Positions 1-42,396 of a stretch of DNA of 42,396 nt are shown here, piece after piece (position 1 is the first letter of the stretch; every line of letters begins with the position of its first letter). A model generated the notes under the pieces. It did not search any database and had not been told where the DNA came from. It was given only the letters and a program-made list of their open reading frames with translations. The position numbers and the translations under genes are program-made. The stretch is from IMG/VR virus record IMGVR_UViG_3300013093_000091, positions 1 through 42,396 of that record; one strand, given 5' to 3'. Source of the DNA: a virus.

Positions 1-960
1 GCTTCACAAAATTTGATAGGTGCTGGCTCAAATGCTATTAATGTAGCTAGTAACTTATCGAGTGCATTGAGCGCAGGATACGCTAGCGGGGGTGTAATGA
101 GCGCCATTCGCAGTATTGATTTACCAACTGCTGGTGCGGCTGTTGGAGATATTGTTAGTGCAGTAGCCACGTTTGGCGGTGATGCAAATGCTAACGATTG
201 GCGTGTTAGAATGAGCTTGCCAACTTGGCCTAGTTTTTCTTCTAGTCCTGTACTTAAACCTTTGAAAGACGCAGGCGGATTAATTTTTCCTTACACTCCT
301 CAGATTACAATTACAAGTAAAGCTAGCTATACCAATATTCCAGTAACGCATACAAACTATACGTTTAAAGCATTTCAAAGTAGTGATCCTGGTGAAATAC
401 AAATTACTGCACCTATGAACGTTGAAGATGCTACACAAGGATTGTATTGGATTGCCGCGGTTCATTATTTACGTAGCCTTACCAAAATGTTCAGCGGAAA
501 TGATCCAAAGGCAGGCAATCCTCCGCCGGTTGTTATGCTTAACGGCTATGGAAATTATGTTTTTAAAAATGTGCCAGTAGTAGTTACAAGTTTTACAACA
601 CAATTAGATTCTAGTTGCGATTATATCGGTGTTAATGTTGTAGGTAGTGCTGCCGGATCTACAGAAGGCGTAGCCGATTCTATCGGAGGTCTTGCAAGTA
701 GTTTAGGAGGAGCCATTCCAGGCATCAGTGGTATTACAGATACTATAAGTAATATCGCCGGCGGAGTTGGACAAGTTGCCGCTCTTGCAGGAACATTTGG
801 ATTAGGCGGAACTACCAGTGGAGGTGTAACACACGTTCCTACTAAGAGTAGCTTTAGTGTAACATTGCAACCAATGTACAGCAGAAATAGCGTTAAAAAC
901 TTTAGTCTTGATAGATTCGTTCAAGGCGGATATCTTAATAATTCTTTTGGATATATCTAA
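1..960 (+). CDS. Baseplate tail-tube junction/initiator-like protein (5' partial)
   Basis: The reading frame is open from base 1 (Ala-Ser-Gln-Asn precede the TTG at 13), so the true start lies outside the window and the visible 319 codons are a fragment. The N-terminal part is small-residue rich (Ala/Gly/Ser). The core around visible residues 60-220 reads like tail-tube-fold proteins of T4-like baseplates: FPYTPQITI, a YTFKAFQSSDPGEIQITAP strand pair, then a WIAAVHYLRSLTKMFSG helix and KNVPVVVTSF. The C-terminal third is again Gly/Ser rich. It ends one base before the gp53 gene. Position beside gp53 and the hub suggests the gp48/gp54 class that caps the baseplate and starts tube polymerisation. 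That assignment rests on fold-like patterns and context, not on a diagnostic motif; a general tail protein is the alternative. Confidence 0.5.
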   Translation, partial: ASQNLIGAGSNAINVASNLSSALSAGYASGGVMSAIRSIDLPTAGAAVGDIVSAVATFGGDANANDWRVRMSLPTWPSFSSSPVLKPLKDAGGLIFPYTPQITITSKASYTNIPVTHTNYTFKAFQSSDPGEIQITAPMNVEDATQGLYWIAAVHYLRSLTKMFSGNDPKAGNPPPVVMLNGYGNYVFKNVPVVVTSFTTQLDSSCDYIGVNVVGSAAGSTEGVADSIGGLASSLGGAIPGISGITDTISNIAGGVGQVAALAGTFGLGGTTSGGVTHVPTKSSFSVTLQPMYSRNSVKNFSLDRFVQGGYLNNSFGYI

Positions 961-961
961 C

Positions 962-1264
962 ATGGCAGCAAATTATACAAATGTTAGTCCTTGGTATACA
1001 ACTCCAATTACTAACAACTATTTAGATGTACTGACTATTAGACCAGTACCAGCATCTGCCGACGATTTTTTATATACAATACAACCTCAATATACTTACA
1101 GACCAGATTTATTAGCATTTGATTTGTATAAAAATGCAGGACTTTGGTGGGTGTTTATACAACGTAATCTTGATGTATTACAAGATCCTATACTTGATTT
1201 TGTTCCTGGCGCACAAATCTATATACCACAAGGTACAGGGTTAGCAACATTATTAGGATTATAA
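962..1264 (+). CDS. 53: Baseplate wedge protein gp53
   Basis: A 100-residue protein starting at the ATG at 962. The frame is open further upstream, but that part overlaps the preceding gene, and the ATG follows its stop by one base. The sequence carries the LysM-like gp53 signature: DLLAFDLYKNAGLWWVFIQRN, then DPILDFVPGAQIYIP near the C-terminus. In T4, gp53 clamps wedge subunits together; the T4 protein is about twice as long, so this is a minimal version holding only the LysM-like part. The ribosome binding site is weak (GGAT), and coupling to the upstream gene is likely. Family call is fairly sure; the exact wedge contacts are inferred. Confidence 0.82.
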   Translation: MAANYTNVSPWYTTPITNNYLDVLTIRPVPASADDFLYTIQPQYTYRPDLLAFDLYKNAGLWWVFIQRNLDVLQDPILDFVPGAQIYIPQGTGLATLLGL

Positions 1265-1265
1265 A

Positions 1266-3554
1266 ATGAGTTTAGATAACGTTTCTGGATTAATTGATTC
1301 GGCAACTGCAACAATTCAGTCTGGTGTTACGGCTGTTGGTAATACAGTATCGAGTATTGGCTCGAGTGTAAGTAGTATTGTATCACAAGGTCCTGCTAGT
1401 GCGTTAAGTGGAATCGGTGATACAATATCTGGAATTTTTCAATCGTTATCAAGTTTCATTAAACCATTAAGTGGAGTAGCATTACCAATTCCTAATCCTC
1501 TATTTGCCTATGCAAGTTATGATTATATTCTTGGTATCGGTGTATTAACAGATGCACAGCTTAACAACCCATCATCATATATTAGTTCAAATAGTTATCC
1601 TTTAATATGTAAATCAGCAAATGCAAGTCCTAGTAATAGAATTAACACTCCATACGGAAAATTTGATTTTTTTATAGACAATTTAGAAATGAAAGGTGTG
1701 TTAACAGGGCAAGGCGGAAAAAATTCAAGTCTTACAAACATATCATTTGATATTATTGAACCATATAGTATGGGCCTATTTTATATTGCTTGCCAACAAG
1801 CGGCTCAACAAACAGGGCATGATAACTGGCGTGATGCTCCATTTTTACTTACAGTTGATTTTGCTGGTAATACAGAAACTGGTAGTATGGTTAGTATTCC
1901 TGGCACTAGTCGTAAAGTTGTTTTTAAATTTACTAATTTAACTATGAAGGTTAATGAAAAAGGTGCAACATATAATTGTGAAGCATTCGTGCAAGGAGCT
2001 CAAGCACATACTTCAGAATATGCAAGTCTTAAAACAGACGTATCTGTTAAAGGTACAACTGTACAAGAAGTTTTACAAACAGGAGATAAAAGTTTACAAG
2101 TTGCTGTTAATCAACGTTTACAAAAATTAAAACAAGATAAAGTTGTTGATGTTCCTGATGAAATTATTATTTTATTTCCTAAAGATATTTCATCAGGTAC
2201 GACTGGTTCTACACAATCAACTGATTCAGAAAATAACACTACTGCAACACAGTCAGTTGATTCACCAACAGCGCAAGCAGTTTTTACTAAGTTAGGATTG
2301 CAACGTAGTGCAAGTAATAAAACATTAGTGCAAGCATCGACAGATTGTAATGCTATTGGTTCTGCTTCGCTTACCTTTGATGAAATTAAAAAAGGAGATC
2401 CTAGTTTTGGTTCAGAAAATCAAATCTATGATTCAACAACAAAAACATATATTCGCGGAAAAAATACAATAGATCCTAAAAGCAGTGAATTTAAATTTAC
2501 TCAAGACAGTGATATTCCTAATGCTATCAATCAAGTACTGTTAAAGAGCGATTATGCAAACAAAGCATTGGATGCCGCAAATGTAACTCCTGAAGGTATG
2601 CGACAATGGTGGCGCATAGACACACAAGTGTATAATATTGGAACTACTCAGAAAGCTACTGGTAAAAAACCTAAATTAATTGTATATCGAGTAGTACCTT
2701 TCCAAGCACATACTAGTAAAGTAATGCCTCCTAATACTAAAGCCCCGGGTTTTGAAAATTTAAAAGCACAAGCCGCTAAAGTTTACAATTACATATATAC
2801 TGGAAAAAACGTAGATGTTATAAAATTTGATATAGAATACAATGCAAGTTTTAGTACAAGTTTGCCAGCTGGCAGTTTAGCAAATACACAAGATAATAAG
2901 AATGCGGCAGCTCAAGGCGGTGCAAAAGAAAAAACAGTTCCAACAGTTACAGTATTAGAACCTGGATCAAATCCTTCATCAAAGTTGGGAACAAATCCAA
3001 CACAAAACAAATATTCTGGAACAACACAAGCTACTGATAAAAAAGGTGGTGGTGGATCAGAAGATCAAAAAACTCGCGCGGCACGTATATGGCACGATGC
3101 AATTAATGGCGGAACAGACATGCTACAACTTAATATGGAAATTATAGGAGATCCATATTATATAATGCAAAGCGGTGCTGGCAATTATACATCTCCTCCA
3201 AGCCAATACAGCAATGTTAATGCAGACGGAACTATGAATTATCAAAACGGAGAAGTTGATATTATAGTTAATTTTAGAACTCCTATTGATATTAATCAAA
3301 CCACAGGATTATACGATTTTGGCGGCTCTGCAGGATCTAGCGCACCTATAATGGCGTTTAGCGGATTGTATTGTATAAACAATGTTACTAGTCACTTTAA
3401 ACAAGGAAAGTTTACACAAACACTAGAAGGTTTTAGAAGACCAGGACAAGAATTAACTGCAACTGGTAAACCATTATCTACATCAGATAGTAAAGTTAAT
3501 GCAAATAATCCAGATGGTACTGGAGATAAAACCGCCGCTCCTAGCAATGGATAA
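1266..3554 (+). CDS. Baseplate hub-like structural protein
   Basis: A 762-residue protein starting at ATG 1266, one base after the gp53 stop, with AGGA a few bases upstream. Residues 1-70 are Ser/Gly/Ile rich, like the N-terminus of the first gene. Residues 80-270 look like a tube-like beta domain (FDFFIDNLEMKG, ISFDIIEPYSMGLFYIA, KVVFKFTNLTMKVNEKG). A polar Ser/Thr/Gln linker follows near residue 310. The C-terminal 150 residues contain MEIIGDPYYIMQSGAGNY and GLYCINNVTSHFKQGKFTQTLEGFRR, a pattern typical of hub proteins whose last strand leads into the spike. Directly downstream is the gp5-like spike, which fits a gp27-type hub role, although T4 gp27 is only about half this length. Function is inferred from context and pattern. 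Confidence 0.55.
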   Translation: MSLDNVSGLIDSATATIQSGVTAVGNTVSSIGSSVSSIVSQGPASALSGIGDTISGIFQSLSSFIKPLSGVALPIPNPLFAYASYDYILGIGVLTDAQLNNPSSYISSNSYPLICKSANASPSNRINTPYGKFDFFIDNLEMKGVLTGQGGKNSSLTNISFDIIEPYSMGLFYIACQQAAQQTGHDNWRDAPFLLTVDFAGNTETGSMVSIPGTSRKVVFKFTNLTMKVNEKGATYNCEAFVQGAQAHTSEYASLKTDVSVKGTTVQEVLQTGDKSLQVAVNQRLQKLKQDKVVDVPDEIIILFPKDISSGTTGSTQSTDSENNTTATQSVDSPTAQAVFTKLGLQRSASNKTLVQASTDCNAIGSASLTFDEIKKGDPSFGSENQIYDSTTKTYIRGKNTIDPKSSEFKFTQDSDIPNAINQVLLKSDYANKALDAANVTPEGMRQWWRIDTQVYNIGTTQKATGKKPKLIVYRVVPFQAHTSKVMPPNTKAPGFENLKAQAAKVYNYIYTGKNVDVIKFDIEYNASFSTSLPAGSLANTQDNKNAAAQGGAKEKTVPTVTVLEPGSNPSSKLGTNPTQNKYSGTTQATDKKGGGGSEDQKTRAARIWHDAINGGTDMLQLNMEIIGDPYYIMQSGAGNYTSPPSQYSNVNADGTMNYQNGEVDIIVNFRTPIDINQTTGLYDFGGSAGSSAPIMAFSGLYCINNVTSHFKQGKFTQTLEGFRRPGQELTATGKPLSTSDSKVNANNPDGTGDKTAAPSNG

Positions 3555-3566
3555 CAAGGTATATAA

Positions 3567-4979
3567 ATGACAGATAAGAATTATGATTACGTACCTTCGG
3601 GCGATGCAGAACAAAAACCTGGCCCGTTTTTAGCAAGGATTGTCAGTAATCTCGATCCTACTTACATGGGAATTTTAGAAGTTGAAATTCTAAGACCAGC
3701 AGGTGGTGATGGAGTTGAAAGTCAATTACACCAAGTAAAATACATGAGTCCGTTTTATGGAGTTACTGGTGTTAAGTATGTTCAGCAAGATCCTAACGAT
3801 TATAATAATACACAAAAAAGTTATGGAATGTGGATGATTCCTCCTGATCCAGGAACTACAGTTGTTGTATTTTTTATCGATGGGGATCCTCGTCAAGGTT
3901 ATTGGATAGGATGCGTTCAAGATGAAAATATGAATTTTATGTTGCCAGGTATTGCGGCCACACAAAATACTGTTGAAGGAGATTATCCTAGAGCACCTGT
4001 TGCAGAATACAATAAACAAGTTAATGATACTCCTAGCGATCCAACACAAATTAAAAAACCTACACATCCATTAGCAGATGTATTAAACAGTCAAGGTTTA
4101 ATTAATGATGATATCCGCGGTCTTACTACTAGTAGTGCAAGACGTGAAGCACCTAGTATGGTGTTTGGAATTAGCACACCTGGACCGCTTGATAAACGTC
4201 CTGGCGCAAAACAAGGCCCAGTTGGAAAAATAGAACATTTAATTCCAAATGCTCCAGTAAGTCGTCTTGGCGGAACAACTTTTGTAATGGATGACGGCGA
4301 CGATAAATTTTTAAGGATGACAAAAGCAGGAGATGGTCCTCCAACTTATGCCGCAGTAGAACAAGGAGACACTAGCGGTGATCCAACAATTCCTCATAAC
4401 GAGCTAGTACGTATTCGTACACGAACTGGTCATCAAATTCTTTTGCATAATAGCGAAGATTTAATTTATATTACTAACAGTCGTGGCACTGCTTGGATAG
4501 AATTAACTAGTAATGGAAAAATTGATATCTATGCAAAAGATAGCATTAGCTTGCATACAGAGAATGATTTTAATATTACTGCTGACAGAGATATTAATTT
4601 TACTGCCGCAAATAATATTAATCTAAATGCTGGTGTTAACTTTAATGCTACTGCCGGAACTAACTATGAAATTAAAGCAGGAGCAGACGGGAAGTTAACC
4701 ACAGGCGGAAATAGTAATATTAATGCTGGCGGAAATCACGTTGAGACTGCATCTGAAATTCACATGAACGGCCCGGCTGCCGATACTGCTCAAGATGCTC
4801 CTAAAGCTGGAAGAATACCGCAAACAGAACCTTGGGCTGGACACGAAAATTTAGATCCTGCTAGCTTTACACCAGATAATACTCAAGCTACTGATAGTCC
4901 AACAACACCTGCTCCGGCAGCATTTGGTATGTATACAACAACTACAGATACTTTTAACAAAGTTCAAGGAGGAAGTTAA
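3567..4979 (+). CDS. 5: gp5-like baseplate central spike protein, lysozyme domain absent
   Basis: A 470-residue protein. Residues 18-120 resemble the gp5/VgrG OB-fold (PGPFLARIVSNLDPTYMG, then PPDPGTTVVVFFIDGDPRQGYWIG). Residues 278-400 form the spike: VRIRTRTGHQILLHNSEDLIYI and TAWIELTSNGKIDIYAKDSI lead into short alternating repeats (FNITADRDINFTAANNINLNA) ending at HMNG, the usual triple-stranded beta-helix pattern. A Pro/Thr-rich tail follows. T4 gp5 carries a lysozyme domain between OB-fold and helix; here residues 125-235 are a Pro-rich linker with no lysozyme catalytic pattern. The protein should sit at the tip of the hub and pierce the outer membrane. ATG 3567 has AAGG upstream. The gene overlaps gp25 by one base (TAATG). 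Confidence 0.83.
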   Translation: MTDKNYDYVPSGDAEQKPGPFLARIVSNLDPTYMGILEVEILRPAGGDGVESQLHQVKYMSPFYGVTGVKYVQQDPNDYNNTQKSYGMWMIPPDPGTTVVVFFIDGDPRQGYWIGCVQDENMNFMLPGIAATQNTVEGDYPRAPVAEYNKQVNDTPSDPTQIKKPTHPLADVLNSQGLINDDIRGLTTSSARREAPSMVFGISTPGPLDKRPGAKQGPVGKIEHLIPNAPVSRLGGTTFVMDDGDDKFLRMTKAGDGPPTYAAVEQGDTSGDPTIPHNELVRIRTRTGHQILLHNSEDLIYITNSRGTAWIELTSNGKIDIYAKDSISLHTENDFNITADRDINFTAANNINLNAGVNFNATAGTNYEIKAGADGKLTTGGNSNINAGGNHVETASEIHMNGPAADTAQDAPKAGRIPQTEPWAGHENLDPASFTPDNTQATDSPTTPAPAAFGMYTTTTDTFNKVQGGS

Positions 4980-5422
4980 TGGCTTCTACATTATATAAAA
5001 AGATAGTTTTACCAGCAGTTTCTTCTCGAGCACCTGATATTTCTGGATCTAAAACCTATAGAGGATTTAGTACTGTTAGTACTGATACTGAGAATTTTGC
5101 ATTGTATGATTATCAACTGATTAAACAGGATTTGCTAAATCATTTTTATGTTCGTCAGGGTGAAAGACTAATGCAACCAGAATTTGGCACAATTATTTGG
5201 GATCTATTGTTTGAACCTTTAACAGATATAGTTAAAGATTTAATATTACAAAATGTTAATGAAATCATAAATTATGATCCTAGAGTTCAAGCTGGAAATG
5301 TAGTTATAACACCTTATGATACCGGGCTACAAATAGAGTGTACGCTAATATATAGTCAATATAACCTGCAAGAACAGTTGCAATTACGGTTTGATCAAGC
5401 CAACGGACTACTTGTACAATAA
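4979..5422 (+). CDS. 25: Baseplate wedge protein gp25
   Basis: A 147-residue protein of the gp25/gpW-like family. The key stretch is VRQGERLMQPEFGTIIWDLLFEPLTDIVKDLI, with INYDPRV following: the conserved 'G.R.m.P.fGt.i..llFEp' core and the helix after it. T4 gp25 is 132 residues, so this is near full family length. In contractile tails it forms part of the inner wedge core that starts sheath polymerisation. The start is set by a strong AAGGAGG at 4966-4972 and by a TAATG overlap with the spike gene, so the two are probably translationally coupled. The identification is firm. Confidence 0.92.
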   Translation: MASTLYKKIVLPAVSSRAPDISGSKTYRGFSTVSTDTENFALYDYQLIKQDLLNHFYVRQGERLMQPEFGTIIWDLLFEPLTDIVKDLILQNVNEIINYDPRVQAGNVVITPYDTGLQIECTLIYSQYNLQEQLQLRFDQANGLLVQ

Positions 5423-5443
5423 ACTACGCACATAATTTTAATC

Positions 5444-5451
5444 GATAAATA
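5444..5451 (+). promoter_or_regulatory. T4-type late promoter motif (GATAAATA) before gp6
   Basis: GATAAATA lies in the 47-base gap between gp25 and gp6, ending 18 bases before the gp6 ATG, with AGGA at 5460-5463 between them. It matches 7 of 8 bases of the T4 late -10 element TATAAATA. The same octamer appears upstream of two other virion gene blocks in this window and was not noticed elsewhere. Late use is inferred from the motif and from the structural genes it precedes. Confidence 0.65.
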
Positions 5452-5469
5452 TCATTATTAGGATACATT

Positions 5470-8400
5470 ATGAGCTCAACGGATAGACTAAACAACCTGC
5501 TAGTGAGCGAAGACTGGCAAAAAATTTATCAATCATTTAAAAACGCAGACTTCCAAAGCTACGATTTTGAAAATCTGCGCCGTACAATGATCAATTATAT
5601 CCGTACGAATTTTCCAGAAGATTTTAATGATTATATCGAAAGTTCGGAATATCTAGCGTTAATCGATGTCATTGCTTTTCTTGGGCAAAGTATTGCATTT
5701 CGTGTTGATTTAAATGCTCGTGAAAACTTTTTAGAACTAGCAGAGCGCCGTGATAGTGTATTACGTTTAGCTCGTATGATAGGTTATAATCCTAGTAGAA
5801 ACGTTCCAGCAAGTGGTTTATTAAAAGTAAATGCAATAAGCACAACAGAAACTGTATTAGATAGTAATGGAATTAATCTAGCAGGACAATATATTACTTG
5901 GAACGATCCAAGTAATATTAATTGGTACGATCAATTTATTAAAATAATTAATTCAGCATTATTGACAACTAATCAATTTGGCAATCCAATTGATCAAGCT
6001 AGCATTTATGGTATTAGTGCCGGACAATATAGATTTAATGGTGCTAATAACAACGTTCCTGTTTATAGTTTTAGTAAAACTGTAGCTGGACGAGTAATGA
6101 ATTTTGAAATAACCAGTACTACATTTGCAAATCAATCATACATTTACGAAGAACCTCCTTCGATTGGCAATCAAATTGCATGTGTTTATCGTGATGACGG
6201 CTTTGGAGCCGGTAGTCCTAACACAGGATTCTTTTTTAACTTCACACAAGGTACATTAAATCAAGCAACCTTCATAGTTAATCAGCCTACAAGTAACGAA
6301 ACAATCGATATTGATACTCAGAATATTAATAATACTGATGTATGGCTATGGCAATTAAATCAAAGTACAGGATTAGAGGATACGCTTTGGTCTCAAGTTC
6401 CTGCTCTAACAGGTAATAATATTATCTATAATAGCTTAAACAATAAAATAAAAACAATTTATAGTGTTATTACTCGAGCTAACGATACAGTATCGTTATC
6501 ATTTTCTGATGGAACATTCGGACAATTACCATTAGGAAATTTTAGAGTTTATTACAGAACCAGTAATAATTTAACATATACAATTAATGCTTCGGATATT
6601 TTAAATGTTTTAATTACAATTCCTTACACAAGTAGTAAAGGCCAAACTGAAACTTTAACATTAAGTCTTGGACTAGTTACTAGCGTTTCTAATAGTTCTG
6701 CAACTGAAACAAATGCAAGTATTAAAACCAATGCTCCACAAACATATTATACACAAAATCGTATGGTTACTGGAGAAGACTATAACATCAGTCCATTATC
6801 AGTTACACAAAAAGTTGCTAAAGTTAAATCTATTAATAGAACAGCTAGCGGTATTAGCCGTTATTTTGATTTAGTTGATCCAACTGGAAAATATTCTAGT
6901 ACTAATTTGTTTGGTGACGATGGAATTATCTATCAAGAATCTTATACATCAACTACTAATTTTTCTTATCTAACTAAAACTGATATCGAAGGTATAATTT
7001 ACAACACTATATTTCCAATATTAAATACTCCTGATTTACGTAATTTTTATTATGCAAATTACATTAACTATATTACAGAAAGTCTTAATATTTCTTGGTA
7101 TAATAAAACTAGCGATAGCAATAGCAGTACAGGATATGTAGGATCTTCATCAGACGCAGTACCATATAAAGTTGGATCGTATACAAGTACGGATTTAAAA
7201 TATTTTACTACTGGTGCGTTAGCAAAATTTGTAGCACCTACTGGTCAATATTTTAATACAAACAACGACAATAAATTATTGTCAATACCAGTTGTTAACG
7301 GAGTTCAACAAGCTCTGCCTTCAGGCGGAACAACTTATATTTGGGCTCAAGTAGTATCTATTACTACAGACGGAACAGCTAGCGGTACTGGTCTGTTATC
7401 AACAGGGTTTGGTCCAATAACGCTTAACAAGATTGTTCCAACTGGAGCTGTAATTAATCAAATTATTCCACAGTTAAATGTGACAATACAAGCATCAGTT
7501 GTTACAACAATGATTGATTTAATTTTTAATAACAAGCCATTTGGCCTTCGTTATGATGCTACTACACAAAGCTGGCAAATTATTTTTGAAACTAACTTGA
7601 ATACTACTAGTGCATTTAGTTTAGGTAATCAAGGAGATATTACTAATTCGCAGTTAGATTCTAGTTGGATATTATTGTTTACAACTAACAATCAGTATTA
7701 TACTGTAAATTCTCGTTTACTGCGCTACATCTTTGAAAGCAATAAAGAAATAACTTTCTATTTTGATAGTACACAAAAAGTGTATGACACAGTAACTAGC
7801 AATACAATTTTAGATAGTTTAAAAATTTTAAGCATCAATACTCAGCCGGATAATACAATCCCATTTACAACTGATATGGCTTGGCAAATTATCAGCGAAT
7901 ATAACGGTGCAGATGGATATACAGATCCAAGTAAAATTGTTGTAGCATTTGCTGACAGTGAAAATAATGGTATCGTAGATAACCCACAATTATTTTTAGA
8001 TATTGTTTCTCCAACAACTAATAGTTTACAAAAATACATCATTCAACAAAAATATTTAATAAGTGCCGGACAAGAAGATTATCAATATGTTAGCAATGCT
8101 GACAATACTGTGATAATTTTAAGTACTCAAAGTAACGTTGGATCTTTGACTCAATATACTGACGGACAATATTTTTATTTTGTTGATAAACAAGTCGTAA
8201 AAAAATACGATGCATCAACAAGCACTTTAAATCCGACACTTGATTATAAAGTATTTGTTGGACGTGACAATTTAAAATTTCAATATATTCATAATGCTGA
8301 CTATGATAGTCGAATCGATCCAGGTGCAAGTAACATCATGGACATTTATGTATTAACTACAGCATATGATACACAATTTAGACAATGGTTATCAGGAGCA

Positions 8401-8955
8401 AACGTTGATGAACCATTGCCTCCAAGTAGTACAGAACTTAATAATTTATTAGGTACAGACTTAAATTTAATTAAATCTATTTCGGATGAAATTGTATATC
8501 ATCCAGTTAGTTATATTTTATTATTTGGATCACAAGCCGACCTTAGTTTGCAAGCTACATTTAATGTAGTAAGAAACCCAAGTAGTACTGCAAGTGATAA
8601 TGACATTATTTCAAGAATAATCACAGCAATTAATCAATTCTTTGCTCTTGAAAATTGGAATTTTGGAGATACATTCTATTTTTCAGAATTATCGACTTAC
8701 GTTGTAACACAATTATTACCAGATATTACTAATTTTGTAATTGTTCCTAAACAAGGAAATCAGTATTTTGGCAGTTTATTTGAAATCCAATGCCCTAGCA
8801 ATAAAATATTCATCAGTTGTGCAACAGCATCTGATATTAATATTGTTGCAGGGCTAACATCTGATAATTTAAAAACAGTAACAGGTTCAGCATTAAATTC
8901 AGTAGTAACAAATCAAAACATTACTAGTGCAACATTCGGAGTAACTAATGGCTAA
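5470..8955 (+). CDS. 6: Baseplate wedge protein gp6
   Basis: An 1161-residue protein. The N-terminus has the typical gp6 opening: DRLNNLLVSEDWQKIYQSF, then NFPEDFNDYIESSEYLALIDVIAFLGQSIAFRVDLNARENFLELAERRDSVL broken over residues 50-100. In T4 this region builds the gp6 ring that links wedges. Near residues 350-450 FSDGTFGQLPLGNFRVYYRTSN and RMVTGEDYNISPL match the baseplate-J-like core. The C-terminus (HPVSYILLFGSQADLSLQATFNV, WNFGDTFYFSELSTYVV) resembles the gp6 dimerisation end. T4 gp6 is about 660 residues, so roughly 500 extra residues lie in the middle. ATG 5470 has AGGA six bases upstream and a late-type promoter. Its last 8 bases overlap the giant gene. Confidence 0.88.
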   Translation: MSSTDRLNNLLVSEDWQKIYQSFKNADFQSYDFENLRRTMINYIRTNFPEDFNDYIESSEYLALIDVIAFLGQSIAFRVDLNARENFLELAERRDSVLRLARMIGYNPSRNVPASGLLKVNAISTTETVLDSNGINLAGQYITWNDPSNINWYDQFIKIINSALLTTNQFGNPIDQASIYGISAGQYRFNGANNNVPVYSFSKTVAGRVMNFEITSTTFANQSYIYEEPPSIGNQIACVYRDDGFGAGSPNTGFFFNFTQGTLNQATFIVNQPTSNETIDIDTQNINNTDVWLWQLNQSTGLEDTLWSQVPALTGNNIIYNSLNNKIKTIYSVITRANDTVSLSFSDGTFGQLPLGNFRVYYRTSNNLTYTINASDILNVLITIPYTSSKGQTETLTLSLGLVTSVSNSSATETNASIKTNAPQTYYTQNRMVTGEDYNISPLSVTQKVAKVKSINRTASGISRYFDLVDPTGKYSSTNLFGDDGIIYQESYTSTTNFSYLTKTDIEGIIYNTIFPILNTPDLRNFYYANYINYITESLNISWYNKTSDSNSSTGYVGSSSDAVPYKVGSYTSTDLKYFTTGALAKFVAPTGQYFNTNNDNKLLSIPVVNGVQQALPSGGTTYIWAQVVSITTDGTASGTGLLSTGFGPITLNKIVPTGAVINQIIPQLNVTIQASVVTTMIDLIFNNKPFGLRYDATTQSWQIIFETNLNTTSAFSLGNQGDITNSQLDSSWILLFTTNNQYYTVNSRLLRYIFESNKEITFYFDSTQKVYDTVTSNTILDSLKILSINTQPDNTIPFTTDMAWQIISEYNGADGYTDPSKIVVAFADSENNGIVDNPQLFLDIVSPTTNSLQKYIIQQKYLISAGQEDYQYVSNADNTVIILSTQSNVGSLTQYTDGQYFYFVDKQVVKKYDASTSTLNPTLDYKVFVGRDNLKFQYIHNADYDSRIDPGASNIMDIYVLTTAYDTQFRQWLSGANVDEPLPPSSTELNNLLGTDLNLIKSISDEIVYHPVSYILLFGSQADLSLQATFNVVRNPSSTASDNDIISRIITAINQFFALENWNFGDTFYFSELSTYVVTQLLPDITNFVIVPKQGNQYFGSLFEIQCPSNKIFISCATASDINIVAGLTSDNLKTVTGSALNSVVTNQNITSATFGVTNG

Positions 8956-11900
8956 TAGTCAAGACGCACAAAAAGGTAATACTAGTCTTAGTATAAAGTT
9001 TCTTCCAACATTTTATCAAACTAGTGCCAACAGAAAATTTTTACAAGCTACTGTTGATCAACTTTTCCAGCCCGGCACAGTAAAGAAAATCAATGGATAT
9101 ATTGGTCGAGAAAATGCTAAAAGTGCCACAGGTACAGATATCTATATTACTGCTCCAGAATCTGATAGACAGAATTATCAATTTGAACCTTCTATAACAA
9201 TTAAAGATTCGTTAGGTAATAATACTTTCTTTAAAGATTATATTGATTATATTAATCAAGTTGGTGTATTTGGTGGCAACACATCTAATCATGCTAGGTT
9301 AAACAAGCAAGAATTTTATAGTTGGAATCCACATATCGATTGGGATAAATTTGTTAATTTTCAAAATTATTATTGGCTACCGTACGGACCTGACACTATT
9401 AAAATTGTAGGTCAGCAACGTGCCATTGAAAGTACTTATACTGTCTCAATTGAATCTGAAATTAATAACAATGAATACGTCTTTACTCCTAACGGATTTA
9501 CACGTAATCCTGTATTAAAATTATACAGAGGACAAACTTATATATTTGAAATCAATAGTCCTGGAAATCCATTCAGCTTTAAAACTGCACGTAGTATAGG
9601 AACTTCTGATAGATATCTTACAAATTTTATTGATAATTATGGAGTAGAAGTTGGAACTGTTACATTCACTGTTCCTCTAGATGCTCCATCATTGATGTAT
9701 TATCAAAGTGAAACAGATATTAATCTAGGCGGCGCCATAGAAGTTCTAGATATTTCAGATGATACTTATATTGATATTACTAGTGATTTATTAGGAAAGA
9801 AAACTTATAAACTTCCTAACGGAACTTATTTAAGCAATGGTATGAAAGTAGCATTTGCAGGAAATGTTACCCCTTCAAGTTATGCATCTGGAGAATATTA
9901 TGTCGAAGGCGTTGGAACTTCAATTAAATTAATTTCAACAACAACTTTAGAAGTTATCAACTCTTATACTACAGAAGAAACTATTCCTTTTGATAGCGAT
10001 AAATTTGATACAAATCCGTTTAGCGATGCTACTGGATTTGCAGGAACTCCAGATTATATTTTAATTAACCGTGCAAGTACCGATTATAATAATTGGAGTC
10101 GTTACAATCGTTGGTTCCATAAAGATGTAATAATATCTAGTGCATCTTATAACGGCAATGTTGCTAGTTTAGATCAAAAAGCAAGAGCTATTCGCCCTAT
10201 TATTGAATTTGAAGCAAATTTAAAATTAGCTAATTCAGGAACAACTGCAATATCTGACATAGATATAGTAGACGATTATACAACAGATGCGTTTTCAGTT
10301 ATAGAAGGAAGTTTTGGATATAACGTTGACGGAATTCCTCTTGCACAAGGTCAGCGTATTATTTTTACAGCAGACGAAGATAGACTAATAAGAAATAAAA
10401 TTTTTGAAGTACAGTTCTTAGATGTATTACATTTAAGTTCAGGTAGTCGTCAGATACATTTAGCTGAAATTACTGATCCAGCAACATTGACAAATATAAT
10501 TCCAGTAGTTTTAGTTAAATCTGGTGTAAAATATCAAGGTAAATCTTTTTGGTATAACAGAACTACTTGGGTATTAGGCCAGCAAAAAACTACAATCAAT
10601 CAAGCACCTTTGTTTGATGTTGTGGATTCTAACAAAATTAGTTATGGAGATACTAGTGTATATAATGGATCTACATTTGCTGGAACCACATTGTTTTCTT
10701 ATAAAATAGGAACTGGATCAAATGATTCTGCATTAGGATTTCCATTAAGTTATAGAAATATTAGTAACATCGGTGACATTGTTTTTAATTTTACACTGAC
10801 TACTGATAGTTTTCAATATAAAGAATCTACAGCAGTTATTACACAAGACATTAATGTAGGTTATTTGATCAAACAAGACTATGCAGGAAACTTAGTTTAT
10901 CAGAACGGATGGACTACTTGTACAGTTCCAAACACACAAGCCGCCATTAGAATTTATAAAAATTCAGGATTAACAAATAATTTTAATATTGATATTTTTG
11001 ATGATATTACAAATCTTTCTGATTTAGTTGTAAGAATTTATGTTAACGGTAAAAGACTTGATCCAACATTATGGTCTATAAGCAACGGCCCTCAATATAA
11101 AGTTGTTAATTTAACAACTGCTATTGGTACATCCGATGTATTAACAATTCGTGCATTTGCCGCTCAACCGATAAATGCTAACGGATATTACGAAATACCT
11201 TTAAATTTACAAAATAATCCGTTGAATAATACAATGGGTGATTTTACATTAGGTGAAGTTATTGACCACGTAGAATCTATAGTAGATAATTTATCAACTA
11301 CATTTGTTGGAAGTTTTCCAGGTTCTGGAAACTTAAGAGATCTTGGATCTATTACTCAATACGGTACTAAATTTGTACAACATAGTGGCCCTTTAAGTAC
11401 TGCTATCTATCATATTACTACAGAATCGAATAACATGATCCGTAGTATTGAACAAAGTAGAGATGATTACAGTAACTTTAAACGTAATTTTATTAAAACT
11501 GCTACGAATCTTGGCATCGATGGAGATCCAGTTACACTAGTTGATTTGATTATGCAAAAATTGAATAAGGATAAGCCTAATACTGCTCCTTATTATTTTA
11601 GCGATATGATTCCGTATGGCGCCGCAGTGAAAACTAATCTTACTGTAGTTGATCATCGAATTAAACAATACCCATTAAGCTCTGTTTTTACATTAGATGT
11701 ATTGTCAAATAAAGCTGTAGGTGTTTATCTAAATGGTGTACAACTAATTTACGGACAAGATTATACATTTAGCGATCAAGGATTTGTTATTATTGATTCT
11801 AGTATATCAATGAATAACGGAGACACTATCACTACAGTAGAATACGATAGTACAGATGGATCTTTTGTTCCAGCTACGCCTACCAAATACGGTATGTGGC

Positions 11901-14900
11901 CTGCTTATACTCCAAAAATTTATTTAGATACTACTCTAGTTACACCTCAAATGATGATACAAGGGCACGATGGAAGTCTTGTATTAGCATACGGTGATTA
12001 TCGTGATAATTTAATTTTAGAATTAGAAAAACGTATCTTTAATAATATTAAAGTAAAATACGATCCTACTATTTTTGATATTGCTGATATTATTCCTAGC
12101 TACAATCGAACTAATGATTATAGTTTAGCAGAATTTAATAACGTATTGTCTTCAAATTTTTATAAATGGATTAGTTTAACTGGTCAAGATTTTACACTAC
12201 CGCTTAACTACGATTTAAACAATTCGTTTACATACAATTATTCTAATTCGGCAGCACCAGATGGCACTCCTCTTCCAGGTTATTGGAGAGGAATTTATCG
12301 TTATCTATTAGATACCGACCGCCCTAATTTATGTCCTTGGGAAATGTTAGGATTCAGTATTCAACCAAGTTGGTGGGTAGAAAAATACGGTCCTGCTCCT
12401 TATACAGGTGATAATTTACCAATGTGGCAAGATATTAACGATGGCATGGTTCGTGCTCCAAATAGTCTTCCATACAAAGTTCCTAAGTATGCTAAACCAT
12501 TTTTAATGGAGCATATTCCTGCAGATAGTGATGGTTTATTAAAGAGTCCACTATTTTCAGGATTAGCATTTGGCCCTATTACACAAAGCGTTGATAATAA
12601 TTTTGTGTTTGGCGATGTTGCTCCTGTTGAAAATGCATGGCGCAGAAGTAGTTACTATCCTTTCAGTGTAATACTTGCAAGTACTTTATTAACTCCTGCA
12701 AAAACTTTTGGTTTATTATTAGACAGATCACGTATAGTTAGAAATCTTGCTGGACAATTAGTTTATAAAGATACAGGATTACGAATTCGTCCTCAGGATA
12801 TTTTAATTCCTAGCATTTATTCAAGTACCAAACGAGTACAAACTGCGGGTATTATTAACTATACAATTGATCATATTTTAAATTTTATCTTTAGTAATAA
12901 TGTAAAGTCTTATAATACATACGTTAGTGATTTATCTAATTTAACAGCTCAATTAAGTTATCGAATTGGTGCATTTACTAGTAAAGATCAAATTAATTTA
13001 TTATTAGATAGTAAGACACCGTTGAGTTCGGGTAGTGTATTTGTACCTCAGGAAAACTATCAAGTTATATTGAATAGTTCTAGTCCTGTTAAAAAGATAA
13101 CTTATAGCGGTGTTATTGTTACTAAATTGCAAAGCGGATATGCTGTAAAAGGTTATAGCAGAACTCAACCTTACTTTACATATTATCCTTATATACAATC
13201 TGGGCCAACAATTAATGTAGGCGGCATTAGCGAACCTTATACTACTTGGACTACTGGTGAAGAATATGTTGCTGGTAGCGTTATTCAATTTGGCAATGTA
13301 TATTATAGAACTCCAACAACTATAGTTGCAGGAACAACATTTGATCCAACACAATTTGTTTCTTTAGGAGCACTACCAGTTATTGGCGGAACAAATGCTA
13401 TATTGAGAATACGTTGGGATAGATCAAGTCCGATTGTAGTTCCATACGGTACAACATTTAACACAGCACAAGAAGTTGTTGACTTCTTATTAGGGTATGG
13501 ACGCTGGTTAAAAGATCAAGGATTTGTGTTTGATGATTTTAATACAAATTTACAAGCAATTTCAAACTGGGAAACTAGTGCTAAAGAATTCTTATTCTGG
13601 ACAACACAAAATTGGTCGGCCGGTGCAAACAAGTGGAGCGATTGGGAACCAAATGTAGCAATTTCATATGGTACTGTTGTAAGATACAATGGAAATTATT
13701 ATAGCGCATTGTATAATAATCCTCCGTCTAATGAATTTAATGAAAATTTATATGTTGTAGTTAACGGTATAGATGCTGTTGGCAATAGTGTGATTAGTTT
13801 AAGTCCTAGCGCAAGTAAATTAACGTTCACAACTCATTTAGAAGTAGTCGATGATATTAAAAATCAATTTTATGAATATGAAATTTTTAAAGTTGATGGA
13901 ACACCTATACAACCACAATTTTTAGATAGCTATAGAAATGGCAATGTTGTAAACTATTCTCCAAGAACAACTGACGGAATTTATAGTGCTACATTCTATC
14001 TAATACAGCATGAACACGTAGTTGTAGTTGATAACGCTACAATTTTTAATGATATAATTTATAATCCAGAAAGTGGTTATAGACAAGAACGTGTAAAAGC
14101 CTCAGGGTATGTGAGTGTTGATTGGTACGGCGGACTAGATATTCCAGGTTTTATATTTGACGAAGCAATTATTCAAGCATGGCAACCATGGCAAGATTAT
14201 GCACTAGGGGACATGGTAAATTACCAAGGATTTTATTATAGTGCATTAACAGCCTTACCTGGTACAGAAAGTTTTGTAGCCGCCAACTGGACACGTTTGT
14301 CCGAAAAACCAACTGCACAGTTAATACCAAACTGGACATATAAGGCCACACAATTTACTGATTTTTATAGTTTAGATAGTGACAACTTTGATACTGCCCA
14401 ACAAACAATGGCGCATCATCTAATTGGTTATCAAAAACGTCAATATCTTGACAATATTATTCAAGATGATGTTAGTGAATTTAAATTCTATCAAGGAATG
14501 ATTCGTGAAAAAGGAACACAAAACAGTCTTAATAAATTGTTTAATGTTTTAAGTTCTGACAATTTAGAAAGTTTAGTGTTCTACGAAGAATGGGCATTGC
14601 GTTTAGGTCAATACGGCGCCGCACGAGCTTTTGAAAATATTGAATTTATTTTAGATGAATCTCAATTTAGAACAAATCCTCAAGGATTTGAATTATCTCA
14701 AATAGCAAATCCTAGTCTTGATGAAACATTTATTATACAACAAAATTCTAACGATGTGTATTTAAAACCGTTAGGATATAATTCAAATCCATGGCCTACA
14801 TTATCTACATATAAACCGTTCTTGCGTAGTGCAGGTTATGTAAATTCTAAAGATGTATTTTTAAGTATAGGACATCTATCAGAAATTGTACATCAAGATA

Positions 14901-17900
14901 TTAATACATTCTCCGAAGGGTCATATATTTGGGTCACCTTTGAAGGCCCAAGTTGGAATGTTTATAGATATACTGACTTGCATATTCGTGCAACTGCTGT
15001 AACTTATAGTTCTAATGTTCTTACAATTACTACTGAAAATATAGTTAATTTAAAAGTAGGAGATTGGATAGGCTTGTCTCAAGTTTCAATATTAAAAGGT
15101 TTCTATCAAATTGCAACAATTGAACTTAATAAGTTTACTATTAATACTACCATTACAGGTTTTCCAAGTCAATTTACACAGTCTAACGAATTATTAATTT
15201 ACGGATTTTTAAGTCAACGTGCTAGTACTATTGATAATTTAGATAGCATTCTTGCACCTAATGTAAATCCTGGAAGCCTAGTATGGACAGATGACCAAGG
15301 AAACGGCAAATGGGCTACTTGGAAATTTGAGCCAGTATATAATATTTCGTATCTAAACAATTCTGCCCCGCAAAGAAGTTTAGAGTTTGGATCAGTTATT
15401 GCTATTAGCAGAGATGGATCTATTTCTGCTGTAGGAACAGGATTCGGCCAAATTACTACTTACGATAAATCTAGTACAGCTCTTCCATGGGTACAGAGAC
15501 AAATTATTGAACCACCGTTTATTGCTAAAAATACTGTTTATACTGTTACTGCAACTACAGTACTTAACAGTACTACAGTTACTACATCCGCTGCCGCATC
15601 TGGAATGGTAGGAGGTATAATTACAGGTCAGGGTATTCCTTTAGATACACTTGTAGTTTCAGTAAGCGTGGGTGTTAGTTTAACAATTAGTCAACCTGCA
15701 AATGCATCAAGTTCTGGAACCACATACAATGTAACAACTAATCCTAATCCAGGAAATATTATTGCATCATCGATTGCAATATCTCCCGATGGCCAGTATA
15801 TGATTACAGGAAGCCCATTGGCTGGAAATGCAGTCACAAATTATCTTGGTCAGTATGATAGTAGTAAAATATACGGTCCTGGAATAATAGTAAGTGACAC
15901 AAACGAATTTACTGGATTTACTGATTATTACAAAGCTACACAGGTTGTTCCTGCTAACACTGATCCAATTGACGGATCAAATTCAAATTATTGGCAACCT
16001 GTTTATTATGTTCCTGTTAATAGTTACGGTACATGGGATGATACTGTAATCTATCCAGCGAATACTCTAGTAGTTTATAAGAGTAACGTATATAAGGCAG
16101 CCACCGAGGTATACGGTCAAGTAACTATCACAGTTACAAACACGGCAGCATCTACGTATTATTTGACTACCTCGGATACTAGTGTGCTAGCACCTGGCTA
16201 CGAAATTATTTTTTCAGGAAATGTATTTGGAGGAATTACAGTAGGTCTTATTTACTATGTAAAAACAATTATTAGTAGTACACAATTTACAATAACCGCA
16301 GTACAGAATAGTAATTTAACAGTACCATTAACTGCGGCATCGGGAATTATGTCTGCTACACAGCAAGCACAAGCTACTCCCGATAGCGGCAACGGTCAGT
16401 GGACTTTCCAATACGCACAAAATGGTTATTCTGCTCAAGGTGTAATTAGTTTGTATGAAAAAGATGCAAACAACATTTACTCTTTAATCGACACTATCAT
16501 AAGCCCAGTTCCAGTGGCCAACGAATATTTTGGATCAGCATTTGCATTTGGCAATGATGTAATTTATATCTCTGCTCCAGGCTATAGTTCTAGCACTGGC
16601 AGAGTTTATAAATTAAAATATTCTACGGTTGTACAAGCACAATCTGCATATAACCCTGTAGGAAGTTCAAATGCAACATTGCGTGTAACTAGTACAGTCG
16701 GTATAAGAGCAGGCATGTATGTCTTAGGAACAGGTTTTACTAGTGGTCAAACAGTTACTAGTGTAGTTGATTCTACTACAATGATATTGAGTGGAAGTCC
16801 TGATAGTACACCAAATGGTGTAATTAAATTTGCAGTTATTGGCTGGGGATATGATCAAACAGAAATTTATACAGGTATTGTATCTGGTATGAATTTTGGT
16901 TATAGTTTGGCTATTAGTAATGATAATTCTACTTTAGCAATTAGTGCCGCAAGTACTGTCGAAACAGCACTAGTAGCAATATTTAAAGCAACACCAACTA
17001 ATATATTAACAACAACTGCCGCTAGTGGCAACGGCACTACTGCAACGTTAACATTTACTCGACAAAATCTTGTACCATATGCAGTAGGAGATACTATCAC
17101 AGTATCTGGATTATCCCCAACTGGATATAATGGTTCTTATGTTGTAACGGCATGCACTACTACATCTGTTAGTTATGCTAACGCAACTATTGGATCACAA
17201 ACTCATGCTGGCACTATTACTGGAAATAGTTTGTCTGGATTTGGTCTAACACAAATACTAGCAGGTACAGATTATGATATTCAATTAGCTATATCGGATG
17301 ACGGATCTTATATTGCAATCTCCGATGATACAGTCAGTACTTCCCAAGTTAAACAACAAGGATCTGTGGCAATTTATAACAATGTCAACGGTGTATATGA
17401 ATTCTATCAAAGTATAGTTCCTCACCAGCCAGAGACAAATGGCCACTTTGGTCGCAAGATTGCTTTTATGAATAACTATTCAACTTTAGTAATCTATAGT
17501 CAATATGGCGATACATTTATAACCACGTCACTTGACGGCGGAACTACAACTTTTGATAAGAGTTCAACTGTATTACGAGCTCGTCAAACTAATAGCGGCC
17601 GTATCGATATCTATGACAAATATGCTAATAATTGGGTGTTCAGTGAAAGTTTAACAAGATCAAACCCAGTAACACCGGCTGGCGAATTTGTAGTAGGCAA
17701 CACTTATTCAATATTAACATTAGGAACTACTGATTTTACCCTTGTCGGTGCTAGTACAAATGCAATCGGTGTTACTTTCACAGCAACAGGCGACGGTAAA
17801 GGTACAGGTACTGCGGCAATAGTTACTAACGAATCTGGAATTGCAGACGGATACGGAACTGGATTAGCAGTTGGCGCGAACCACATCTTAGTTGGAGCCC

Positions 17901-20900
17901 CATTTGGTATAGATCAAGGATTAACTTCTGGTCGCGTATATGATTATGGAAAAGTCCAGGGCATCAATTCTTGGAATATTATCCATAGTGAAATTGATAA
18001 ACCAGATGTAACAAAAATTAAGAAAGCATTCTTGTATAATCGTGTATTAGGCACTTTATCAACTTATATAGATATTATTGATCCTGCACAAGGTAAGATT
18101 GCAGGTCCTGCTGATGAAGAAATTAAATTTAAAGCATTTTACGATCCTGCAACATATACTGTTGGAGATACTACTGTAAACGTAAATGTTGGTACAGCAT
18201 GGACTGATGATAAAATTGGTCAATTATGGTGGGATCTGAGAACAGCTAAATTCTTAAATGCTTACGAAAATGATCCAGTATATAAAAACACTAACTGGAA
18301 TACACTAGCCACTGGTGCAAGTATTGATATTTACGAATGGGTAAGTTATAAACAATTACCTGCGGTCTGGGATAGCCTAGCCGATACACCTGCAGGAATA
18401 GCACAAGGAATAAGCGGAACAAGTTTATATGGTAATACGGTTTATAGTGTAAAACAAACATATAATACTGCAACACAACAATTTAAAAATACATATTATT
18501 TCTGGGTTAAAAATAAAAAATTCATTCCTAATGTACCTGGCAGAAATATGGCTGCTCAAGACGTTGCTAGTCTAATAGCAAATCCAAGAGGACAAGCATA
18601 CACTTATCTTGCACTGACCGGTCCTGGTAGTTTTAGTTTAGTTAATGCTAAGTCTTATTTAAAATCAGACGAAGTGGTTCTAAGCGTAGAATACTGGACA
18701 GGACAAAAAACAGATCAAAATATTCATAGTCATTGGAAAATGGTTAGCAATGATCCGACAACATATATTCCTCCAGTAATCGAGCAAAAATGGATTGATA
18801 GTTTGTGTGGAAATGATACTGCCGGAAGACTAGTTCCCGATCCATCGTTACCTGTTAAGTTACGCTATGGTATTGAAAATCGTCCTCGTCAAGGAATGTT
18901 TGTAAACAGATTTGAAGCATTAAAAGAATTTGTAGAGCTTGCAAATATCATATTATCTGAAAATCAAATTGCAGAAAATTATAGCTTGAAAAAATTAGAA
19001 AGTTACGATCCAGTTCCAGATTCAACTTTAGGTTTATATGATGTAACATATGATACAGTTTCTGAATTGAGTTATGCAAGCATTACTAATTTTGTACAAC
19101 CAGTAATAATTCCTAATATTTCAGACGGAAAAATTATTGGAGTAACAATTACTACATCTGGTAAAGGTTATGTAACTGCACCTTATCTTAATGTATCTGG
19201 TTCAGGAACTGGTGCAGTATTAAGAACAGTTCTTAATGCAAAAGGTCAAATTACTGGTGTAACTGTATTATCTAGCGGAGAAGGTTACGGAAGCGATACT
19301 ACTTTATCGATACGAAGTTATTCAGCTTTAGTTACTAGTGATGCAGATGCTAATGGTAATTGGAGCATTTATACATATGATACTATACAACAAACATGGA
19401 CTCGTACATTAACACAAGCATACGATGTTAGAAATTATTGGAGTTACGCTGATTGGTACGGATCTTATACTGATACTACAGGAAAAGTACTATTCACCGC
19501 TTCGCAATTTGTAACAGCAGATTTTTCTGTTGCTACAATTAGCGATTTAAATTCACTAACACCTAATATTGGACAAACTGTTAAAGTTAGAACAAGCAAT
19601 TCTGGTGGATGGACATTATTGTACAAATACGCAGAATCTTCAAGTGTAGATTGGACACAAAGTTATGCGGTGGTAGGATTACAAAATGGTACTATAAAAT
19701 TAAGTAGCAGTTTGTATAATTTATCTGGCACATCTTTAGGTTTTGATAATGCAATTTATGATGCATCCGAATATGACTTGGTTGCGGCAACAGAATTAAG
19801 AATTATTTTAAACAGTCTTAAGAACGATATCTTTATTGGAGATTTAAACGGATCATATTTGGATTTATTCTTTGCTAGCGTACATTATGTACATAGCGAA
19901 CAGCCGTATGTTGATTGGATATTTAAAACAAGTTTTGTAAGAGCTCAGCATAATGTTGGCGGATTAAACCAACCGGTAACTTATAAACCTGATAATCTTG
20001 CAAACTTTGAAGATTATGTTAATGAAGTTAAACCATATAAAACAAAAGTAAGAGAATATATCAGTAACTACGACAGTATAGATCCTGCACAATTGCCTAT
20101 CACTGATTTTGATATGCAACCGTTCTACGATGGTACTAAAATGTCCTTGATAGAAGTTTATGCACAACAAGGAAAAATTATTGCAGAAAATCCAGCAATA
20201 CAAAATTATCCATGGAAATTTTGGTTAGATAATGTTGGATTTATAGTTACTGAAATTAAATTAACTAGTGGTGGTAGCGGTTATGTTACAGAACCTCAAG
20301 TTATTATTTCAGGACTTAGTGGATCTGGTGCAACAGCTCGTGCATTTATTAGTAATCAACAAGTTAATAGAATTGTTTTATTAACTTCTGGTAGCAATTA
20401 TTTAGAAGCGCCAACAGTTACCATTAAAGGAGGAACAATCCCGACAGGTGTTCCTGCAACTGCAACAGCTATTATTGGCAATGGTGTTGTTAGATCAAAC
20501 TATATTGGAATTAAATTTGATAGAGTTGATCAAAAATATTACATAACAAATTTAGAAAAAACTGAAATATTTACTGGTACAGGTAGCCGTTTACAGTTCC
20601 CATTAACATGGGGTCCAGATTCTAAAATAGGAAAAAGCACTGTAACTATAAATGGTGTACTTGCATTAAGGGACGGATACACTCTAAATATTGCTTCAAG
20701 TACAGCAAAAGGCTACACAACTTATTCAGGAACAATTACGTTTACAACTGCTCCATCAAAAGGCGCAAGTATTGTGGTTGTTTATAACATTGACGAGTCA
20801 TTATTATCTGCAACTGATCGTATACAATACTACTATAATCCAACTACTGGAGAGTTAGGTAAAGATCTTGCACAATTAATGACTGGTATCGACTATGGTG

Positions 20901-23900
20901 GTGTAATAGTAAATGGATTAGGATTTGAAATATCTCAAGGATGGGATAGTGTTCCATTCTACTCAGATAAATGGGATACTTATGATCCTGCTTATACAGA
21001 TTATGCAGTTGTAGTGGATGCAAATACACACATATTTACATTGCCTTATACTCCAACAGCTAATACTCAGCTAAACATTTATAGAACAGCAAATAATGTT
21101 GATTCTTATTTGTCAGACGGTGTTACTAAAACTTATTCTTATGATATACACGATGTAAGTCCTTATGTTACTGTATCCAATACAACAAAAACTAAAGGAG
21201 TTAATGTTGCATTTACATCTATAAATGTTGTATCAGGTGTATTTGGAATTATTTTAACAGTAGCTAGTACTGCAAATATCGCAGTAGGCATGACTGTAAC
21301 TGGTAATGGGTTTGTTAGTGGGCAGACAGTTGTTGCTATACAAAATTCTACAACAATTACTTTAAGTGGTCCTCCTGATAGTCAACCAAGCGGCACATTA
21401 ATTTTTACACGTAATATTGCTGGAAGTTCAACATTGACTGTTTCTAGTATAGCAGGTGTACGTGTAGGAGATACTATTTCTACAGCCGATCAAAGTTTAT
21501 CTTTATTTGTAGAAGGCACAACGGTAAAATCAATATCAGGTACAACTGTAACATTAAGTTCAATATTGTATTCTGACATTCCAGATTCTACTTATGTAGT
21601 GTTTACAAGAACATTAGTACAGCCTACAGATGTAACTATTTCTACAGCTGGCACAATTGAACTAACAAATTTATCTAACAGTGGTATTATTTCTGGAAGT
21701 ACAATTAGTATTATTGGAAAATTAAATCCAATAAGATTAGATGATCCTAATTATAATATTGCTCCATACTTTTCACAATTAATTGAGGCAAATGCTTATG
21801 ATACTGCATTTAATTCTAATTTCCAAAGTTTACTAGTTGGACTTGCAATATTAAATCATATTAACACATACAGTTATAAAGTATCAGAAACTGTAGCGTC
21901 GATTAATGCATTAGCAGAATCTATTAGTAGCTTACCTGCTATAGCAGGTAATTCTGCAGCCGAAGCAATTATTGACACTAATACTGCTATTATAACAAAT
22001 ATTATTAGCGGCGGAGTAGTCCCACAACCAGTGTTCAGTCCATTAACTTCGACATCTCAAGGACAAATACATGCGGCTACTTTGTTAAATGATAATATTC
22101 CTTTTATCCAAGCAGAGTTAGTACAGTATATTACTAATAATCATCCAGGCATAACTTATAATGTTACTGATTTTCAAACAAGAATACAGTACATTGTATT
22201 AAGTTTGTGTTATGATTTGACTTATGGCGGTAACAGAGAATCTGTATATAGTGGTATACAATATTGGATTTATAATAACAGTATTCCTTTTATACAACCT
22301 AGTGTTTATTGGAGCGGAATATTTGGCTATTTGAATACAATAGCTCAAAATATTATTACTAATACAACATTTACAAGATTACAAACACATTTCTTCCAGT
22401 ATACAAACAATTCGTTGTCTGGAGGTAGTACTGCCAGTTCAAGTATATCTTCTAATATTACTACTATCACTTCTATTGTTAGTGGATCATTCTATCCATC
22501 AGTAGTTGCAACACAACCTACATTAACAAATGCAACAGCTCCATTGCAAACTGTTGCAAATGCAATTTTAACAGCTGAATCTAAGTTAATTCCTTCAGTA
22601 AATCCAAATGCACTTGTTAATACTTTCTTGGCAGACGGATCTTCAAACACATTTAGTATTCCTCAACCATATACATTGATAGACGGCGGTGCAAGTACAA
22701 CTACTGTTGATATTACAGTAGACGACGGCGGCTCAGCTGGTACAGTGTTTGGATCTTTGGATACTATCGAAGATGGTAGTAATGCAAGTTCTGTTGTGTT
22801 TACAGTAGCAAAAGGTGACGAATTTATTATTCGTCAAATTACAAGCGACGGATCTGTAACTCCACCAGATGCAGATTATGATACAGCATTAAGCGGCGGC
22901 GATACTAGCACACTCAATGGTGTGTATGCTACTGCAACTGGACTAGCAGCCGACGACATTATACTTGACGGTGATAATTTTGTTACTGAAACTTCAAGTC
23001 CTGCTCCGGAAGAAGTAGTTCCTGGACAATTAGTTGATACTTTAGCAATTAAAGTTTATGATAAACCTACAGCTGGATCAGCTATGATTAAAGTTGATAA
23101 TTATTTAGGAGATGGTTCTACAACAACATTTAAAATTAGTCAAACTCCTAACAGTACCGGTGCAGTAATTGTAAAATCTAATGGATTAATAAAAACTATC
23201 ACTAGTGACTACGATATTGATTATAAAAATAGTAGTGTTGTATTCCATTCAGCACCTGTAACAAATTCTGAAATTAGTATTTTTAGCATAGGATTTGCTG
23301 GAGAAAATATACTAGATATTGATTATTTTATCGGTGATGGTACAACAGTAGAGTTTGTCACAAATGCAAAATGGCAAACTCCAGTGAATACACTGATTTA
23401 TGTAAACGGCGTAGTTGCAAGTCCTCAGATTTTTAAAACTGATCAAACTTATGAATATTCTAATGCAATTGGTTTTAGATTTGCAGTTGCTCCTCAAGCC
23501 GATGCATTAATTAATTTTATTATTGTATCTGGAAATCAACCTACTTATACAGTTACTGGAATAGAAACTGTTGCTACTACTAGTGCGACACGTACTTATA
23601 CATTACAAAATCCAATAGGAAACGGATTACCAAATGAATCAAATATGATTGTACGTGTTGACCAGACAATATTACCAGCACCAGTTAACAGTTATTTTAC
23701 AATTAGTAGCAACAGATTAAATTATACAATTGATCCTACTAAATTTGTTCCTTATAGTGTAGACATTGCAAATATAAATGTATTAGTTGGTAATGTTGCT
23801 TTAGTATTAGGTACAGACTATATTGTTGATTTAGGTGGAATTACAATCAAAATTAACAAAAATGTTTATACACTTTATAAAGGTCAAACATTAATAGTAA

Positions 23901-25219
23901 GTATAACTTCAACAAATGGTTATACTTATAATCCATCGACACACCAAATAACATTTGCACAGACATATGATAACACACATTTGGTACAAGTTATTGGATC
24001 ATACCAACATGAATTTTTAGATATAGAAAGAACTACAATTAATGCAAGTAGTACTGCTACTTTAGAACCTAATTCTTCTGCATTCTATTATTATGAAAAT
24101 GTACAAGGAGGTATTGTACAGTTAGATAGACCTGTATTAAATGATTATTATGTTTGGGTAATTAAAAATAACACACTATTGACACCTGTAATTGATTACA
24201 AATTAAATTCTGATTATCAAAGTATTACTTTGGCATCTGATTTGTTATCTTCTGATAATATTACATTGATTACATTCGGTAGCAATATACTAAAACCAGG
24301 CATTGCATACATGCAATTTAAAGATATGTTAAATCGTGTAAGTTATAAACGTTTAAGTAAAGCTAAACAAACTACACTTGCACAAGATTTACATTGGAAC
24401 GATACAGAGATTGTATTATCAGATGCCGCTAATTTTGATTTACCAAATCCATCTGCAAATAAACCAGGCGTAGTAGAAATACGAGGCGAGCGCATAGAAT
24501 ATTTTGCTATTAATGGAAATACATTAAGCCAACTTCGCCGTGGCACTTTAGGTACAGGAGTATACAATGTAAATCTTGCTGGTACTTTTGTTCAAGATAT
24601 TGGCGGAGCAGAAACTATTCCATATGCTGATAATCAGATTGTTCAACAAGTTATTAGTGACGGAACAAGCACAATTAATTTAGATTTTGTTCCAAAAGAT
24701 GTAAACGAAGTTGAAGTGTTTGTAGGCGGCTATAACGATGGCGCAGTTTGGGAACCAGGAGCAGTTTATGCGGTAGGTAGTATTGTTAATGTAGGTACAT
24801 ATACATACAGATGTAGAACAGCTCATATTAGCGGATCTACTTTCTTCAGTGCTGTAACTACAGTAACAATAAACTCAGACGGAACAACTACTGCATTGTC
24901 GTTAAATGTACCGAGTTCAAATGTGTGGAAATTCTTCATTGGTAATATACGTTTGAAGAAGGTTGGATACAGCGCATTTAACATAAACAATGCACCAGCA
25001 AGCCCAGAAGGCGATGTTGAATTCTTACCTGATTTTACAGTTGATGGTACTACTGCAAAAATAACATTAACTAATTTATTAAGTTTTGGTACACAAGTTA
25101 CTGTTATAAAAAATACAGGAACAGCATGGGATAATACCGTAAATATCATGGATGATACTGGAAAAATTAGCGATTTCCTAAGATCTCAACCTGGTATTTG
25201 GTATTCAGAGTACAAATAA
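8948..25219 (+). CDS. Giant 5423-residue baseplate/tail wedge protein, multi-domain
   Basis: A single uninterrupted frame, starting at ATG 8948 (GGAG at 8938-8941) inside the end of gp6. Residues 17-150 carry FLPTFYQTSANRKFLQATVD and FYSWNPHIDWDKFVNFQNYY, a pattern I associate with the wedge-initiator (gp7-position) proteins of marine T4-like phages. Residues 175-275 look cupredoxin-like (YRGQTYIFEINSPGNPFSF). Carbohydrate-binding-like W..Y..G..V.Y.G..Y modules occur near 1431, 1565, 1745, 2302, 2360 and 5265. Residues 2145-3005 hold seven propeller-blade motifs with inserts between blades. Two glycine-rich 'GGSGY..P' modules sit near 3400 and 3770. The C-terminus includes VVEIRGERIEYFAINGN and SQLRRGTLG. 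No gp7, gp8 or gp10 gene is seen separately in the window, so this protein may cover several wedge or receptor-binding roles. The exact role is inferred. Confidence 0.6.
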   Translation: MANSQDAQKGNTSLSIKFLPTFYQTSANRKFLQATVDQLFQPGTVKKINGYIGRENAKSATGTDIYITAPESDRQNYQFEPSITIKDSLGNNTFFKDYIDYINQVGVFGGNTSNHARLNKQEFYSWNPHIDWDKFVNFQNYYWLPYGPDTIKIVGQQRAIESTYTVSIESEINNNEYVFTPNGFTRNPVLKLYRGQTYIFEINSPGNPFSFKTARSIGTSDRYLTNFIDNYGVEVGTVTFTVPLDAPSLMYYQSETDINLGGAIEVLDISDDTYIDITSDLLGKKTYKLPNGTYLSNGMKVAFAGNVTPSSYASGEYYVEGVGTSIKLISTTTLEVINSYTTEETIPFDSDKFDTNPFSDATGFAGTPDYILINRASTDYNNWSRYNRWFHKDVIISSASYNGNVASLDQKARAIRPIIEFEANLKLANSGTTAISDIDIVDDYTTDAFSVIEGSFGYNVDGIPLAQGQRIIFTADEDRLIRNKIFEVQFLDVLHLSSGSRQIHLAEITDPATLTNIIPVVLVKSGVKYQGKSFWYNRTTWVLGQQKTTINQAPLFDVVDSNKISYGDTSVYNGSTFAGTTLFSYKIGTGSNDSALGFPLSYRNISNIGDIVFNFTLTTDSFQYKESTAVITQDINVGYLIKQDYAGNLVYQNGWTTCTVPNTQAAIRIYKNSGLTNNFNIDIFDDITNLSDLVVRIYVNGKRLDPTLWSISNGPQYKVVNLTTAIGTSDVLTIRAFAAQPINANGYYEIPLNLQNNPLNNTMGDFTLGEVIDHVESIVDNLSTTFVGSFPGSGNLRDLGSITQYGTKFVQHSGPLSTAIYHITTESNNMIRSIEQSRDDYSNFKRNFIKTATNLGIDGDPVTLVDLIMQKLNKDKPNTAPYYFSDMIPYGAAVKTNLTVVDHRIKQYPLSSVFTLDVLSNKAVGVYLNGVQLIYGQDYTFSDQGFVIIDSSISMNNGDTITTVEYDSTDGSFVPATPTKYGMWPAYTPKIYLDTTLVTPQMMIQGHDGSLVLAYGDYRDNLILELEKRIFNNIKVKYDPTIFDIADIIPSYNRTNDYSLAEFNNVLSSNFYKWISLTGQDFTLPLNYDLNNSFTYNYSNSAAPDGTPLPGYWRGIYRYLLDTDRPNLCPWEMLGFSIQPSWWVEKYGPAPYTGDNLPMWQDINDGMVRAPNSLPYKVPKYAKPFLMEHIPADSDGLLKSPLFSGLAFGPITQSVDNNFVFGDVAPVENAWRRSSYYPFSVILASTLLTPAKTFGLLLDRSRIVRNLAGQLVYKDTGLRIRPQDILIPSIYSSTKRVQTAGIINYTIDHILNFIFSNNVKSYNTYVSDLSNLTAQLSYRIGAFTSKDQINLLLDSKTPLSSGSVFVPQENYQVILNSSSPVKKITYSGVIVTKLQSGYAVKGYSRTQPYFTYYPYIQSGPTINVGGISEPYTTWTTGEEYVAGSVIQFGNVYYRTPTTIVAGTTFDPTQFVSLGALPVIGGTNAILRIRWDRSSPIVVPYGTTFNTAQEVVDFLLGYGRWLKDQGFVFDDFNTNLQAISNWETSAKEFLFWTTQNWSAGANKWSDWEPNVAISYGTVVRYNGNYYSALYNNPPSNEFNENLYVVVNGIDAVGNSVISLSPSASKLTFTTHLEVVDDIKNQFYEYEIFKVDGTPIQPQFLDSYRNGNVVNYSPRTTDGIYSATFYLIQHEHVVVVDNATIFNDIIYNPESGYRQERVKASGYVSVDWYGGLDIPGFIFDEAIIQAWQPWQDYALGDMVNYQGFYYSALTALPGTESFVAANWTRLSEKPTAQLIPNWTYKATQFTDFYSLDSDNFDTAQQTMAHHLIGYQKRQYLDNIIQDDVSEFKFYQGMIREKGTQNSLNKLFNVLSSDNLESLVFYEEWALRLGQYGAARAFENIEFILDESQFRTNPQGFELSQIANPSLDETFIIQQNSNDVYLKPLGYNSNPWPTLSTYKPFLRSAGYVNSKDVFLSIGHLSEIVHQDINTFSEGSYIWVTFEGPSWNVYRYTDLHIRATAVTYSSNVLTITTENIVNLKVGDWIGLSQVSILKGFYQIATIELNKFTINTTITGFPSQFTQSNELLIYGFLSQRASTIDNLDSILAPNVNPGSLVWTDDQGNGKWATWKFEPVYNISYLNNSAPQRSLEFGSVIAISRDGSISAVGTGFGQITTYDKSSTALPWVQRQIIEPPFIAKNTVYTVTATTVLNSTTVTTSAAASGMVGGIITGQGIPLDTLVVSVSVGVSLTISQPANASSSGTTYNVTTNPNPGNIIASSIAISPDGQYMITGSPLAGNAVTNYLGQYDSSKIYGPGIIVSDTNEFTGFTDYYKATQVVPANTDPIDGSNSNYWQPVYYVPVNSYGTWDDTVIYPANTLVVYKSNVYKAATEVYGQVTITVTNTAASTYYLTTSDTSVLAPGYEIIFSGNVFGGITVGLIYYVKTIISSTQFTITAVQNSNLTVPLTAASGIMSATQQAQATPDSGNGQWTFQYAQNGYSAQGVISLYEKDANNIYSLIDTIISPVPVANEYFGSAFAFGNDVIYISAPGYSSSTGRVYKLKYSTVVQAQSAYNPVGSSNATLRVTSTVGIRAGMYVLGTGFTSGQTVTSVVDSTTMILSGSPDSTPNGVIKFAVIGWGYDQTEIYTGIVSGMNFGYSLAISNDNSTLAISAASTVETALVAIFKATPTNILTTTAASGNGTTATLTFTRQNLVPYAVGDTITVSGLSPTGYNGSYVVTACTTTSVSYANATIGSQTHAGTITGNSLSGFGLTQILAGTDYDIQLAISDDGSYIAISDDTVSTSQVKQQGSVAIYNNVNGVYEFYQSIVPHQPETNGHFGRKIAFMNNYSTLVIYSQYGDTFITTSLDGGTTTFDKSSTVLRARQTNSGRIDIYDKYANNWVFSESLTRSNPVTPAGEFVVGNTYSILTLGTTDFTLVGASTNAIGVTFTATGDGKGTGTAAIVTNESGIADGYGTGLAVGANHILVGAPFGIDQGLTSGRVYDYGKVQGINSWNIIHSEIDKPDVTKIKKAFLYNRVLGTLSTYIDIIDPAQGKIAGPADEEIKFKAFYDPATYTVGDTTVNVNVGTAWTDDKIGQLWWDLRTAKFLNAYENDPVYKNTNWNTLATGASIDIYEWVSYKQLPAVWDSLADTPAGIAQGISGTSLYGNTVYSVKQTYNTATQQFKNTYYFWVKNKKFIPNVPGRNMAAQDVASLIANPRGQAYTYLALTGPGSFSLVNAKSYLKSDEVVLSVEYWTGQKTDQNIHSHWKMVSNDPTTYIPPVIEQKWIDSLCGNDTAGRLVPDPSLPVKLRYGIENRPRQGMFVNRFEALKEFVELANIILSENQIAENYSLKKLESYDPVPDSTLGLYDVTYDTVSELSYASITNFVQPVIIPNISDGKIIGVTITTSGKGYVTAPYLNVSGSGTGAVLRTVLNAKGQITGVTVLSSGEGYGSDTTLSIRSYSALVTSDADANGNWSIYTYDTIQQTWTRTLTQAYDVRNYWSYADWYGSYTDTTGKVLFTASQFVTADFSVATISDLNSLTPNIGQTVKVRTSNSGGWTLLYKYAESSSVDWTQSYAVVGLQNGTIKLSSSLYNLSGTSLGFDNAIYDASEYDLVAATELRIILNSLKNDIFIGDLNGSYLDLFFASVHYVHSEQPYVDWIFKTSFVRAQHNVGGLNQPVTYKPDNLANFEDYVNEVKPYKTKVREYISNYDSIDPAQLPITDFDMQPFYDGTKMSLIEVYAQQGKIIAENPAIQNYPWKFWLDNVGFIVTEIKLTSGGSGYVTEPQVIISGLSGSGATARAFISNQQVNRIVLLTSGSNYLEAPTVTIKGGTIPTGVPATATAIIGNGVVRSNYIGIKFDRVDQKYYITNLEKTEIFTGTGSRLQFPLTWGPDSKIGKSTVTINGVLALRDGYTLNIASSTAKGYTTYSGTITFTTAPSKGASIVVVYNIDESLLSATDRIQYYYNPTTGELGKDLAQLMTGIDYGGVIVNGLGFEISQGWDSVPFYSDKWDTYDPAYTDYAVVVDANTHIFTLPYTPTANTQLNIYRTANNVDSYLSDGVTKTYSYDIHDVSPYVTVSNTTKTKGVNVAFTSINVVSGVFGIILTVASTANIAVGMTVTGNGFVSGQTVVAIQNSTTITLSGPPDSQPSGTLIFTRNIAGSSTLTVSSIAGVRVGDTISTADQSLSLFVEGTTVKSISGTTVTLSSILYSDIPDSTYVVFTRTLVQPTDVTISTAGTIELTNLSNSGIISGSTISIIGKLNPIRLDDPNYNIAPYFSQLIEANAYDTAFNSNFQSLLVGLAILNHINTYSYKVSETVASINALAESISSLPAIAGNSAAEAIIDTNTAIITNIISGGVVPQPVFSPLTSTSQGQIHAATLLNDNIPFIQAELVQYITNNHPGITYNVTDFQTRIQYIVLSLCYDLTYGGNRESVYSGIQYWIYNNSIPFIQPSVYWSGIFGYLNTIAQNIITNTTFTRLQTHFFQYTNNSLSGGSTASSSISSNITTITSIVSGSFYPSVVATQPTLTNATAPLQTVANAILTAESKLIPSVNPNALVNTFLADGSSNTFSIPQPYTLIDGGASTTTVDITVDDGGSAGTVFGSLDTIEDGSNASSVVFTVAKGDEFIIRQITSDGSVTPPDADYDTALSGGDTSTLNGVYATATGLAADDIILDGDNFVTETSSPAPEEVVPGQLVDTLAIKVYDKPTAGSAMIKVDNYLGDGSTTTFKISQTPNSTGAVIVKSNGLIKTITSDYDIDYKNSSVVFHSAPVTNSEISIFSIGFAGENILDIDYFIGDGTTVEFVTNAKWQTPVNTLIYVNGVVASPQIFKTDQTYEYSNAIGFRFAVAPQADALINFIIVSGNQPTYTVTGIETVATTSATRTYTLQNPIGNGLPNESNMIVRVDQTILPAPVNSYFTISSNRLNYTIDPTKFVPYSVDIANINVLVGNVALVLGTDYIVDLGGITIKINKNVYTLYKGQTLIVSITSTNGYTYNPSTHQITFAQTYDNTHLVQVIGSYQHEFLDIERTTINASSTATLEPNSSAFYYYENVQGGIVQLDRPVLNDYYVWVIKNNTLLTPVIDYKLNSDYQSITLASDLLSSDNITLITFGSNILKPGIAYMQFKDMLNRVSYKRLSKAKQTTLAQDLHWNDTEIVLSDAANFDLPNPSANKPGVVEIRGERIEYFAINGNTLSQLRRGTLGTGVYNVNLAGTFVQDIGGAETIPYADNQIVQQVISDGTSTINLDFVPKDVNEVEVFVGGYNDGAVWEPGAVYAVGSIVNVGTYTYRCRTAHISGSTFFSAVTTVTINSDGTTTALSLNVPSSNVWKFFIGNIRLKKVGYSAFNINNAPASPEGDVEFLPDFTVDGTTAKITLTNLLSFGTQVTVIKNTGTAWDNTVNIMDDTGKISDFLRSQPGIWYSEYK
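15382..17905 (+). repeat. Seven propeller-blade motifs inside the giant protein, split by inserts
   Basis: Within the giant gene, the pattern 'fG.s.AiS.Dgs.iaisap' recurs seven times, at about residues 2146, 2270, 2525, 2648, 2776, 2831 and 2968 (for example IAISPDGQYMITGSP, LAISNDNSTLAIS, LAVGANHILVGAP). This is the FG-GAP/beta-propeller type of repeat. Between blades lie unrelated small modules: about 2197-2265, 2302-2460 (with carbohydrate-binding-like pieces), 2567-2628, 2684-2760 and 2908-2961. The repeats are at protein level; no obvious nucleotide-level duplication is seen. Confidence 0.55.
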
Positions 25220-25251
25220 TAAAATTATTAAAATAGCAGATAATGATACTA

Positions 25252-25259
25252 GATAAATA
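25252..25259 (+). promoter_or_regulatory. T4-type late promoter motif (GATAAATA) before the fibre block
   Basis: GATAAATA occurs in the 60-base gap after the giant gene and ends 20 bases before the next ATG, with AAAGAGAG as ribosome binding site. It matches TATAAATA of T4 late promoters at 7 of 8 bases and has nearly the same spacing to the start codon as the copy before gp6. Confidence 0.65.
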
Positions 25260-25279
25260 TAAGATAAAGAGAGTTAACT

Positions 25280-25888
25280 ATGCAGACTAAAGACGAAACA
25301 GGAATCCACATTGAAGGTCATATAAAAATACATGACCCAGTTTCTAAAGAAATCTATGTTAATAAACGTAATGCTATCCATTACGAAAACATTAGCTTGG
25401 CACTAGCACAGAGTTTAGCAGATAGCGGCAATGGATTTGTCTATCAAATGGCGTTTGGAAACGGTGGAACAAGCATAGATCCAACTGGAATTATTACATA
25501 TCTTACACCAAATACTAGCGGAACTAACGCTAGTCTTTATAATCAAACATATATTAAAGTTGTAAATCAAAATTCAAGTAATAATATAGATCCAAGTAGA
25601 AATTTCATTGAAACTAGACACGTTACTGGTACTAATTATACTGATTTGTTTGTTACCTGTTTGTTAGATTACGGCGAGCCTGATACACAAAGCGCATTTG
25701 ATACTGTAAATTCTAACAATAGTAACTTTGTATTCGATGAATTAGGGTTAGTTGGATATAACTCTAACGGAAATAGCCTATTATTAACACATGTAATTTT
25801 TCATCCTGTGCTAAAAAGTCTTAATCGTTTAATTCAAATTGACTATACAGTACGAATCCAAAGTTTAACTGGCTTAGTAGGAGTGTAA
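25280..25888 (+). CDS. Small virion structural protein, function unknown
   Basis: A 202-residue protein I do not recognise with certainty. It opens with a short beta-like stretch (GIHIEGHIKIHDPVSKEIYVNKRNAIHYENIS). A Gly-rich turn follows (YQMAFGNGGTSIDPTG), and it ends with HVIFHPVLKSLNRLIQIDYTVRIQSL. There is no signal peptide or membrane segment. It sits between the giant wedge protein and three tail fibres, behind a late-type promoter, and the next gene starts three bases after its stop. A baseplate or fibre-attachment part is a reasonable inference, comparable in position to T4 gp8/gp9, but no diagnostic similarity to those is visible. Base and codon use match its neighbours. Confidence 0.6.
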   Translation: MQTKDETGIHIEGHIKIHDPVSKEIYVNKRNAIHYENISLALAQSLADSGNGFVYQMAFGNGGTSIDPTGIITYLTPNTSGTNASLYNQTYIKVVNQNSSNNIDPSRNFIETRHVTGTNYTDLFVTCLLDYGEPDTQSAFDTVNSNNSNFVFDELGLVGYNSNGNSLLLTHVIFHPVLKSLNRLIQIDYTVRIQSLTGLVGV

Positions 25889-25891
25889 TAA

Positions 25892-28282
25892 ATGTCATAT
25901 CAAGTCACTTTTACACAAACAAATAACCCAGACAAGCAACCTATTACTGTTGCTGATGGAACTATTGATAACACTACTAGTTTACAGTTTGTTGGTAAAA
26001 ATTATGCCGGATACGGACAAATTATTGCTAACGATTTCTTACATTTATTAGAAAATTTTGCTAACGATACCTCTCCAACTAATCCAGTACAAGGTCAACT
26101 ATGGTTTGACACAGCAAGCGGTGTTAATTTATTAAAAGTCTACGATGGATCATCTTGGAATCCTGCTGGAAGTCTTAAAAAGTCTGGAACAGCACCAGCT
26201 GCCGCAACATCTGGAGACTTATGGGTAAACACAAATACAAGTCAGTTATATTTGTATTCTGGAAGTTCTTGGGTTTTAGTAGGTCCACAATTTAGTGCAG
26301 GATTGCAAACAGGACCTATTATTGAAACTATCATCGATACTTCGAATATAAGTCATAATATAATTACTTTTTATGCAAGCAGTAGTAGTAATGCAACAAC
26401 TAGTTATAGAATTGCAATTATTAGTAAAGATACTTTTACTCCAAAAGCCGCTATTGCAGGTTTTCAAACAATCAATGAAGGATTTAATTTAAGTAGTATT
26501 GATTCTACTAGCTCAACAAGTTTATCAAGAATTTGGGGAACCGCTCAACAAGCAGATGCATTGTTAGTAGGAAATACCACAGTGGCCGCCGCAAACTTTT
26601 TGCGAGGTGATACAACAACTATTGCTAACTACCCAATTAACGTTCGTAATGATGGTGGTATTACTTTAGGTGCAAGTTTAGGATTTAACATTGGTATTAC
26701 TGGTAACGCTACTGTTTTATATTCTAAAAACAGCGGAAACTCAGTAGAATTTGCTACTAACAATTCTGGAAATGTTATTACTGCTATGCACTTGAGTGCA
26801 GATGCTAAACTTGGTATTGGTGCAAATAACGCAAATCCAGTATCGACTTTAGATGTTATCGGTGGAGTAACAGTAAAAGATGATCCAAGTAGCCATGCTA
26901 TTACATGGACTGCAAATACGCTAGTATCTTTAAATTCTTATATAATTTATAACAGTTATTATTATCAAGTTACAGCCGCAGGTACTACTGGTACTACCGG
27001 ACCAGTTAATTTATCTGGTTCTGCTACAAATGGTACAGCAACTTTATTGTTTATTGGTAGTGTACCTTCTAGTGCGGTGCCAGGACGTTTAATTATCACA
27101 GGAACTAGCGATGTTGGTGCAACAAGTTTAAGTCCTTTTGATCCAGGCGGCGCAAGTATTCAAACTGCTGGTGGCTTGTCTGTAGCTAAACAATCAAGTT
27201 TCGGCGATGACATTACTACTTACGGACAAACTTTTATTAATTATTTGGATACTAATGGTAGTCCAGTGGCGGCCAGTGTTATTCAACCAGGATCAGATAG
27301 TGCCGCAAACTTATATGACATTGGTACATCTTCAAGACCTTTTAGAAATATCTATGCTCAAGCGTTCCAAGGTAATTTTAGCGGAACATTTACTGGTTCG
27401 TTAACAGGAAGCATTACAGGTGCTGCCGCTAAACTACAATCAGCAACAACATTTGTTATTACAGGCGATGTAACAAGTCCTGGAGTTGTATTTGATGGGC
27501 AAACTGCTACAGGTACTGTAAGTTTTAATACTAGCATTAACCAAGGTATTATTACTGGTAAAAATGAAGCAACAGATTCTGCACTTAACGATCAATTATT
27601 AGTATATCAAGCATCATCTAGTCAACTAGTAAAGATGCAAAAACAAAATTTCTTAAAACACGTTGCTACAGTTCCAGTAGGAGCTATGTTCCCGTTTGCA
27701 GGAAGCAAAGCAACAGTACCGACTGGGTATTTGTTATGTGATGGAAGTGAAGTAAAAATCAGTGATTATCCTGGATTGTTTTCTGTAATTGGATATACTT
27801 ATAAAGCCGCAATTTTATTAGTTGGTTTAAGTACATTTGCATTGCCTGATTTTAGAGGACGCACACCGCTCGGTGCAGATAATATGAACAACGGATTAAC
27901 TGTTCCAGCTGCCGACGGCTCAGGTATACTTATTAATGCTGGCGGAGGTACTGCTAACCGAATTAGCGATGTAACCGCAGACACAATTGGTGCAAGCGGA
28001 GGAAGTCAAACAGTTACATTAAGCCAATCTAACTTACCAGACCATAAACACAGTTTGAATGACGGCGCACAACAATTCTATGCAGTAGGTGAAATTAATC
28101 CTGCTTCAGATCCAAATAGTAATGTTAAATCTGGTCGTGGTTTAACTGTAGAATCACAAACTGGACAAGGTTATGGTTTAACTGATAGCGGAAGTGTAAT
28201 TAGTCCTACACTTGCAACACCGTTCACTGTTTTGCAACCGTACACTACTATTAACTATATAATCTTTACTGGTGTAATATAA
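25892..28282 (+). CDS. Tail fibre with C-terminal tail-collar domain
   Basis: A 796-residue protein. Residues 1-135 are the module shared with the next two fibres: DGTIDNTTSLQFVGKNYAGY, LLENFAND, GQLWFDTASG, YDGSSW, SGDLWVNTNTSQLYLY. The middle has fibre-shaft features, including GKLGIG-like KLGIGANNANPVSTLDVIGG and SFGDDITTYGQ. From about residue 590 a tail-collar domain is clear: VPVGAMFPFAGSKATVPTGY, LLCDGSEVK, YPGLFSVIGYTY, FALPDFRGRTPLGAD, and later LSQSNLPDHKHSL. That domain is known from T4 gp12-type short fibres and microcystin-dependent-protein-like fibres and often binds the receptor, with histidines that can hold metal. Its stop overlaps the next ATG (TAATG). Confidence 0.85.
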   Translation: MSYQVTFTQTNNPDKQPITVADGTIDNTTSLQFVGKNYAGYGQIIANDFLHLLENFANDTSPTNPVQGQLWFDTASGVNLLKVYDGSSWNPAGSLKKSGTAPAAATSGDLWVNTNTSQLYLYSGSSWVLVGPQFSAGLQTGPIIETIIDTSNISHNIITFYASSSSNATTSYRIAIISKDTFTPKAAIAGFQTINEGFNLSSIDSTSSTSLSRIWGTAQQADALLVGNTTVAAANFLRGDTTTIANYPINVRNDGGITLGASLGFNIGITGNATVLYSKNSGNSVEFATNNSGNVITAMHLSADAKLGIGANNANPVSTLDVIGGVTVKDDPSSHAITWTANTLVSLNSYIIYNSYYYQVTAAGTTGTTGPVNLSGSATNGTATLLFIGSVPSSAVPGRLIITGTSDVGATSLSPFDPGGASIQTAGGLSVAKQSSFGDDITTYGQTFINYLDTNGSPVAASVIQPGSDSAANLYDIGTSSRPFRNIYAQAFQGNFSGTFTGSLTGSITGAAAKLQSATTFVITGDVTSPGVVFDGQTATGTVSFNTSINQGIITGKNEATDSALNDQLLVYQASSSQLVKMQKQNFLKHVATVPVGAMFPFAGSKATVPTGYLLCDGSEVKISDYPGLFSVIGYTYKAAILLVGLSTFALPDFRGRTPLGADNMNNGLTVPAADGSGILINAGGGTANRISDVTADTIGASGGSQTVTLSQSNLPDHKHSLNDGAQQFYAVGEINPASDPNSNVKSGRGLTVESQTGQGYGLTDSGSVISPTLATPFTVLQPYTTINYIIFTGVI

Positions 28283-29415
28283 TGAGTTATTCGATACAAC
28301 TAACTAACGGAACAACATTAACTGAAATAGTAGATGGAACTATTGATCAGACTACTACCGATTTAACATTAATTGGTAAAAATGCCACGGGATATGGTGT
28401 ATTTGTTAATGATAACTTTGTACATATATTAGAAAATTTTGCTAATACTAGCCAACCAAACAATCCAATTATTGGGCAACTATGGTTTGATACTACACAA
28501 AACAGATTAAAGGTGTATGATGGTACACAATTTAAAGTAACTGGCGGAACATTAATTGGATCAACAGTACCTAGTAGTTTAACTACTGGTGATATTTGGA
28601 TTAACAGTGCAACTAGTCAGTTATATTTTAATGATGGTGTATCTAATATACTTTGTGGACCTTTGTATACAAGTACACAGGGACAAAGTGGATTTTTTGT
28701 AGAAGATATTGTTGATAACAACAAAATTAGTCATACTATTGTATATCTATATTGTGCAGGAACACTATTAGGTATCTTTAGTAAAGATGCTTTTACTCCA
28801 GGATCTTCTATAACAGGATTTTCTGGTTCTATAGCAGTTGGATTTAACGCTTCTAGTTTATCAGGACTTGAATTTAATGTTCCAGTCACAGTTGCATCAC
28901 AATTATTAGATGCCGCAGGATCTACACATACTGCTGATAATTTTATACAAACTACTGGCAATCAAACTATTGTAGGATCGTTAACTGTACAAAATTCAAC
29001 ACCGTTAATCCTTGGACCATTGTCTAATAATGAAATTGATATTAGTATAACATTGTTTCAGTTGAAGTCAAATTCTCCTAATCAAAACTTTGAAATAGCT
29101 ACTTTAAGTCAGTCTGGTTTAAGTCCTGCAATATTTGTTGAGGCTAGTAGTAAATCAGTAGGTATATTTACAAATAATCCACAGTATAATTTGGATGTTA
29201 ATGGTAGCATTAACAGTTCAACTACAATTAGCGCGGCAGGAGCAATTACATCAGGTGCGGCATTAACAGGCACAGCATTGAATGTAACAGCATCTTATAC
29301 TCCTGCAACAAGTTCAAGTACAGGAGTTAGAGGGCAAATTACGTGGGATAGTCAGTACGTATATGTTTGTACAGCTACGAATACTTGGAAAAGAGCGGCC
29401 TTAAGCACATGGTAA
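28282..29415 (+). CDS. Tail fibre paralogue (short form)
   Basis: A 377-residue protein with the same N-terminal module as its two neighbours: DGTIDQTTTDLTLIGKNATG, ILENFANTSQPNNPIIGQLW, KVYDGTQFKVTGG, GDIWINSATSQLYF. The middle is shaft-like (VGIFTNNPQYNLDVNGSI). It ends in GVRGQITWDSQYVYVCTATN then TWKRAALSTW, a short terminal motif I know from fibres of T4-like phages of aquatic bacteria. It lacks the collar domain of the preceding gene. It is coupled to that gene by a TAATG overlap. It may be a fibre of its own or a partner subunit in a hetero-oligomer. Confidence 0.75.
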   Translation: MSYSIQLTNGTTLTEIVDGTIDQTTTDLTLIGKNATGYGVFVNDNFVHILENFANTSQPNNPIIGQLWFDTTQNRLKVYDGTQFKVTGGTLIGSTVPSSLTTGDIWINSATSQLYFNDGVSNILCGPLYTSTQGQSGFFVEDIVDNNKISHTIVYLYCAGTLLGIFSKDAFTPGSSITGFSGSIAVGFNASSLSGLEFNVPVTVASQLLDAAGSTHTADNFIQTTGNQTIVGSLTVQNSTPLILGPLSNNEIDISITLFQLKSNSPNQNFEIATLSQSGLSPAIFVEASSKSVGIFTNNPQYNLDVNGSINSSTTISAAGAITSGAALTGTALNVTASYTPATSSSTGVRGQITWDSQYVYVCTATNTWKRAALSTW

Positions 29416-29431
29416 TAAGAGCCAAAATAAT

Positions 29432-29439
29432 GATAAATA
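29432..29439 (+). promoter_or_regulatory. T4-type late promoter motif (GATAAATA) before the third fibre
   Basis: GATAAATA lies in the 47-base gap before the third fibre gene and ends 23 bases before its ATG. Purine-rich AAGGAACGAGGG follows as ribosome binding site. It is the third copy of the octamer in the window, always in a gap ahead of a virion gene. Confidence 0.62.
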
Positions 29440-29462
29440 CTCAAGAATAAGGAACGAGGGCG

Positions 29463-30959
29463 ATGGCATATACTATCAATCACTATAACGGAACGCTTTT
29501 GGCAACAGTTGCTGACGGTACCGTTGACGCAAGTACAAATATTAAACTAGTAGGTAAGAATTACGCTGGTTACGGACAAATCCAAAATGAAAATTTTGTT
29601 TATTTGCTAGAAAACTTTGCTAATTCTATTCCACCATCTAGTCCACAAACTGGTCAAATTTGGTTTGATAGTGGTACTAGCAAGTTAAAATTCTGGGACG
29701 GTAGTCAATTCCGTACAACAGGTGGTGCGGAGATTGGAAGCACAGCACCTAGCGGATTAACTGTTGGTGATTTCTGGTTTGATACAAATACTAGTCAGTT
29801 ATTTGCATGGAATGGTAGTACATTTACTCTAATTGGACCACAAGCAGTTGCAGGTTCTAGTACAACAGAAATGTTAAGTACAAGTGTAAAAGATACATTT
29901 GGTACTAGCCATACTGTAATCGAAGCAGTTGATAACGGGCAAGTTATTTTTATTATTAGTCCAGATAGTGCATTTACCTTAGACAATACTACAAATCCAA
30001 TTACTGGATTTACACAAATACAACAAGGTGTAACATTATGTTACACAAATAATAATAGTACACCGGGTGTTACAACTAGTGCTCACAGATTCTGGGGAAC
30101 AGCTACAAACTCAGATCGTTTAGGCGGACTATCAGCCAGCAACTTTGTTCAAGCAGGTTCTGCGGCTTTTAGTACTGTAGTTAATTTTGCAGACGTAGGT
30201 TATACAGTTGGTAATCCGGTTGCACGTTTGCGTGTCTTTAACAATAATAGTAGTACTCCTACTATTCAAAATCAATCAAACAACACTATTGTTTTCCAAA
30301 CTACAGTTGCTAGTTCAACAGTTACTCCAATGCAATTGGTAAATGCTGATGTATTACCAGGAACAACTGCAACTAGTAATTTAGGTAATCAAAATTATCA
30401 GTGGTTGAACGTATGGGCAACTACTTTTAACGGTAATGCTACAAGTGCTACCGGACTTGCGTTTAATAACAGCGTTATTACACCAAGTTCTAGTACAAGT
30501 CCTAACACAGTTGTTGTTAGAGATGGTAGCGGAAACGTAAATGCAAACATTTTTAATGGTGCAAGTACTACAAGTTACTACGCTGACTTGGCAGAAAAAT
30601 ATTTGCCAGCTCCCGGAGTTCATTTACCAGCTGGAACAGTTGTAAAAGTTGGCGGTCTTGCAGAAATTTGTACAGCAACATATGGCGATAAAGCAATTGG
30701 CGCTATAAGTACAAATCCAGGATACATGATGAATTCAGAACTAACAGGCGGACAATATGTAGCACTTAAAGGCCGTATTCCAGTTAGAGTTATTGGTGGT
30801 TGCACCAAAGGTGATATGATGGCACCGTACGGAGATGGACTAGCGGCAAGTATGTCTGTAATGTTTAGTGGCGATGATAGTTCTCCAATTTGTTTTGCGA
30901 TTGCACTTGAGGATTGCGCAAATACAAATGAAACATTAGTTGAATGCATCATACTTTAA
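29463..30959 (+). CDS. Tail fibre paralogue with distinct C-terminal domain
   Basis: A 498-residue protein with the shared N-terminal module (DGTVDASTNIKLVGKNYAGY, LLENFANS, GQIWFDSGTSKLKFWDGSQF, GDFWFDTNTSQLFAW). A shaft region follows, with TSNLGNQNYQWLNVWATTFN and VVRDGSGNVNANIF. The last 125 residues begin at YYADLAEKYLPAPGVHLPAG and continue TVVKVGG, AIGAISTNPGYMMNSE, VALKGRIPVRVIGGCTKGDM. This beta-rich end is widespread in phage fibres and recalls the intramolecular chaperone/peptidase ends of neck-appendage proteins, although I cannot point to a cleavage site. It has its own late-type promoter, unlike the second fibre, so its dosage may be set separately. Confidence 0.78.
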   Translation: MAYTINHYNGTLLATVADGTVDASTNIKLVGKNYAGYGQIQNENFVYLLENFANSIPPSSPQTGQIWFDSGTSKLKFWDGSQFRTTGGAEIGSTAPSGLTVGDFWFDTNTSQLFAWNGSTFTLIGPQAVAGSSTTEMLSTSVKDTFGTSHTVIEAVDNGQVIFIISPDSAFTLDNTTNPITGFTQIQQGVTLCYTNNNSTPGVTTSAHRFWGTATNSDRLGGLSASNFVQAGSAAFSTVVNFADVGYTVGNPVARLRVFNNNSSTPTIQNQSNNTIVFQTTVASSTVTPMQLVNADVLPGTTATSNLGNQNYQWLNVWATTFNGNATSATGLAFNNSVITPSSSTSPNTVVVRDGSGNVNANIFNGASTTSYYADLAEKYLPAPGVHLPAGTVVKVGGLAEICTATYGDKAIGAISTNPGYMMNSELTGGQYVALKGRIPVRVIGGCTKGDMMAPYGDGLAASMSVMFSGDDSSPICFAIALEDCANTNETLVECIIL

Positions 30960-30983
30960 TTAAGAAGTTATAAAGGATAAGAT

Positions 30984-31892
30984 ATGGCTGGTCAAGGTAC
31001 CCCAATTCGTGCTAGTGATTACAATACAATACAAGCTGCCATTGCAAACGTATTAGGTACTGGATCCGGATCAACTGGCTACGGACAAACTGTTACTAGT
31101 AGTTCTGTTTCAGTCGGCGGAAAAATTATAGCAAGTGATTGGGTAAATCTACGCAACGATTTACTAGCGGCTCGAACACATCAAACAGGTAGTGCAAGCG
31201 AATCTGGAAATTTAACACCTATAACAACTAATACGCTTGTTAAAGAATCTGATCGTGCGGCTTATTATAACTACTCACAGTTAATTGCCGCAAACGTTAA
31301 TGCAACACCTCCAACTGGTCCAGTTAGTCAAGCAACCTTAAGTACTTTTAATACAAGTTCTAGATCGACTAGTTGGAACACACAAGTTACTCATACTGTA
31401 ACTTTACAATTTGCTAATTATAATGCCGCAAGATATTATTTTAATGCAGGTGGACAAGTGCAATTTAGCGCAAGTTTAACAAATTATCCAAGTGATGGTA
31501 GTTATGCAAAAAGTCTTGATTGGGCTACATTGCTATCTAACATGGGAACTATTACTATGAACTTGAATAGTACGACTACAACAGGTTCAGGTAGTGCTGC
31601 CGGTAGTGTTGGTTTTTATCAACTTAATACAAGTCCGCAATTAATTTTCCAAAAAGCAACTAGTTCACCAACATATACACCGAACCAATATGATGTATAT
31701 GCAAGTGTAGATGGTACTAATTCTATTGTTACTTTTAGCATCCAATTTAAAGATTTGTCAGCTCCAGGTGGATTTGGTGTAGACGAATACGTGGAAGGTA
31801 CATTAACTAGTACAGTACAAGGGTATTATGCTACTGGTTCAAATGTATCCGTAACTGGATATTTGCCTAGTGTTACATCTACTGGGCCTTAA
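30984..31892 (+). CDS. Fibre-like virion structural protein
   Basis: A 302-residue protein, ATG 30984 with AAAGGA upstream, 24 bases after the third fibre. It opens with MAGQGTPIRASDYNTIQ and IIASDWVNLRNDLLAARTHQ, two short helical-looking stretches separated by a Gly/Ser turn that resemble fibre-attachment ends. The rest is beta-rich and Ser/Thr/Asn rich (FNAGGQVQFSASLTNYPS, VEGTLTSTVQGYY). It lacks the module shared by the three preceding fibres. It is the last gene of the structural block; a host-type promoter begins 18 bases after its stop. A fibre or adhesin role is inferred from composition and position; no named family is recognised. Confidence 0.62.
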   Translation: MAGQGTPIRASDYNTIQAAIANVLGTGSGSTGYGQTVTSSSVSVGGKIIASDWVNLRNDLLAARTHQTGSASESGNLTPITTNTLVKESDRAAYYNYSQLIAANVNATPPTGPVSQATLSTFNTSSRSTSWNTQVTHTVTLQFANYNAARYYFNAGGQVQFSASLTNYPSDGSYAKSLDWATLLSNMGTITMNLNSTTTTGSGSAAGSVGFYQLNTSPQLIFQKATSSPTYTPNQYDVYASVDGTNSIVTFSIQFKDLSAPGGFGVDEYVEGTLTSTVQGYYATGSNVSVTGYLPSVTSTGP

Positions 31893-31909
31893 TTAACCTT
31901 TCTAATCTC

Positions 31910-31938
31910 TTGACAAGATAATTACTGTAGTGTATTAT
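31910..31938 (+). promoter_or_regulatory. Host sigma-70-type promoter before the glycosyltransferase cassette
   Basis: TTGACA at 31910-31915, a 17-base spacer, then TATTAT at 31933-31938. The -35 is exact and the -10 is 5 of 6. The ATG at 31959 follows GGAG at 31949-31952, giving a leader of only about 15 bases. It lies in the 66-base gap between structural genes and the cassette. Such a promoter would be read by the unmodified host polymerase, i.e. early. Confidence 0.75.
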
Positions 31939-31958
31939 CATATACTACGGAGTTATCT

Positions 31959-32309
31959 ATGGATGAACGAATCGAAAAAGCGATGGATGTTGCTAACTAC
32001 ATGGCAACATTATCTAATCAGCGCAGAATAATATTAGAAGAATATAATCAAAAATTGATATATTACATTAATGGTGCGACATTCAAAATTTCACCAGAAT
32101 TGATTAATTTTACTAAAACAGTATTAGATATAGGACATGCAGAAGATGTAGCGTTTCTAGATTCTAATAATTTTCCAGTTATTATAAACAATGTTCAGAA
32201 ATTTTTTGATGACATAACATTAATTTATTTTGAATCTACAAATAACTATGCGGCAAAATATGCAGAAATAAAACGCAAGCGCAAAATATCAGATATTGTT
32301 GAACTATGA
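31959..32309 (+). CDS. Conserved-looking small protein of unknown function
   Basis: A 116-residue protein, first gene after the promoter at 31910-31938, with GGAG seven bases before ATG 31959. The N-terminal half is helical and charged (ERIEKAMDVANYMATLSNQR, then IILEEYNQKLIYY). The C-terminus ends in a basic run (KYAEIKRKRKISDIV). No enzyme motif, signal peptide or membrane span is visible. It overlaps the first glycosyltransferase gene by four bases (ATGA), so it is translated with the cassette. I cannot assign a function; its place at the head of the cassette could mean a regulatory or scaffold role, which is speculation. Confidence 0.65.
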   Translation: MDERIEKAMDVANYMATLSNQRRIILEEYNQKLIYYINGATFKISPELINFTKTVLDIGHAEDVAFLDSNNFPVIINNVQKFFDDITLIYFESTNNYAAKYAEIKRKRKISDIVEL

Positions 32310-33160
32310 CAACAGGCGCAGTAATTTTTGCACATAACAATAGTTTAATTGACTATATTAAATTAGCAATATTTTCTGCTAATAGGGTAAAAAACTATCT
32401 AAAAATTCCAGTTAGTTTAGTCACGGATACTTGGGATTCCGAATGGTTAAAGAAAACTTATCCAGATCATCCTTTTGACCAAATAATAGAAATTCCTGCT
32501 CAACGATCTACTCAGCAGAAAAATTTTTATGACGGTAGTTTAGCCAGTAAAAAACTAGATTGGAAAAATGCATCTCGTAGTCAAATATACGACTTAACTC
32601 CTTACGATCGTACATTGGTGATTGATAGTGATTATATTATTAGTTCTGATATTTTAAAATCAGCACTGGATAATTCTTACGATTTTCAAATATATAAAAA
32701 CAGTTTTGATCTAGCAGTAGATAGAGATACAGATGAATTTAGAAGAATAAATCAATACAGTATTCCTTTTTATTGGGCCACCGTTTTTATATTTCAAAAA
32801 AATGTAATAACTAAATCATTTTTTGATCTTGTGTTTTATATCAAATCAAATTGGTCGTATTTCAGACTACTATATAATATTGATAACACTATGTATAGAA
32901 ATGATTTTGCTTTTAGCATTGCTATACATATCATGAATGGTAAAACCGATGGTGAATTTGCTATCGAGCTGCCCGGAAAAATGACGTATTGCACAGATAC
33001 AGATATATTGATAGAAATAGTCGAAGACAACATAAAAATTTTAACACAGAAAAAAGATTTTCTTGGCGAATATATCTTAACAAAAACATCAGGCTTAGAT
33101 TTACATATTATGAATAAAATTAGTCTTGGTCGATTTATAGACGGAGGTTCTGGTGTCTAA
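32306..33160 (+). CDS. Glycosyltransferase-like protein 1 (DSD motif)
   Basis: A 284-residue protein that opens with a Rossmann-type strand (TGAVIFAHNNSLIDYIKLAI) and contains TLVIDSDYIIS, whose D107-S-D109 sits where GT-A enzymes carry the DxD that holds Mn2+ and the sugar nucleotide. YDLTPYDRTLVIDSD is nearly superimposable on YHASPYDETIVLDAD of the next gene, so the two are paralogues. There is no membrane segment, so it should act in the cytosol of the infected cell. Donor and acceptor are unknown. The next gene starts 8 bases before this stop. The GT-A call is from motif and layout, and the family (GT8-like is possible) is not certain. Confidence 0.65.
   Translation: MTTGAVIFAHNNSLIDYIKLAIFSANRVKNYLKIPVSLVTDTWDSEWLKKTYPDHPFDQIIEIPAQRSTQQKNFYDGSLASKKLDWKNASRSQIYDLTPYDRTLVIDSDYIISSDILKSALDNSYDFQIYKNSFDLAVDRDTDEFRRINQYSIPFYWATVFIFQKNVITKSFFDLVFYIKSNWSYFRLLYNIDNTMYRNDFAFSIAIHIMNGKTDGEFAIELPGKMTYCTDTDILIEIVEDNIKILTQKKDFLGEYILTKTSGLDLHIMNKISLGRFIDGGSGV
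33143..33147 (+). promoter_or_regulatory. GGAGG ribosome binding site supporting a GTG start
   Basis: GGAGG at 33143-33147 lies five bases before GTG 33153. It decides the start of the second glycosyltransferase: no ATG is present at the equivalent place, and the encoded start lines up with the N-terminus of the paralogue upstream. Confidence 0.7.
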
Positions 33161-33998
33161 AGGTTTTTTAGTTTTTGCACAAAATACTAGCGATGTTGAC
33201 TATGTGCAACAAGCCTACGCATTGGCACTAAGTATCAAATATAGTCAAAAAACAATTAAAAATATTTCGTTGGTTACATCAAGCAATGTTCCAGACGAAT
33301 ATAAAGATGTGTTTGATCAAATAATTCCAATTCCTTGGTTTAAAGAAGTAGTCGATAGTCCGTTGCAAGCAGAGCATAGATGGAAGTTATATCATGCAAG
33401 TCCTTACGACGAAACTATTGTTTTAGATGCAGATATGTTGTTATTAGAAGACATTAGTTTATGGTGGAATTATTGTAATAACTATGATATTAGATTTTGT
33501 TCTAATATCAAAAATTATAAGTTAGAAACAATTTTACAAGACGTTGTACATAGAAAAACGTTCATAGAAAATAATTTAACTAACCCGTATTTTGCTTTAC
33601 ATTATTTTAAGAAAACAGATACTGCACATGAGTTTTATAAAGTGCTAGAGTTTGTTGTTAATAACTGGGAATTTTGTAGAGGCACGTTTGCTCCAAACGA
33701 ACCGCAATCTTGGATTAGCATGGATTTAGCTACTGCTATTGCTATTGAAATATCTGGAATGGATGAAATTGTAAACGATGTTTTAAATCCTTTTAGTTTT
33801 ATACATATGAAACCAGGAATACAAAGTTGGAAAACAACACCAAGTAGTTGGAAAAATTTTGTAAATTATGTGTTAAACAAAAAAGGAGAATTCGTAGTCG
33901 GTAATATTAAACAAGGAAAGTTATTTCATTATGTAGAGAAGGATTTTATTAATCCTAAATTTATTAAAACATTAAAGGAGTTAGTGGATGGCTCGTAA
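33153..33998 (+). CDS. Glycosyltransferase-like protein 2 (DAD motif, GTG start)
   Basis: A 281-residue paralogue of the preceding protein. SKGFLVFAQNTSDVDYVQQA aligns with its N-terminus, and ETIVLDADMLLLEDI gives D92-A-D94 as the DxD metal/nucleotide-sugar motif. Later residues include SWISMDLATAIAIEISG and a conserved-looking FSFIHMKPGIQSW. That last segment, with its histidine near the end of the catalytic domain, fits the third metal ligand of GT8-like enzymes, but this is inferred. The start is GTG, supported by GGAGG. The gene overlaps both neighbours by about 10 bases. Substrate unknown; neighbouring fibre genes make virion glycosylation one candidate. Confidence 0.68.
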   Translation: MSKGFLVFAQNTSDVDYVQQAYALALSIKYSQKTIKNISLVTSSNVPDEYKDVFDQIIPIPWFKEVVDSPLQAEHRWKLYHASPYDETIVLDADMLLLEDISLWWNYCNNYDIRFCSNIKNYKLETILQDVVHRKTFIENNLTNPYFALHYFKKTDTAHEFYKVLEFVVNNWEFCRGTFAPNEPQSWISMDLATAIAIEISGMDEIVNDVLNPFSFIHMKPGIQSWKTTPSSWKNFVNYVLNKKGEFVVGNIKQGKLFHYVEKDFINPKFIKTLKELVDGS

Positions 33999-34593
33999 AA
34001 AACTACCTCCCTCATTTGAATTGCCAAAAGAAACGTATTATGCTTATTACGATAAAATTTCTAAAGTATTGTTAGCAATTACAAATGAAGTACATCCAGA
34101 ATACACAGATTTTTTAGAAGTTGATTTTAATACTTATGAAAGATTAGTATCTGGCAAGGAAAAATTTAGTGACTATTTGTTAGGGCATGTTAAAGAAGAA
34201 GAAAAAACAGTTTTAAAATTAATGCCTAAATTAGAACATGCGTATCATTTTAAAAATACCATGCTTGAAATTATAGTAGACGATGTGACTAAAAACACTG
34301 ATCTAATAGTAGAGTGGAATAATGTTAATAAAGAATGGAATTTTTTCTTATCACAAGAAGGTAAATCTAGATTAGCACAAAGAACTACTGATTCGAAAAT
34401 ATTATTTTTTGTAATATTGGAAAGTGACTACAACTTTTTAATCAGAACAATAGATATAAATTCTAATGATTTAGTTACAAAATATTGTGTAGGAATTCCA
34501 TTTACTACTGATATAGAAACACAGTTAGATAAGATTAGCATAGCTACAAAATTAATATTTGAAAGCTATGGATTAAGGAAAATAGATGAGTAA
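33988..34593 (+). CDS. Unknown protein within the glycosyltransferase cassette
   Basis: A 201-residue protein I do not recognise. It is charged and mixed helix/strand (YYAYYDKISKVLLAITNEVH, then KEEEKTVLKLMPKLEHAYHF). The second half has FFVILESDYNFLIRTIDI, a strand-rich end. It has no DxD, signal peptide or membrane segment. It overlaps the genes on both sides by 8-11 bases and lies between the two glycosyltransferase pairs, so it is co-translated with them. An accessory, adaptor or substrate role is possible; nothing in the sequence decides. Confidence 0.6.
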   Translation: MARKKLPPSFELPKETYYAYYDKISKVLLAITNEVHPEYTDFLEVDFNTYERLVSGKEKFSDYLLGHVKEEEKTVLKLMPKLEHAYHFKNTMLEIIVDDVTKNTDLIVEWNNVNKEWNFFLSQEGKSRLAQRTTDSKILFFVILESDYNFLIRTIDINSNDLVTKYCVGIPFTTDIETQLDKISIATKLIFESYGLRKIDE

Positions 34594-35488
34594 TATTATA
34601 AAAATTATTGAACAAGATATCATTTTTCTCAGTTATAAAGAACCCAATGCTGAAAAAAATTATGCAGACTTATTAACTAAAGTGCCCTGGGCTAAACGAG
34701 TAGATGGAGTAAAAGGCAGTGATGCGGCACACAAAGCCTGTGCGGCATTAAGTGAAACAGAATATTTTGTTACAGTAGATGGAGATAATATTATTGATCC
34801 AAAATTTCTTGAAATAGAAATAGAACTCGATGGTACTAATTTTACAGAAGAAAATGTTTTTAGTTGGTGCGGTAATGTTCATGTTAATGGATTAAAATAC
34901 GGTAACGGTGGATTAAAACTATGGACACGTAAATTTGTTAATGAAATGCGTACCCATGAAAATTCAGATCCTAATGATGTAGAAAGCAAAGTAGAATTTT
35001 GTTTTGATCAACGCTATTATCAATTTAACGAATGTTATAGTGATAGTTTTACTAATGCAACTCCCGAACAAGCATGGAGAGCAGGATTTAGAGAAGGTGT
35101 TAAAATGTGTCTAGTCCAAGGTGCAAAAGTAGACGACTTGATTAAAATTTGGTGGCAAAACTATCACAGATTATTAATATGGTGCTCTGTAGGAGCAGAC
35201 GTAGAAAACGGCATTTGGAGCATCATGGGTGCAAGAGAGGGTTGTTATAAAACAATGTGTACTGATTGGGATTATGCTAATGTTCGAGACTTTGACTGGT
35301 TATCGGAATATTGGGAAACAACTCACGCATTGGCAGAACCGGCTGATATGACCAAATACATTAATTTTTTAGCACAAGAGCTTAGAGAAAAATGTAAATT
35401 AGAAATAGCAAATTTAGATCCTGCTGGCAGTCGTTTTTTTAAAACTGTCTATAATAATGTTCCTAGATCGGTTAGAAAGAAAGTGTAA
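34586..35488 (+). CDS. Glycosyltransferase-like protein 3 (DGD motif)
   Basis: A 300-residue protein. DIIFLSYKEPNAEKNYADLL starts a Rossmann-like domain, AKRVDGVKGSDAAHKACAAL follows as the nucleotide-site helix region, and YFVTVDGDNIIDP gives D65-G-D67 as the DxD. YGNGGLKLWTRKF, PEQAWRAGFREGVKMCL and DFDWLSEYW recur in similar form in the next gene (YGYGGVKLLPKKL, STWRSAFRECCKLAV, DFDWLAVRW), showing a second paralogue pair that is distinct from the first pair. Compared with the next protein, this one has an extra C-terminal region after the DFDWL motif. Cytosolic; substrate unknown. It touches the next gene by one base (TAATG). Confidence 0.65.
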   Translation: MSNIIKIIEQDIIFLSYKEPNAEKNYADLLTKVPWAKRVDGVKGSDAAHKACAALSETEYFVTVDGDNIIDPKFLEIEIELDGTNFTEENVFSWCGNVHVNGLKYGNGGLKLWTRKFVNEMRTHENSDPNDVESKVEFCFDQRYYQFNECYSDSFTNATPEQAWRAGFREGVKMCLVQGAKVDDLIKIWWQNYHRLLIWCSVGADVENGIWSIMGAREGCYKTMCTDWDYANVRDFDWLSEYWETTHALAEPADMTKYINFLAQELREKCKLEIANLDPAGSRFFKTVYNNVPRSVRKKV

Positions 35489-36168
35489 TGTACGATATTA
35501 TATTCATTAGTTATAATGAAGTATACGCAGATCAGAATTTTGAAAAGCTAACAGAACGATTTCCTTTAGCTAAAAGAGTTCACGGAATCCAAGGAATACA
35601 CCAAGCTCATATCGTAGCCGCTCGTAAATCATTTACAAAAATGTTTTGGGTAGTGGATGCCGATGCTATAATATTAGATAATTTTAATTTTGATTACGAA
35701 GTTCCTGAATGGGATTTAGATGTAGTTCACGTATGGCGCAGTTTAAATCCTATTAACAATCTAAGTTACGGATATGGTGGTGTTAAACTACTCCCAAAAA
35801 AATTAACTATGGATATGAACACAACTACTATAGACATGACTATGAATATTAGTAGTAAATTTAAAGCCATAGATGAAACTAGTAACATTACAGCATTTAA
35901 CACAGATCCATTTAGTACATGGCGTAGTGCATTTAGAGAATGTTGTAAATTAGCAGTAATTAATAACGAAGAATCTTTAAATAGATTAGATGCTTGGTGT
36001 CAGTTAAATGATAATGCCGAATATGGATTATATGCCTATTTAGGAGCATTACAAGGCAAAGAATACGGAGAAAAAAATGCCTCTAACTTAGAGGCACTTA
36101 CTAAAATTAATGATTTTGATTGGTTAGCAGTTCGTTGGCTAGCGGAAAAATCTCAGCTATCACTTTAG
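35488..36168 (+). CDS. Glycosyltransferase-like protein 4 (DAD motif)
   Basis: A 226-residue paralogue of the preceding protein. YDIIFISYNEVYADQNFEKL, AKRVHGIQGIHQAHIVAAR and MFWVVDADAIILDNF (D57-A-D59) give the same layout. The GYGGVKL and TWRSAFRE segments are kept, the latter probably near the acceptor or catalytic site. It is about 75 residues shorter at the C-terminus than its partner. The last 62 bases overlap, tail to tail, the 3' end of thyX on the other strand. Its residues NASNLEA are encoded by a minus-strand terminator hairpin, so this stretch serves two purposes. Substrate unknown. Confidence 0.63.
   Translation: MYDIIFISYNEVYADQNFEKLTERFPLAKRVHGIQGIHQAHIVAARKSFTKMFWVVDADAIILDNFNFDYEVPEWDLDVVHVWRSLNPINNLSYGYGGVKLLPKKLTMDMNTTTIDMTMNISSKFKAIDETSNITAFNTDPFSTWRSAFRECCKLAVINNEESLNRLDAWCQLNDNAEYGLYAYLGALQGKEYGEKNASNLEALTKINDFDWLAVRWLAEKSQLSL
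36071..36096 (-). terminator. Intrinsic terminator of the thyX operon, inside a convergent gene
   Basis: Read on the minus strand: TGCCTCTAA-G-TTAGAGGCA (36096-36078), then seven T (36077-36071). The arms are a perfect 9-bp inverted repeat, folding as an 8-bp stem with a 3-base loop. It begins 11 bases after the thyX stop. There is no T run on the other side, so it should work only for minus-strand transcripts. Confidence 0.88.
36107..36168. other. Tail-to-tail coding overlap of glycosyltransferase 4 and thyX
   Basis: The last 62 bases of the plus-strand glycosyltransferase are also the last 62 bases of thyX on the minus strand. This is where the two transcription units of the window meet. 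No plus-strand terminator was seen here. Confidence 0.85.
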
Positions 36169-36802
36169 CACAAGCTATTGCAACTTCCTGGTGTTCTTTT
36201 TGCGTTCCATTTGCACTACGCAATTCAATAAAATGAATCCAGCTACGTAGTGTACCATTCATATACAATCTACTTTCAATTAATCCTTCTGGTAGTACAG
36301 CACGAGCCTGCTCTTTAGCAATGCCTTTTAATATAGCCCATTCGTATGCTTCACGTGATTGTTTAATTACTAACTCTTGCATACGTTCCCATTGATAAGC
36401 AAGAAAACGATCCTCATCGTTATTATAAACATCTAATTCTATACTATTTTGTCTATTCTTGAGGTCTTGTTTTCTGGCACCTCTAAGTACAAAATTGAGA
36501 TCCTTCGTCGGGTCAGCATAGCGTTGGCTAAACTCTTGGAAACTAAAACTTCTGTGTCTAAGGATTTGACGGGCAATGTCTCTAGTTGTTGTAATTTCAA
36601 TGCAAGCTGAGACCATTTCAAGAGGGCTCCAGTGCTGGTGTTTAATGAGGTACTTGATAAGCTTCTCACTAGTTTCTGTGTTGAGTTGATTGCTTGGGTT
36701 TGAGACTCTTGCGCAGTAGGCAATAAGTTCCTGGGCGTCAGCGATTCCCATGCTAGCAAATTCTTCAGTTGGCTGGCTGTAACTAAGTAATCTAACATTC
36801 AT
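36107..36802 (-). CDS. thyX: Flavin-dependent thymidylate synthase ThyX
   Basis: A 231-residue protein. RHRSFSFQEFSQRY at residues 82-95 is the ThyX signature (RHRx7S, R82-H83-R84 to S92). SWIHFIELR near 187-195 supplies the conserved substrate-contacting arginines with R186, and QKEHQEVA follows. The enzyme makes dTMP from dUMP using FAD/NADPH and methylene-tetrahydrofolate and raises dTTP supply for phage DNA synthesis. Length matches the usual 210-250 residues. It is last in a minus-strand operon, overlaps the upstream oxygenase by four bases (ATGA), and ends 11 bases before an intrinsic terminator. Its 3' end overlaps the convergent glycosyltransferase. All key residues are present. Confidence 0.95.
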   Translation of the reverse strand: MNVRLLSYSQPTEEFASMGIADAQELIAYCARVSNPSNQLNTETSEKLIKYLIKHQHWSPLEMVSACIEITTTRDIARQILRHRSFSFQEFSQRYADPTKDLNFVLRGARKQDLKNRQNSIELDVYNNDEDRFLAYQWERMQELVIKQSREAYEWAILKGIAKEQARAVLPEGLIESRLYMNGTLRSWIHFIELRSANGTQKEHQEVAIACAKVIAEIFPLANELLTNQNH

Positions 36803-37356
36803 TTTAATTCGTCGTAGCTTTCTAATTTAAGTGTATAGCTAATAACTATACGTTTTTTTGAAGTTGGCGTATGCCCTGTGTGGAAATATCTACCATCAAA
36901 CAATGCAAATCGATTTGCTTTGTATTCGATTTTATCAATAACATTTTGTCTGTTTTGATCGAAGAAGTATGTATCGCCATCGCTATCGTTTACATACTGA
37001 AGTAAAACTAAATGTGGATATTCGAAATCAACATGTATAGTGTTTAATTCATTTTTGCCAGTTGGCATTTGCATAAAAGGTCGTATTTGACTTATTTTAA
37101 TAGGGCCAGTGTAGTTAAATTTTTCAGATAACAAATATGGAACTGCACTAAAAATATTAAAGAATGGACTACTTGGATTTCCAACAGGGCAACATAAGCT
37201 AAGAGTAAATCCTTCTGTTATAACACCGTCAGGTTTTTCAGGAACGTACCATTTATTATCTAATACTAACCAAGGAAAATCAGTAAGCATTAATTTTTCT
37301 AAATAATCTGCATATCGTTTAGGTAACCCATCGTCGATAACTTGCGTAGCAAACAT
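36799..37356 (-). CDS. 2-oxoglutarate/Fe(II)-dependent oxygenase
   Basis: A 185-residue protein with the double-stranded beta-helix motif set: H108-x-D110 in NTIHVDFEYPHLVLLQYVND, a distal H159 in FALFDGRYFHTGHTP, and R169 in KKRIVISYTL, which would bind 2-oxoglutarate. Length suits a single-domain prolyl-hydroxylase-like enzyme. It should hydroxylate a small molecule, protein or nucleic acid in the cytosol; the substrate is not visible. The ATGA overlap with thyX suggests joint expression, so a link to nucleotide metabolism or base modification is possible but unproven. Such oxygenases are frequent in aquatic T4-like phages. Upstream it touches the next gene by one base. Confidence 0.85.
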   Translation of the reverse strand: MFATQVIDDGLPKRYADYLEKLMLTDFPWLVLDNKWYVPEKPDGVITEGFTLSLCCPVGNPSSPFFNIFSAVPYLLSEKFNYTGPIKISQIRPFMQMPTGKNELNTIHVDFEYPHLVLLQYVNDSDGDTYFFDQNRQNVIDKIEYKANRFALFDGRYFHTGHTPTSKKRIVISYTLKLESYDELK

Positions 37357-37676
37357 TACAATTTTTTCCTCTTCAAAAATTTTTGAGTACTTTTTTCAAT
37401 ATCTCTTTTCACTTTATGTGTATCTAGTTTAAAATCAATATTATCTATTTTAGACTCGTAGGTTTTACAAAGCTCGGAAAGATTCTTTTCAAAGGCTTCC
37501 CAACCACCGGCTTTAGTTTTTTGTGTTATTCTTATTTCCCAAGTCTTGCCATCTTTAAAATTGATCAATACCGTGTGAAGATACCCTAGAGGTACGACAT
37601 TAAGACGTACATCTTCGAAAACTTCAGGCCAATGTGCGATGACTTCTTTGGGAAGATATCTTCCCGTTTTAGTCAT
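37356..37676 (-). CDS. Small unknown protein of the thyX operon
   Basis: A 106-residue protein that I cannot name. The first half is beta-like (VVPLGYLHTVLINFKDGKTW, then EIRITQK), and the second half is helical and very basic (THKVKRDIEKSTQKFLKRKK), so nucleic-acid or ribosome contact is conceivable. There is no enzyme motif or membrane span. One-base TAATG-type overlaps with genes on both sides place it firmly in the operon. The frame is supported by these junctions and by codon use like its neighbours. Confidence 0.65.
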   Translation of the reverse strand: MTKTGRYLPKEVIAHWPEVFEDVRLNVVPLGYLHTVLINFKDGKTWEIRITQKTKAGGWEAFEKNLSELCKTYESKIDNIDFKLDTHKVKRDIEKSTQKFLKRKKL

Positions 37677-38302
37677 TACTTGGCTTTTTTGGTAGGAACC
37701 AACTCCTCTGCTTTGCGACGCATTTCGGCAGCTTGCTTACTTAAACGATCTGCCTGACTACGATAGAACTTTGCTTGATCTTCTGGGCTAGCATTTTCTG
37801 CAGGTGCTGAAACTTCTACAGTTGCAGTTGGTTTAGCACTAGATTCAGCTTTAATCGGTGTGTCGATTTGTTCTACATCTTCAATACGACGAGCTTCTGA
37901 TTTTTCAGGAGTGTCTGCTTTAACAGATAAATCATCGATTGCAACACCACGTTGTTCAGCAATAATTTGATTTAATTCAGACAACAAAATACCATAAGAT
38001 GTATTTGGTGTCATTTCAATATCGCTTGTTGGCGCTTTAATTAAACGACCGTTGGCATGTAACCAGCGTAGCATGTTACTGCCATCTGGAAATTGATTAC
38101 GATCCAATGCATCTGCAAATTCGTATGAATCTTGACCGCTACCACTTTCTACTAGATTGATAATAGAGTCATGATAAATGTCGGGCATATTTTCTGTTGG
38201 CACAATCAAACAATGATGTGCATCTCCAGGCAATGTACGATATGCTACTAAGCATTTCTTATTAGTAGCTTTTACACGGCCTACGTGTTTAATTTCGGCC
38301 AT
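37676..38302 (-). CDS. Unknown protein with low-complexity linker and coiled-coil tail
   Basis: A 208-residue protein. Residues 1-125 form a compact-looking domain (HVGRVKATNKKCLVAYRTLP, GDAHHCLIVPTENMP, SNMLRWLHANGRL). Residues 130-170 are Pro/Ala/Glu/Ser rich and probably disordered. Residues 171-205 form a likely coiled coil (DQAKFYRSQADRLSKQAAEM, RRKAEEL) ending in basic PTKKAK. No catalytic signature is seen. The layout of a globular head with a flexible linker and helical tail suggests a binding or scaffold protein. It lies one base after the preceding gene in the operon. Function unknown. Confidence 0.68.
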   Translation of the reverse strand: MAEIKHVGRVKATNKKCLVAYRTLPGDAHHCLIVPTENMPDIYHDSIINLVESGSGQDSYEFADALDRNQFPDGSNMLRWLHANGRLIKAPTSDIEMTPNTSYGILLSELNQIIAEQRGVAIDDLSVKADTPEKSEARRIEDVEQIDTPIKAESSAKPTATVEVSAPAENASPEDQAKFYRSQADRLSKQAAEMRRKAEELVPTKKAK

Positions 38303-38303
38303 A

Positions 38304-38555
38304 TTAAGCTCCTGTGCCTGGATTAGCGGCTTTTTGTGCTTCTGCTTGTTTAGCTACATTAGTTAAAAATGCATCCAACTTAGTATATGTTTGTCCAACT
38401 GCTACCATTTCATTTGGCTTAAATGCGCCACGTGAGCTAGCAATATCAATAATAACTTTTAATGCTTGCAAGTCGTTAATGGTTAATTCATTTGGATTTT
38501 GCGCTTGTTCTGTAGTAGAATCAGCGGCTGGGGTTTGTTGTACATCGTCAGTCAT
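38304..38555 (-). CDS. Small acidic unknown protein
   Basis: An 83-residue protein starting at the ATG at 38555 with AAGGAG seven bases upstream, a clear start. Residues 1-22 are Gln/Thr/Ala rich and likely disordered. Residues 23-75 look like two or three helices (ELTINDLQALKVIIDIASSR, YTKLDAFLTNVAKQAEAQKA). No motif is recognised. The overlapping plus-strand frame of similar size lacks a comparable ribosome binding site and is rejected. A small helical accessory protein is the most one can say. Confidence 0.65.
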   Translation of the reverse strand: MTDDVQQTPAADSTTEQAQNPNELTINDLQALKVIIDIASSRGAFKPNEMVAVGQTYTKLDAFLTNVAKQAEAQKAANPGTGA

Positions 38556-38581
38556 AGTGTCTCCTTAAAGTACTAATATAA

Positions 38582-38869
38582 TTATCTGGTCTGTAATAAC
38601 GGACAGGCAATTGTGAAAAAACTTAGTTCTTTTTCAGACTCGAACCCAATGCGAGTGTTGTACACTAAAGTATTGGTATTATCGAGGGTAATTCCCTGTC
38701 CTATATAATACCTATTATTTAGATTCTTGCGGATCCAGTTATCCACAGATTTGATTACAGTAGGGTTGTACTTGTCTATTGTAGTATATTTAAAATGCGG
38801 ACAAGCAAACTCAACCCTACGTAAACCGTAATAGTCTAAAGGATTGGGTTTGCCATTTTTTAAAGCCAT
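38582..38869 (-). CDS. Small unknown protein downstream of the VWA gene
   Basis: A 95-residue protein that I do not recognise. It reads as mixed alpha/beta (YYGLRRVEFACPHFKYTTID, VIKSVDNWIRKNLNNRYYIG) and ends with ELSFFTIACPLLQTR. Two cysteines (in ACPHF and ACPLL) share an A-C-P pattern, but there are too few for a zinc site on their own. It touches the VWA gene by one base (TAATG), so the two are probably coupled, and a partner role to the VWA protein is a fair guess without direct support. Confidence 0.65.
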   Translation of the reverse strand: MALKNGKPNPLDYYGLRRVEFACPHFKYTTIDKYNPTVIKSVDNWIRKNLNNRYYIGQGITLDNTNTLVYNTRIGFESEKELSFFTIACPLLQTR

Positions 38870-40053
38870 TACGCATGTTCCTTAACTTGCTCGTAATAAG
38901 CATATTCGCCGAATGGTGGAACAATCTTATCGTTACCGTGGATAATGAATACTGTATCACAGTAGTTTTCATCTCCCCAACTACCCCAAGGATAACCGTC
39001 AGTAAACATGATAAACTTTTTAGGTTGGATATCATTGTCCTTCATGTATTCCCAGTTAGCATCGAACTCAGTTCCGCCACCACCCATTGGCTCGTATTCA
39101 TCAAATTCGTCCATTGAGTAGCCATCGTAATCTTGCTCATTGTAAACTTTAGTATCAAAGCACCATACTTTAATCTTAAAGTCTCTGTACTCTTGCATAA
39201 TACCCTTAATTTCTGTTAAGAAGTCTTTTGCTTGTTCGTCGCCAATAGAACCTGACATGTCGATTGCAACACAGATATCAATTGTTTCTTGAAACTGTTG
39301 TCCCGGCAAAATTGCATTCATATGCCAACCCTTACGGTTAGGACGTATAAATGTAAAGTCATTCTTAATAGTGCTTTGGATTTGTTGACGCAAAATTTCA
39401 CGCCAATTCATCTTAGGCTCTGTTAAATCCTTAATCATTCGTTGTACACTTGCAGGAGTATTACCTGCACCCGCGGCCTGTGCGGCTTGCATTGTAGCTT
39501 CACGAATTTCATCACGGATTTGTTTTAGCTCTTCTTTAGAGTATTTAGGTTGTCCGTCTTTGCCGTTCTCGCCCCAGTCGATGTGATCGTCTAGTAGCTG
39601 ACCCAATTGATTAAGTTCTTCCTCGTCCATTTCGTCGAAGATTTTATCATAGACTTCTTCCGCACCCATTCCATAGTATTTCTGGTCATGGAAGATTTGA
39701 ATGCCTTCGATAACGTGGTCACCAATTCTGTCACGTACCAATTGTCCGTTTACGCAATAGTCTGCGGCAATATTAAAAATGCGTGGATTACGACTTTCGC
39801 GACGACTCATGTGATCAAATACATTATGCAAAATTTCGTGTGCAATAACAAATTCAACCTGCTTAACTGACAAGGGTTCAAAAAATTTGCGATTAAAATA
39901 GATAGTGCGTCCGTCTGTTGCGGCAGTCATCATCCATTCACTGCCTTCTTCGATTTTTAGGCGAGTAGCCATATTACCAAAGAAAGGATGGCGAAGTAGT
40001 AGACCCACACGGGCTACAATAATTTTGTCGATAATTGGATCTGTATGTGACAT
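38869..40053 (-). CDS. VWA-domain protein with metallopeptidase-like N-terminus
   Basis: A 394-residue protein. Residues 60-100 contain FVIAHEILHNVFDHMSRR with H72-E73-xx-H76, a zincin-type HExxH, followed by a possible third ligand in NIAADYCVN (D98). Residues 130-190 are acidic and helical. From 255 a von Willebrand A domain has the MIDAS metal site: D265-M-S267-G-S269 (DMSGSIG), GGGGT with T328, and FTDG with D352. This is the DUF2201-type architecture. VWA proteins of this kind work with MoxR AAA+ ATPases, and one is encoded directly upstream. The start ATG 40053 follows AGGAAAGGA and its own consensus promoter. The substrate of any protease activity is unknown. Confidence 0.87.
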   Translation of the reverse strand: MSHTDPIIDKIIVARVGLLLRHPFFGNMATRLKIEEGSEWMMTAATDGRTIYFNRKFFEPLSVKQVEFVIAHEILHNVFDHMSRRESRNPRIFNIAADYCVNGQLVRDRIGDHVIEGIQIFHDQKYYGMGAEEVYDKIFDEMDEEELNQLGQLLDDHIDWGENGKDGQPKYSKEELKQIRDEIREATMQAAQAAGAGNTPASVQRMIKDLTEPKMNWREILRQQIQSTIKNDFTFIRPNRKGWHMNAILPGQQFQETIDICVAIDMSGSIGDEQAKDFLTEIKGIMQEYRDFKIKVWCFDTKVYNEQDYDGYSMDEFDEYEPMGGGGTEFDANWEYMKDNDIQPKKFIMFTDGYPWGSWGDENYCDTVFIIHGNDKIVPPFGEYAYYEQVKEHA

Positions 40054-40077
40054 TGTATTCCTTTCCTATATGTATAT

Positions 40078-40106
40078 ATTATAACACCTCCCGAAGGAGG
40101 TGTCAA
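40078..40106 (-). promoter_or_regulatory. Full-consensus sigma-70 promoter for the VWA gene
   Basis: On the minus strand, TTGACA (40106-40101), exactly 17 bases, then TATAAT (40083-40078). Both hexamers are perfect. Predicted transcription start is near 40071, giving a leader of about 18 bases to ATG 40053. The spacer and the end of the -35 hold the inverted repeat listed separately. Confidence 0.88.
40084..40103 (-). terminator. 8-bp hairpin with TTCG loop inside the promoter (terminator, operator or both)
   Basis: Minus strand ACACCTCC-TTCG-GGAGGTGT: eight perfect pairs closing on C(TTCG)G, the extra-stable RNA tetraloop that T4 uses in intercistronic hairpins. In transcripts coming from moxR it would fold about 20 bases after the stop. 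It is followed by TATAATATAT rather than a pure T run, so termination may be partial. As DNA it is a palindrome across the promoter spacer, where a repressor could bind. Confidence 0.7.
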
Positions 40107-40122
40107 ATAGCCCTAAACCAAA

Positions 40123-41211
40123 TTATTTTTCAGTTGCGGCGCTAATATACTTACCGTATTTGGCATGGAAATCATCAAAACATTTGATTTCGTCTGGATC
40201 CAATGGCAATTTATATTGGCTAAGAGCAACCTTAGTACCCATAATAACCAATTCTGTTTCGAAGTTATTCATCATAAATTCGAAGAAGTTATTAACTTGG
40301 TCATTCCAGTTTTTAGCATTTTTATCGCAAGAATCCTTCAACTCGTAGCACAAACTAATAGTAAGTGAGTACATAGCTGAAATTTCTTTAGAATCCATCT
40401 TTTTAACCTTGCCTGACAAGATATCGCTTGGATTAGGCATCTTTGATGCAACTTTACGGTGAGCCATAAAGCTAACTGCCAAACCTTCACCAACAGAACC
40501 TGATACCAAGTCTGTAAGTGTATCAACATCTACATCATCATCTGTAAGCAATTCGCTTACGAACGACCAGCTACGGGGAGTAGCAAACGCACGGCTTGAG
40601 CTTTTTGGATCAAAATCGTAGAGGGATTTTTTGCTAAAAGACAAGAAACCAATTACATCCTGATGAATCTTGTTTTCGACAGCCCACTCAAAATAGTCAT
40701 CCCAATCAACTTGCATTTCCAAGTGAACAAAACGATTAGCCAACGGTGCAGGCATACGGAATGTAACACCTTTGTCAGTTTCTCGGTTACCAGCCGCAAC
40801 TAGCACTACATTGTCTGGCAAGTGATATGTGCCAACACGACGATTCAAAATTAGCTGATATGCCGCCGCTTGTACAGCAGGAGCCGCAGAGTTCATTTCG
40901 TCCAAGAACAAAATGATATTCTTGTGTTCTTTTGCCATTTCTGCACTTGGCAATTCTGACGGAGGAGCCCAACGCATTGTACCATCGTTGGAATCAAAAT
41001 ATGGAATACCTTTAATATCTGTAGGTTCCCAAAGGCTCAAACGAACATCGATTACATGAGCATCTGTCTCAGTACCGAGTTGTTTGATAATGTCTGATTT
41101 GCCAATACCTGGAGGACCCCAGAGGAAGATTGGACGCTTGTTTTTAAAAGCCTTACGTAGAGACTTTTTAGCACCACTAGGGCCTACTGTACGACTAGCA
41201 ATTTCTGGCAT
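40123..41211 (-). CDS. MoxR-type AAA+ ATPase
   Basis: A 362-residue protein. Walker A is WGPPGIGKSD (G32-S39), Walker B is IILFLDEMNSA (D104-E105), sensor 1 is VAAGNRETDKG (N142), and the arginine finger region is PLANRFVHLE (R160). The DEMN with a following P-A-VQAA segment and the ANRF motif fit the MoxR/AAA_5 class, which remodels proteins and often activates a partner VWA protein. The partner is the next gene. A C-terminal helical domain (about 230-350) completes it. The start ATG 41211 has AGGAA upstream and a sigma-70-type promoter about 50 bases away. All ATPase residues are present, so it is expected to be active. Confidence 0.9.
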   Translation of the reverse strand: MPEIASRTVGPSGAKKSLRKAFKNKRPIFLWGPPGIGKSDIIKQLGTETDAHVIDVRLSLWEPTDIKGIPYFDSNDGTMRWAPPSELPSAEMAKEHKNIILFLDEMNSAAPAVQAAAYQLILNRRVGTYHLPDNVVLVAAGNRETDKGVTFRMPAPLANRFVHLEMQVDWDDYFEWAVENKIHQDVIGFLSFSKKSLYDFDPKSSSRAFATPRSWSFVSELLTDDDVDVDTLTDLVSGSVGEGLAVSFMAHRKVASKMPNPSDILSGKVKKMDSKEISAMYSLTISLCYELKDSCDKNAKNWNDQVNNFFEFMMNNFETELVIMGTKVALSQYKLPLDPDEIKCFDDFHAKYGKYISAATEK

Positions 41212-41226
41212 GTTGTTTCCTATCTT

Positions 41227-41249
41227 AAAAAAATGTTATTTAAAATAAC
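41227..41249 (-). promoter_or_regulatory. AT-rich hairpin plus T7 in the moxR leader (possible attenuator)
   Basis: Minus strand GTTATTT-T-AAATAAC (41249-41235), then A and seven T (41233-41227), between the moxR promoter and its ATG. The arrangement is that of an intrinsic terminator, but the stem has one G-C pair, so it is weak. Possible attenuation or RNA stability element. Confidence 0.35.
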
Positions 41250-41264
41250 GCTGTGTAAGTATGT

Positions 41265-41293
41265 ATTGTATAGGAAACTGCTATCTATGTCAA
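41265..41293 (-). promoter_or_regulatory. Sigma-70-type promoter for moxR
   Basis: Minus strand TTGACA (41293-41288), 17-base spacer, TACAAT (41270-41265). The -35 is exact and the -10 is 5 of 6. The -35 overlaps the TGA stop of the upstream gene. Predicted leader to ATG 41211 is about 45 bases. Confidence 0.78.
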
Positions 41294-41697
41294 CTGTTAT
41301 TTGTAGTTGCGAGTTCTTTTTCTCGCTCATTCATTGCTTTAATAATGCCAAATTTTCTAATGTCGTCTGAAAACAACATTAGTTCAAAACCCTTGCGTTC
41401 TGAAAAGACAGTGATTGACATTGGAGTTAGGTAATATGGGCAATCCACATACCTTTCCAAAAATATAATTGTTTGGGGACTTAATTCAATTGGTTCGGTA
41501 AATGGAATCTCGTACTCTTTCAAATCCAATTCTTTTACCAAAAATTCGTAACCTTCGTCACTTAGTCTGAAATTGGTTTGTTTACCAGCTCTAGTACTTT
41601 GCCACCATTTACGACTAAACAACTTAACATTCACATCGTCTGTTGTCTTGCCCCATTGCTGTAAAAATATCTTAGTAAGGGCATCGCGTGTTATCAT
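41290..41697 (-). CDS. Unknown protein upstream of moxR
   Basis: A 135-residue protein. The N-terminal half is helical and aromatic (LTKIFLQQWGKTTDDVNVKL, FSRKWWQSTRAGKQTNFRLS); the FRLSDEGYEFLVKELDL part looks like a winged-helix-type recognition segment but is too short to call. The second half has PQTIIFLERYVDCPYYLTPM and ITVFSERKGFELMLFSDDIR. No enzyme motif. It overlaps the gene before it by four bases (ATGA), and its stop codon lies inside the -35 of the moxR promoter. Proteins of this look occur in other aquatic T4-like phages, as far as I recall, without known function. Confidence 0.66.
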   Translation of the reverse strand: MITRDALTKIFLQQWGKTTDDVNVKLFSRKWWQSTRAGKQTNFRLSDEGYEFLVKELDLKEYEIPFTEPIELSPQTIIFLERYVDCPYYLTPMSITVFSERKGFELMLFSDDIRKFGIIKAMNEREKELATTNNS

Positions 41698-41978
41698 TTT
41701 ATTACTGTACCTTGCGTTAACATGACAACCTGAAAATCGTCTGTATTAAACGTTTGATTTAATTTCTTTGCCAAATTATGTGCATGGCCAGGATTTGAAA
41801 AAGAAACTTTTTTATATTTTGGTCCAGGGTAGCTAGTAAGACTATTAAAGCTCTTAAGATTAAAAGGCTCGTTTTTATAGAACACGGCCCAAATCGCTTC
41901 GGCTTCTAGTATCTGTTCTGCTTTGTATGTTTTCTTATTAACATGCTCTAGCAGTATTTTAGGCTTTGGTCTTGACAT
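41694..41978 (-). CDS. Small basic unknown protein
   Basis: A 94-residue protein rich in Lys. It opens with SRPKPKILLEHVNKKTYKAE, then QILEAEAIWAVFYKNEPFNL, and has a central YPGPKYKKVSFSNPGHAHNL. The ending FNTDDFQVVMLTQGTVI is strand-like. No recognised motif. The ATG at 41978 directly follows a 7-bp hairpin that would take in part of the ribosome binding region. It overlaps the next gene by four bases. A nucleic-acid-binding role would fit the charge, but nothing proves it. Confidence 0.6.
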   Translation of the reverse strand: MSRPKPKILLEHVNKKTYKAEQILEAEAIWAVFYKNEPFNLKSFNSLTSYPGPKYKKVSFSNPGHAHNLAKKLNQTFNTDDFQVVMLTQGTVIK

Positions 41979-41979
41979 A

Positions 41980-42004
41980 ATGCGTATCCGAGTAAAGTAC
42001 GCAT
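41980..42004 (-). promoter_or_regulatory. Hairpin over the ribosome binding region of the 41694-41978 gene
   Basis: Minus strand ATGCGTA - 11 bases - TACGCAT, a perfect 7-bp inverted repeat, ends one base before ATG 41978. The only SD-like bases (CGGA) lie at the edge of the loop. It could limit initiation or be a protein-binding operator. Confidence 0.4.
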
Positions 42005-42014
42005 ATATTTAGTC

Positions 42015-42260
42015 TTATTTGTCTTCAAATCCGCCACCGTCTAATTCGACGGTAACTACCTCTGTTTCTATACTTTGTTTAAGCTGATTATACATACTTT
42101 CGTAATCTTGTATAAGTTTATCCTGCATTTCGCTTAAAGCCATACTAAGCAACCGAGCTTGTTGAATAGGTATTTTTAATTCTTTTGAATTCGAAAGCTC
42201 GGCAGCTCTGAGTATTTGTACAAACTGTGTAATAGGAGTTAGATTAATCTGATTTTGCAT
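42015..42260 (-). CDS. Small helical unknown protein
   Basis: An 81-residue protein using ATG 42260. A TTG two codons further upstream also keeps the frame, but ATG is preferred. It is mostly helical, with a probable coiled coil (QQARLLSMALSEMQDKLIQD, YESMYNQLKQSIE), ending in an acidic strand and GGGFEDK. No enzyme motif. Its start lies inside the 3' end of the preceding, window-truncated gene (17-base overlap). Function unknown; a small oligomeric accessory protein fits what is visible. Confidence 0.62.
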   Translation of the reverse strand: MQNQINLTPITQFVQILRAAELSNSKELKIPIQQARLLSMALSEMQDKLIQDYESMYNQLKQSIETEVVTVELDGGGFEDK

Positions 42261-42396
42261 TAGCAAGCACCTGTTTCATTTCGAATTCAGTTTTGAATGG
42301 TCCACGATATTCATTGCGTTCTAATGTAATAACTTTAGGACAAAAACTCTTGACCCAGCCTTTATTAAATTTGATTATATAATAACCTGCACAATA
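42244..42396 (-). CDS. Partial unknown protein running off the right edge
   Basis: On the minus strand the frame is open from the last base of the window to a TAA at 42246-42244, giving 50 residues of a protein C-terminus: YCAGYYIIKFNKGWVKSFCP, then KVITLERNEYRGPFKTEFEM and KQVLANAKSD. No stop interrupts it, and it overlaps the next gene start by 17 bases, as expected for this tightly packed operon. The start lies outside the window. The aromatic, charged sequence is not one I recognise. Confidence 0.6.
   Translation of the reverse strand, partial: YCAGYYIIKFNKGWVKSFCPKVITLERNEYRGPFKTEFEMKQVLANAKSD

Follow-up and report, generated by a model that had tools for sequence, protein, structure and literature searches.

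Organization of the baseplate locus

The stretch of DNA analysed here, called the window, is a 42,396-base IMG/VR record that probably represents a fragment. PHROG and Pfam searches place in it, in this order, genes for a gp53-like protein, a virion structural protein, gp5-like, gp25-like and gp6-like proteins, a giant protein, a 202-aa protein and three tail-fibre-like ORFs (Table 1), and by these assignments the giant gene is surrounded by a predicted baseplate operon. The block gp53-x-gp5-gp25-gp6-giant is also present in GAP32, CBB, XbC2 and PBECO4, and the 202-aa protein matches in position and size the virion-detected gp357 of PA5oct (201 aa). Baseplate_J (PF04865), searched over the whole record, is absent. 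The gp5-like hub protein has 470 aa and lacks a lysozyme domain, whereas its counterparts in GAP32, CBB and PBECO4 have about 890 aa and are annotated with one. Among the tail-fibre-like ORFs, that at 29463-30959 shows a weak match to the Peptidase_G2 intramolecular chaperone, which suggests that it may be a self-cleaving fibre tip. On the minus strand (38869-41211), the gene for a MoxR-type AAA ATPase (phrog_1297) adjoins that for a DUF2201 metallopeptidase and VWA-like protein, forming a chaperone-like pair; the PHROG label of the latter, HNH endonuclease, is contradicted by Pfam.

The giant gene extends over 5,423 codons (16.3 kb), for which about 415 in-frame stops would be expected from the base composition, and the other two forward frames across it contain 429 and 641 stops, confirming the description in the earlier note of a stop-free frame right after gp6. 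Its ATG overlaps the 3' end of gp6 by the final 8 bases, a GGAG lies about 6-7 bases upstream of the start and the frame is closed by TAA TAA. Codon-position GC is about 0.42/0.42/0.16 and uniform over all 16.3 kb, the region holds no ambiguous bases, a search for tandem repeats found none, and counts of internal promoter motifs were not above those in shuffled sequences. The encoded protein is beta-rich in composition and rich in Thr, Ser and Asn. The view that it is one of the largest phage proteins holds insofar as it belongs to the top tier, but it is not the size record, since a 6,198-aa protein of S-ShM2 occupies the equivalent slot and a sister contig (L093) encodes 5,658 aa.

Table 1. 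Coordinates of the genes, blocks and modules in the window
Feature	Position	Strand	Residues	Basis and remarks
gp53-like wedge protein	908..1264	+		phrog_7145, E 8e-24; PF11246, E 0.004
Virion structural protein	1266-3554			PHROG/Pfam
gp5-like hub/spike protein	3567..4979	+		phrog_13211, E 1e-46; PF04717, E 1e-4, slightly below cut-off
gp25-like wedge protein	4979..5422	+		phrog_261, E 5e-22; phrog_43, E 1e-12
gp6-like baseplate wedge protein	5470..8955	+	1,161 aa	phrog_10646, E 3e-299; phrog_219, E 4e-21
Giant gp7-slot virion protein	8948..25219	+	5,423 aa	ATG start; 0 internal stops
Block A, conserved chassis	8948..15007	+	1-2020	~65% identity in uncultured clade; conserved in alignment up to about 2200
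CBM5/12-like small module	13238..13372	+	1431-1475	VIA-align, rmsd 1.3-1.4 Å over 44-45 residues, chitin-binding domains of chitin deacetylase
gp7-core-like segment 1	13472..13594	+	1509-1549	Core columns 30-69; prob 45-48%, E 2e-4
CBM5/12-like small module	13628..13768	+	1561-1607	VIA-align, Z 7.8, rmsd 1.3 Å over 46 residues, phage 7-7-1 tail fibre
CBM_5_12 module	14177..14311	+	1744-1788	PF02839, E 3.5e-6, above curated cut-off
gp7-core-like segment 2	14339..14569	+	1798-1874	KGT helix region, conserved EFKFYQGMIREKGT; prob 78-82%, E ~1e-5
Variable block V1	15332..17962	+	about 2129-3005	
Block B, second conserved chassis block	17975..20077	+	3010-3710	Conserved in alignment up to about 4050
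Block V2, hypervariable	21095..22867	+	4050 to about 4640	Absent from cultured relatives
Block C	22805..25216	+	4620-5423	Conserved only in uncultured clade
Conserved protein 3' of giant	25280..25888	+	202 aa	phrog_11259, E 2.5e-65
Tail-fibre-like protein, Collar and weak Gp10_C	25892..28282	+		PF07484, E 4e-15; PF21939, E 0.003; phrog_8763

Relatives of the giant protein and its block structure

A gp6 search of viral contigs retrieved at least 592 relatives, and 24 longer contigs were inspected 3' of gp6. A complete giant frame of 4,455-5,658 aa, unbroken in every case, was found in 23 of them, some contigs being near-identical, and in the 24th the frame reaches the contig end after 4,357 aa. 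In isolates, including the cultured jumbo phages PA5oct, CBB, GAP32, Atu_ph07 and SCTP-2, the proteins in the corresponding slot have 3,138-4,555 aa. The giant gene directly follows gp6 in the window, as it does in almost all relatives that were examined. In SCTP-2, the gp6 match sits elsewhere in the genome, and just 5' of the gp7-slot giant, where gp6 would be expected, lies a second giant, the 3,096-aa hypothetical protein gp141 (L005:4612-13902).

The phrog_10938 profile (3,324 positions) matches most of the conserved length of the giant, with E 3e-238 in the N-terminal half and E 4e-75 in the C-terminal half. Members of this PHROG, annotated as virion structural proteins in RaK2-, PA5oct- and Atu_ph07-like jumbo phages (GAP32_230, CBB_236, PA5oct gp355, Atu_ph07 gp180), share with the giant the slot after gp6 and blocks A and B, and differ from it in their shorter length, in V2 and C, which are not common to both, and at the junction of A and B. 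Relatives are present in virions: the PA5oct homologue gp355 carries an ESI-MS/MS flag in its database record, CBB_236 was detected with 21 peptides at 7.7% coverage (PMC5259590), and gp245 of phAPEC6, a 382-kDa protein with 17 unique peptides listed after the wedge protein gp244 (PMC7247149), is taken as a homologue by its size, neighbour and phage group. The PHROGs category of the giant tail-baseplate proteins of phrog_10938 and phrog_701 is 'head and packaging'.

An alignment of 22 clade members defines the blocks of the giant, which follow one another as conserved A (residues 1-2200), variable V1 with islands (2200-3000), conserved B (3000-4050), hypervariable V2 (4050-4620) and conserved C (4620-5423). 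HMMs of blocks A and B find their counterparts in 10 of the 11 isolates, with E-values down to 1e-143, RAS14 giving no match to either at 1e-3, while those of V1, V2 and C match none of the eleven; A and B thus constitute the common chassis. Block A corresponds by homology to the N-terminal part of every cultured jumbo-phage relative tested apart from RAS14. The suggestion that both ends of the protein are wedge-associated hence stands for the N-terminal 2,000 residues, common to cultured relatives and holding the gp7-like core described below, but not for the C-terminal end, for which cultured relatives gave no match. In some relatives (L088-L090, L094, L098-L102, L105-L108), the giant is separated from the usual fibre genes by one or two additional large ORFs, and a number of these giants have a TFDxG-type C-terminal motif as compared to the GIWY end in the window; two alternative C-terminal arrangements apparently exist.

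A predicted beta-propeller and CBM-like modules

A compact homologue of V1 (L152, 51% identical to V1 of the window) gave an AF2 model with pLDDT 80 and pTM 0.79, for which the best 43 rows of VIA-align were all integrin alpha chains (Z 29-32, 331-349 aligned residues, ~3 Å rmsd). Against viral model libraries, the top match of this model was part of an uncultured Caudovirales phage protein (32% identity), followed by other FG-GAP proteins, and FG-GAP_2 matches the window protein itself at E 1.8e-4, slightly below the cut-off. Based on the homologue model, V1 is predicted to be a seven-bladed integrin-alpha-type beta-propeller with modules inserted in the inter-blade loops. The likeness to the integrin alpha-subunit headpiece, an FG-GAP beta-propeller with seven blades, is one of fold only, given 13-17% identity and other inserted domains, and does not imply an integrin-like function. 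The propeller is present in all 70 scorable relatives, and its segment ranges from 559 to 1,309 residues, varying with the modules inserted between blades. The adhesin-like middle that the earlier note had recognized therefore finds its counterpart in this propeller (Z 32 for the homologue model). Of the CBM-like modules, those at residues 1561-1607 and 1744-1788 sit between the two gp7-like segments, and block C shows a weak CBM_5_12 match at residues 5268-5295. Receptor binding by the propeller and CBM-like modules is plausible.

Among cultured relatives, the A-B junction is shortest, at 69-108 residues, in Mimasvirus-type phages, PBECO4 and PA5oct; Vibrio 2.275 has 147 residues there, SCTP-2 has 382, and Atu_ph07 and Phosso have about 1,520. 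It holds a short linker in GAP32, CBB and PA5oct, a chain of GSGY modules over the ~1,520 residues of Atu_ph07, and a propeller with exchangeable loop modules in the window clade; hhalign gave no propeller signal in the inserts of the four phages tested (PA5oct, SCTP-2, Atu_ph07 and Phosso). A jellyroll suspected by eye in the SCTP-2 insert was not confirmed by Pfam. A tentative reading, which we consider less likely than not, is that the wedge protein serves as a receptor-contacting chassis in which one fixed A-B junction takes alternative surface domains.

Evidence for a putative gp7 core

Giant proteins in the slot after gp6 bear the annotation gp7 or wedge initiator in the cyanophages P-HM2 (4,454 aa) and S-B05 (4,024 aa), and hence the size class as such is not new. 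In S-ShM2, the 6,198-aa protein SShM2_093, directly after gp6, contains PF23786 (Baseplate_wedge) at residues 691-736 and weakly at the N terminus; phrog_26741 matches both this giant (E 1.7e-31) and T4 gp7 (E 1.7e-5), and the S-ShM2 profile compared with the T4 gp7 profile gives E 2e-5. These cyanophage proteins resemble the window giant in slot and size (4,024-6,198 aa) and in combining a gp7 core with long modular additions, GSGY-type modules being common to both. They differ from it in that their core is N-terminal and contains an insertion of ~100 (P-HM2, S-B05) to ~620 (S-ShM2) residues, and they share no full-length homology with it beyond promiscuous modules. In S-ShM2, the label gp7 'baseplate wedge initiator' is attached to SShM2_094 (L118/L119), a YHYH-domain protein in which the gp7 core is absent, and the core is carried by the preceding 6,198-aa 'virion structural protein'; the label on SShM2_094 thus looks like a misannotation.

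Direct hhalign of the blocks of the giant against T4 gp7 and its close relatives only falls on the KGT helix and is not significant, and hence a deeper and more diverse gp7-core profile was needed. A compact profile of 109 sequences, comprising T4 gp7 with the T4 group, phiM19, IME-SM1, two further phages and 79 IMG/VR loci, was scanned in profile-profile mode along the entire window-family profile. Over the whole giant, the segment at residues 1798-1874 ranks first and that at 1509-1549 second, with scores of 28.8-37.8 at the real sites as compared to 14.7-25.3 for 14 column shuffles and 19.3 for the reversed profile; the matches are of moderate strength. In the set of Atu_ph07, Phosso, PA5oct and SCTP-2, the same scan places its top sites at Atu_ph07 residues 1564-1606 and then 1350-1393, which are homologous positions. 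Counted against the gp7 reading are the GAP32 group, where the homologous site comes no higher than third and is weak, and SCTP-2, where the gene preceding the giant differs from the gp6 match. The Pfam models PF23786, PF21427, PF21428, PF21456 and PF09684 do not match the giant, but PF23786 and PF09684 also miss T4 gp7, and phmmer searches of PDB sequences with the giant and with gp6 as queries gave no match. AF2 modelling of residues 1151-2200 yielded weak fold matches, with a core pLDDT of about 33-57 and segment 2 helical at low confidence, and gp7 was not in the fold-search list. A split gp7 core whose first half would be the N terminus of the giant (LPxFYQT) had been considered and was dropped, since the blind scan located that half at 1509-1549.

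The slot after gp6, the match to phrog_10938, the core scan above shuffles, the homologous sites in the Atu_ph07 set, the bridge through the cyanophage giants and the relatives in virions together argue that the giant is probably the gp7 equivalent, i.e., a gp7-slot baseplate wedge protein, its functional identity with gp7 being what we infer from these lines. It shares with T4 gp7 the slot and the core profile similarity, around T4 residues 650-760, but T4 gp7 has 1,032 aa, and its domains V and VI (PF21427, PF21456) are undetected in the window giant.

Alternative interpretations

It is unlikely, though the case is not trivial, that the giant is instead a large fibre- or adhesin-type protein of peripheral location whose gene lies within the wedge operon, with the real gp7 being an unrecognised gene elsewhere. 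The beta-rich, Thr/Ser/Asn-rich composition, the propeller and CBM-like modules and the failure of curated gp7 domain models to match would suit such a protein, and so would the fact that the S-ShM2 gene labelled gp7 is a different ORF; that ORF, however, is the YHYH protein without a gp7 core, whereas the same-slot cyanophage giant has a clear one. The place after gp6, kept in nearly every relative examined, and the gp7-core matches, found at homologous positions in two distinct families, likewise favour a wedge protein of gp7 type.

Considerably less probable is a true multi-gene fusion, in which gp7, gp8, gp9 and gp10 would form the whole outer wedge as one polypeptide. The giant does occupy the position of the T4 gp7-gp10 genes, its length would suffice, and a gp8 profile picks up residues 3381-3451 (prob 94%), which is the sole gp8 signal. 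This match covers nothing but a GSGY-type module, which is inserted in cyanophage gp8 and occurs in many copies in S-ShM2 and in unrelated virion proteins, and gp8 was rejected as a fused part, no match to its core being found outside promiscuous modules. Furthermore, T4 gp9, gp10, gp11 and gp12, used as single sequences, give no signal in the giant (the best for gp10, with the T4 sequence alone as query, being prob 2.7%), the Gp10_C and Collar domains lie outside it in the ORF at 25892-28282, and only 69-147 residues separate A from B in most cultured relatives. From the proposal of the earlier note, a fused wedge and receptor-binding protein, what survives is a very large protein in the gp7 slot, probably a virion protein of the baseplate-wedge type, with an adhesin-like middle; the multi-gene fusion is not supported.

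That the frame is an assembly chimera or a read-through artefact, a concern raised by an unusual 16.3-kb frame in a metagenomic fragment, can be set aside with near certainty in view of the single unbroken frame after gp6 in 23 other IMG/VR contigs, the steady codon-position GC and the homologues in complete isolate genomes.

Proposed role and significance

In T4-type contractile tails, the gp7 core joins gp6 and gp25 in six wedges. The window comes from a freshwater jumbo phage, uncultured and related to the wider RaK2/PA5oct/Atu_ph07 group as a member, and its giant would be a gp7-type baseplate wedge protein enlarged by insertions. By analogy with T4, the small helical core of this protein (residues ~1509-1549 and 1798-1874, with CBM-type modules between) would pack against the gp6 encoded just upstream and, in joining gp6 and gp25, build each of the six wedges. 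Blocks A and B serve as the chassis, into which surface modules are plugged, namely the propeller between A and B, the CBM5/12-like modules inside A and the hypervariable V2 further on. Six copies of the giant would ring the baseplate, the propeller and CBM-like modules most likely facing outward and contacting the host surface or holding tail fibres.

Giant gp7s of cyanophages are already known and the jumbo family has its own PHROG; as far as searches of open-licence papers go, the tentative gp7 assignment of this family is new, and so are the integrin-type propeller and the finding that one site takes very different inserts. Since the family is filed as 'head and packaging' or 'hypothetical' in databases, many jumbo phages carry a virion protein that ranks among their largest and yet is functionally blank. 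A gp7 wedge slot with exchangeable insert sites tells the structural biologist where the protein is to be expected and which pieces are candidates for host binding. Should the fixed A-B junction indeed take alternative surface domains, host recognition would be swapped inside gp7 itself and not only in detachable tail fibres. With the gp7 assignment, giant gp7s would be represented in cyanophages as well as in RaK2-like jumbo phages, two separate lineages where wedge size and surface domains vary greatly around one small core.

Follow-up and report, generated by a model that had tools for sequence, protein, structure and literature searches.

Twenty-nine bases on the minus strand of the window (the whole 42.4-kb IMG/VR record that was analysed) hold both a full-consensus sigma-70-type promoter and an RNA hairpin that fills its spacer. 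The reading that we consider probable is that the hairpin forms the 3′ end of the moxR message, most likely by terminating it, and is fused to the promoter of the downstream VWA gene, with the -10 box replacing the U-tract of the terminator. Promoters and 3′-end hairpins are normally annotated separately; in this case both are maintained by selection within a single 29-bp stretch. The moxR and VWA genes of the window resemble those of jumbo phages (BF, 121Q, CBB, PA5oct, Paride). The parts of the element and its neighbours are as follows.

40078–40106, minus strand: fused element, a sigma-70-type promoter plus spacer hairpin, TTGACACCTCCTTCGGGAGGTGTTATAAT; conserved and covarying in relatives
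40101–40106, minus strand: -35 box TTGACA, of which ACA (40101–40103) also forms the outer end of the 5′ arm of the stem
40084–40100, minus strand: 17-bp spacer CCTCCTTCGGGAGGTGT, read from the sequence
40096–40103, minus strand: 5′ arm of the RNA hairpin, ACACCTCC, from its covariation with the 3′ arm
40092–40095, minus strand: TTCG tetraloop, of the YNMG class in relatives
40084–40091, minus strand: 3′ arm GGAGGTGT, of which TGT doubles as the extended -10 (TGn)
40078–40083, minus strand: -10 box TATAAT, which is also the first bases of the A/U-rich RNA tail beyond the hairpin
40123–41211, minus strand: upstream gene, MoxR-like AAA ATPase, 362 aa (Pfam AAA, AAA_5, AAA_3; ORF list)
38869–40053, minus strand: downstream gene, DUF2201 metallopeptidase/VWA-like protein, 394 aa (PF13203, E 7.6e-40; PF09967, E 1.7e-14)
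40060–40067, minus strand: Shine-Dalgarno-like AGGAAAGG of the VWA gene, read from the sequence
41265–41293, minus strand: separate moxR promoter-like site TTGACA-17-TACAAT, without hairpin, 11/12 match

Read from 40106 to 40078, the element is TTGACA-CCTCC-TTCG-GGAGG-TGT-TATAAT (29 bases). It matches the sigma-70-type consensus at 12/12 positions with a spacer of 17 bp, and the TGT that ends the spacer supplies an extended -10 (TGnTATAAT). An earlier, sequence-only reading of this DNA had described a perfect TTGACA-17-TATAAT promoter, and that description is correct for the minus strand; it gave no strand and omitted the extended -10. The TTCG inverted repeat that it placed across the spacer and into the -35 box is there as well: ACACCTCC-TTCG-GGAGGTGT (40103–40084) makes an 8-bp stem occupying the spacer and the ACA of the -35. 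As RNA the stem lengthens to 10 bp, including one G-U pair, and the 61-nt stretch around the hairpin folds at -16.9 kcal/mol (z -2.4). The element begins 16 nt past the moxR stop codon and ends 24 nt ahead of the VWA start codon. Elsewhere in the window, a single open reading frame of 5423 aa occupies 8948–25219; a Pfam search with its first 1017 aa gave no match.

The promoter by itself is weak evidence, since a TTGACA-N15-19-TATAAT sequence, of which the window holds only one exact copy, also arises in 18 of 100 shuffles. A random 17-nt spacer would contain a perfect 8-bp stem with a probability of about 3e-5. Taken with the comparative data, this agrees with the earlier claim that the overlap is unlikely by chance; judged by those data, the combination of promoter and hairpin is far beyond it.

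Homologous loci were retrieved by means of the downstream VWA protein and not by the motif. Promoter and hairpin were present in 79 of the 80 nearest loci; the sole miss, L028, has a different gene adjoining VWA, and in its record the element precedes that other gene. When a more distant VWA protein served as anchor, 78 of 80 loci in this second set had the fusion. In all, 157 of the 160 VWA-anchored loci hold both parts, although the sets overlap and these loci are not independent events, being related by descent and with several contigs in both sets. Outside the stem, TTG and TATA.T lie near 2 bits in the VWA set and the flanks are poorly conserved. The -35 TTGACA reaches 2.0 bits per position in that set and is unchanged across 54 aligned variants, and almost every homologous locus has TATAAT or TATACT as its -10. 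The stems of the VWA set include CCTCC/GGAGG, GGACC/GGTCC, CCACC/GGTGG, CCGCC/GGCGG, GGGTC/GACCC, GGAGC/GCTCC and GGGCC/GGCCC among others. Pairing is thus kept while bases change in relatives, the outcome that the earlier reading had named as support for selection on the hairpin, at these loci and at the other junctions described below, and no moxR–VWA junction was seen to keep the -35 and -10 without the inverted repeat. A promoter for VWA is strongly supported by this sequence conservation, which also favours the earlier suggestion that VWA transcripts would start here. In the Pseudomonas phages Paride and PA5oct (L423/L680), moxR and VWA are separated by genes annotated as homing endonucleases; in L028 they are likewise separated, by one or more other genes.

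Across 54 distinct variants of the element, 98.8% of stem cells are paired (70.1% when shuffled), and the covariation score is 0.675 against 0.140 ± 0.020 for shuffled alignments, with none of 500 shuffles reaching 0.675. The 98.8% is slightly flattered because only variants with 7 or more of the 8 pairs entered the alignment (64 of 68 distinct 29-mers, thinned to 54); the protein-anchored counts are unaffected. Related sequences may beat shuffles without any structure, and such an artefact of kinship is argued against here by the many distinct stems and by slid controls, in which moving the partner by 1–3 columns gave covariation of at most 0.292.

The mismatches in these stems bear on which molecule is selected. 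A G-T pair on one DNA strand is A-C on the other. In the 5-bp stems of 60 distinct hairpins we count 25 G-U wobbles and no A-C (14 and 0 without the loop-closing pair), a bias towards the sense strand that a DNA palindrome would not have, and which argues that it is the sense RNA hairpin that is selected. Three gp32 variants, whose extended -10 is TGC, do have A-C instead of A-T as the outermost pair. YNMG loops occur in 29 of 32 distinct VWA-junction hairpins, and the usual loop-closing pair is C-G; YNMG and GNRA are named as stable RNA tetraloop classes in PMC5311481, citing Proctor 2002. Together these patterns give strong evidence that the hairpin acts in sense-strand RNA. Since a start at the VWA promoter lies past the hairpin, the selected RNA must come from transcription entering from upstream. 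The hairpin belongs to no Rfam family, with two matches far under the gathering score.

Readings in which the inverted repeat works as DNA were rejected on the covariation and the strand-biased wobbles. The palindromic operator that the sequence-only reading had proposed, with a repressor dimer binding it to control VWA, has in its favour a perfect repeat situated between the -35 and the -10. We nevertheless find this very unlikely, given that the stem is rewritten among close relatives (CCTCC, GGACC, CCACC, CCGCC, GGGTC, GGAGC) with pairing alone kept, that the wobbles are of the sense-strand type only, where a DNA site would show no strand bias, and that the loops obey RNA tetraloop rules. 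The promoters of the N4 virion RNA polymerase are DNA hairpins recognised by the phage polymerase, and there too hairpin and promoter coincide; the present element differs in that selection acts on a sense RNA and the promoter is of the sigma-70 type. If the hairpin here were a DNA promoter of the N4 or F-plasmid Frpo kind, whether as a cruciform or as single-stranded DNA, the use of the same bases by hairpin and promoter would be accounted for. This reading is less credible still: on the sense strand YNMG and GAAA are stable loops of the RNA type, G-U is tolerated while A-C is not, the -35 and -10 hexamers are full consensus at normal spacing, and the hairpin is missing from other consensus promoters of these viruses. 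Among 100 exact TTGACA-17-TATAMT sites in 33 virus records, 33 have a hairpin (one per record) and 67 do not, a count that says only that the hairpin is no general feature of these viruses' promoters, since the records were chosen for holding the element. To coincidence, or functionless sequence from a common ancestor, we give almost no credence; about one shuffled window in five would contain a lone consensus promoter, but compensatory change runs through the 54 distinct variants and the fusion recurs at unrelated junctions.

With a sense RNA as the target of selection, the position of the hairpin becomes informative. Among viral sites, 63 of 70 hairpin promoters have a co-directional stop codon within 25 nt upstream, compared with 47 of 92 sites with the same core and no hairpin (Fisher 8e-8); the VWA junction recurs many times among the 70, and outside it the figure is 23 of 30, in a group that includes a few weak, chance-like stems. 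At the moxR–VWA junction of CBB, GAP32, Kaldavass, SNUABM_12, BF and 121Q there is a hairpin with a U-run, of the intrinsic terminator type, and one also follows moxR in Paride and phage G, where other genes come next. Having its own promoter-like site (41293–41265), moxR looks like a one-gene unit, and in several related records a consensus promoter site precedes the element by about 1.2 kb. The position of the hairpin therefore points to the 3′ end of the moxR message, where it is probably a terminator. In phage 121Q (L424, 1819–1852), TTGACA abuts the moxR terminator hairpin and TATCCT follows 17 bp on, possibly an intermediate form.

The element has the stable, GC-rich RNA hairpin after a gene that is expected of a terminator, but a U-tract directly after the stem is absent, the tail being the A/U-mixed UAUAAUAUAUACAUA. 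By the d'Aubenton-Carafa formula it scores -25.9 against +6 to +27 for U-run terminators, with the window's own terminator at 36099 scoring +26.9. By hybrid energy, the RNA:DNA hybrid of the tail falls in the weakest 7.5% of the window's 8-mers. The earlier claim that the hairpin ends moxR transcripts is likely from its position, although the canonical U-tract is absent. A classical U-run terminator sits at 36075–36099 of the window, between convergent genes, so that this phage does use ordinary terminators.

Two explanations of the RNA hairpin have to be weighed. The hairpin might protect or define the moxR mRNA 3′ end after Rho-dependent termination, or after RNase cleavage in the AU-rich tail, with the promoter independent of it. 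This would suit a stable sense RNA hairpin that is selected despite the absent U-tract and negative terminator score, and would suit the retention elsewhere of weak hairpins with GAGATT loops. The eight sequenced relatives with a classical intrinsic terminator after moxR, and the weak hybrid of the tail, count against it, and we regard it as possible but rather unlikely. It is the main rival to the terminator with a -10 in place of its U-tract, which we favour.

On the favoured reading, moxR transcripts begun at the moxR promoter, which lies about 1.2 kb before the element, would arrive there, and an 8–10-bp stem with a C(YNMG)G loop would fold in the RNA 16 nt past the moxR stop codon. Polymerase would meet this stable hairpin and then the weak A/U hybrid made by the -10 box, and the moxR transcript would end. 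As DNA, the same bases would direct host RNA polymerase, or a sigma-70-programmed one, to start VWA transcription about 7 nt after the -10. Since the -10 itself makes a weak A/U hybrid, it could stand in for the U-tract, placing the new start at the old stop. The data show the sequence itself, a promoter core and hairpin that are conserved together, compensatory changes, selection on the sense-strand RNA, and a place behind a stop codon at which relatives carry a terminator; promoter activity, termination and the efficiency of termination we infer.

The general notion that promoters and terminators can overlap is not new. Song et al. (2024, PMC11347151) report that polymerase can remain bound to DNA once it has terminated and then reinitiate at the promoter closest by, and by analogy an element whose stop and start are the same bases would be an extreme case of the proximity discussed there under recycling termination and facilitated reinitiation. 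The stronger proposal, a general phage device in which the terminating polymerase passes straight to the promoter that overlaps the terminator and upstream termination thereby feeds downstream initiation, we think unlikely. If the fused reading is confirmed, the element would lend itself, as a natural example, to testing whether polymerase is recycled once it has terminated, and would serve compact genomes and engineered operons as a minimal stop/start part.

The element is found in several phage groups, before replication genes (clamp loader, gp32) as well as in the MoxR/VWA pair. A pattern scan of IMG/VR returned at least 120 matching stretches. Among the matches listed, fully paired stems (G-U allowed) were present at 73 of 81 sites, in 80 loci; of 112 distinct contexts among the matches listed, a relative of moxR or VWA is in place in 91 and missing in 21, the latter including junctions before clamp-loader, gp32, tRNA-like and unknown genes. 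In L126, the fused element directly precedes a putative tRNA-Ser-like sequence. Generic viral sites of the form TTGACA-N14-TGTTATAAT have a fully paired 5-bp stem in 6 of 87 cases among the matches listed.

In a set anchored on the gp32-like ssDNA-binding protein, a spacer hairpin is present in 52 of 80 loci, with loops of TTCG, GAAA, a GAGATT hexaloop and a few others. The sequence-only reading had set the element against the T4 early promoter layout; this comparison is loose, in that the relatives found are jumbo phages resembling 121Q, BF, CBB and PA5oct, although the same fusion does occur at T4-like gp32 junctions. The GAGATT hairpins are weak (-7.7 kcal/mol) and by rule poor terminators. 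At the gp32 junctions of L534, L537, L548, L551 and L562, the GAGATT hexaloop is constant and the 7-bp stems covary freely, and these look like protein-bound RNA loops rather than terminators. Before gp32 in L547, L549, L550 and L568, a longer paired stretch, GAGTATGG...CCATACTC, without a -35, replaces the fused element. The clamp-loader set, an independent test case, has the hairpin promoter in 3 of 80 loci by scan, and at that junction the fusion is therefore patchy. In L507, the sequence upstream of the clamp-loader gene is TTGACAGTGACACAGAGGAGTAGTAAAATACTCCTCTTTTTTT, with a -10 in the loop of a U-run terminator.

The element shares all the consensus parts and the spacing of bacterial sigma-70 promoters (TTGACA-17-TGnTATAAT), but differs from them in having a spacer that encodes a conserved RNA hairpin. 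Sites with identical letters around TTCG number 72 in bacterial genomes, of which 2 are fully paired, and the fusion thus looks virus-specific. The intrinsic terminators with CTTCGG hairpins of T4-like phages, such as Morganella phage MP1, likewise combine a GC stem with a C(UUCG)G loop and lie just downstream of a stop codon; they carry a U-run after the stem, whereas the window's element has a consensus -10 there. Annotation tools that require a U-tract would miss the function of such a hairpin. We found no description in the open-access literature of a conserved class in which a hairpin fills the spacer of a full-consensus promoter, an absence that is weak evidence, and no fused terminator–promoter overlaps in the portions consulted of the LUZ100 and Kayvirus transcriptome papers.

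BLAST searches with two hairpin variants gave no full-length match among deposited phages. Another variant gave one near-match in a sequenced, named phage, Aeromonas phage Ahp1_CNU-2021 (TTGACACCTCCTTCGGGAGGTGTTATTGT), where the upstream gene ends 3 nt before the site and the next gene starts 20 nt after it. The site spans MT161459.1:149285–149313, and its -10, TATTGT, fits the consensus less well. It has no relative in the deposited-phage collection, and provides an example in a phage from a named host. A different geometry of overlap is seen in Enterococcus phage Haystack (L677; PV544173.1, near 1448), which has TTGACA-17-TATAAT with the -10 in the loop of a long hairpin.
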